Made by a program: the position numbers and the translations under genes. The notes beneath the pieces were generated by a model, which did no database searches, was not told the origin of the DNA, and saw only the letters and a list, made by a program, of their open reading frames with translations. DNA of 64,000 nt from Styela clava (Eukaryota; Chordata; Ascidiacea; Stolidobranchia; Styelidae): positions 23,593,313 through 23,657,312 of the forward strand of contig NC_135254.1 of NCBI RefSeq assembly GCF_964204865.1, given 5' to 3'. Shown piece after piece: positions 1 to 64,000 of this stretch (positions are counted from its first letter, which is position 1; each line of letters begins with the position of its first letter).

Positions 1-31
1 CGCAAAACAGAGGGAAACAGCGCAAAACAGG
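1..31. repeat. GC-rich short repeat, inverted copy of the array at 485-615
   Basis: The first 20 bases are the exact reverse complement of positions 545-564, and the match runs on for about ten more bases with one mismatch. The two blocks therefore face each other across about 500 bp and may be the ends of one inserted element, which could extend left of the window. Confidence 0.5.
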
Positions 32-166
32 AGACGCAGTCATTACCACCTCCTGCCACGAAAGAACCACGGCGCCTCTCGCCATGGTTTTATGGCGCTA
101 TTTCCGGTATATTTACAAGGTTATGTACCGGATTATTGGTCATCATGCGAAATTTTATCTATCTTT

Positions 167-288
167 TTGGTGCTCCAGAAGTATGTGCACCAATATGTCG
201 CACAACCTGATTCCGCTACACACACACACACATGCTATTTTCAGGTTGTGCGCCATCTTGGTGCACATACTTCTGGAGGTCCCTTTTT
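167..288. repeat. Foldback (hairpin) element, copy 1
   Basis: Two arms of about 40 bp are near reverse complements: one reads from the CCAGAAGTATGTGCACC block near 174, the other ends in TGCACATACTTCTGGAGG near 283. The loop holds a short CA repeat. The arm core (CAGGTTGTGCGCCATCTTGG and its complement) recurs at 4115-4238, 49400-49512 and 52125-52225. It looks like a small palindromic non-autonomous DNA element. No coding capacity. Confidence 0.6.
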
Positions 289-484
289 ACCTAACCCTAA
301 CCCTAAAGCCAACCATATCCACATGGAAAATGTTCTAAATTATAGTACCCAAATGTGTCACCAGCAGGGGCAGACCTGCCATTACAGCATTACTGGCTAC
401 ATACGTTGGTTTGTGTTTTTAATTTGCTGCCGTGGTAATCCAACTCAAAACAAGGTGCCCCGAACTCATTGCAAAAATTTTTTC

Positions 485-615
485 TGCTTCACACTGTTTC
501 CCTCTGTTTTGCGCTCTTTCGCGCTGTTTCCCCACTATTTTGCGCTGTTTCCCTCTGTTTTGCGCTGTTTCGCGCTCTTTTGCGCTGTTTCGCGCTCTTT
601 GCGGTGTTTCGCGCT
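485..615. repeat. Degenerate tandem repeat of a TTTGCGCTGTTTC-like unit
   Basis: The block repeats units of roughly 10-13 bases built from TTTCCCTCTG, TTTTGCGCTG and TTTCGCGCTC. The repeats make a spurious open frame rich in Cys, Phe and Leu, which I do not call a gene. It pairs with the inverted copy at 1-31. Confidence 0.65.
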
Positions 616-962
616 GTATTCAGTAAGTAGTAAGACCGCTCATCAAATTATACGATGAGGTGGCTAGTTTTAAGATGAAAACCCCACATACAAGTGATTA
701 TCAAACAACAGGGATAAATGCTCGGGAAGCAGGTAAGTCTTTCTAGTCTGATTTAATGCTGATTAAGGTATCAATGATCAAACCACAGCAAAACAATCCA
801 TAGATCCACTTGGTGTCCAAAAAGTACCTAACTTAGTTGGATCTCTGTTGTTGCTGGGTTGGGACAAGTTCTCAGTTTGGGCCGGATTGTTATTTAACGT
901 CACATGATTCGCGGAATTAAGTTGAAAGGACATTAGTTTTGTCATTATGCCTATTACCGTTA

Positions 963-1256
963 GATATGGTACGGTACCGGTACCGGTAAATTGTACCGGT
1001 AGTAATTCTGTTACTTCAGTACTTGTCTGCACAGACTACAGAAAGAGTGTGAACGCGGGTACGGTACCGGTACCGTACAGGTAGAATAGGATTTACATAT
1101 TTATTTCGTGGGAGAGAAAAGTCGATAAGACGGCTTAACCATATGGCGGACCACGGCCTCTTGTACCGTTACCGGTACGCTACTGCGGTACCGTAGGCTA
1201 CCATTCCATGTCGAGTACGGTACCGGTATGGGATTAGTTACCGGTACCGGTACCGT
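963..1256. repeat. Clusters of palindromic ACCGGT/GGTACC units
   Basis: Self-complementary strings made of TACGGTACCGGTACC units occur at about 966-1002, 1058-1083, 1164-1196 and 1212-1256. The last two lie inside the SINE at 1083-1477, where the other SINE copy in this window (34658-35008) has none, so they look like insertions or expansions. No protein is supported. Confidence 0.6.
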
Positions 1257-1477
1257 AGTTATTTCTGTATTTGTTTTTGGAAGCATGGACTTGATATTGT
1301 ATAGTGGAGGTAGCCGTAACCGACCAGTGGTTACGTGAACCACCCTACTGCGGCAAGGAGTCCAGCAATCCTTTCGCACATAACCATCCCTGACTCTGCA
1401 TGGGATTCGAAGCTGCGAACCCGCGCAGAGTAATGAGAGATGCGGTGGCACGTTCGTAACCCGCACACCGCCGCGCC
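1083..1477 (-). mobile_element. tRNA-derived SINE, copy 1
   Basis: Read on the minus strand, it starts with the GCGCGGCGGTGTG head near 1477, has a B-box-like GCTTCGAATCC near 1402-1412 and ends with a GGATT-type tail near 1083. It matches the better preserved copy at 34658-35008 over most of its length, apart from the inserted ACCGGT palindromes. The promoter boxes are degenerate, so this is probably a dead copy. Confidence 0.6.
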
Positions 1478-1874
1478 GTATGTAGGCTGTTAATCATTTG
1501 TGTGCGTAGAACTTATTTAAAATCATTTATTCATGTAAAGTTTCAATGGCAATTGTAAAATGAGATCATCCTGTCATCAGTAAATCAGACAACAAAACAA
1601 TGCTCTTTGGCAACACTTATTTCTCAATGTTTTCAATCATCACGAAAATTGAGTCAAGAAGTTTTTCTTCTTCCCCAGTATTCTGGTATTTAATGCACAA
1701 CTTGCACTAACATGGCTAACTTATATCCTTTAGCTTTATTCATGAATTGCCTCGACTGATTTAATTCTGTAATTTGTAGTTCCATTTATAAGTAATAATA
1801 TTATAGTTGCTGACCTGTATTTATTGTATATTAACAGATTTGGCCAACAACATTTTTTTAAATTAGTGCCCTCC

Positions 1875-4800
1875 ATGGCTGATGGTGGAGAATTACAAAA
1901 AGTTTTTGAACTGTGTGGCCCTGATGAAGAAGGATATATATTAACCGATTTTTTAGCAGATAAATTAGCGGAGCAATTGGATAACCAGGATTTGGATACA
2001 ATCAAGGGTGTGTTAGATCCAAAAAGGTTTGAATCCTTATTAAATCATTATAGAAATAAGCATTGGTAAACTGTTTTGTTATTCAAAAACACCGTATTTA
2101 ATCATTCTTTTGGATTTCCATAATTGGTATCAAGAATTGAGTTTCTCAAAAATATGCTTAAACTTATTAATATTAATAATATATTATTGTGATTGTTCAT
2201 GTGTCTCAACTCTAAGTTGATTTTTTGCATTCTTACAAACTTGAAAGGCCATGACCATGAACACTATATCTTCATGTTCTTTACCATTTTGCTCAGTTGT
2301 TTTATTTTAAATATGCAGGAGAGGAAAAATATCTTTTGATCAATTTAAAACTGCGATAGCTGAGATTCAAGAATCTTCTGATCAAGTTACAAGTTTGCCT
2401 GAACCTTCTGCTGACTACAGAATAAATGGCAGCGGATTGACTGAAGATATAGAACATTGTTCACTAAACAAACTTATAGACAATGACGAGAAAATCAGGC
2501 ACTGTAGTCCAGGTCCAGAAAGCTCGTTTCAGCCGAAAACGAGTACCCCATATTATAAAGACGACGAAGCATCCATTTCAGATCCTGAAAATACATACAA
2601 CGAGTACGACGTTCCAGACTGTGACGACATGGCACATTCAGTCAATGGAGATGATTTCATGGAAAGCTTTGAAGCTGTAGGTGAATCACCTAATGGATTT
2701 AAAAGTCGAAGAAATCCAGAACATCTCAGTTTACCCCAGGTATTTGAGTCTAATATTTACTATGATGTGGCAAGACAGAATGTTCAGAGACCTTCGTGTA
2801 GATGGATATCAAAAATTCAAATAATTTTTTTCAAGTTGGCATATTATGAGTAGGTTGTGAAAATGTGTGTCTGAAATATATTTGTAATTCATATTTTATA
2901 AAGTGGAATTTGCTGCATTGGAAAAATTGAATTAATTAGAAGAAAATTTCTATGAAATTTCTGCATATATTCACTGCATTTATCTTATCAATATCTTGGC
3001 TTCGCACTCTTTCTTTAGGAATATTCTATTATTAACAGTATTTACACATAGCTTTGGCGAAGTATATATTTCTATTTTCAAAATAAGTTGATTATGTACT
3101 CATTTGTAGGTTATTTTGTATTATAGATTGTCATTTAACTGTTTGAGGCAATGAGGCCCATTACATTTTTTGAGTTTACTAAAAGTTGTGATATCATATT
3201 CATTTTTAGTTTCTTATGAATGTCAATTGTTGATAAAGATATAGATTTCAATAAAATAAACTTGCTTGGCATAATTTGATTAGATATCTTAACACCTTTT
3301 TTTATCTAGTCTTTTATTTTCATTTTTTACTTATTGTTCACACCAAACGACATGATTGAGGTAATACCAAAAAGAGCACTTATCACCTTATTTTTTATAA
3401 ACACCTCAAAGGAATCCAACTTCAGGAGGCATGGCAGCATGAGAAGAAGTCACAGAAGAGCACATAGCCTGACTATGCGTGGTGCATCACCGGGACTTGT
3501 GTCAGATGATCCGAGTTTACTCGATGAAACATCATCTGTCACCTCAGATTTAGAAGATCTATCAGAAAAAGTCGACATACTACAAGTAAATTCTCTCTAT
3601 GGCTGGCCTATATTGAGTTATATTTAATATGCTTCATCGAAGCAATGTTTATTAATTTCTGTTATTAAAATAGGAGGTACTCAATAAATTGTTTTCTTTT
3701 ACAACATTTGCAACAAAAATTAATAATGAGTATTATATCATGACTTTTCTGAGCAATGCATGGAATGACAATTACAAAACAATTTAGTTAAAGAGTTAAA
3801 TTCCTGTACATTTATATATTGTATTTTATGAACTTTTACTAGGACCATGTTGCAAAATTGACGGAAGAGAAAAAACTGCAGGCACAATATGAAGCTGTAA
3901 ATAATGAAAAACAGCAGCTTATACTCAGAAATCATGAACTCGAAGAACGTTTGGTCAATTCTGAGGAAAAAGTGAATTATCTTAGAAAAGATTCCGAACT
4001 TAAGTTGGAAGATTTGAGAACGAAATTAACAAGGGAACACCAGCTGGTTTTGGAAGTTTTGCAGGTATATACCGGTATATCAAAATTGAATATTTCAATT
4101 ATAAAATTACATACTTTTTTGGGACCTCCTGAAATATGCGCACCAAGATGTCGCACAACCTGAACCCTAACCTGGTACACAACCTGAGTTCAGGTTGTGC
4201 GCCATCTTGGTGTGCATACTTCAGGAGGTCCCTTTTTTGTGCATGATTCACTTGGTAGACTTGCTTCTTTCTTAGTTTGGATATTCAATTTTTACTGTTT
4301 CTAAATATAATTATACATTTCAGGGAAAATTAAATAGTTCTGAAAATGAATATAATCGCTTAACTTGCGAATTTGGTGAAGTAAAGGCTTTATTGAATCA
4401 AATGAAAGAAGAAAATATTTTGTTGCAAACTAAAGTGGAAGGACTTACTTCTCAGGTAGGACACTAAATGTTGTATATGGTTACTAATTATATAAATATA
4501 TGTACTGGAAGTCTTCTAGACTATTATATTGATGTTATTCTGGGATTATTCCTCCTCAATCAGAATTATTGTTCTGGTTTTATGTAACCAAGCAGCCATA
4601 GTGGTTCGCTATTGGTCTATAATTTATCTTTTTCAGTTTGAATTTGTCTAGTGTGATCTGCAGGTAGGATTTTGTATATCTTAATAATTAATAGTCAGAA
4701 ATATGGTGGGGTTATATCTATATAATCTTTTGTCAGGTGCATCAGAATATACTTTTTAGTCAATGGTTCACACAGCAAAACATTGACATAATGCTGATTT

Positions 4801-7465
4801 CCCCTTTTAAATATTGAAGCATTATTATAAATAAAAGCTGGATTAAAACATGATTTGTTGGTTCTCTTTGATTGACTAAATTGTCTCCTATTTATATATA
4901 TATATTACCAATGTTGTGCTTACTTGTTTTTTTTTAGTTTTTTTAAACTGGTTATTGTGAAAATATAGTTGACGAGAAGAGATATGAATATTTATTAGCA
5001 GCTTAGCTTTTAAAAAATTGTCGATATTTCATATAGACTTACTATGTATGATAATTGTCAATCAATAATTAGCGTATTTGTTGCCATGTCTATGTCTAAT
5101 GAACATTGCGTTTTTATTAGTAGCATTTTACGATTAAATTATATAACTTTCATAGATATACTTTAATAATAATAAAAGTTAATGTTGTTTCATTATTAGT
5201 TACAATGTTAGGGGACAGAAAATTTAGTTAATAAGGTGATAAACTTATCGACTGAAAATTCAGTGAAATAAATATAAAATATTATTACTGAAACTTACTA
5301 GATGTCTAAGGCTCGTGTCGTTCGATTTATATTATTTTCTACCTGTAAGTTTAATTGCAATGCGAATTTGGTAGTAGTAATATTGAATTTCTTTGAAACT
5401 GACATTTTTGCATTGATTAAATGACATTGTTCAGACATTACTGCATTGAATCCTCCATTTTTAAGTATTTTACTTTATTTCAAAGAATTCTGGTACTATT
5501 GCTCTGTATTAGCTGCTAGCACAATATTCACAATACAGTCAATAATTAACAATAATGCTAAAGTTCATGTCACGTTACACTGATAATAAACTTCATGTTA
5601 GCGAGGATAAAAAATCAGAATTCTAGTTTAATTAAAATATCATTCTGTTTATTGCTATTTCATCCAATATAGCGGTTTACTTCTGTTATACACAAGAATA
5701 GTCAAATTTAGGAAGTAAGAGGTATCCGGAAATCAGAAAGGATGATTTTTGTCTACTTACATAGATATCTTTTGTGTGAGTTATCTACTTTCATCACTTT
5801 GTTGATTTCTTCCACACACATTCAGTTTGATAGGTGTTATGCGCATATAACAAAGATTTTTAATGCAGGGATTATCTTAAATGCGATATGAGTAAACATG
5901 CATTTAGTTGAATTATATCGAAGCTGTGTGAACTATTTCGTGATTTCAATGTTCATCTTATTTCAAAGGCTTAAAAACATTACCAGTCATTTTTAATTTT
6001 TAAATTAATCTATTATCACAAAAAACATTCATACTACATGAAAATATGAATTTCTTAAAAATTTATGCAGTTTAATATTGCTTCCTCTAATAAGACCAGG
6101 TCGTTTTTAAATGCTCCTAATTTTCAGGTGTTCTTATTTACCTCACTTAACAAAATATTTCATTCCACTTGTTTATCATTTCTAGGTTATGCAAACAAAC
6201 GAGGAATACAGGAGATTAAATAACCAGTTCAATGCAAACAGAGAACGAGCTGAGGAAGATAAAGCAGATTTACAAGACATGAATGAGAAATTGAGAATTG
6301 ACTTGGAGGTTGGTGTGTTTATTTACTTGTTAGAGCTCAATCTGGTGATATACATCGTAATGGTTTTAAATGCTGCAAAATAAGGTAGTCTGTCCACTGT
6401 TACAGAAGAATTCGTAATGACTGACTTATTCTCTAATTGTGGTCGACATGGAATTATTACCTCCAGCAGAGATGTATAATGAGCTCTGTTTTTGATCATT
6501 TTCAGAATTTAAATATCTTCTAAATTGACTGTATTGATTATTATTAAAACCCCATAAAAACCTTGCATATTGCATAATCCTATATTTGTGAGGTCTTTGT
6601 TTGCTTCAAGTAAATACAGTGGAATAATATGTTCACTGTGGTGCTATCACAGCTTTTAAATGATTCCAAGAATATTGGCATATTAGTGACGTAATTCAAC
6701 ATATAAGTAAAACTAATTTTTGAATCTGTAATCTCCAACTTGTGTGTCTTTGTAAATATGACATAAGCCCGAATTCCTATAAATGTTCTACAGAATTTAA
6801 TGCAATCATTCTCACTATGCTTGGGTTTGGGAATTTTTCTAAATAATGTGTGAACTGAAAACAACCGACTAATGACATTTGCTATCTTTCTTAAACATAA
6901 AGAACACTGTTACTTATTTTACAGATTTAATATTTTTGATCAAGTTTTAAACTAGTTACGAAATATTACACACAGACATATGAAATAGTTTTGTGGCCCT
7001 CTCTGGCAGTCTCTGCCCCCTGTGGCTCTTGAAAAACAATCCAAATTTCTGGAAAACATTAAAATTTTTAATCTCATAATTCAATAATATTACATTGATG
7101 TTTAGGAGACAATGGCAGATAAAAATGCCCTTGTCGAAAGATTAAATAGCATGGATTTATCTCAGTCTCCAAGTGCCGCTATGCTATCTGCTAAACTTTC
7201 AAACTTGGAGATGGAAAATGAGAGATTAAAAAATGCAAATGACGATTTGAATGTTCAACTTGCACGAAATATTGTCGATGCAAGGACATTGATGGGTAGT
7301 GCACCCGTAGATTCAATCGCAGATGAAATGGCCTCTGCCACGAGAGATGAGGTTGTTGAAGCCTTACAGAAAACAGAGCATGAGAATGCGCAGCTAAGGC
7401 AATATTTGGACAAAATTATCCTAAGCGTACTAGAAAAAGATCCAAGCATTTTAGAGATTAAATAA
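1875..7465 (+). CDS. RAB11FIP4: Rab11 family-interacting protein, class II (FIP3/FIP4-like)
   Basis: Seven exons join into about 527 residues: 1875-2026, 2319-2739, 3412-3585, 3843-4064, 4324-4455, 6186-6308 and 7106-7465. Exon 1 plus the start of exon 2 gives an EF-hand-like region (LQKVFELCGPDEEGYI, then RRGKISFDQFKTAI) as in FIP3/FIP4. Exon 2 encodes an acidic low-complexity stretch. Exons 4-7 form a long coiled coil rich in Glu, Lys, Gln and Leu. The C-terminus carries the diagnostic Rab-binding domain (QYLDKIILSVLEKDPSILEI). Family members bind Rab11 and Arf GTPases and steer recycling endosomes, including during cytokinesis; the coiled coil normally dimerises. Vertebrates have two paralogues (FIP3, FIP4); the symbol is a class label, not proof of orthology. 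The start at 1875 is chosen because the EF-hand follows directly, but the frame is open back to an AG at 1838, so an upstream coding exon is possible. The exon 3 acceptor at 3411 is chosen because it keeps phase 0; the stronger-looking AG at 3425 breaks the frame. Confidence 0.88.
4115..4238. repeat. Foldback element, copy 2
   Basis: A near-perfect hairpin: the left arm starts TTTTTTGGGACCTCCTGAA and the right arm ends TTCAGGAGGTCCCTTTTTT. The inner arms carry GTCGCACAACCTG and CAGGTTGTGCGCC. It sits in intron 4 of the FIP gene. This is the best preserved of the four copies in the window. Confidence 0.75.
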
Positions 7466-10400
7466 ATTTTTATTTTAGTTCCTTAGTGTTTGTTTAATTT
7501 CTGATCTTTTGAATTCATCATGTTTTTGTATTTTTTAAATTTCTGTTTTGATTTCTTTTAAACATATAATTTATTGTCATTATAGAGTATTCAAACAATT
7601 TTATCAACTTTTCCTTAGCTATAGCTTCACAGAAATGCCAATCTCTTGGAGTAAATATAAAAACTATTTTTGGTTGTATGACTTTGAAAGACCCTAATTT
7701 TGCATGATTGTCACATTTGATAAGGTATTTATTTTTGTACTGCAGCAAAGAAATAAACATCAATTATTCATTTTGTATACCCACTGAGCAAAAGCAATAT
7801 AAATTCAAAGCTATAATATATAATTTAAAGCCCAATAAATATGTGCTATTAGGGCACGCCCATGTACTTTTGTATCAAAGAATGGTTACATGATCATAAA
7901 TTTTCAATAATGTCATTATGACATCACAACACTATTTGGTAAAACCCAAATTGTTTTCTCTACTTGCTTATGTCAGGACTTTTCTCTTGCGTAAGCATTG
8001 CATCTTTGCATTGTACGTCATGTTAATCCCAACAATAGCCTGGGGTGCTTTACACTCTTCACAAATTTTATGAACGAAAATGAAACTTTCTTCATACAAT
8101 AGGACGCATTACGAGATTATAAACACCATTTTTTATTATGAATTACATTATACATCCCATTTTTTCTGTTTTCATAATTTTATTTTTTTTTAATTCTGTG
8201 TGTGTGCATTATGTGTTTTATACCTTTTAGAAGTAGTTGTATTGTGTCAATCCTTCCGCAAATTGGATTTTTTTAATGATTATATAATGACCGATTTAAA
8301 CCTATTAATTAATTAAGGTAACCCCACCTTGTAATGTACAAATTCACAAACCACAATCCATTAGATATGGTATTGGCTGTGTGATGGAAATGGTACACTG
8401 ACTTGACTTCTTATGAGTTATCAGATGAAATACACGTAATGCCATTTAATACCTATATATTCAGTTGTGAATTTGTTTCTAAAAATAAATCTTTTCTCTG
8501 TCTCGTTTTGACGCTATATCGCTCTCGAATTCATAATACAGCTTGTTTGTTTTGTCAATAATACAAAGCGTTTTTGTTAATCAGTATTCTAGTAACGCGT
8601 TTCTATTGTTTACTTTGCTATGCGGTACTAAACGAGTCTTATTTTCTCAATCGATTGTAAAAGTCATATGATTTTATATTTGTTGAAAGAATGAAATGAA
8701 ATTTGGTGCTATGCTTCAATTTATCAATACATTTTTTTTTTACCAAGAACACTAAATTACTATGATTCATCAATATTGTATATGTCATTTCTAAGAAGCA
8801 TTGTAACCATAATAATAGAATTGTACAATCAGTATTTGATGAAGTCATGGCAGATTTGAGTTACATCAACCTTTGATTTTTGTGATGCTATTGAAATCAT
8901 CATGTTATGTTGAAACTATATATTATAGTCCATGAAACATAAATTTCTCTATAATGTTTTAGGAATAACAATACACCAACTATAGAGGTAGAGAATTCAC
9001 GAAGTTATGTTAACATGGTGTGATACAAACTTTTCAGCATGATTAAAACTCACTTAGGAATTTTTTCAAGCTTTATGAATGGTACTTCACTTGTGCACTT
9101 CATTCTTACTGAAGTAGAGGCAGGATCCACGAGGTTATCGGCCATTAAATTTCATACTTGAGTGTGCCATGTTTTGTGTTTGTAGTAAAAGCTCACAACT
9201 GAAATTTCCTCAGAAGTGCTCTTTCAATTTTGCCCTGTACTTGTCATTGTCATAACAAAGTCAACCTACTTACAAAACTATCCTTATGCTGCCTGTTAAT
9301 TCATCATAGGTTGAGATTAAGAAATGGTCCATATAGTGACCAAATAGAGGTATTGTCCACTTTGGGAAATTTGACATGAAAAAAAACATTTTTTGATTCA
9401 TTTTGCCGAAGACAAATACTTTTTTAGAAATAGCTCTCTTTTTTGTAGAATGTAGGTAGTAGTATGTTTTAATATTTACTGGTAATGGCATATGACGTCA
9501 GTACTGATGCTGTCCAAGAGTTGCTAAATTATTAGCAGAAATCAATATGCTTGCCACCATTTTAACGCTTGCTAATAGTTCTCAAAATTCAGCATTTAAG
9601 CTTTATACTTTTCATATTGATATCAATCAATTGATATTGAGTTCGGACTGTTCATTGCAGTATTAATTCATAATTCTTCGTGTCAAGGCCACTCTAAATA
9701 AATAATTTAACATGGGATCAAGTTGTTTTCAAAGAGCTGAATAAATTATGTAGTAGAATCGTCTTTTAACTTTTTTATTTGAAAGAAACTGTCTTTTCTC
9801 ATATACAGTTCTACATTCGCGCATTGTTGACTTTCCAATTCACCATGAAATATTGATGGGACCCAGTCACTGTTATAGGAGGCTACTTTAAAAACTGAAC
9901 ATTATAATATAGATTACACTCATATTATTGATGTGTTTCTAATGGTTATAAGTTTTGTCTTGTGTAGATGTAAATGTAGCCTTTCCTCAATTGTTTTATG
10001 TAATACTAATAATGATTCTTCGTTACCAACTGACCTCAACAAAGTAATGAAAAAAAAAATTCTTTAATTTCGATGATCATGTTTGTGTCGCAGTACTGCA
10101 ATTGTTGAACTATGACCTTATAGGAATAACAATCTAATTAAGGACTGGTTTATCCCCATTGTTCCAGTGGATTTACAAAGATTTGCTCTTATATCTTACT
10201 CACAATGTCATAAATTTGGGTGTAGCGTGTAATTATCATTTACAGCTCATGTAACATATCATTTATTACCAGCCTTCTGTCAACAATAATACATGGATGT
10301 ATAAATCACAGATCTCCTTCTTAAGAGGTTTTTATTCCCAGATAATCTCTTTATGAACTTGCATTTGCTTTTGCGATATTGCGTTTGATCATTGATCCAT

Positions 10401-12219
10401 GAGGGTAGGAATCAATAAATATTAATTGTGAACTCATGCTTGGTACTATTATATTGATTAGTATATTGTGGATATTTATTGGTTCTGATATAATGCATTT
10501 GGACATTTTTACCTTGTGATTGGCTTCTCCCTAATTCTCACTTTTGTGCCAAAGTGTTATTGATTGTTAGAATACTATTTCGCTGAATCAAAATTAAATA
10601 CCTAACATTTTGAAGCGAATAAGCTGAGACATTTTCAATCCTTGTATGCCAATTATAACTGGGATGCAGATAATAAATTCATATTTAATTATTAATCCGA
10701 AATACAGCACTAAATTATTTTTCCATGAATTTTTGTTTTGCCATATTCCATTCCAACTATAGTCATTGGTGAATACAATGATATGTTATTAATGTAACTG
10801 GCAATACTCTCAGCCTACATTTATTATCGAATTTGTATTGTTATATGTGCATGATATTTTCATTTTATCAACATTGAAAGAACTTTCAAAATTTTCAACT
10901 TATATCTTAAAAATGTAAGATATACAAGCTGGTTGAAAATTTATTGGTATACAATGCTGTTTAATAGTCTATTTTTCAACTGTGAGTTTTGTTCGTTGGT
11001 TTTTCATTTCATACGAATACATTAAAAATTTCCTTATCTTGGTCAGAATTAATTTTTGTAAACTTGATTAATGAATACGATACAAATATGTTCTGACTGG
11101 GATTGTTTTTATTGTACTCAACATTTTTCTACTTGATGCATGATGTAATATCAACAAGTTTCATATCAATATTTGCAATATCACTGTGATCGCTGACCAC
11201 AATTGTTAACGACTTTGCTTGAACTATCACCTTGTTTGCAATTGTTCACTGTTCAAGTATGATTGATTTTGCCTGAAATTGTAATCTGTGCTTGGCCGTT
11301 TTCGTCTCCATATTTCCCAACTTTTGGATATGAAATTATTCTAATATCAAACTGCATTATACTCTATGATGGGATTGTTTGAAATTGTAAGTTTCAAAAT
11401 CATTTTTATTTCAATCTATGAATAATCAGTGACATCAAATATTTTGAATGTTATTTCATTTATGACAAACTCATTAACCACCCATTACTCAAGTTTAAAG
11501 CGGACTGAGGGTATTTATAAAACCTGATCGCAATTCTCTGAAAACAAACAATCTGATCAATATTCTTGAACATATCTTGAGTTTAATTATAATTTGTATC
11601 TTGGCGACTGTTATTTAAAAATATCATATTTTACAGCTTAGAAAATAATTGTTACATTGATTTTCAATACTTTATGTAAGATCATGTGCAAACCTTTATC
11701 ACACCAAAGTTCTCTGCACAACTGTTAAAACAATTTTTTGCAGGCAGTGGACAAGTTGTGTATTTCCTTAACGTTTGCTAAACCAATAGAGATAGAGTAG
11801 CTACCAATTAGCATTGTGTGGTGTGATTTTGAAAATAAAAAGCAGTTATTTTTGTGTAATCGTATTTTTTGCAGATGAGTAATGGAGAGTCTACTAGCGG
11901 GTTTTAGCATAGACTGATAGGGCAAATGCAGTTGGTTTTGTGCATTCAAAACCCAATCCACCTCACATTTTTTGGTTTCGCTATGAAACATCAGGTTGTA
12001 ACGTAAACGTTGTGAAGGATATGAACCAATGATAAACGTAGGTGCAAGCAGAGGAAATTATTTTCATAGCATTCACTATGTGTAAAAATTTACCGCCGTA
12101 ATTAGATAGCAATGATGCTACAGATACCGAAGAAATTGTTTGTCTTCAAATAATATTTGTAGATTGCTGAGCTACCTGCAGATCATGCAACAGAGTGTCT
12201 CTAAAAACCATTTTACATG
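7466..12219. other. Intergenic AT-rich DNA, no gene recognised
   Basis: I see only short open frames with low-complexity, Ile/Phe/Tyr-rich translations, no conserved motif and no splice-consistent joining. The start of this stretch will include the 3' untranslated region of the FIP gene; AATAAA-like strings occur but none is convincingly the used signal. Confidence 0.6.
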
Positions 12220-12540
12220 CTCAGTGCCAGTGGTCGGCAACCACCGGGCCGCGGAAAGGTTACTACCGGTCCGCAGAGAGGTGACCAATTCCCATGTCAT
12301 TATGTCGCATTGACGCTGGGTCAATTGTTTCCCCAACGCCCGTATGAGAAAGTCGCAATAAGATCTATCGAACAAAATGATTCTAGCTAGGGACGTGACT
12401 AGTGACTACTCCACTACTTGTTCATAGCTAACCGGTCATGACTAGTCAGTGCTAATTCTATACTTCAGGAATTAGGATATTCATAAAGGTAACACATTGG
12501 GTAAAAAATTAGTTATGGCAAAACAACCAATAATAAAATC

Positions 12541-13577
12541 CAGTGGCGGCGCGTGGTCATTTTGACAACCGGGGCAAGCTACTGCGGGACCAAGTCACCC
12601 CCATCTACGGGGACAAGATGAGCGCTCATCATTTTATGAGTATAAAAACCATTCTATCGGTAACAACCAATCGGCAAAAGCGACAATTTTTAACGATAAG
12701 AAAGTGTCTTTAAAACCGGTCCAAGTCAAGGGATTAATAAATATAGAAATAGTTTATTTTGAAACCTCTTTCAGAAGGAAAGGCAATATTTACCCAGATA
12801 AATACAATGACATATTAACAGAAACTTCGGGAAAGCAGACAAAACCTAAAATAAGGTTTAAAACGTTACTATGAAGAAAGGAAAGTTAATGCAAAGATAA
12901 GGACATGCGTCGCTCACTCATAGATATATATGCTGCTGAATGTTCGCTCTGCGTCGGCGGAAGAAATAGGCGTCGTCAAAATGATGTCCAGAAATTTTGC
13001 AGACGCCGCAAAGGTAGTTACTAGAGTGTTATCTATGAGGAACCCATAGAGCGCGCAAGTTGATGTGATGTTCAAAAAAGTTTGATTGGTGTATATACAT
13101 CGCAATTCATTTTCCAATTTACCCGAAAATCGAAAGCAAATGGACTAAAGGTCTCTAACTGATTCAAATAGCGAAACAAGCGACAAAAACGAAGGCGAGG
13201 AAACTATCAACTCTTCAAGCAACCAACGAACGAGAAGGAATGCGTGAATATGTCAACACGTTGTTGTAAGAAACGTCGGCATTGTGTCGTCATAATTTCG
13301 GGGCTAGCCCCGATGATTTAGTAAAACAAACGAGACAAACGCGGCGAGTGGAAGATAAAAGAATACGATATACAATGAGCAACCGGGGCAAAATCGGCGT
13401 CGCCCAGTCGACGTTCGGCGAAGGCTTTGCGAGCGAAAAATGAACCATGTCGAGAGAATATGGCTAGTGTAGACAGTCTGTGCAACCGATATTGAGGTAT
13501 TTTTCGAATATTTTTTATTATACCGAAAAAACAACCGGGGCATTGCCCCGGTTTGCCCTATTGACGCGCCGCCACTG
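12541..13577 (-). mobile_element. hAT-type DNA transposon nested inside the previous one
   Basis: Terminal inverted repeats CAGTGGCGGCGCGT (12541) and ACGCGCCGCCACTG (to 13577) are flanked by a perfect 8-bp duplication ATAAAATC (12533-12540 and 13578-13585). It is a deletion derivative: on the minus strand only a remnant of the hAT C-terminal dimerisation domain remains (see 12917-13117). Confidence 0.85.
12917..13117 (-). pseudogene. Remnant of hAT transposase C-terminal (hATC) domain
   Basis: The minus-strand frame ends in PISSADAERTFSSI, the characteristic motif of the hAT-family dimerisation domain (P-x-S-S-A-x-A-E-R-x-F-S). The rest of the transposase is missing and the frame has been disrupted, so no active enzyme is made from here. 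The orientation suggests the nested element is read on the minus strand. Confidence 0.65.
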
Positions 13578-14669
13578 ATAAAATCAAATGTTCAATCAAA
13601 CATCAATCAATACTCAGACTAGAGACAGAAGGTTTACAGGCATTGTGACCTTTCTTATTAATGTGAGGCCTGGTTTTCAATATTGATAACTACAAAAACG
13701 AAATATCGAAGTAGGCTGTATGAAACACGTTACATGTGTCGGTGTCGACCATATCTTCAATATTGGAACAGTTAATGGCCAGCCAATAAATACAGATCTC
13801 GCATTAAATAGCATGGCTTTCGTTTTTCAGTATATTGTCAAGATGTCAACATAAGTTTCCTAACGCGTAAAATTTATTGCATAAGCTTAGTTCGTTCGTA
13901 TAAAAGGTGGTCCGCCAGAAGTTTCGTCAGGCTTTACTGGTCCGTCACCAAAAAAAGCCGACCACTGCTCAGAGCGGTGGTGACCAAAGCGTCATTTCTC
14001 GCTATAACAGACAAAATATTTAATATGAATTGGCTATGTTAGTGATGTTGGCTACATTTTTGTCGCACTTCGATCTGATAGTTTTCATATTTATCGTAAA
14101 GTCTGCGTAAATGAATTTGATGAATGTGTTTCCCCCCTTATCATAGGAAATTGCATCTGCTTTTGGTAAGTAATAGTAAAATGCTTAATTTTAATAGTGT
14201 GATTTACAGCGTTGACTTTGGTAATTATAATTACAAAATGGACTGGCTACTACGGGGCCAGTGAATTGATCCAAATATTCAAACATTCGCTTTGAATACT
14301 CAAAAATGAGCGCGACCTCCGTCTACATCTGGCGAGATCGAAACGCATGTGCTAGGCTAAAGAAAGTGATTTTATCAGTCAACTCCGATACGATTCCTCG
14401 AAAAAATGACGTTCCTCTTCAGAAGACTTATGACATGAGCGCGTCTAGCGAAGAAGAAAATTAATATCCACAATACAAAGTGCAACACGGTGCTGGAATT
14501 CACAACAAAATAAAATAGCTATATATTAGTAACCAGTATATATTAGTTTCCGCGTCGTGACTCGTGACTGCTTTTACAGCATGGTAAAAACATAAAGTAC
14601 TGATACTGTTTAGGAATACTGATGAGCTTTATACGTCGATCGCGATTTTGTATAGACATTAATTATTTT

Positions 14670-15290
14670 TAAAGTCTAACCAGCTATTTATTATGACAAC
14701 TTGTATTGTTCTGTATATTTATGCATACCAAACCAGCTATTTAACTTTCAATGTTCCAAATATTGTCTCAACTAATTGCACATACCAAACTAGATATTTA
14801 TTATCGAAACTTATATTGTTGTCACAATTGAACTTCAATATTCCAAGTATAGTCTCAACAATTTGCTTTGTATGTACTTCTCTATATTTATGCATACCAA
14901 ACCAGCAAATTATTATTGAAACTTATATTTTTGGTACAAATGAACTTTCAATGTTTCAAATATTGTCCTAACTATTTATATGTAGCCTACCTTTTGCATC
15001 TATGCGTACCAAACCAGCTATTTAACTTTCAATGTTCTAAATATTGTCTCAGCTAATTGCCTTTGTATTTACTTCTTTACATTTATGCATTCCAAACCTG
15101 CTATTTATTATGACTACTTATATCGTTCTAATATTTATTGCATGCCTAACCAGCTAGTCTGTACTACTTTATACCTATATACTTATACATATGTATGCAT
15201 TCCAAATTAGCTCTTATTAAAACTTGTGTTGTTGTTATTAGAATTGAATCTGCAATGTTCTAAATATTGTTTTGATAATTTACTTTTTTA
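14670..15290. repeat. Diverged tandem repeat with CATACCAAACCAGCTATTTA units
   Basis: The string (CA)TACCAAACCAGCTATTTA recurs with substitutions at about 14727, 14783, 14895, 15008, 15090 and 15147. In between come repeats of TTCAATGTTCCAAATATTGTCTCAAC. Spacing is about 55 or 110 bp. Open frames through it only reflect the repeat. Confidence 0.7.
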
Positions 15291-15299
15291 ATTGATGCT

Positions 15300-17320
15300 C
15301 AATCAGTATAGCTTAATTGCATTCAGTGGTTAAAGACTATTCTATCAATTAATACCTATCTAAATTTTGTATTATGAAAATGATAGGAATACTCATTTTT
15401 CCTTGATCATTATAGAAAATACATGTGACTGTCTCCAACTCAATTAAGTGGCTATTCATTCCCAATAAATATGTATTTCAAACCTGTGCTTAGCTATTTC
15501 ATGAGCTTGATAGTTTTTTTTTAATTTATTACTTACGATATATTAGTTTAATTTAGTTATATTGGGCAACTCAATGAGGAGTTGTTGTATCATGGTGTAT
15601 TTAAAGCTCATTTGTAAGGGGACTATAAAATAGTCACCCAAGCTCCTAAATTTTCTTGGAGGAGATTATGACTTTATTTCCGCCTCACTTTTTCATACTT
15701 CAGTCTATGACTCTATGTTCTCAAATCTGTATATTTGTGATAATCGTTCAAGTGTCACAATTGTTCATATTGGATTGAATTTCTTATTTTTGTCTATACA
15801 ACTCAATCATCATTCATAACAGTCCTTCTCATAATCACTTTTATAGTCACTTGGCTATGCAAATTATAGTCCAAATGTGGCATTGAGAGATGCCCATAAA
15901 ATATATTTCCACCTTATAGTACATGGGAATTGGTCAATAGGATCAAATGTATTGTCCTGATAGGGCCAAATATTTCCTATTCATGGCTTGCCACTTCCTT
16001 ATTTGTATTAGATGGAATATAAATGTTTTTATTAACACCCAAATCTATAAAATTTGGGCAATTACTACTCGAACTCCAAATAACTATTTGTCTTTTAAGA
16101 ACAGACAAACCCCTTGGTCGAGTTTCCCTTTTTTTCCCAAAGATACAAAATTCTAGAATTTATAACCGCTTTATAATAATAAGTATTTTTACTGTGAACT
16201 TATTTCAATTGGTGCGAACATGGTGGGAGCTGACTCTGATGACCGCATGGTCGTATCGCTCCCTCCAGTTCATACTGGAGAAACGTTATTCCTATTACTT
16301 TATATTTATTTTATTATCATTGTATTTGTTTTTTCTGGTTGACAAATAATAAATCTCTCTCTATCTCTAATAGGCTCTAGAACAGTATTTCTTAACCTTG
16401 AACAAATACAACCAGGGGCGCAAACTTGCATTTTATTATTTTATATGATGAGAGCTAATTTTGCTCAGGGTTTTTTATATACAAAATATAACCGTCTCCA
16501 ATTAATAGAGTTTGAATTTGTCACAGGTTTAGTAATTAGGTTTGTGTTTAAAAGGGACATGTATAATCAAACGTGACATGATCAACCTAATGGGTGCTCA
16601 TTTGGTGATAACGACATAAACTGAAACAAGAGAAGAACTCATTGCGCAAAGTTATTCGAACAAATCCTTTGTTGACACATTTCACAAATAAATCTTAGAT
16701 ATCAATAAACTATACCGAAATGACCACTATTGTGGCACAATAGCTAAGGCCTCAAAAGATTTGCCGGCAGGAAGATAACTGAATATATATAGGCTGGGCA
16801 ACTAGAAAAAGCAAAATAACCAAATATGAAATGAAATTCCAGCCTTCTATATAAGAAATGACATTTTGAAAGCGCTGATGAGAGTCAAGTCATCCATTGC
16901 CCATACTTGGAATAGCAGTCAAATGCGGGGATGAAAGCACTGCCTATTGTTGTGCAAAAATTAATTCACGATATTACTCAGCAAATGTCATGAGAACCAA
17001 GTTTAGTTATTCCTTTTGCAGTGAGCTACACTTTGGTCTCATTTGTCTATATTATCTACGTCATTATTACATTATTTTTCTTTGTGTTGTAGGCGAATCA
17101 CTGATTTTATTGCCAAGCGACAATGGACTGCATCCGTTACGGTGGTCCGATTAGGTCTGGGAATAATTAGTGACTAAAATTATTTTGCATGTTCTTGTGT
17201 TTAGGATAAGATGTGTTTTTATTTTCTTAAAGCCATAATTTTGGGTATATATAATAAATAAACTGTCACAACAATTTAGAAAACTAAAATCCTAAGTATC
17301 GATGCATCCATCAATCCAGC
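15300..17320. other. Intergenic DNA, no gene recognised
   Basis: Short open frames only. Around 16340-16375 a run of TCTCTCTCTATCTCTAATAGG follows AATAAA and resembles the 3' tail of a decayed retroelement, but I cannot name it. Confidence 0.4.
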
Positions 17321-17327
17321 GAGACAT

Positions 17328-17867
17328 GACCTGACCAAGTGCGACAAAAGAATGGAAGCACCGGCGAAAAAAAAACATTCGAGAACTACATGTAACGTAG
17401 CGGGGTTTTTAGGCGATAGCGTTCGACGGTGATATACTGTGTAGAAAAGACCGTCTACTTCCTCGCTAAACGACAGCTTGATTGACTTTTGAATACTGGC
17501 AAATACTCGGCTATTCTGTTGCCCCAGTCCACAGGTTCACACGATAAACAGTCGAGAAATATTCACGGTGCACTTTTGTATTCAACGCTAGGATACGACC
17601 TGACCAAGTGCGACAAAAGAATGGAAGCACCAGCGAAAAAAAACATTCGAGAACTACATGTAACGTAGCGGGGTTTTTAGGCGATAGCGTTCGACGGTGA
17701 TATACTGTGTAGAAAAGACCGTCTACTTCCTGGCTAAACGACAGCTTAATTGACTTTTGAATACTGGCAAATACTCGGCTATTCTGTTGCCCCAGTCCAC
17801 AGGTTCACACGATAAACAGTCGAGAAATATTCACGGTGCACTTTTGTATTCAACGCTAGGATACGAT
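17328..17867. repeat. Near-perfect 269-bp tandem duplication
   Basis: The sequence starting GACCTGACCAAGTGCGACAA at 17328 starts again at 17597. The two units differ by only a few changes (length of an A run, single substitutions such as CTCGC/CTGGC). High identity implies a very recent duplication or an assembly artefact. Confidence 0.85.
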
Positions 17868-18674
17868 ACCCAGCCATCAAGGTCAGAGAACAGAAAAGAC
17901 TAGTGTGCCCGATGCAACAGACACGACTTTAAAAAAAAAGAACAAGTAATCAAAAACACGTGGCAACACAACAAATGCGCAACACATAAGCGCCACACAG
18001 TGGAATGAACATACATTGGTGAATTAGAGATGAATGTTTATGGATATATTGAAGATGTGGGCACTTATAAATAGTAAACTATGAAAGTGCTTGTATAGCC
18101 ACGGACCACGGCGTCTTGAAAAAGTTGTGAATGATCGTGATATGAACCGGCGTCGATAAGTAGGGATTTGTTCTAAAAGAATTGTTTCAATACAATTGTT
18201 TTTTTTGTAAATAGATTAAAGAAAAATGGATGTAAGCGCTTCTTATTTGCAATAAATCGTTCAAAACGCCACAAATATCGGTAGGGCTCGTGCACACCTT
18301 CTCAAGCTGTAGTTCAGTGGTTGGCGCAGTAAGACGCAACCAACGACAACGGACGCAACCGATAAGCCATTACGCGAACGACAGTGGCGTAGCATTCACC
18401 CCCGCGGTCGCGGATGGGGCACAGTGCAGCGGGGCCCCAAGCGGTTAGAATTTAGAAATTTAGGCCCCAAAACCAAAAGCTGCATTGCAAAACCAGTAAT
18501 GCACATCTTATAATGTTGATGTCAGTTCTGCTCAGATCGTTTTGTTACGTAACAATACCTGGGAGTCGTCGATTTTCGGCTTCATGTGGTTTGAAACTCT
18601 TCAGCATTTGGGGTGGAATCTGTCAACTGAAAGCTCAACATCATTTTCGAGTTGTGGATTCAAGAACAACTGAG

Positions 18675-19632
18675 ATGTCGTCTACTACAAAATCATGCGA
18701 TGTTCCTCCAAACCCCCCAAAGCGTAAAAGTCCCACCGACCGTCAAGTTGCCAGTTCTTCAACAATGGCTGACATAACCGATCAAAACATCTCCAACCTA
18801 GTCTCTGTACTCGAGAGCACTATTCTTAAGACCCTGCGACTGGAAATACCAGCATTAATTGAACAACATATCGAAAAATTAGCTATCAACACCTACTAGT
18901 AAATGCATCCAGGAATCTCTAGATGAGTCAATGAGGCAAGTTAAGACCCAGTTATCCTCGATCAGTGTTATCAAAGGAGAAGTTGGGGAGATAAAATCAA
19001 GCCAAGTCTTTATTGCAAAAAAATTCGATGAATTGAGTGCCAATTACAATGAACTCAATACAATTACAGCCAAAAACAACAAAAGAATTCGCCAACTGGA
19101 AAGAATTGTAGAAGATCTCGAAGAGGAGGTTGATATTCTTACAGAACGACAAAACGACCAAGAGCGAAGGTCAAGACTCAATAACTTAGAGTTCCATAAT
19201 ATACCATACACAGAAAAAGAAGATTGTGAAAATAAAATCATGAAAATAGCAGCTCGACTCAATATATCGCTACAACCTTTAGACATCTCAAATTGCCACC
19301 GAATGTCGAAAGCTAACACTAAAAAACCTTCACCAATTATTGTCCAATTTGTAAATAGGAAAACCAGGTATCAAATATTGAAAAACCGTCGCCATCTTAA
19401 ATCAGCAAACTTTCATGAAGATTTTCCACAATTCTCAAGATCCACCACAATTTTCGTTGTCGAAAACCTCAGCGACTACAGCAAGGACCTATTCTTCAAG
19501 GCGAAAGATCTGAAAAATAAGTGCGGATACAAATATCTATGGACGCACAATGTAAAGGTACTAATAAGAAAGAACACAATGACTGCTACCATACATATTG
19601 AGAGTGATGCTTACCTTTCATTAATCAAGTAG
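18675..19632 (+). pseudogene. LINE ORF1 (coiled-coil RNA-binding protein), frameshifted
   Basis: The first part (18675-18899) is basic and Ser/Pro-rich and ends at TAG. The reading continues in another frame from about 18890, so one single-base shift splits the protein. The second part has a leucine/glutamate coiled coil followed by RRSRLNNLEFHNIPY, the start of the RNA-binding region seen in many LINE ORF1 proteins. ORF1p normally coats the element RNA. The ATG at 18675 fits the basic start, but an upstream start at 18513 is also open. Confidence 0.7.
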
Positions 19633-19648
19633 GTCACTTAAACATAAT

Positions 19649-22600
19649 TTGTACACTTTACAATGTATTCTTCTAATTTATGTTTTCCTAAATATGGCTA
19701 CTTGTCTTATATCACATTGCAATTATCTTTTGTCATCTTTAATGGCCAATTCTAGTAACTCTCAATTAGTTTTTTCCAGTGATGTCACAATGTGCAGTAA
19801 TATAGAAGTTCATAATTTAAAGTCTATCCAATCTTTATCTGACTTAATAATTTTCCATGTAAATATTCGATCCCTACAAAAAAATATTGATGACTTGATA
19901 ACTCTTTTAAACAATTTTCCATCCCCTCCCCATATAGTAGCAATAAGCGAGTCAAAATTATCAAGTGACAATGTTTCTAATATTAATATGGATGGGTATA
20001 GTTTCATACACATGCCTTCTACCACCAAAGCCGGTGGTGCTGGTGCTTTTATCCGTGACGACCTTACCTATAATGAAATTTCAATTTATAATCTTAATTA
20101 CCCGAACTGTGAGAATGTATGGTTCAAAATCACTTTGGCCAGTACTGACAATAAATTAATCGTTGGTGTGATATATAGACACCCTCGAAATGATGTTCCT
20201 CATTTTACTGACATGTGGGAAACTTCTCTCGCTAAATTGGCAAACAAACAATTTTTGATAATTGGAGATTTTAACATCAACTTACTTTTAACACCTAGTA
20301 ACGCTCATATTGCAAATTATGCCAATATGCTCATTTCACACAATGCCACATCCCTAATCACTGACCCAACTAGAGTTAGCCGTACATCAGCAACTCTCAT
20401 TGATCATGTATATACAAATATCAGAAACCTAAAAATAGATTCCCACATAGTTCTGTCAGACATCACAGACCATTTTCCGATCATGTGCTGTCTGAGAGGC
20501 ATCAAACCATCATACACATACAATCGCAGAATGTCAAGGGACATGTCAACATTCTCAATCGATTGCTTTCGTAGTGATGCAGAGGTAATTTTTGCTAATC
20601 AATTCGCTGGAATTAATTTAAATATCCAAAATTTTAATAGTGTTTTTGACGACTTTATAAAGTCATTTGTTCACCTAATTGATCGCCATGCCCCACTTCG
20701 ACCACTTTCTTGACGTCAGAAAAGGTTACAATCAAAACCATGGTTAACCAAAGGGCTAAACGCTTGTATTCGACACAAAAATAAAATGTTTAAAACTCAC
20801 TTCTTGAAAGGTAACAGTTCCCAGAGCTCTTACTTTAAACAATATAGAAATATTTTGTCAAGAACCATAGATAAAGCTAAACAAATCTATTATCAAAATC
20901 TTATTGCTACAACCAAAGGTAATCCCAGGTCAACATGGCAAATAGTTGGCCAAATCACAAATGCAAAAAAGAAATTGAAGCATAAAATTGATGAAATTAA
21001 TACTGAAAACGGTTGTATAACTAGAGATGAACTTTTAATCGCAACAGAATTTAACAAATACTTCTCAACAATTGGGTCCAGCCTGGCTGATAAGTTTTCC
21101 AATGATACAGCTAACTTCGAACCTTTTCTCCGCAATCGTGTGAGCCAATCCATCTTTTTGAGCTCATCCACCGCGAATGAAATTTTAATCGAAATACAAA
21201 ATTCTTAACGACAGGAAGGCTGTAGGACCAGACAACATCCCAGCGCGCTTCATCAAATTAGTTGCGGATATAATTGCCCCTTGTCTCTCAAGATTCTTCA
21301 ATTCCTCGCTGATACTTGGAATCTTTCCTTCATCTCTCAAAACCGCCCGGGTTATTCCTCTTTTCAAATCTGGAAATAAAAAATTAATTTCAAATTATAG
21401 ACCAATATCAATCCTCTCAGCAATTGATAAAATGTTTGAGCGTTTGTTACATAAAAGACTCGCAAATTTTTTAACTAAATATGATGTAATAAATAAATAT
21501 CAATTCGGGTTTCAGAGCAATTATTCTACATCACATGCCATTTTAGATACAGTAGCATATATCTATGATAAATTGGAAAGAAAGGAGTATGTCAGTGCAA
21601 CTTTTCTAGATCTAAAGAAAGCTTTCGATACTGTGAATCGTGACATCCTGATTTCTAATTTGAGGCATTATGGTATACGGGGAATTGCAAGCAAACTCAT
21701 TTCTAGTTATTTGAATAATAGATCTCAATATGTTCAAGTGGGATCATACTGTTCTTCTCCCTTACCGGTGACGCACAGAGTTCCTCAAGGTAGCTGTTTG
21801 GGTCCTCTCCTTTTTCTCGTATATATTAACGACATAACTTATTGCTCTTCATTATTTTCCAAATTGTTCGCTGACGATACTAATCTCCTTGACAGCGACA
21901 AATCTTGTGCAGTTCTTCAGTTGAGAGTAAATACTGAAATTGCAAAAGTGTCAAGTTGGATGAAAGCCAATAAATTAACACTAAACATTGAAAAATCAAA
22001 ATCTATGTTAATATCTCCATACCAATGCAAATCGAAAAATGTTTTGGAAATCCAAATTGATAATAAAAAATTGGAAAATGTCCATTCCTTTAAATATCTT
22101 GGTATATACATTGATAGTAAAATGAAGTGGGATATTCACTTGTCCAACCTGGCCGTTAAATTATCCAAGTCTGTTGGAATGCTATACAAGCTTAGAAGAT
22201 ACACATCGCTTACCACCTTACGCATGATTTACTATTCCTTATTTCAAAGCCATATCCAGTATGGCATAATTGCTTGGGGTTCAGCTGATAAAACCTTATT
22301 ACACCGCATTGAAATTATTCAGAACCGAGCATTTCGTGCAATTTCTGCTGCCAGTTATATTTCACGACTTGGTCCTATTTATCATAGTCTTAAAATTATT
22401 AAATTAGCAGATATTTATGAAATTGAGGTATTGAAAATAATGCACCAACATCACTGCAAAAAACTCCCTTCTGCTTTCACCAACTATTTTTAAAAACAGA
22501 GCAACGTTCACTCTTATGAAACGCGTTCCTCTGTCGGGTGCTCATATTATGTAAATCGCTTCAGCACCAAACGAACTCAAAACTCGATCAAATTCGTTGG

Positions 22601-22690
22601 TGTTAAATTGTGGAATAACCTCCCTAATAACATTCGATCCAGTAGTTATAATTCTTACAAACATGATAACATTACCGTACCTTCTGTTGT
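19649..22690 (+). pseudogene. LINE ORF2: endonuclease and reverse transcriptase, broken
   Basis: The endonuclease part (19649-20713) shows FHVNIRSL, VAISESKL, IIGDFNINLL and SDITDHFPI, the catalytic blocks of the apurinic-type family. A TGA at 20711-20713 interrupts it; the same frame resumes to 21208. After a frameshift near 21195 the reverse transcriptase follows: DRKAVGPDNIPARF, SNYRPISIL, FLDLKKAFDTVN, HRVPQGSCLGPLLFL and FADDTNLL, with the catalytic Asp pair intact. A stop at 22491-22493 coincides with another frameshift, after which HSYETRSS and LWNNLPNNIRSSS, the usual LINE C-terminal block, continue to about 22690. At least three lesions make it inactive. Confidence 0.88.
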
Positions 22691-22819
22691 TTTCTATATC
22701 CATCCATCTTTTTGAAACTTGCCATTTTCTTCTGTCTGCATATTGTGTCCTGGTATTTCCTTACTATTTTCAGCCCAGTGCAATCGACACGAAGTATGCA
22801 GATCTCATAATTCATTCTG

Positions 22820-23720
22820 CACTAATCTGTGTGGGTACGCCCAACGGCCAGCAACCAACTTGCCTAATGTTAAACAAGTTCATGGACGCCATCTTGTGCC
22901 ATATTTGGGAAACGCGAAACAATGGAGTCTTATGGGATATTTTCGTCGTGTTGTTGTACCGAATCGAATAAGTCCGTTGTTATAAGGGCTAGAATGAAAC
23001 TGAAGGGTGGATTTTGAACTTTAAGATATATGCTATCTGAATATATAACGCAATTGGGAATACAAAACTATCTAATGCGTTAAATTTGACCACAAACACA
23101 GCGTAGAACCATTTTTGGTCATTTTATCAAAGATTTTATAGTGATACGCCAATTTGAGGCTGTAAAATGTCACCGCAACAATCCTACAATGTCATTTGTT
23201 CTTCTAGCGCAGCTTGGAGCTCAGCAGTAGGGCATTATGAAGCTTGACATACGAAATATGTTAACCAGAAAATAAAAACGGCCATTGAAGCAAGTTGGGT
23301 CGGCCGGTAATTTTGACGAATAAATACAACTTTTCATCTGTGACGTCATAAGGAACGCCATTGTCAAATGGTTAATTATGACGATTAGAATGGTCAATTT
23401 ACTTCGGAAGCAACTCGGAACCGGTATACTTGTCTTCAAAGACAATGTAATGTACTATAAATGTAATTTGGCCAACATGAAAATATATAAGCATGTACGG
23501 CTAAGATTCTGCTTCAAAACGCGACCTTCAAAATTTTTCTACCTAAAATATTAGTGAAAATAATAGGTATGTTTTAATAATTGTGTTGGAACTTCTCATA
23601 AGGCGCCGTGTTAAACTGCCGAGAACAATAGGCACAAGATGGCGTCCATTGTCTTAGCGTTGCCTCGCTTATATTATATATACGCTTTGGGTACGCCATC
23701 TGTGCTCCGTACTCAACGAG
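22820..23720. mobile_element. Probable foldback or MITE insertion in the LINE 3' region
   Basis: A 19-bp string starting ATGGACGCCATC at 22882 recurs as its reverse complement at 23631-23649, with weaker inverted similarity for about 50 bp on each side. The LINE coding part ends at about 22690 and its 3' tail is at 24297, so this block probably inserted between them. No target duplication was found by eye. Confidence 0.4.
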
Positions 23721-24763
23721 GCATAACCATTTTATAGATGTCGCTGTTGCATCCGTCATGACATTCCGTGGTGTATTTTCGATTTGTTGATGTTTTTTAT
23801 CTGTCTTGTGTTTTATTTAAAAGTAATCTTTTTTTATTCCAAAGTCATTGTGGCATTCCGTGGTTTATTTCGCATGTTTTGCCGCTCTTTTTCTTGTATG
23901 ATTATAGCCTATTTCATGTTTGTTAATCATTCCACAGGGATTGTGGCATCCCGTAGTTACTCAGGTTTTTTCTTGTTGTTTTTCATTTTTCGAATGATTG
24001 TGTCCAATTAAGCCAATGTGTAATATTGAGTTCTATTTATTTTTTTGTCTTTTTGTATGATCGTGTTAATTTATTAAGTTAATGTGTAATATTGAGTGTC
24101 CCGTTTCTTATATTTGCTGCTTAATTTCAGCTACAAGGTGTCGCTGACTAGATGACTCTATGAGTCTTTTCGCGACTCCGCGTCAACTGCAACAAGCCGA
24201 TATCCATTTGACATTTTGTTACGTTATATTATTTATTCATTTTTCATATCGCGCATTGTTTTTTGCATGACGAAAATAAATATCTGAATCTGAATCTCTT
24301 TCGTCATAATGAACTATCATTGCTACCGCCGAACTATTGTGACGTCACAAAGGCAAAATAACCTCGGCTATGGATTTTCAAGTTTTTGCATCTCAGATTC
24401 TAGTTTAGCGCTTATAAATTTGAATTTATACTACAATTGGAAGGCGGGCACCTGTGACTGATATTCACTGTCTGAGTCCAATTCACCTTGGTTGGCTATA
24501 TGCTATATAAGGGTACATTGCTGTTTTATTCTTTATATTTAATCTTAGTTTTATTTCGGTGGGTGTACAGACCGTGTTATAGTGATAGAATATATATTTT
24601 TAAACATAAAAAATAATGTAATTGAAACAGATTAGCTATTTTGGGGATTATACATCGTAGATACTAAGAATTACATTCGTTGTTTGATTTTCAGGACTGG
24701 TGCATATAGTCAAGTTGCAAAAATGCGTATGTCCCCAAGTCATGGACACATTGCTGCCTAAGT

Positions 24764-26480
24764 CAGTGATTCCCAAAGTGGGCGATATCGCCCCCCGGTG
24801 GGCGAAAACGATACAGAGGGGGCGAAAAAGTCGAAGGGGGCGATTTCACGAAACCTGTTTTTGTTTGGAGCATCGTGCACTTAATTCTGTACTTTGTGTG
24901 CATTCGCAGGCTTGAATCACGTGGGCGATTATCACACGCGAAAGGATTGCCGGACTCGTCTTCGCAGTAAGGTACGGTAGTTTGCGTATCGCTCGGCAAA
25001 ATACGGCCGGAGTAAAATAATCTGGCCTGGGACGATTCACTGAATGGACCTTTCCCCGACCTTTTACCGCGGAAAATTCTTTCAATACTTTACCATTTCA
25101 AAATTTTCGGTGCTTAGTTTAAGAGTGTTTCGCGAGTTGGTACCTGTAAAATGGGGTATTTGTTTCAAACTATCAGTCTAATTCATACCATTCAACAATC
25201 TGTTGATTCGCACTCTCGTACTTACGAAAATAAAAAGGGCATACTACTATAAAATATCACGGCAATTGGCGAATATAAATTTTCTGGTAGCCAGCTTCTA
25301 GGTAACGGTTATCCCATTGATTATTCTATGCTAATTACGCCATACAATAAGATAAGCTTGAATTTATTTTCGAAGTATTCGAAATTTCTCATTCGAAAAA
25401 AATATTTTCGAATGTATTCGAAATAGTGAATTATTCGGTAATGGCCATCCCTGGCTGATGGCAGGGGTTCAATTGCGCAGTAAATTTTCGAATATATTGC
25501 AATGCAAAAAGGAAATAAAATCCTTATTCTATTCGAGAGATTCATCAATGCTTAATTTTTCTAAGAATGTATCTTGTGCGAACAAATATTTCCGAAAATG
25601 AACATTACAAAGAACAAGCAAAGAACTAGGATTAGAACTAGGACTAGGATGCCTGATGCAGCAACAAGACCGTGTCACCTTAAATGTCATTGTAATAATT
25701 TTTTAATAAGACGACTGAGTTGAATTCCCAAATTGTCGCAGTTTTTGCGCACTGTTCCGTTTTTAACTTTAAAAAAATACAAGCGACACGCAAAAAACTA
25801 GCAACCCTAAATTTTGTCCCGCGAGCGACATAAAATTTGCCGACAACTGGGCCGTAGCCTGTAGTCGGTCACGACTTCTTCCACATCCGAGTCCATAAAT
25901 TCAAAAACAAATGGCTGATTAATTCTGTGGACTGGAGATCGTGGTAGGATGAGGAATCGGGAATGAATTTTACCGAAATATTTTGGTGCAGGTCATCAGG
26001 CTGTAGGAATGAATTAGATCGTAAGTATAGATTAGATGTACGAAAATCAATATTATAAGTTATGGAAAATTAACATTTTTTTCATTATTTTAATGTGAAA
26101 TGGGGTGAATTTAGGGAGTAAAATGCTATAAGACAAGAGTACACGGCGGTTTTTGAGGAGGTAGAACCCCGAATTCTTTCATTTCCGACCTATTATATGG
26201 TGAAAAAGGGGTTTTCAGCCGTGCTACTATTGCTATCAAAACAACGAAATCGCCTTTTTATCAGTAAACGGGGTAATTTTAGATATAATAAAAAACTCCC
26301 TGAAGAACACCAAGCTCATCCATCTCATTAAAATACACTATAAACTATGAATTGTCTTCTTTTTTGGTTTGTAATATATTCGTTTCTGACTTTATACATT
26401 TTTTTGTAGTGCAGGGGGGGCGATGAAGTTATATAAACTACTGTAGAGGGCCGATGATCAAAAAAGTTTGGGAACCACTG
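24764..26480. mobile_element. Non-autonomous hAT transposon, family 1, copy 1
   Basis: Ends: CAGTGATTCCCAAAGTGGGC at 24764 and TTGGGAACCACTG to 26480, flanked by a perfect 8-bp duplication GCCTAAGT (24756-24763, 26481-26488). It has a G/C-run subterminal zone (CGCCCCCC and GGGGGGCG blocks). It is the inverted counterpart of the copy at 42720-44798. The open frames inside, present in both copies, show no hAT transposase motif. Confidence 0.9.
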
Positions 26481-26914
26481 GCCTAAGTCACAGTGCGCCA
26501 TTATGACGTCACGTGACTGCGTCATACAGATTAACTTAAATCCGGCTACGATCAAAAAATTGAACCATCGCAAATTATTGACTCTCAATGGCATAGCAAT
26601 ATCATTAGGAAGTTTTTTTTACGTTTTTCTCAAAACTGCTAAAAATGACTTACGCAATTCGTTTATTGGCGTGACGATATTCTTCATTATCGCAACCCAC
26701 TCGTTTTGCCGAAGGGCTGCACTTGATCTAATTGCTTTTGTAGTATAGGCTCGTGGGCTAATTTTCATGATTTTCTTACTCAGAACGTCCCTCTGATATC
26801 TCTTGGGTATTGGTAATTTTATGCGTGGATAAATTGTCGATGATTAAATGAAGTACGATTATTTTAGTAATCATTAGCTCTCCAGCGCAAATGTTGTCTT
26901 GCCAAAGCATCACC

Positions 26915-27130
26915 GAGCAGAATTACCATCTGTCTTTCCGGCGAGCGGGGCTGAAGAAATTCGAATGGCTGGCTTACAGCCCGGCCAATGATGGCTTTTG
27001 CAAATAGAGCGTGATCTTTGCCCCTGATGTAAGCGAGGGGTCAAAAGTGCAGAAACCAATCAACGAACCATTGCAAAGCTTGAAAAGGGCACTTGACGAG
27101 TTATCGAAACAAGTGATATTGGACGTATTG
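26915..27130 (+). pseudogene. Fragment resembling the TTF-type zinc-finger end of a hAT transposase
   Basis: One frame reads LKKFEWLAYSPANDGFCK, then a stop, then SVIFAPD. This resembles the W-L-x-Y-S...FCK-x-C-x-L-F signature of TTF-type zinc fingers found at the N-terminus of ZMYM-like hAT transposases. The second Cys is lost and an in-frame TAG follows the Lys. Recognition rests on one motif. Confidence 0.4.
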
Positions 27131-29770
27131 AACAACTTTTCATCTATGTGAGATGTTCGGGATGAGCATGATGTCTGCACTCAACAGTTAAACGATCGGA
27201 GAAGAATAAAGGAGACTGTGTGAGAACATCCGATCATAAACAACCAAAAAAATTCTTCATTGAGAAACAAAAACAAAGCACAGATGATAAGCATAAATGA
27301 TCCTTTTTCAGAAATGGAACTTTCAACTATTTCGAAATATCTGACAAAATCAAACATCATTAAAGATGAAGATAATGTTGATTCTGCTCACGGAAACCAC
27401 GGAAATTCAACAAACAGTACTTTAAGTGAAATTTAACGCCAGGCAAAGAAGAATATGATTTTACCTCTTGTTTGGTCAGGCAGGAGGATTCAGAAAATAG
27501 TTCCAACAATAACAAGAAAAACCATGACATGTCTGCAAAATTTAGAGAGAAAATTATAAACGTGAGTTCAGAAATTTTATTCAGAACAATATTAACGCAT
27601 AAATTACGCGGGGAAAAACAATTCATTGTAAAGGAAGTCAGACAGCTGTTCCAAAATAAAGTCCTCTATCGTTTAAAGTTTTTTGATAAATGAAAAGAGT
27701 ATAGATATTTCTTTTTCAAATTGTGATTGTTACTGATGAGCTTCGAAAAGCTATCAGAGACAGTATTGTCACTGATAATTTTACTGTATTATTTTCTATT
27801 TTTATAAGCCGTCATAATTTAATATTTCCCGACGTTATTCTGAACGAATATACTAGAAAGAAAACTTTTTTTCAGTCGATTTACCTGACCATTATTTTTC
27901 TCTTTACTTTCTCGGTATAATATCAGAAAGTTCGGGAAAAGAGGCACGGAATAAAATATGCACCAGTGGGAAAATTGATGCCTCTGCTATTGTCGAGGTT
28001 TGTAATAAAAGAAGTCGATTGACTAAATGCTAAAATAGTTCAGAATTGCCCCGTCTCTAATTTATGAAATAAAATAGCAAATTGTTCATCCAAAACAAAA
28101 CTATTCGAAGTTATTTATGAATTAATGATTAGAAATGGACTATACTGTATACGGAAATAGTTGCTTGCTTGAATATTTTCCAATATATCTCGCACCCATG
28201 CAGTTAACACTCCTAGACAAAAAAAATAGCAGAGCAATCTGGGGATAAAAATTAGACCTCATATGAAAAGTTAAATCGAATATTGTATTTATGTCTAGGG
28301 CAACAATGTCTTCGCGACTGGAAAAGATTTCGACGAATTTAACTTTAAACGGCTGAAGATGAGTCAGAATAAAAAAGGATCGAGTTTGTATTCAAAAGTG
28401 AAGTTGACTCATACGAGGTTAAGAAAGTATTGTGTTGCAGATTAGAAGTGAAAGTGTACAGAAATAAATGAGTTATTTTGGTAAAATAATAGGTTCAGTT
28501 TAATTCAATTATTGAAAATTTTTTTATTTTTCATCAGAATTTGAGAAAACTTGAAGAATAAAAATGAAGAATTTCCGAAGAAATTGTTTTATCCAGAAAA
28601 CATCATGGAAAATCGAAAAATCTATTTTGATGGATTCGGAAAACTATACAAGCAAAATGTAGATCGGGTTTGAAAACGAAAGACAACAGATTTACCTCTA
28701 AACTTGAGTCATTGTTGGCAAACATTCAAACCAATAAACAAATAGAACGGGAACGAAACAATGAATTTCGAAGAATTCTACTTCTGTTGGAAGAAAATGA
28801 ACAAAGCAAGATTCGGAATGTTCGTACATCTATACTGGAACTGAAAAGCCACAAGCAAGGGATATGAAAAAAGCGATACAATTTTGAAAACGGTTGAAAT
28901 ACAACCGGGACAATTCAGATTTTAACATTAATTTCAATGAATGTGCTTCTGGATTTCATATTACGGATATTCGACTCAAAATTGAAAATATAGTTTCGAC
29001 TTCAACAGATGGATTTCTTCCAAACTATTCTGAAAATCCTACTTACAAAATGGACAATTCATAGTGTAATCATTCAAGAGCATTTGTTGTAGTTTCATAT
29101 TTGGCATAGAATGAAAATCGCCTTATATGTCAAATCTATAGTATATATATATATTACTTTTAAAGTTTTATTCTGTCGATGAAAATTAATTTGCCTGTGA
29201 TAATTTTGAATATAATAATTGACATAGACAACGTAAAGTTTGATACTTCAGTCTGCCTTCGTTCACAAACTTCTATTGAATAAAACAAATAGCTGAGTCG
29301 TACGAAATTCAGGAGCGTGGCTAAGTAAGTGACTAAAATAACAAAATAGTTCTATTTGCTAAAGAGAAGCACATATCTGCTCGCGTGGGGTCGAGGTTTG
29401 TGCGTAAAATATAAAAGAGGCTGGAGCATGATATGAAGATGGGTGGCTACTGTAAAATAAATTCCCTTTAAACAATATTCAAATACGCTGCACGCACAAG
29501 TTGATTTATCATATGATTTCGTGGTGTGGCTTATGCAGTCCTGTCCCAAAATTATGCCAATCGACTCTAGAGTGTTAATTTGGAGCCATTCCTCCGAGTA
29601 GCCTATATCAATTAAAGAAATGTAAACTTTTTGGTAGACTCGACATCGTTCCATTGCCAGTCAAGTTATGCTCGATGTCATCTACTTTTAAACTTGCATT
29701 TGCATTAAAAAAATTCACTTGTTGCAGCAATATTACGTGATAAACAGCGATGATACCAAAATGGACTGGT
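27131..29770. other. Intergenic DNA with decayed repeat sequence
   Basis: Short open frames only, for example a 65-residue lysine/glutamate-rich frame at 28670-28867 and a 73-residue one at 27472-27693. They may be further remains of the transposase fragment just upstream, but I recognise no motif. Confidence 0.35.
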
Positions 29771-31883
29771 CAGTGGCGTAGCGACGCAATATACCCCCTT
29801 TGGAAATGCCGCGCTCTTAACACCGTCGTAAAATCTGATTCACATAGGAACGGTAAAGACCTTCATCTTACCACATGAAGATGGACGAATCGTCGTCTAT
29901 CTACCACAAACAAGTGGTAAGGGTGGCAGTTGACTCGATGACTTCACAGTCCCTTCCTGTCTCCCTGCGAAAGTGAAATAAACTGAAAACTAATCAAAAC
30001 TTAACTACTAAAGCCAAATTGACCGAACAATGCAACAGTTTACAGTTACATACCTCAATGGTTACAACCGGCATTCTATTATGACTTCAACGGCATGAGC
30101 ATCATTATATCGTCATAGATACCACATAGTGAGTCACAAACTAAAAAAAAGTTGCAAATTAGTTCAGAGTCGGGTTTCCCAATTTATTTAGGCCACGGAC
30201 CCCTGGTTGTGAATTTTATTTTTGGCCGACCCACACCCTATGCCGTATTTATTTCTGTGCCTAATCAACGAGAAAGGGTAATGTTACATTTGCAACATAA
30301 ACTACATTAAGGACAGGGTGATAGATGAGGTTGCTGTTCAATGCACACAATTTATCATTTTTTGGTGAAATATGCGGCAAGCAAATTCCTAGGTCCGATT
30401 CTACGGCACATCTCGACCTAAATTTCGTCATAATATTGGTAAGAGCTGATAATGATGCGCGCACATAATATAGGTCGTTTCAAACGTTAATAAAATTTAA
30501 TTGCCATTTTTGACAGCAACGGCTATTTGTCCGCAACGCTCAACCAAAAATATGAAATTTCTTCTTGATTAAAGATTTTTCCTCATCGTTGCGAACCCCC
30601 TGCTCAGTCATTAGTATCAAGACCCCTGGGAGTTTGCGGAAACAAGTTTGAATACCATGGTTTATAAATAAGTATACCTGTAGTGATTAGATATCACCAG
30701 TATGTTCCCCAGCTTTTTATTTTAGGGGGGGTGTTTCGAAATTTAGGGGGGGGTGGTAAATAATTTACTATTAGAGATAATACTAGGTTATTTGTATTCT
30801 TAAAAAAATGGTATGTATTTAAGAAACGATGTACATGAGGGCCCCCCCAAGTTGATTGACGGCGAGCCAAAATCCACAGCAGAATAAAATTGTAGGGCCA
30901 GAAAAGGGGAGCGAGGAAAAGTGCGGGACGACACGGCTGGGGTTCAGGGCGCGCTTAAGCGGCCTGAGAAAATTTTGAGAAATAGGCACCAAAATAGGCT
31001 CTAAGCTTGATTTTAGATACACCTAGCATCGCGGTTTGTTATGTAATAAAATCAATAATTATAATATTTAGCTGATAGAATTCCCGGGAAATAGATAACA
31101 AACACGACTTTCAACCGTAAATATATATATACTACTACGTTTCAACAAGTAATTTGCAACTGATAGTGACTAATGAAGTTACTTGCTCATCTGGCATTGT
31201 ATGAATGGCTACTTATGGCTTGTTTTGTTACACATTTCACATTTTTTTGAACATGTGTGTTTGACTTTTGTATGAATTAAATTTTGAAATACGCGCGTCA
31301 ACTGATCATAATGGCGCATAATGTTGTATTCCTTCAGAACTGAAATATTTTGTTGGTAAGAAGACAAATCGCTGAAGTTTGATTCTTTTCAATAAAGAAA
31401 TAAAAACGCTGTCATTCATCTAAAAAACGTCTGTTTTCAGTGCCTACTTTTCGTTTTGTGACATCTTTAAGCTTTCTTAATATACGGCAAATATCTAAAA
31501 TACTGACGTGTGTAATTCTAATACCCATACGCATCCTAACACCCTAATACCCATACCCATCCACAATTAAACTACTGACTGACATACGTATACATAAGAT
31601 ACCGGTATAATTCAATTGTTACGAAATAAACGTGCTTAAACTGTGATAATGATGTAACAATAGACGGTATCTAAAACTCAAAAGGTACTACATGAAGGGT
31701 TAGCTCGTTAAACTATTTCACTCAAGTTCGGCGGGCCATTTTAAATAGTCACGCCGGCCGTAATTGGCCCGCAGACTGCGGTTTAGAACCCCTCATCTAC
31801 ACTGATAAATATGCCATAGTCGTTATATTTGAATACAATTATACTTGAGTTAGGAAATAAAATGTGGAATCGCACCTCAAAAT

Positions 31884-31928
31884 TAGGGGGGGGGGGGGGG
31901 TGTTTGAAATTTTAGGGGGGGGGGGTGT
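31884..31928 (+). repeat. Paired long guanine runs
   Basis: Two G runs of about 15 and 11 bases lie 16 bases apart, each preceded by ATTTTAG or AATTAG and followed by TGTTT. A similar but shorter pair is at 30723-30756. They could form intramolecular G-quadruplexes; they are also error-prone in sequencing. Confidence 0.7.
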
Positions 31929-32925
31929 TCACCCCCTATAGGGAGGGTGTAGGAAAATCACTGGATATCACTATACTGTACATAAAATGGTTGTTGAATG
32001 GCCTGATTTGCGGATTATGACTCCAGCATTGACTGACAATAGTTTTGTCCCAAGTTAACCTGACGATGAACACCGGCAGTTGTCGACGCCCACGTGGTGT
32101 GATTTGATTCCTGCGAAAGTCTTTGTTTGAATTTTGAGAAAAATTAACATTGGTTTCATATTTTTAATAGTAAATGGGGGTAAAACCCCGAAATTATGGT
32201 AAACTCATAAGGGGTGTTGCTATATACCTTAATGTAATTTTTCGGCTTTACTTAAATCACTGTCAACCTAGGTCGTGTTAATAATGTCTTGGTTATATGT
32301 TAAGTTCTACCGTAAATATATACCACTAGAGAGAGAGAGTGAGATTTATTGCCACAAAAACAAAATCAACACTAATATAAACAATAATAGATAATAATAT
32401 AATGAAGAAAATATTTCATCAGTAATAAACAGCGATTGATTATTGTTTTGTGCGGGTCAGTGTGCAGGACCGATTAAGGTCATCTAGGCTCCCGACCCTT
32501 TTGTAAATGCTGTATATAAGGTTATCATGGCATAATATAGTACCATGGGTAAATGCAAATGGGATTAAATAAAATATATATAAGATAAAGAAATGAGTGA
32601 ATGAGTCGGCAATTTAAAGTTATTATTATTAAAGTTATCAAAGGGCAATTTAGGATTTTGAGAGGTCATGTACCGATGTAACCGATCATGTCCAATGAAA
32701 GAATTAAAACAGTCAAAGATTTAAAAAAAGCTTTTTTTTATTGGACACAGACCGAGATCAAAAATTGAAAGATAGGGACAAGAAAATAATAATATCATCA
32801 CAGATTCAGTAATGGAGTGCATGACGTAAAAGTATCATTTGACTCCTTTTGGCACCTTAATTAGTTCACATGAAGAAGCAGGGGAAAAATAATAACAATC
32901 GATGAATATTGTTTAATTGCTACCA

Positions 32926-33990
32926 GCATTCATAAGTATTTATACATACTTGAATAAGGATTCGAATATTTATGTATTATCCACAATTAAATATACAGCT
33001 CACTTGTTACACAATGAGTTTAACAATATAAAAAGGTTATTAGGTAAATTAATTTACGAAATGAAAGCATGGAAAAACACAGTGACAATCACTGAATACT
33101 GTATGGTGGCTACCAACATTCATAAAGATTTTTAAAAATATGAATTAGAAATGGAGTATCAATGTATGATCCACAATTAAATATGCTATTGATAATGCAG
33201 TTCATCACTTATTATATAATTAGTTTAACATGTAAATAGGTTAATAAATTAATTAATTTACAAAGAGGCTAACAACATTTACAAATATTCATACCAAGCG
33301 TACTTGAAAAAGAACTAGAATATTAATGTATGGCCCACAATTATATATGCAGTTCATTTGTTACAAAATGAATCTTAACAATATAAAAAGGTTATTAGGT
33401 AAATTAATTTACGGAATGAAAGCATGGATAAACACAGTGACAATCACTGAATACTGTATGGTGGCTACCAACATTCATAAAGATTTATAAAAATATGAAT
33501 TAGAAATGGAGTATCAATGTATGATTCACAATTAAATATGCTATTGATAATGCAGTTCATCACTTATTATATAATTAGTTTAACATGTAAATAGGTTAAT
33601 AAATTAATTTACAAAGAGGCTAACAACATTCACAAGTATTCATACCAAGGGTACTTGAAATAGAACTAGAATATTAATGTATGGCCCCCAATTATATATG
33701 CTGTTCATTTGTTACAAAATGAATTTCAACAATATAAAAAGGTTATTAGGTAAATTAATTTATGAAAGGAAAGCATGGAAAAAACACAGTGACAATCACT
33801 GAATACTGTATAGTGGCTACCAACATTCATAACGATTTATAAATACTTGAATTAGAAATGGAGTATCAATGTATGATCCACAATTAAATGTTCATTTCAT
33901 CACTTCTTATACAGTGATTTTTAACAATATGAAAAGGATATTAAATTAATTTACGAGATGGAAGCTTGGGAAACACACTGACAATCACCA
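32926..33990 (+). repeat. Satellite-like array, ~355-bp unit (about three units)
   Basis: The string GTTATTAGGTAAATTAATTT recurs near 33037, 33393 and 33743. GTGACAATCACTGAATACTG recurs near 33080, 33437 and 33791. Each unit appears to be a diverged dimer of about 178 bp, because half-units share TATGTATGATCCACAATTA-like and CATTCATAA-like strings. It lies wholly inside the 29771-34343 element. Confidence 0.8.
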
Positions 33991-34657
33991 CCCAAGCTAT
34001 TATAGAATAAGGGTTCAACTGCATACGCTTACACTTCTTTATTGCACCAGCATAACACACAACATAAGATGCTTACAGCAACAGAACATACTAGCGAGTG
34101 ACGCAACTGCGACACGTTAGCACTAGACAGATAGCACAATCAATTATTAGGGACGTTACTCGACAATGCATTATTAGCCATCACCAACAGGTCGTTTAAG
34201 TATCTCTGAGAGAATAAATTAATATGACTGTCTTTGTTCGTTTAAAACGTTTTGCCGCTTCGTTTAAAACGTTTTGCCACCCCCATGCAGCAACGCGCCG
34301 CCCCTGGATTATCTACAAGATCAAGTGGGTAGCTACGCCACTGGGACTAGTCACCGGACGAGGGGTTTGGTTCGCCACATGATTGGCTGTCTTAACGACT
34401 TCTTCATCCCCATGGGATAGATATGAAAATCCTATTCTAGCATGATACCATCTAAGCGCCACTACTTGTATTTTTTTTTCAATTGTAATGCCGATGTTCC
34501 ATTCTCTGGAGTAGGGAACTGGGACTGGGAGTTATGTGGGCAAATCAATCAATTTTAATTTGTTTACTCTGACAACAAACGGACAAACAAAGCGAAGCGG
34601 TTCTGGAAGACGAGCATAACTTAAGCACAAAGTTTAAAAGAAAACGTACGCACCCGT

Positions 34658-35008
34658 TAGGATAGGATAGGATAGGATTTACATATTTATCCCGGGGGAG
34701 AGGAAAGCCGATAAGACGGCTTATTCATATGGCGAACCACGGTCTCTCGTCCGGTTACCATTCCAAGTCGGGTATGGGATTAGATTTACTGTATTGTTTG
34801 TTTTCGGAAGCATGGACTTGGTGGTGGAGGAAGCCGTAACCGACCAGCGGTTACGTGAACCACCCAACGACGGCGAGGAGTCCAGCAATCCTCTCGCACA
34901 TAACCATCCCTGCATGGGATTCGAACCTGCGAACCCACGCAGAGTAGTTAGAGGTGCGGTGGCGAGCGTATTCCTAACGCTTAGCCCGTTGAGCCACACC
35001 GCCGCGCC
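34658..35008 (-). mobile_element. tRNA-derived SINE, copy 2 (best preserved)
   Basis: On the minus strand it begins GGCGCGGCGGTGTGGCTCAA at 35008, with an A-box-like GTGTGGCTCAACGG just inside. A consensus B box GGTTCGAATCC occupies 34917-34927. The 3' end is a pentamer tail (ATCCT repeated four times, 34658-34678). This is the layout of a tRNA-headed SINE with a simple-repeat tail. Other copies: 1083-1477 and 55085-55356. Confidence 0.85.
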
Positions 35009-35888
35009 AACAGTCAACAACAGTTAAAGAATAAAATAAAATAGAAACACACGATACAAAATAGTGAAATACCTTTTAAATGCAAAATAATGAACACTTC
35101 AGCAAACTGTGCGGGTCGAAACCATACACTGGTCCGCTCCATGTGCAGTAAAATAAAAAACAATGAATCTTTTCATTTTCTCATATCCACTAGGTGACAC
35201 TGCTTCGATTGTTTATAATTGCTATGCCGATGGGATGGCTCCATTCTTGGAAGTGGAGTAGCCTACAGCTGGGAGTCGGGGCCTTGTTATATAACATTAT
35301 AATACTGTAATATTAGATAATGTTACCGGTAACTGGGTAACATTACAGCAGTCATGTACTACTACAGTACGGCACACTTTATCGATCTAGGACATTGCTT
35401 CGTTTTAACCTTTTGATGTAACAAGATGTAAACAAGTAAAAATTTGTTCGAGACATGACTGCATGAACTTGCCAAAAACCAACGGACCACCACACAAAAG
35501 GATTAAGTTCTAAGAAGTTAAACAGTAAAACGACATATGTAGAAATTCTTTGTTTACACTCGAGTTGTTAATCATAAATGAGAACAATAGAGTCTGGCAT
35601 AAAATGCGGGTCAATTTCGTACCTACAGACCTAGGTGCTAGGCTATACAGTATTATGTGGAATTTATTGTCGCCACGTCTCAGCATGATAAATTTAAATT
35701 TGTATAAGATGATCTTTTTATTAGAGATGATCCAACGAAGTAACTGTACAAAGCTAATAAACCATAAAAATATGCAGGAACTAGAGACAATAGATCTCAG
35801 TGGGTTGCCCGAGACTTGTTTCCTGAGCAATGCTGCAATGAGAGTTGGTTGCATCCACGATGTTATGTTAGTCAAACGGAGATATTTT

Positions 35889-37590
35889 TCATTTTTCACC
35901 AATCATCAAAAGGCCCAGGAAACAAATTTGGTTTACACTTTGGATGCACTTGGACTGCAGAATTAGCTCATCGTTGAGGATGGGTAGTTTTTGTCTAGGT
36001 GCACTGAAAATCATGTACTTGGTCTTTTCCGCATTTACTCTTAGTCTGTTTGCAGTTAGCCAAGATTGAATGTTAGTAGGGTCAGCATTAGCTTTTTCAA
36101 TAAGGTCTGGTAAATATTTCCCTTGTAGGAAAGGGGTGGTGTTGTCAGCAAATAGGATAGCATCGGAGTTTTTGAGTGATTTAGGGAAGTCATCAATCAT
36201 AATTAAGAAATATATAGGCCCCATAAGCGACTCTTGAGGCCTCTAACACCTATGTGGTAGAGTTTGGAAAGCAAGATATGATGGTCAATGCAAAAAAGGC
36301 CAAGAAATAGTCCGAGAGTATAATGGCCTTTTTCAAATCTACCCAGTATTTTACTTTACCTGCGAAGTGGTATGTCCCTTGCGAAAACCAAATTGTTGCA
36401 GAAAAAACTATTTTGTTCTAAAAAGGTAACTAATCTATTGTACATTACTTTTTCTAAAGTTTTTGAAAAAGACGGCAGTAAGCTAGTCTGTCTATAGTTT
36501 TTGACATTTTTCATGTCTCCCCCTTTGTGAAGCGGTACAACTTTAGCGATTTTAAATTCATCAATAAATTGTCCCGATTGCAAAGAAAGATTAAAAACAT
36601 GAGCTAGAGAGAGCATGCAGTTCCACGGCATTGCTCTGATAACCTTACTAATAGAGATTCCATCAAGCCCACAGCCGGTTTTAGGTCTAAAAGCTCGAAT
36701 AATAGCTTGTATTTCTGTGGCTGTTACGGGTGATAAAAACATCGAAGAGTTACTTCATTCGTCCATGTATTTCATGAAGTTACCGTCATTATCATTAGTG
36801 AATTTATCAGACATTCGCTTTCCTATCGTAGAAAAATGTTCATTGAAAAGATCGGCTATCAATACAGGATCACACGTTTCCTTATTTCCCACAACAAATA
36901 CTTTTGACAGTTTAGATTTGCATTGACCTAGCAGGGTATTCATTGTTTGCCACGATTTTTTCAGATCATTTTCAGTTTTACTCAAGAGCGATCTGTAGTA
37001 AGAATGCTTTTTGGTCAATATCATTTTTTCATAAGTTTTCTTAATTTCCAAGTATTCCTAGAATATTGCGATTTATTGATGAGGACTTTTTGTAATGTTT
37101 CTGTTTTTCGTGTGAAGTTTTGATAATTCTCTATCAAACCACTTTTTGTTAGTTTTTTGATCAAAATTTGAGAAAAAACTGACATAACATGGCAAGAATA
37201 ATTTCTAAAGGCATCGCTGGGGTCTGACTCTTCATATACTACAGAAAAATCAATACATTCTAATGACGTCCTAAAATTAGTCATATTGGTCGGATTAAAT
37301 GATCTAGAAAATCCGTTTTCTTCGTTTTTAAGTGTTTTTTGTTCTATCGGCATGCACAGCATTACAGGTAGATGATCAGAGATTGCATCGGTTAGAATAG
37401 CGCTGACAGGTTTTCGATCGTATATGTTTGTCCATATATGATCGAGAATTGCCGCGCTGTTTTCACTTATTCTGGCCGGTTTGGTTACAGTGGGATAAAA
37501 GAATATTGGTTCATCAACTCAGTCAATTCGTTGACAAAACGGTGCGAGGTGTCCACTAGGTCGTAATTAAGATCACCCATTAGTTTACTT
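35889..37590 (-). pseudogene. Broken LINE ORF2 (endonuclease end and reverse transcriptase)
   Basis: Read right to left: the end of an endonuclease domain near 37580-37330 (GDLNYDL, ILDHIWTN, TDAISDHLPV), a linker, then reverse transcriptase blocks (FRPKTGCGLDGISISKV at about 36690, KVVPLHKGGDMKNVKNYR, and QESLMGPIYFL near 36230). A piece of the palm is deleted between about 36356 and 36240, and the active-site box reads FADN instead of FADD. The 5' half of the endonuclease and the 3' end are missing. It is a different LINE lineage from the one at 18-24 kb. Confidence 0.8.
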
Positions 37591-37809
37591 TGTCTTTATA
37601 GTGTGCATTCATTTATTGAAGTTCCAGAATATAGCCACAAATCCAGAATCAGAGTGGTGTGGCGTACTGCTGTACTGTCTGACTGTGCTACTTTGCAACC
37701 CCACTGAGTTTGATGTTCAACTTATATATTATGTAAAATCAGATGTTGGCCTATTTGTCATTATCATCGTCTGCTTTTAATTTAACGAAGTGTATATTAA
37801 TTTAATTCC

Positions 37810-47260
<9,451 letters not shown>

Positions 47261-47369
47261 CCCTCAACCCAATCTTTTAATGCCTGAAATTTTTTCCAAT
47301 GCAGAAAAGTTACAGAATTGTGACTGAAAGGGTCCTAATATTATTCTTTTAGAAATCTTTACTTCAAGC

Positions 47370-47375
47370 AATAAA
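47370..47375 (+). terminator. Polyadenylation signal of ATAT1
   Basis: A canonical AATAAA lies 110 bases past the ATAT1 stop codon. It is the first such hexamer downstream of the coding end, so it is the likely signal. Confidence 0.55.
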
Positions 47376-47861
47376 CTAGCTTACTCTTAATTTTCGTAGA
47401 ATCACACCAGATGGTACTTTATCACTTTTTCTTCAAATGGACATTTTTTTTTATTTTCATTACCTCCCGAAAATGCTGTGAATTTTCAGGTGATCCCAAG
47501 TTTAACAAGTAAACCTAAATTTGTATACAACTGTCAGGTACTGTGGCATCATTTACTGTGAACTTTCTAGTAAAAATATTTATATCGTACTTGAAATGAT
47601 TCTCATTTTACTTTTCACCATAGAAACTTAGCTTAGTTATTATTACTTTAAGGCGACTAGTGACTTTTGCAAACTTTTTTTATGAAAGAAATGTTAATAT
47701 ATAATGCAATAATACACGTTTATATTTTGTTGAATAGTAATGTTTTTTTTTGTATTTGGAAATCTTAACTTCGAAGAGCAGAGATAATCCTGTAGATATA
47801 TATGGGTCGTTCGGTCGGAAGCTTTTGGCCCACATATTACATCCATGGCGTGGAGTATATC

Positions 47862-48348
47862 CAGTGGTGGGGTGGGATTCAGCCGGTTCACACTGGTTCT
47901 ATAGAACCGTCTCACGGAATTTTATGAGATCAGCGAACCGGTAAGCATTACTGGTTACTGTCAATGGATTTTTGCATCTTATCTGACACCCCGATTCTTG
48001 AGATCAAGTAGCTCACATGTTTTTTTTTCAAAATGTGAAATGATCAAGTTTGCACGTAACAGTTATACATTGTGTTAAGTGGAGTATACACCTTCAGGTT
48101 TTTAAGTTGATTATCTACACTATATAATATATACAGCAATATAGACAATACACAACATCATCAAAATCTTTGATGTTAATTTTGACATAATGATGCTTAC
48201 TTAACGATGATTTCGAAATGTTAATTAGGAGGTAGTTGAAAATAATCAGTTTATCTTCTAAAAAATATGACGTTTTGTAACAGAACCAGCTGAAAAAGAT
48301 GACTTTTGTGATGGTACCGGCTTACAAAAAATTTGAATCCGACCACTG
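47862..48348. mobile_element. Possible hAT-like MITE between ATAT1 and GGCT
   Basis: The left end CAGTGGTGGGGTGGGATTCA and the right end GAATCCGACCACTG are imperfect inverted repeats; further in, ACCGG-rich strings also mirror each other. No 8-bp duplication is visible, so the boundaries or the copy are decayed. Confidence 0.45.
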
Positions 48349-48615
48349 CTAATAACGCTTTTGGTTGACGCGGCATCGAGATTTCGTGGTAATTCTTCGG
48401 CAGTGTAAATTAGTTCAATTCGAGTTATATCGTTTGTATACTTAACCTCCTCACTTGTCGAGTCCACTAAAATAGCATGCGGCATAGACTCGTAGCCGAT
48501 AACGTTGTTTTCAAAAATCGGTTGGTTAATATTACACAGAACGTGCGTGAAACATCTTTGCAGCGTTGGATATCATAATTGCTGATTGTAATAGCACATC
48601 TCTACAGATAAGGTA

Positions 48616-49149
48616 ATGTCTACATTCAAATATTTTGGATATGCCAGTAACTTGGCAGATTACAAAGTAGGATTGGAATGTAAATCTTGTCGATTAGAAA
48701 GCATAGCGCGACTTGATGGCTTTACTTTGAGTTTTGGCGAGTATTGTCCGGATTGGTGTGGGGGTTCTGCCACATTAAGAATGGAGACAGGATCTGAGGT
48801 TTGGGGAGCAGTCTGGGTTATTGACAACTCGGAGATGGATATTTTGGATGAGCAAGAACATGTTACCAGTGGCCAATACAAAGCGGTAATCATCGAAGTT
48901 GTCGGCAAGGATGATCGAATTATACAATGTCGGGCATACGAACAGATAGACAAGCAGGGCGAACCAAGTAAACCGTCTCCGCAGTATTTAGCCGTGATTT
49001 TGGATGGAGCGAGAAAATGTGGATTGCCAAATGGATATATTGCTAAACTTGAAGCTGTTGAAACAAATGGTAACAGCGAAATAACGGAACTCATGGTTGC
49101 AATCAGCGAACGACGCAAAGCATTTGGCCTTCTCAGTCCATTATTTTAA
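48616..49149 (+). CDS. GGCT: Gamma-glutamylcyclotransferase, intronless
   Basis: A single open frame of 177 residues, close to the 188 of human GGCT. The substrate-binding loop is YFGYASNL at residues 6-13 (human AYGSNL), followed by SIARLDGFTLSF, WCGGSATL, EVWGAVWVID and LDEQEHVTSGQY. Glu81 in DEQE corresponds to the catalytic Glu98 of the human enzyme. SPQYLAVILDGARKCGLP closes the fold. The enzyme converts gamma-glutamyl amino acids to 5-oxoproline and the free amino acid in the cytosolic glutathione (gamma-glutamyl) cycle. Two things are odd. The glycine of the YGSN motif is Ala. The coding region has no intron although vertebrate GGCT has several. An AG after CTCTAC just upstream (48607) could be the acceptor of a 5' untranslated exon. 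No decay is seen, so a functional gene is likely. Confidence 0.93.
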   Translation: MSTFKYFGYASNLADYKVGLECKSCRLESIARLDGFTLSFGEYCPDWCGGSATLRMETGSEVWGAVWVIDNSEMDILDEQEHVTSGQYKAVIIEVVGKDDRIIQCRAYEQIDKQGEPSKPSPQYLAVILDGARKCGLPNGYIAKLEAVETNGNSEITELMVAISERRKAFGLLSPLF

Positions 49150-49399
49150 AAACAAATGAAAGATATAATAACGTTTTTTTCTTTGAATCCACTCACGATA
49201 TATACTGTACATTTTAAACACTTACTCTTTAAAGTCTGTGCATGATTTGAAAATGGATGGTTACTGTAGTTCGGCAGAATCGGGCCTTAAACATTGTTTT
49301 GGGACATTAAGTTTTTTTTATTGTTTAGATACAATGTCGATGACATAAATAATGATACCCAGGTGGGTGTGGAGTATATTATGTTGAGCAATTTTTTTT

Positions 49400-49512
49400 A
49401 AATGGATTTCAAGTATTCGTACCAAGATGACACACAACCTGAATCCTAAACTGGTACACATGCAATGTTGAGGTTGTGCGCCATCTTGGTATGAATACTT
49501 CGAGAGCACTTT
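49400..49512. repeat. Foldback element, copy 3
   Basis: Arms CAAGTATTCGTACCAAGATG and CATCTTGGTATGAATACTT mirror each other around a core with CACACAACCTGAA and GGTTGTGCGCC. Same family as the copies at 167, 4115 and 52125. Confidence 0.65.
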
Positions 49513-49679
49513 TTCGTTAAAAACAATTATTTCATAATTACATGGGTTAGTTTTGAATACATAGTAACATTGCATCTCCTTACAATGTCAGAAATTCAAT
49601 TTTAGTAGAATAAATGGTAGCTTATTTCACTAATATAAGCTAAGCTCTGCCGCGTCATGTTATTCATCATTTTTCTTTG

Positions 49680-50076
49680 TTGTTCCTGTGCTCATTTGAG
49701 CATGACATTAATACGCGCAAATGATTTATCCAATTCTATTCGCTTGACTGATTCTCTCGTTTTGTTTATTTCATTTCATGTTATTCGACTGCTCGCTTTA
49801 CTGATTCTCTCGTTTTGATTTGTATTTCCCAAATTGTATTCACTCTATTTTCAAAAATTATTTATTTCATGTTATTGACGTCTTCTGCTTATCTTAGCAA
49901 ACACGGTGTCGCTGACACGATGACTTTATTAGTCTCTCGCGGTTCCTCGTCAATTGCGCAAATATTGTATTCCAGTATATTTTAATTGATGTTTTGTTAT
50001 ATATTTTGATCAATTTTGTTTGTACAATATTTCATGCACGACGAAAATAAAAATCTGAATCTGAATCTGAATCAGA
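49680..50076 (+). mobile_element. 5'-truncated LINE copy (3' end only)
   Basis: It shares with the 3' end of the LINE at 18-24 kb the strings GGTGTCGCTGAC, GATGACT...AGTCT, CGTCAA and CATG-ACGAAAATAAA, then ends in ATCTGAATCTGAATCTGAATC. Only the last 400 bp or so are present, with no coding part. The left boundary is approximate. Confidence 0.7.
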
Positions 50077-52120
50077 TCCATCGACAGCATCTAGCCACTT
50101 TCTTTTGCGCTCGTCAAACTACATTTGTGTTGCTGCGGGCATTTCGTTTTCCTGCTTAAAGCTTAGGGACTTGGGAAATATTTTATTAGTTGAAATGGAT
50201 TGGAATATTCGACCTCGTCTTTCACTCCGAACAAGGCCATGTAAAACCATCCACTGGTATCTAACGATGTGTAACGTGTTTTCTTTTGGAGGAACCGGAA
50301 CCTTTCAGGTGTGTAGCATTGACTTTGGCCAAATTAATATATCCTTGTGGAGATAAAAGGTATGCTTATGCGAAACCGAGATGTGCACATGTTACGCCAA
50401 CATAGTTGAGTCAAACATTTTGATCACTAGTAAGTACATCACACCCATTTTCCTGCGTGCTTTGTTTGTACGTAGTAACGCGCACATTATTGCGAGCATG
50501 CATCAAATTGCACTTGTTTATTGAGCTATAGGTTTTTGACGAGCTTTTGTGTATGATTTCGTTCAATAGAATTTGTATGCTGTTTTAAAGAATACTAGAT
50601 TCAGCTTTTTTATTCATTCAAACCGCGTGTTGGAAGTAAGTTTTGTAATACTGCGTGTTGGTTTTTAAATGGTTTATTTATATCCATCAATTGACATCCT
50701 TAAATCGGTGATGCCAGTAAATCTTTAATACAAAAAAAAAACAGTATCATATGATAGGTGGGGGATGGATACTCATATTATCTGCTCCATCGCGTGCCTC
50801 TTACCAGTTTACATGAGTGCCAATTGGTATTGGATTGGCAATTGGTAGTTTTTCAAGTGTGTAGATAGGTATAATCTTTTCCACGCTGTTGAGATGGGAA
50901 TGCGCGAATATATCTGAGAATCGCTAATATTGGTTTGCAATGCGATGGAATCCCATCTTGGCATTTCTGCCTCTCGCAATTGCTGTTTATATTTATCGGA
51001 GAAGTTCTGTGGCGTGGTTATCAAATGAAGAACACATGGGAGTATTTTTTCCACTTCTCTACTACTCTCAAACCTTGACATTTTGTCAAACCTTTTTTCC
51101 ATTCAATCTTTTTTTTGAAACATCCCCACCAACCACAATTAGTTCTGTCATTAAACTTCCGAAACAAACAGATAAAATCATCAACAGATGCATATCACCA
51201 AGTCCTAAGTAGATATTGCTAAATTGATCTTTATGTTACCATTTTTCATGTAATGCTTTTTGGTAAACCTGTTATCTATCGTAAATACAGCACATTTGGC
51301 TATGTTGTAGTGTAACTTTTTTGGCCTCACATTTTTGATATTTGTATTCAGATCTCTTGGCCTTGGGGCTTTGTCAAACAAAGTTACATATATATAAAAT
51401 ATTGGTTGTAAGTTGCAAAACATGATCATGCTGTTGGAATAACTCGCATTTTATCACCTGTATGTATATCATTCATTGTCGAGAATCATAACGAAATCAT
51501 AAAATCTAAAACCCGTTTTCGTGAATTTTTTGTTGTAGCTGAATTCGAGGGACAGCATGACAACAGGCACGAGAAGAACGGTAGCCTCTTATAGTTTATG
51601 ACAGGGTTTCCTAAAAGGGGACCCCGGCCTCCTTGGAGGCCACTGATAGGTTATCTGGGAGCACGAACAAACAGATGGAAATGCGAATATATAATTACAA
51701 TGTATTTTTATAGAAAAGAAGAAGCAAAAGTGTTGAAAGTCTTCGGTAGTTTGAATAGCATTGGCATTGAACATAAGAATGAACTACATACTTTCCCAGG
51801 GATATACTATAAAATGTAGCAATTTCTCATTCTTGTTCTCGTGATAGCATTATCTTTCACTGCATCGTCGTGATCATCCCGCTGCATAACAATCCTTGCT
51901 AGCAAATAATTGACTCTTCTCCACCGGGTGTATATCCACTTGAACCACTGCCGACTGCATTAGCAGGCTTGTATTGTTTATTGAAACAAAAAGCAGGTAT
52001 TTTGAAATAGTACTCTTTATTTTACGCGTATGTTTCAACAGTATTTCCATATATATGGGTCGCCACCCAAAGCTGGGTTCAAAAAATACCTAAAAGTTAT
52101 TGATTTTTATTTCCTAGTAA
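50077..52120. other. Intergenic DNA, no gene recognised
   Basis: Only short frames (for example 97 residues on the minus strand at 50809-51102) with no recognisable motif or splice-supported joining. The start may overlap repeat remnants after the LINE tail. Confidence 0.45.
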
Positions 52121-52124
52121 ATTT

Positions 52125-52225
52125 GGTGCCCCCGTAGTTTGTGCACCAAGATGGCACAACCTGAACATAGTACTGTAACAGGTTAGGTTTCAAGTTGTGC
52201 GCCATTGTTGCCAAATTGCTCAAGG
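52125..52225. repeat. Foldback element, copy 4
   Basis: The core strings GTGCACCAAGATGGCACAACCTG and CAAGTTGTGCGCCAT face each other around a 35-bp loop. The outer arms are degraded. Confidence 0.5.
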
Positions 52226-52726
52226 CTGCAAACTCCACACCCATGTAGAAATGATGGGCAATAACCCCAAGATGAATAATCACAAATAAAAAACTTTATG
52301 TCTGAAAACAAGGTTGGGCCCAAAAAGGCCCCTTATCTGCCGGACTATTGTGGATATCTTCGAAAAATTCAATGCTAATAGTATGAGCTAAATGAGTCAC
52401 TCGAAACGAGGTCATATTGAAGACTCGTGGCCACCACGCCCAAAAGTTGGTCAGCATTATATGTATGTATCGAAGGCTATAATTGTATTCTCATTTTTAT
52501 CTGTACCTGTTTTTATTTCAGTTCGATACAAGCTTTGTAATATATGGACATTCGGCTACCTAATGCTGAGTGATGATTATCTACCGCTGATGAGGTAGAT
52601 TGGACCAATTCATATAAGAAAGCCAAATAGTATAGAATAGAGGGGAGAAATGCGCAAAAGTTAGGGGCAGATACCCACAGACCTTAATACCACAAAACAA
52701 AATACTTGGCCGTATGAAGATTTAAA

Positions 52727-52741
52727 TTTATTTTGTTTATT
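52727..52741 (-). terminator. Polyadenylation signals of PHA depolymerase copy A
   Basis: Two AATAAA hexamers on the minus strand (52727-52732 and 52736-52741) lie 65-80 bases downstream of the copy A stop codon. Confidence 0.5.
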
Positions 52742-52805
52742 GCCTCAATTAGTAAATTAAAGTACAAGCAGTTCATTCCTAGGAAATGAATATTTCATCT
52801 TTTGT

Positions 52806-55800
52806 TTACGAAACTATTCTATCCAACATCCTCATGACTGCTTTGATCTGCTCGCCATTGGCTGTTGCTGTAAATGAAAATATAGCAGTGCTTGAACACT
52901 GGTACATAAGAAAGGACACAATATTGATTTAGCCTATTTCGCGAACACTGAAATGTTTCTTGAATATATTTAATGTATATATATAAGATACGAAATTGAA
53001 ACAAAAACTTACCATAATACTCGCTGGTGAATCCCCACCTGCGCAAAAAATACCATGAATTATTTTGTTGTGCGGGTATCAGGCGTGAAGAAACCCACAA
53101 ACTATCTGAGCCAATTTTTAAGTTTTAAAACACTCTACAGTCATAGTGCCACAAAAATGTCGTCTACAGAAAAATTGTGTTGTTATGGTGCAACGGTGGG
53201 CAAACCGCGACTCGCCGGAGTTTTATACAGCTCTTCTCGCTAGCAATAATTATATATTATCCAAATTTAACTAAGAGAAACTGTATCGTAACAGTTTTAA
53301 TTCATTAAGCGGTTGAAGAAGCGTTCAACAATGATTAAGAAAAATTATGTTTTAGTATGAAAAGCGTAGAGTGGAATTTAATTTAAATCAGTCAAACGAC
53401 AAATCTTACATCCCAGCGATCAAATGTTTGTTGCTGCGTTGGCGGTTTGTTGTAGCTTTTTTGCGGTTAGTCTCCGCACTGCATTGTCTACATATCACCA
53501 AGACTTACAAACTTCCAGATAAGATGGAAACACACCAGTCAACTACTTCTGATATGTCCTCGCAATATATACTTTACAATATTGTTATCATATTATTATT
53601 AGTTTGAAAAATTATGCGGCTCTTATACTAAAAAAAATTGCGTACCCCTGTTATAGTGCTTCGTTAAAATATTTTTTGGGGTCATTTCGTTGGTTGTATT
53701 GAAAATACAGGTAGATGATCGAAAAGGCAAATTTTGTAACTATAAATAAGTTGATCACTTTTTATATAAATGAAATTAAATAAAATTCTGCCACATTTTT
53801 TAAATGAAGTTTCAACTCATCTTAGCAGTTATTAATATGCTTCTAAAACCAATTTGCATAAACCAAATACAATAGCATACCAGTCCCAGCAACCCTGAGG
53901 ATTTGTAATAAGATTCACTGATGTTCTCGGATAGAGTATGATAATGTTATTCAGAGCTGCAACTTCGTTATAACCCGCATCGTTAGCAAATGCTTCGGCT
54001 ACGCTGTCGCTTGTCTTACATCCATGGAAAGCTACGTGCACGCGGCAACCTACAACATATTTAAGAGATCAAATTAGAGCGTTTTCAGATCATGTCATAT
54101 TGTATTTTTTGAACTTTTCGTTATTTTACTTTGTACTCCAAAAAGGAACTTCTGTTAGTTTTTTTGTAACTAGTATCATACGCTAAATATACTACTACTA
54201 CGTCCCCTCAAAACAGCATGGGCATTGATGTGACTTTCTGGGAGCGCCAGAGGGACATAGCTAATAAAAATATAATAGCCTTTATTTATAAACATAGTCT
54301 TTCCTGAGGCATATAGAATTTTTGTATGGTTAAATAGTTTTATAAGAAACATGATATATTCAAGAGAGACATGGCATATTGAGGGCGCTATAATATAAGA
54401 TGACCGCTCACTTGTGGTTCCACTACTGCAGGACGTTGGCACAAATACCAGCCCGGTCTCATCCATAACAATATCTTTCGGATTTGATGAATCCACAAAA
54501 TCAGCTTGACTAAATTCTAGCAACTGTCCCTTCGGCAAATCATTGCTCTCATAATCCGGCATCTATAAGTCAATAACTATACATATATATTAGCATATTA
54601 AAATTATATCCATAAACAATTAGGTAAATCCCTACTGCCCGGGTATCGACGAAGCCCCGCGGATTTTCTATCTTTGTTGACTTGCTCGATATCTTGTGGC
54701 ACATAGGTACATAAGGAGCTTAATATTGCAGAGTAAAATTATAACACTTTTAACAATTACGATCTAACATAATAACATTACGAACATTTTTAACTAATTT
54801 TTTTTTTCCGAATCATGATAACAAATTAATGGACGTGAAATGCGGTTTTATTATCTGTGTCGTTAATTTGCCTTACTCAAAGTCAACCTGGCAAAATATA
54901 ACTATTACCTGCAAGTTCCCGCCATAAATATGATTGAGAATATGATATGCCGCTGCAAATCCGCAATTATTTATATCATTGGTGTTTCTGAAGCCACAGA
55001 GTCCTCCTTTGTTCATTGTCGGCTTAACATAATTTATTGTGCAATAAGAAAATTATTTTGGTTGTCATTCTGTCATTCGGATATTGGCTCGATGGTGTGA
55101 CGCATCGTGCTAAGCGAAAAGAATACGCTGGTCACCGCACCGCCGTAGGGTGGTTCCGTAAGCCCTGATTGGTTGGGACTTCCTCCACCAATCCAGTCCA
55201 TGTATCTGGAAACAAATGACTGGATAACTAATCCCATACCATACCCGACATGGACTGGTAACCGGGCGAGAGGCCGTGGTTCACCATATATGATCAAGTC
55301 GTCTCATTAGATTTCCTTACCCATAGGGATAAATGTGTCAATCCCATCCTATCTCAAGAAGCATTGTACAGGCTGTAGAGCAGCAAAACGACAAATATGT
55401 GCGGCTTTTGAAAATATACTCAATTCGACAAAATACCCTACCTCTATTCATTTTAAAACAAAATGCAACAAAATAGTTTTATAAGACGTAAATTGTCATT
55501 TCTGTAGCTGATAAGTCAATTATTTTGTTGGAAAATCGGAAAACAAAAACACGAGTTTCAAACTGAATCCGACCGGTAGAGTAGGCTTGAATAGACATAA
55601 ATTGCATTAATTTCCGGTTTGTAAACAGTTGAATAAAATAGTATATACTCACAAATCCGTTCTGTGATGCAACATCGTATTCTGTTTTAATATTTGAAGG
55701 ATTCACATAACTGAGATAAAATTCTTCTGCTTTTTCAACCACCCCTCAAGAAAAATAAAAGCTTGTAAGGCAATATTCATGTACTAAGTTTACCACAAGT

Positions 55801-56697
55801 TGTTTTATTCCTAAATATGTGAATCGAGGGTCTCAAAAATGCGTCATGGAATGCAAGGTGGGGCAAAAGTAGACTAATAGTTATTAATCAATATAAATAT
55901 ATATATATATATTTAAATCCTATGATATTATACTAACAATTAAAAACTTGGAATGCTTTACATTTGTCAAACCATATTTTATTTGATTCGCGCTAACGCT
56001 CAGGTTAGACACTACTTGTGTGTATGATTGCCTACCTTTTAAAACTGTTGTGTCTTCTGTGCCGCTGTAAAGGTATACTTTGTCGTTATTTAAGTTGGAT
56101 AAATCTGGAACCGCACCACTTATGACGTAGTCCTGTGCATCAGATTTCAAAGTCGCCACATTTATACCCATCGGCATCGTCATGCAATAGGTTGTCGCCA
56201 ATGTTAGACTGTTTCTCGCACAATAATAAGGACCTAGAATATGAGAGTCATAGTTCCATTTCCAATCATCATTTTTGAGTAAAAAAGATCAAAAAGAAGT
56301 AAGCAGTAGACAGAATATATATAGTGAAAAATATATATATATGAAAAAAAAAAATGTTTGGTTATCAATGGTTAGAACGACTGACTACAGCCCCACTCAT
56401 CAAAGTAAACTCATTTTTTTGTTCAGTACTGAGATGGGTGTTTCGCAGTCAGCATATTTTTCAATTAGCGATGGGTTTTGTGAAGCTCTGTGTTAGATAT
56501 AAGAGACAAATTATATATAATATATATATGAAATTCGAACCACCACACGCAACGAAACAATTGAGCTCGTATACCTCCTGCTATTGCCCCGGCTCCCATT
56601 ATATTATCGGATTCAGCAACATGCATTTGAATTGCCATATATCCACCCGAAGACAATCCACTTACTGAAATCGCATTTTTATCCGCTTTGTATGATC
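52806..56697 (-). CDS. PHA depolymerase-like, copy A: catalytic His replaced, no signal exon seen
   Basis: Eight minus-strand exons join in frame into about 311 residues: 56697-56575, 56233-56036, 55744-55653, 55022-54909, 54562-54412, 54049-53881, 53038-53013 (26 nt) and 52867-52806. They code for the type-2 short-chain-length PHA depolymerase fold: lipase box SVSGLSSGGYMA, the Asp loop YLYSGTEDTTV, INNCGF...LNHIYGG, the oxyanion block HVAFHGCK, then GCWDWWGFTSEYY and a final helix ending in RMLDRIVS. Exon lengths match copy B almost exactly. The catalytic His of copy B (codon 59380-59382) is Asn here (codon 55659-55661), so hydrolysis by the normal triad is doubtful. No ATG with a signal peptide lies in the 322 bp up to copy B; the first exon opens in phase 1. 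The open frames argue against simple decay. Options: a missing first exon, splicing from copy B exons, or a pseudoenzyme or pseudogene. A SINE sits in the third intron. Confidence 0.82.
55085..55356 (+). mobile_element. SINE copy 3, internally deleted
   Basis: Plus-strand copy of the tRNA-derived SINE: head GGCTCGATGGTGTGACGC, then GTGCTAAGCG and GAATACGCTGGTCACCGCAC; the B-box part is missing. The body (GGACTTCCTCCACCAATCCA, ATGGACTGGTAACCGGGCG) and the tail CATCCTATC follow. It lies in the intron between exons 3 and 4 of PHA depolymerase copy A. Confidence 0.7.
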
Positions 56698-56845
56698 CTT
56701 AAAATATAGCAATGTTTGGTTATATCACGTGAATGGTTGGGCCCCGTTTGACGTTACTTAGTGAATTCAGCTCCCTACTAGATAAAAGCCTGAATCAGTA
56801 AAACGTCCGCATTTAACAAAATAGCCCACAAAAAATCGTGTAAAA

Positions 56846-56851
56846 TTTATT
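56846..56851 (-). terminator. Polyadenylation signal candidate for copy B
   Basis: AATAAA on the minus strand, about 170 bases past the copy B stop and about 150 bases before the first copy A exon. If used, it ends the B transcript before A. Confidence 0.4.
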
Positions 56852-57018
56852 TGAGTTTGATGTCGTTCAAAAAAAAGTCTGTTTAAATGTATCACGCCTG
56901 TTCATTCGGAGGTCAGAACTTAAAATTAGAACTGAAATTACAGTGTATCCTGCTGATGTATAGTTTTGGTTTGACTAACCATTTTTTTTTGTTTCTTTGG
57001 TATGTGTGGTAAACAAAA

Positions 57019-60000
57019 TTAAACCATTTTACCCAAAACTCCATCCTCAATAGAAGACCCTGGCTTTGTTGTTGTTTTCGGTTCAGTAACTAAAAATAAA
57101 TGAAAAAATATGTTTAATAATTATAATCAACAAGAACATCTAAACCAACCTTCTAAATCTAGCCCATATTTACAAACCAATATTTGAAACTAGCTTTTTT
57201 AGTTATCATACTGAAACGTTCGCTATGATAAAATAAGCCGGAGACTAACTTTTGATAGTTGATGCGTCTGTTGGTACTACGTCAGGAGTTGTTGTAATCA
57301 TTGTAGGTGCTGACGATGACGTCATAGCTGTTGAACCCGATGTCAGTCTTTTTACCATGTTCATTATTGCTACTACTTGTTTGCCATTGTGGTACGCTGC
57401 AAAATTATGAAGTTGAAAAAAAGGTATAAAAACCAGGGATGGGGTTTTACTACTACACTTAGGTATATATATATAAATATATAATAGGTTGAACTTTGAA
57501 TTTTAAACGGCATTTCAACAAAACTGAATTCAATTTATTCAAAATACTGAGACAATTCATCATTGTTTTTAAACATAGTTTAGTCAGAGCTTCGAGGTAT
57601 TACTAACAGTTGGAACTATAAAATCGCATCGCATGATCCATCTAGCAACCTACCGTAGTTTGAGTCGGTGTATCCCCAACTGCAATAAAAAAAAACACAT
57701 GACAAAAAGATATGAATAGCTCATGTTTACATAATATATTACGTGCAGATATGCTACCTTTTTAAATGATTGATCCTATATGTAACGGAATTATCAGATC
57801 GAAAAAGCTCATTAAATTACTATTTCGGGTATTTTTTAAAGAATTATGGAAAAATAATTTAGATTTGACTAGATTTAAAATTGAAACATCACGAGTTTTA
57901 ATTAAACATTATTGGATACGTTTCAACTATCTTTGATATTGTACGATATGGCACGTTTCAGGCGACAATCAAATTCAGTAAATCTGGAATGATGCAAGAC
58001 CAAAACAGTGAAATTGGAATTGCAGACCGTATAATTATTCAGTTATACTTGAAGAAAATTATTCTTAAACGCTCTAAACTCTAATTTAACAATATGTATC
58101 AATATACATGCGTGATAAAACATAAGAAAAATCGATAGGTTTGTGTTTTAACTTACAAGTCCCAACACCCATTGGGGTTGGAGATGGGAATGACTGACGC
58201 TTGAGGATATATAACAATAATATTATTCAATGCCGAAACCTCATTATAACCAGTCTGCATAACATAAGAATCTCCGATGAAGCTATCCCCTTGTTTACAT
58301 CCATGTATAGAAACATGTAGACGGCATGCTGGAAAATTCAGAACGTTCAAAATAACCTATATATATATATATATCACCCATTAGCCTACATCACTCAACA
58401 ACTCAAGCTTTTAATACAAAGGAAGTTAGGTTCCATTTAAATGACGGTGACAATTTTGGTATTACATACTATTGAACTGTTAAGGTCGAATTTTCAGTAT
58501 TCTCATAGTTATAGGCAATAATAAACAAACATGAGATTTCTAGACACCTAGACAACGTGCTGATATAGTCGATACCATATTGCCTTGGTATCGAAGAACG
58601 CAGTTTCAATCTTGTTACAGCTGTACAGTTGGAAAATTTGCCTTGCATTATAATTAGATAACAAAATTACAATACATTCTGTTGCTCCAGCGCAGGAATC
58701 TGGCACAAAAATATATCCTTTGGAATCCATTCCAATCGATGACGGATTTAGAGTATCTATGAATTCAGATTGGTCAAATGCCAAAACCGTGCCTCGCGGA
58801 GCAGGAGCTGTCAACGAATAACTGGGAACCTAAATAATAAAGTCTATTTGTAATACTTCATTTCAAATAGTTGTTTATTGGCTACTGAAATGAGCTCTTG
58901 TGAACATTACTCAATACTACGTTCCTAGATTGGCTGATAGAGTAATCTAATCATTTCTCGAGTTATATGTCTGCTGATCAATTACCATAACCCTGTTTTG
59001 CTATCTTGTCCTTCTTGATGTTGCCCACGTGTGTGAGTGTTGGAAGACAAAAAGAATCATTGGCTACATTTAGTTCAAACTGATTATGAGGTCGGAGAAT
59101 TTGTGATTGGACCCCGATTTGTCTTATTGTAACGTATTTCTATGATTCAGGTACCTCGAGGTTTCCGCCGTATATGTGATTAAGAAGATGATAAGCAGAA
59201 TCGTAATCACAGTCATTTATGTAAGTTGGTGTGTATATTCTGTTACACGCTCCACCATTGTCCATTGTGACCTGGGATTTGGAAAAAAGAATTTAGAATC
59301 GAAGAAAGTTTTAATACTACTGGAATACTGCAATCGAATACAAATATTGTCACATAAAAGACTATTATCTCACAAATCCATGCTCTGCAACAATGTCATA
59401 CTGTGTCAAAATGTTGGCGGGATTAACAAACTCTTCGTAGAACTCCTGAGCTTTCGTCATCACACCTGAGAATAAAATGTTCTATTATGTTATGTTCTTT
59501 CAAAAGCTGTCTTTTATGACTGGAAACTTTACCCACCTGGCTTGACGATCGAATCCTCTTTTCCACTAAATAGATAGAGTTTTGAATTGTACAGATGATC
59601 TAGCGAGCTTATTCGACCCAAGTCAGCTTGTGCTTTTGCGTTTTCTATCAAACTTTTTACTTGTATCATATAAGGTGATGACATGCATGCTGTCAAAGCA
59701 GTTGATAGAGAATCCTGTGCGCAGTTGTATGGACCTGTAATACGGGGGAAAGGGTTTATATAATGACACAGATTGTAAAATCTATTTCATCACAATGTAC
59801 TCTATACGTAATACGCTAGGTAATGTTTTGTAAATTAAACGAAACTAGAAACGGCAGATCTATTCGAAGGTTTGACAAAATCTCCATTCACTTGGTATAA
59901 TGGGTTTCTTGTATGTGTAGTTACAATTAAAACAAGATACGATCGCATGCACTACGGAAATGGTTGAGTGTGCTGAAAATGACGTCAGCATTTGGCCTAT

Positions 60001-60977
60001 CGATTTTCTGAACCGATAAAGCTATATGATGTGCGTTACCCTTACCTCCAGCTACAACTCCAGCACCCATGAAAGTATCAGATTCAATGATATGCATTTG
60101 TACTGCCATAAATCCTCCCGACGATAATCCACTAACAGAAATTGCAGTAGTATCAATGTTATAGGATCCTCATCGAATAAAAAAAAAATTGTTCAACAAA
60201 TAGCCAATTCAGAATACTTAATTCATATATTGCATTTCATCACTTTTCATATTGCTAAATCGAGTCGACTCCACTACTAACACATCTGATTTCCCATTAT
60301 TCATTACACAAATTGAAAATTTTCTGCTTCATCTTGGTTTCTAATGTTAAATATTTACTTATCACAATTAAAGAGTTTGCTGGCAGAAAATTGCCCTTCA
60401 AAATTTTTGAAAATTAAGCCATTATGGAATATTCTAACCCTGTGGTTTCGAACCTTTTTTGTGGAACGAAACACCAATGAAACATTCCCGAGGCTCGAAT
60501 CACCATACAGTTCATTTAATTGTCTTTTATTGATTGTCGAAGTATATAAAACATAAATGTATAAATAGAGGAATCCTCCTAATACTAACAGAATGAACTT
60601 ATAATATTAGTAAATTCAATACACATTTAATTATATAAATTTAAGCAATAAACATAATATAGTAATATAGACTCTGGACTGGACCCCTGTACTGTACTGG
60701 CGGAACGCTGGGATGCAGCGGAACCTTGGTTGAAAACCACTTTTCTAGACGTGTGCGTTTTAAGAACTCAAAACTATTGTTATCAAATTGCAATTTAATA
60801 ATTAAACATGACAATGTCAGTCAGCCTTTGAATCTGCTTCAATTTTGTGCCCTAAACTTAGTTAGGCCTACATCAAAACTTACCAAGCTTTCCTTCGTTT
60901 GAAGCAGCGAAACTTGAATAACAGTAGAGACAAAATATGCAATATACAAGTTGCCATATTCGTATGGAATTCATCAT
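57019..60977 (-). CDS. Secreted type-2 short-chain-length PHA depolymerase, copy B
   Basis: Ten minus-strand exons give 397 residues: 60977-60884, 60168-60046, 59734-59537, 59465-59374, 59271-59155, 58829-58676, 58328-58157, 57679-57654 (26 nt), 57396-57250 and 57089-57019. Exon 1 encodes a signal peptide (MMNSIRIWQLVYCIFCLYCY, then SSFAAS). The lipase box SGLSSGG puts the nucleophile at Ser47. Asp133 lies in FSGKEDSIV, His167 in AEHGF and the oxyanion Cys270 in SIHGCK. The order Ser-Asp-His-oxyanion is the circularly permuted type-2 arrangement of the fungal Penicillium funiculosum enzyme; the Asp-to-His spacing of 34 equals that enzyme's, as I recall it. GCWDFWGYTDSNY follows. Such enzymes cleave polyhydroxybutyrate to hydroxybutyrate oligomers outside the cell. 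The last two exons add a Thr/Ser/Pro-rich tail, probably O-glycosylated, ending in SIEDGVLGKMV, with no visible polymer-binding domain. The exon 6 donor (GTATTG) is the weakest junction. Real substrate is unproven. Confidence 0.9.
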
Positions 60978-62760
60978 TCGGTGTTTGCAAGATACCACAC
61001 TAATTTCGTTAAAAAGAAAATTTGCAAAATAGATGTACGTTATTTCGCAAGTGTGTTTAGGCTGTTCAATTCTGATCATCCAGGTAGGACGTACGGTATA
61101 TCAAAAATTTACTCTTGAATAATGTGTAATCAGACATATTACAATATTACCCTGGTTTACTCTTCACAATAAACAGGAAAATTTGCGTGAAACACGAATA
61201 ACGGTAAAACTTCATTGATCCCAAGAATTCTGTACGCTACCGGATGTTCGCCATAGCAACCTCAACAATTAAAAAAAAGGCAACAACCGACAAAGTAACT
61301 GACAACAACTGAAAATTAATCCTTGGATACCATGGCGTATCCGTGAGACTTTTTCTTTGAGTTACACATGTTTGAATGGCAGATGATGACGCAGATAGTC
61401 TAAAAACTCGATCCAAATTTAGAATTTCAGAGACCGTCAATAAACAAAACAATGGGGATTTCCCATTTGCTGATGTTTATTATGGTATATACACTATATA
61501 CTATAGTATATACCAGGAGTGACCAACCGTTCGACCAAAATCTTCGAAATAGCTCGCGACTGATCGGTAATAAGGTCATACAATAAAATGGCTGCTGAAT
61601 ATGCAGATAATTGTAAGTATCCATATTATCTAATCAGAGAAAAACTTCGATACTTCGATACTTATTTTACAATTTCCTCGAAGTGCAATCGTCGCTCGCT
61701 TGGAATAAAAAAATTGGACATTCTGAATTATGATGCCACTGCTACTGTTGAGAATACAATTTATCACTCTATACAAAACAATAAAATTTATTTCGGCAGT
61801 CTGAAAACACGAAAGGAACAAAACACATAACAGAAATGCCCGGAAAACGAGCAAGACTTATGAATAAAGTTTATAACGCACAATGTACGTGATCGTTTAC
61901 CAAAAGTAACACAACTACACGTTTCATGTGAAAAAAGTGAGTCACACATTCAGGTTGAAAAAAAATGATAATAAAGTTGATAGCGTGTCGGACACAAACA
62001 CGTTTCGGCCAAATAAACGCAGTTGGGCAATAATTACATGTGATAAAAGAGAATGCAAACTAAACACAATAAAACAAATAAACTCGAGATTCTAGAACAC
62101 GCATATATACAGATACCAAAATTGATTGATTAAGGGCAGTCCGATTGTTGCACATAAAAACTAACAATAAAAGTTTCCATGGATTTCGGATGAATTAAAG
62201 TCATTCTTTACATTAAATAGTATGTTATGTTGCTTTGCTACTGTTACAGGGTTCTTCATTGTTCTGATCATTTGTTTGTATTTTGTAGTACTTTCACGCC
62301 GATCCGATGGTTCAACATTCTTATTTCTGTCCAGGATTGCAACAACTCTTTTCGGCTCCACCCGGTTATCAGTACAGTTCTGAAATCAGATTCACAGAGA
62401 GAATTATTTTTGTCCGGGTTTCCAAGTTTTAGTCCAAAAGATCTCTTATTCTAGTTTTCCATCGCCCAATATCGGTACCACGTCCGCACCCGACGGCGGT
62501 CTGATCAGAAATTCTATTCTTTGAGTGAGACAATAACTTTTGCGTACTGCAGAAGTCATTGCAGGATCATTTCTACGTCAAGACACACGGTATTCACGGC
62601 TAAACTTTCATTTGTTAGATATTAAATAGAATCCATTTGGCTTGCCGAGACTCAAATATTGTAGGCCTATGGATATATCGTATTTTACACATGTCCCACA
62701 CACATTTTTGGGTATGCTATTAAATTCACTCAACTTCAGACGCGACGTTGCAATGGTACA
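60978..62760. other. Intergenic DNA between PHA depolymerase copies B and C
   Basis: Contains the presumptive promoter of copy B next to 60977. Open frames of 60-80 residues on both strands (for example 61588-61830 plus) carry no motif I recognise. Confidence 0.4.
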
Positions 62761-62766
62761 TTTAAT
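62761..62766 (-). terminator. Polyadenylation signal candidate (ATTAAA) for copy C
   Basis: ATTAAA, the common variant signal, lies on the minus strand 35-40 bases downstream of the copy C stop codon. Confidence 0.35.
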
Positions 62767-62800
62767 AGGAAATGAAAATATGAAAAAGTGCGGTAAAACA

Positions 62801-64000
62801 TTAAACTATTTTACCCAAAACTCCATCTTCAATAGAAGATTCTGGCTTTGTTGTTGTCTTCGGTTCAACAGCTGAAAATAAATGAAAAAATCACGTTTTA
62901 ATAATCAACAAGAACATCGAAACCAACCTTCTAGCTAGCCTATATTTACAAACCAATATTTGAAACTTGTTTTTTTAGTTACGTTATGCTGTGATAAAAT
63001 ACGCTTAAGACTAACTTTTTATAGATGATGCTTCTGTTGGTACTACCGTAGGAGATGTTGTAATAACTGTAGGTGCGGGCGATGATGTCATAGTCTTCGA
63101 ATCAGATGTCAGTCTTTTAACCATGTTCATTATTGCTACTACTTGTTTGCCATTGTGGTACGCTACGAAATTATAGTGTGGAAAAAAAACTTGTTATAAA
63201 TATCAGGGCTGAAGTTTGACTATTAAACTATTAAAAAGTATATATAAAATAAGTTGAACTTTGAATTTTAAACAGCATTTCAACAAAACGGAAATCAATT
63301 TAATCAACATATTGAAACAAAGCATATCTGTTTTTAAACATAGATTAGAGATTATAATTTTTCCTAACAGTTAGAACTATAAAATCGCATCGCTTGATTC
63401 AATCTAGCAACCTACCGTAGTTTGAGTCGGTGTATCCCCAACTGCAATCGAAAAAACAAAACAAATGACAATAGATATGAATAGTACATGTTTACCTATA
63501 CTACGTGCAAATCTGCTACATTTTTAAACGATTGATCACGTATGCGGCAGAAATATCAGAAACATCTTATTAATTGCTATTTCGTGTACTTTTTAAAGAA
63601 TTATGGAAAATAAATTAGGATATGTCTACATTGAAAACTGAAACATCACGAGTTTTAATTTAACAAGATCGGATACGTTTCAACTATCTTTGATACTGTT
63701 CGATATTGCACGTTTCATGGACAATTAAATTCAGTAAATCTGGAATGATGCAAGACCAAAAAAGTGGAAAATTTGAATTGCATATCGTAGAATTATTCAA
63801 TTATACTTGAAAAAAATTATTTATTCCAAACGTTTGTTGAACTCTTATTTAACAATATGCATACGTGATAAAACATAAACATGTTGATAGGATTGTGTTC
63901 CAACTTACAAGTCCCAACATCCATCGGGGTTGGAGATGGGAATCACTGACGCTTGAGGATATATGACAATAATATTATTCAATGCCGCAACCTCATTATA
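62801..64000 (-). CDS. Secreted type-2 PHA depolymerase, copy C (3' part; runs off the window)
   Basis: Four 3' exons are visible on the minus strand: from beyond 64000 to 63909, 63441-63416 (26 nt), 63162-63016 and 62871-62801. They match copy B exons 7-10 in length and phase; the 26-nt exon looks identical. The coding parts give ALNNIIVIYPQASVIPISNP, GCWDFWGYTDSNY, then a Thr/Ser/Pro-rich tail ending SIEDGVLGKIV. The introns also align with copy B, so the duplication is recent. The first splice donor here is GTAAGT as in B. The lipase box, Asp and His exons lie to the right of the window, so activity cannot be judged. Confidence 0.88.

Follow-up and report, generated by a model that had tools for sequence, protein, structure and literature searches.

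Three tandem copies of a type-2 short-chain polyhydroxyalkanoate (PHA) depolymerase domain are encoded on the minus strand of the stretch of DNA analysed here (64,000 nucleotides in all, referred to as the window), in exons between 64000 and a stop codon whose last base is at 52806. The third copy (C) is truncated by the window end at 64000. Three tandem genes had been proposed in the first-pass annotation; the three copies and their strand were recovered, but copies B and A are most likely a single gene (BA), modelled with B as domain 1 (D1) and A as domain 2 (D2), with C as a separate copy. We consider it likely that this native, probably tunicate locus codes for secreted type-2 depolymerases, of which C and D1 would be active on polyhydroxybutyrate (PHB) or related polyesters and D2 would be a pseudoenzyme that binds polymer.

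All domains scored above the cut-off (280 bits) of NF050059, the NCBIfam model for type-2 short-chain PHA depolymerases (C, 358.5; B D1, 360.9; D2, 335.4 bits). The best PDB relative was the PHB depolymerase 2d80 (E 7e-53, phmmer with the joined chain). The type-2 order, given in the available text of its source as a lipase box that precedes the oxyanion block (PMC2666664), is present in B, where the nucleophile Ser is at residue 47, ahead of HGC at 268–270. The residue preceding this Ser is hydrophobic (L in B and D2, F in C); the same text reports a hydrophobic residue here in all type-2 members of the PHA depolymerase database, unlike most lipases and esterases (PMC2666664). Both the family and the permuted order had been suggested from the first reading and are borne out. 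Taken singly, the domains remained under the cut-offs of NF050058 (type-1 dPHAscl; 95.5, 94.6 and 86.9 bits, cut-off 150) and of TIGR01840 (71.5, 74.0 and 58.8, cut-off 107.85), with weak matches in two stretches per animal domain, as expected of a permuted relative. The whole two-domain chain passed both models (173 bits for NF050058; 122.2 against 107.85 for TIGR01840), which we read as the sum of the scores of its two domains.

In the Pfam search of the 704-residue chain, five families were matched at E up to 1, all hydrolases, and no known substrate-binding domain was found. The sole family above its cut-off was Peptidase_S9 (22.7 against 22.6 bits), a general hydrolase relative with a margin of 0.1 bit. 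Esterase_PHB (PF10503) scored 18.3 bits, below its gathering score of 23, and the permuted domain order may explain this value. A closer match to a different esterase family was sought in Pfam, NCBIfam and the PDB and, Peptidase_S9 apart, none was obtained; assignment to the type-1 depolymerases or to another esterase family was ruled out by these scores. An Rfam search of the window gave no match.

Gene BA was modelled from 52806 to 60977 (minus strand) with 18 exons and 17 GT-AG introns, giving a spliced open frame of 704 residues (Table 1). Earlier, about nine introns with conserved phases had been counted; the phases are conserved and copy C has nine introns (ten modelled exons), but the number does not hold for the BA model. 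The product is ordered as a likely signal peptide, D1, a Ser/Thr-rich linker (19 Ser/Thr among 48 residues) and D2. Its N-terminus has a hydrophobic core followed by SSFAA, and secretion, already suggested for copy B, is predicted as likely by hydropathy alone. The B-to-A junction is in phase 1 and keeps one open frame; both this splice and the 3′ end assigned to C are modelled.

Table 1. Features of the depolymerase locus in window coordinates.
Feature	Position	Strand	Remarks
Gene BA, exon 1: start codon and likely signal peptide	60884..60977	-	Donor GTAAGT, phase 1; hydrophobic core; similar exon in copy C
Gene BA, most of domain 1 (catalytic)	57654..60168	-	NF050059 360.9 bits; S47, D133, H167, oxyanion C270
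D1 exons	60168-60046, 59734-59537, 59465-59374, 59271-59155, 58829-58676, 58328-58157, 57679-57654	-	
Gene BA, exon 9: end of D1 and start of Ser/Thr-rich linker	57250..57396	-	Spliced model
Gene BA, exon 10: remaining linker, phase-1 donor into domain 2	57033..57089	-	Translation continued past the donor reads GKMV and meets a stop
Gene BA, domain 2 (probably dead, Asn replaces catalytic His)	52806..56697	-	335.4 bits; 52% identity to D1
D2 exons	56697-56575, 56233-56036, 55744-55653, 55022-54909, 54562-54412, 54049-53881, 53038-53013, 52867-52806	-	Stop codon at end of last exon
Two AATAAA poly(A)-type signals just past stop codon	52727..52741	-	Seen in sequence
Copy C, 3′ part	62815..64000	-	Exons 64000-63909 (cut by window end), 63441-63416, 63162-63016, 62871-62815
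B unit of tandem duplication	57004..61600	-	Matches C unit 62788-67214 (partly beyond window), 79.8% over 4705 columns; the comparison stopped at 61600, so the unit may extend further up

Other arrangements of these exons were weighed against the two-domain gene. Three separate genes, with A using its own promoter and first exon to give a one-domain product, would agree with the signal-peptide exon found in both C and B, with the AATAAA that lies at 56851, past the B linker and ahead of D2, and with read-through of the linker exons, which stops after four codons (GKMV in B, GKIV in C) and would allow one-domain B and C. This arrangement is nevertheless very unlikely: the first exon of D2 (56697-56575) has no in-frame ATG ahead of the nucleophile Ser, its open frame starting with GSYKADK, and it lies 335 bases from the B linker exon, whose phase-1 donor fits it exactly. 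A three-domain C-B-A chain of 1065 residues, produced by splicing the C linker exon to B exon 2 and skipping the B signal exon, was judged unlikely. The junction is in phase with the frame open to the final stop, and GA, not AG, precedes the ATG of B exon 1, so that this exon as modelled would be skipped. Set against this chain, a signal exon is present in B itself, preceded by roughly 600 bases that belong to the duplication, and between C and B there are an AATAAA (61792) and a possible terminal exon of C, which would follow tttcag near 62381.

Within the two-domain gene BA, the catalytic residues were compared with those of the Penicillium enzyme, for which the available text of its source gives Ser39, Asp121, His155 and oxyanion Ser40/Cys250 (PMC5445757). 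The fungal S, D, H and C align with S47, D133, H167 and C270 of B. The Ser-Asp-His triad is intact in D1 of B and D1 of C, and the same three residues occupy these columns in the fungal enzyme and in 94 of 94 bacterial rows. These rows comprise the best 80 of at least 547 confirmed stretches and 14 from phylum sampling; L098 and L113 were dropped (they repeat L043 and L087), and eight further full-length matches and the short matches L114–L120 were left out. The 80 rows were chosen by motifs that do not cover the His column or the two Gln columns described below.

In D2, the His column is occupied by Asn (codon AAC, against CAT in B, two base differences), a change absent from the first-pass annotation; Ser, Asp, HGC and GCWD are retained. 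As a general rule, replacement of a catalytic His by Asn abolishes activity. All 26 columns that are invariant in the 94 bacterial relatives are kept by B D1, C D1 and the fungus, and D2 departs at three (H to N, Q to T and Q to R), its two altered Gln residues being in the HGC-x-Q and YPQ motifs. At the 48 columns with bacterial conservation of 95% or more, departures number 4 (B), 4 (C), 6 (D2) and 3 (fungus), and the contrast of D2 with D1 is weaker here than at the invariant columns. The departures of B D1 and C D1 include W to F at 317, next to the GCWD motif. The terminal branch of D2 is longer than that of D1 (0.89 against about 0.37 in a careful tree; 0.60 against about 0.37 in a quick tree). 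As judged from these residues, D2 is probably catalytically dead and unlikely to hydrolyse any substrate; it is a relative by descent and is not counted as an active type-2 member.

In the proposed mechanism, copy C and D1 of gene BA, which have the required residues, would hydrolyse PHB or related short-chain polyesters. The route would be the usual one of serine hydrolases: His and Asp would activate the Ser nucleophile, while main-chain amides beside the Ser and at the Cys would hold the oxyanion. D2 would be a pseudoenzyme retained for its polymer-binding face, would occupy the position of the bacterial substrate-binding domain, and may help D1 to grip the insoluble polymer or to loosen it. 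Granules released from PHB-storing bacteria that a filter feeder has swallowed could then be digested. Digestion of bacterial polyester by an animal enzyme is a reasonable inference, and the features seen do not single out PHB among short-chain polyesters or esters.

Substrate changes come easily in α/β-hydrolase families, and the enzymes might act on another ester (food lipids, or a tunic or egg-coat ester), with PHB a side substrate at best. The four departures of B D1 and of C D1 at the 48 conserved columns, W to F at 317 among them, would agree with such a shift, which we rate as rather unlikely: D1 keeps every invariant column, its hydrophobic residue ahead of the nucleophile sets it apart from most lipases and esterases in the available text of PMC2666664, and no stronger family emerged beyond the marginal Peptidase_S9. 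Partial hydrolysis by D2 through its changed catalytic residue is highly improbable. The retained motifs and the NF050059 score of this domain would speak for it; the His found in every bacterial row and in the fungus, the two altered Gln residues and the longer terminal branch speak against it.

The extracellular PHB depolymerase of Penicillium funiculosum (2d80, 2d81) is matched over the full domain, with 37% identity to D1, and has in common with the animal domains the motif order and the Ser, Asp, His and oxyanion Cys columns. Its solved chain (318 residues) has a single domain, whereas gene BA has two, and it carries an insertion before NPNGCWD that is absent from the animal domains. The bacterial extracellular type-2 dPHAscl depolymerases (NF050059) share the type-2 catalytic domain (38–48% identity to D1 for the best-scoring loci). 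Among the best 80 of at least 547 loci, 40 have more than 80 residues past the catalytic domain, and none has a second D1 match in the same open frame; three of four inspected tails appeared Fn3-like by eye. Where the bacterial enzymes have a substrate-binding domain, gene BA instead has its Ser/Thr-rich linker followed by a second, altered copy of the catalytic domain. A more far-reaching and less likely reading, put forward tentatively, is that a PHA-binding module of the animal lineage's own making came from a duplication of the depolymerase domain within the gene, with one copy then switched off, in replacement of the bacterial substrate-binding domain.

Copy C starts beyond the window (upper end at 66598 in extended window coordinates, C5:23,659,910); it likewise comprises a signal exon, D1 and a linker, and shares 89% identity with B. 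Between B and C, dN/dS was 0.38 overall and 0.29 within the catalytic domain, a sign of purifying selection on D1. The introns of D1 and D2 agree in order and phase, with near-equal exon lengths; D2 thus arose by a duplication after the introns existed.

The highest bacterial identity to D1 in any search was 48%. In the phylum of the gammaproteobacterial genome carrying L043, matches at E up to 0.001 were found in 37 of 398 genomes sampled, and in the phylum of the actinomycete carrying L087 in 8 of 396. Matches at E below 1e-39 numbered 23 and 1, respectively, centre genomes counted, with identities of at most 46%. In the careful tree (84 rows), the three animal domains formed one group (100/97) that joined a long-branch actinomycete (99/86). 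In the quick tree (98 rows), they were again grouped (99, SH-aLRT only) and placed at an unresolved fork. No neighbour of the animal group is trusted, given the long-branch partner in the one tree and the fork in the other. The ancient transfer put forward earlier may be the origin; a clade of the animal domains with the fungus, the one fungal sequence being the only other eukaryote in the trees, was not rejected (p-AU 0.219).

No report of animal-encoded PHA depolymerases was found in the literature searched (titles and abstract openings, among the matches listed, preprints being outside its scope). A preprint reportedly describes such enzymes in animals, among them a gutless marine worm. The architecture of an active and a dead domain in tandem looks new. 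If D1 is active, a tunicate could break down bacterial bioplastic with its own enzyme and no help from gut microbes, which bears on the use of bacterial carbon by filter feeders and on what becomes of PHA plastics in the sea. The tandem also makes it possible to test directly how a catalytic domain turns into a polymer-binding domain, since domains with matching introns, one with a full and one with an incomplete triad, are joined in one chain.

The locus sits on a 24.9 Mb contig with animal-type genes in the same window; with the 17 introns, this excludes contamination and upholds the native origin that had been claimed. A cellulose synthase-like gene with GH6 was also found, which suggests a tunicate; a search for mitochondrial COX1, meant to place the taxon, gave no match. 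The PF10503 search of the whole genome gave no match, even at the depolymerase locus. No further copies were found elsewhere by a six-frame, exon-by-exon search of the genome, which diverged copies could escape; the 11 NF050059 matches and 19 D1 matches were all on C5 within the locus. Several of these matches cross stop codons, and the spliced models have none before the final one; we read such stops as the result of aligned stretches extending past exon ends.

Splice modelling from the sequence gave a minus-strand gene of 18 exons (gene BA; coordinates are listed in the table), in which all 17 introns were GT-AG with consistent phases and the spliced frame was open over 704 residues. The product comprises a signal peptide, predicted by hydropathy and also assigned in the first-pass annotation, a depolymerase domain (D1, copy B), a linker in which 19 of 48 residues are Ser or Thr, and a second domain (D2, copy A). 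The first D2 exon begins GSYKADK and has no in-frame ATG ahead of the nucleophile Ser. It can be joined in phase 1 to the linker donor of copy B, and the junction of the copy B signal exon with D1 is likewise in phase 1; copies B and A therefore most likely form a single gene. Thus, of the three tandem genes annotated initially, the three copies were retained but the gene count was not.

The genome searched comprised 379 contigs totalling 376.6 Mb, with the window located at C5:23,593,313-23,657,312. Copy C was completed from sequence beyond the window and encodes a signal peptide, D1 and a linker (ten exons, 392 residues, 89% identity to B). The B and C DNAs were 79.8% identical over 4705 columns (62788-67214 against 57004-61600, where 61600 is the edge of the compared stretch), and from the extent of this match the tandem duplication ends 27-29 bases beyond the linker exon. 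The dN/dS between B and C was 0.38 overall and fell to 0.29 when restricted to the catalytic domain, which indicates purifying selection on D1. Three outcomes are conceivable at the 3' end of copy C: read-through of the linker donor to a stop codon (GKIV-stop), use of a candidate terminal exon near 62381, or splicing into B at its exon 2, which would yield a three-domain frame open over 1065 residues. A 74-codon open frame preceded by a good-looking acceptor lies between C and gene BA; it is possibly a copy C terminal exon read in a different frame, or else an element unrelated to the gene. Profile and D1 searches found no further loci of the type-2 family elsewhere in the genome.

The type-2 PHA depolymerase assignment made earlier was borne out, as each domain alone exceeded the 280-bit cut-off of NF050059, the NCBIfam model of type-2 extracellular short-chain PHA depolymerases (C, 358.5; D1 of B, 360.9; D2, 335.4). 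Every single domain fell below the cut-offs of the type-1 models; the whole 704-residue chain exceeded two of them, probably because the scores of both domains are summed. PF10503 scored below its cut-off, and Peptidase_S9 was the sole Pfam family above cut-off, by 0.1 bit. The best solved relative was the Penicillium funiculosum PHB depolymerase 2d80 (E 7e-53); its twin entry 2d81 differs at the nucleophile. A review describes Ser39, Asp121 and His155 as catalytic in this enzyme, with the oxyanion hole formed by the main-chain amides of Ser40 and Cys250 (PMC5445757); its S, D, H and C align with S47, D133, H167 and C270 of B. The residue preceding the nucleophile is described as hydrophobic in all type-2 members of the PHA depolymerase database (PMC2666664); B and D2 have L at this position, and C has F.

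D1 and D2 share 52% identity, and their internal introns are alike in order and phase, with nearly equal exon lengths, so both descend from one intron-bearing domain. An alignment of 94 bacterial relatives held 26 invariant columns, at which D1 of B, D1 of C and the fungal enzyme showed no departures and D2 showed three (catalytic His to Asn, Gln to Thr in HGC-x-Q and Gln to Arg in YPQ). The difference narrowed when the comparison was widened to the 48 columns with conservation of at least 95% (B, 4; C, 4; D2, 6; fungus, 3). A single miscalled base was ruled out as the cause of the Asn, the D2 codon being AAC and that of B CAT. The D2 end branch was 0.89 in the careful tree and 0.60 in the quick tree, against about 0.37 for D1 in both. 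D2 is probably a pseudoenzyme, which amends the earlier view of every copy as an enzyme. Judged from sequence, there are most likely two genes at the locus, in which both D1 copies are probably active and the single D2 is probably dead.

In comparable bacterial enzymes the catalytic domain is described as being followed by a linker and a substrate-binding domain (PMC2666664, PMC5445757), in the place where gene BA has D2. More than 80 residues lay C-terminal to the catalytic domain in 40 of 80 bacterial relatives, the best of at least 547 confirmed stretches. A mutant depolymerase reportedly, from the title of a study cited in PMC5445757, fragments PHB crystals nonhydrolytically; it is therefore conceivable that D2 would bind or loosen the polymer. 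PHA depolymerases have reportedly been described in animals; no report of animal-encoded ones was found among the matches listed in the open literature. The active-plus-dead architecture looks to be the new part, and is directly testable.

The three animal domains clustered together in both trees (100/97, careful; 99, quick), and the highest bacterial identity was 48% among the matches listed. Constraining animals and fungus together cost 24.6 log-likelihood units and was not rejected (AU test, p 0.219). With one fungal sequence as the only other eukaryote in the trees, the ancient transfer proposed earlier is no more than possible with bacteria as the donors. That the locus is native and not contamination was upheld by its 17 GT-AG introns and by animal-type genes in the same window. 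Elsewhere in the genome, a GH6 match (E 1.5e-6) was preceded by open frames with cellulose synthase glycosyltransferase motifs, recognized by eye. Cellulose synthase fused to GH6 is a tunicate hallmark, and the host is probably a tunicate. The two long inverted matches in the window are nested, with arms about 16-19 kb apart.

Features of the depolymerase locus, its window and the GH6 region (window coordinates, extended for copy C, unless a contig is named)
Feature	Position	Strand	Remarks
Interspersed repeat, three sites	1082-1449, 34666-34886, 55127-55353		~71-76% identity; last site in gene BA intron, exons 13/14
Rab11-FIP-type domain open frame	7106-7465	+	Pfam
Direct doublet	17328-17866		~270 bases, 98.5% identity
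Non-LTR retroelement	18883-22493	+	Pfam domains in open frames: FP-type (PF25298), endonuclease (PF03372), reverse transcriptase (PF00078)
Inverted match	24764-25204 with 44346-44798		87.2% identity
Inverted match	25654-26480 with 42720-43502		82.6% identity
Tandem direct repeats	32876-33988		Units ~350 bases
Open frames resembling fragments of another reverse-transcriptase element	35889-37518	-	By eye; frame 36356-36754 (-) without Pfam match
Alpha-tubulin acetyltransferase (Mec-17) open frame	39543-40031	+	Pfam
AIG2-like gamma-glutamylcyclotransferase open frame	48595-49149	+	Pfam
AATAAA signals	52741 and 52732	-	3' of gene BA stop codon
Gene BA	60977 to 52806	-	ATG to end of stop codon
74-codon open frame	62161-62385	-	
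Copy C	66598 to 62815	-	
Cellulose synthase motifs	C9, from about 16,176,672		Ahead of GH6
GH6 match	C9:16,179,895-16,180,164
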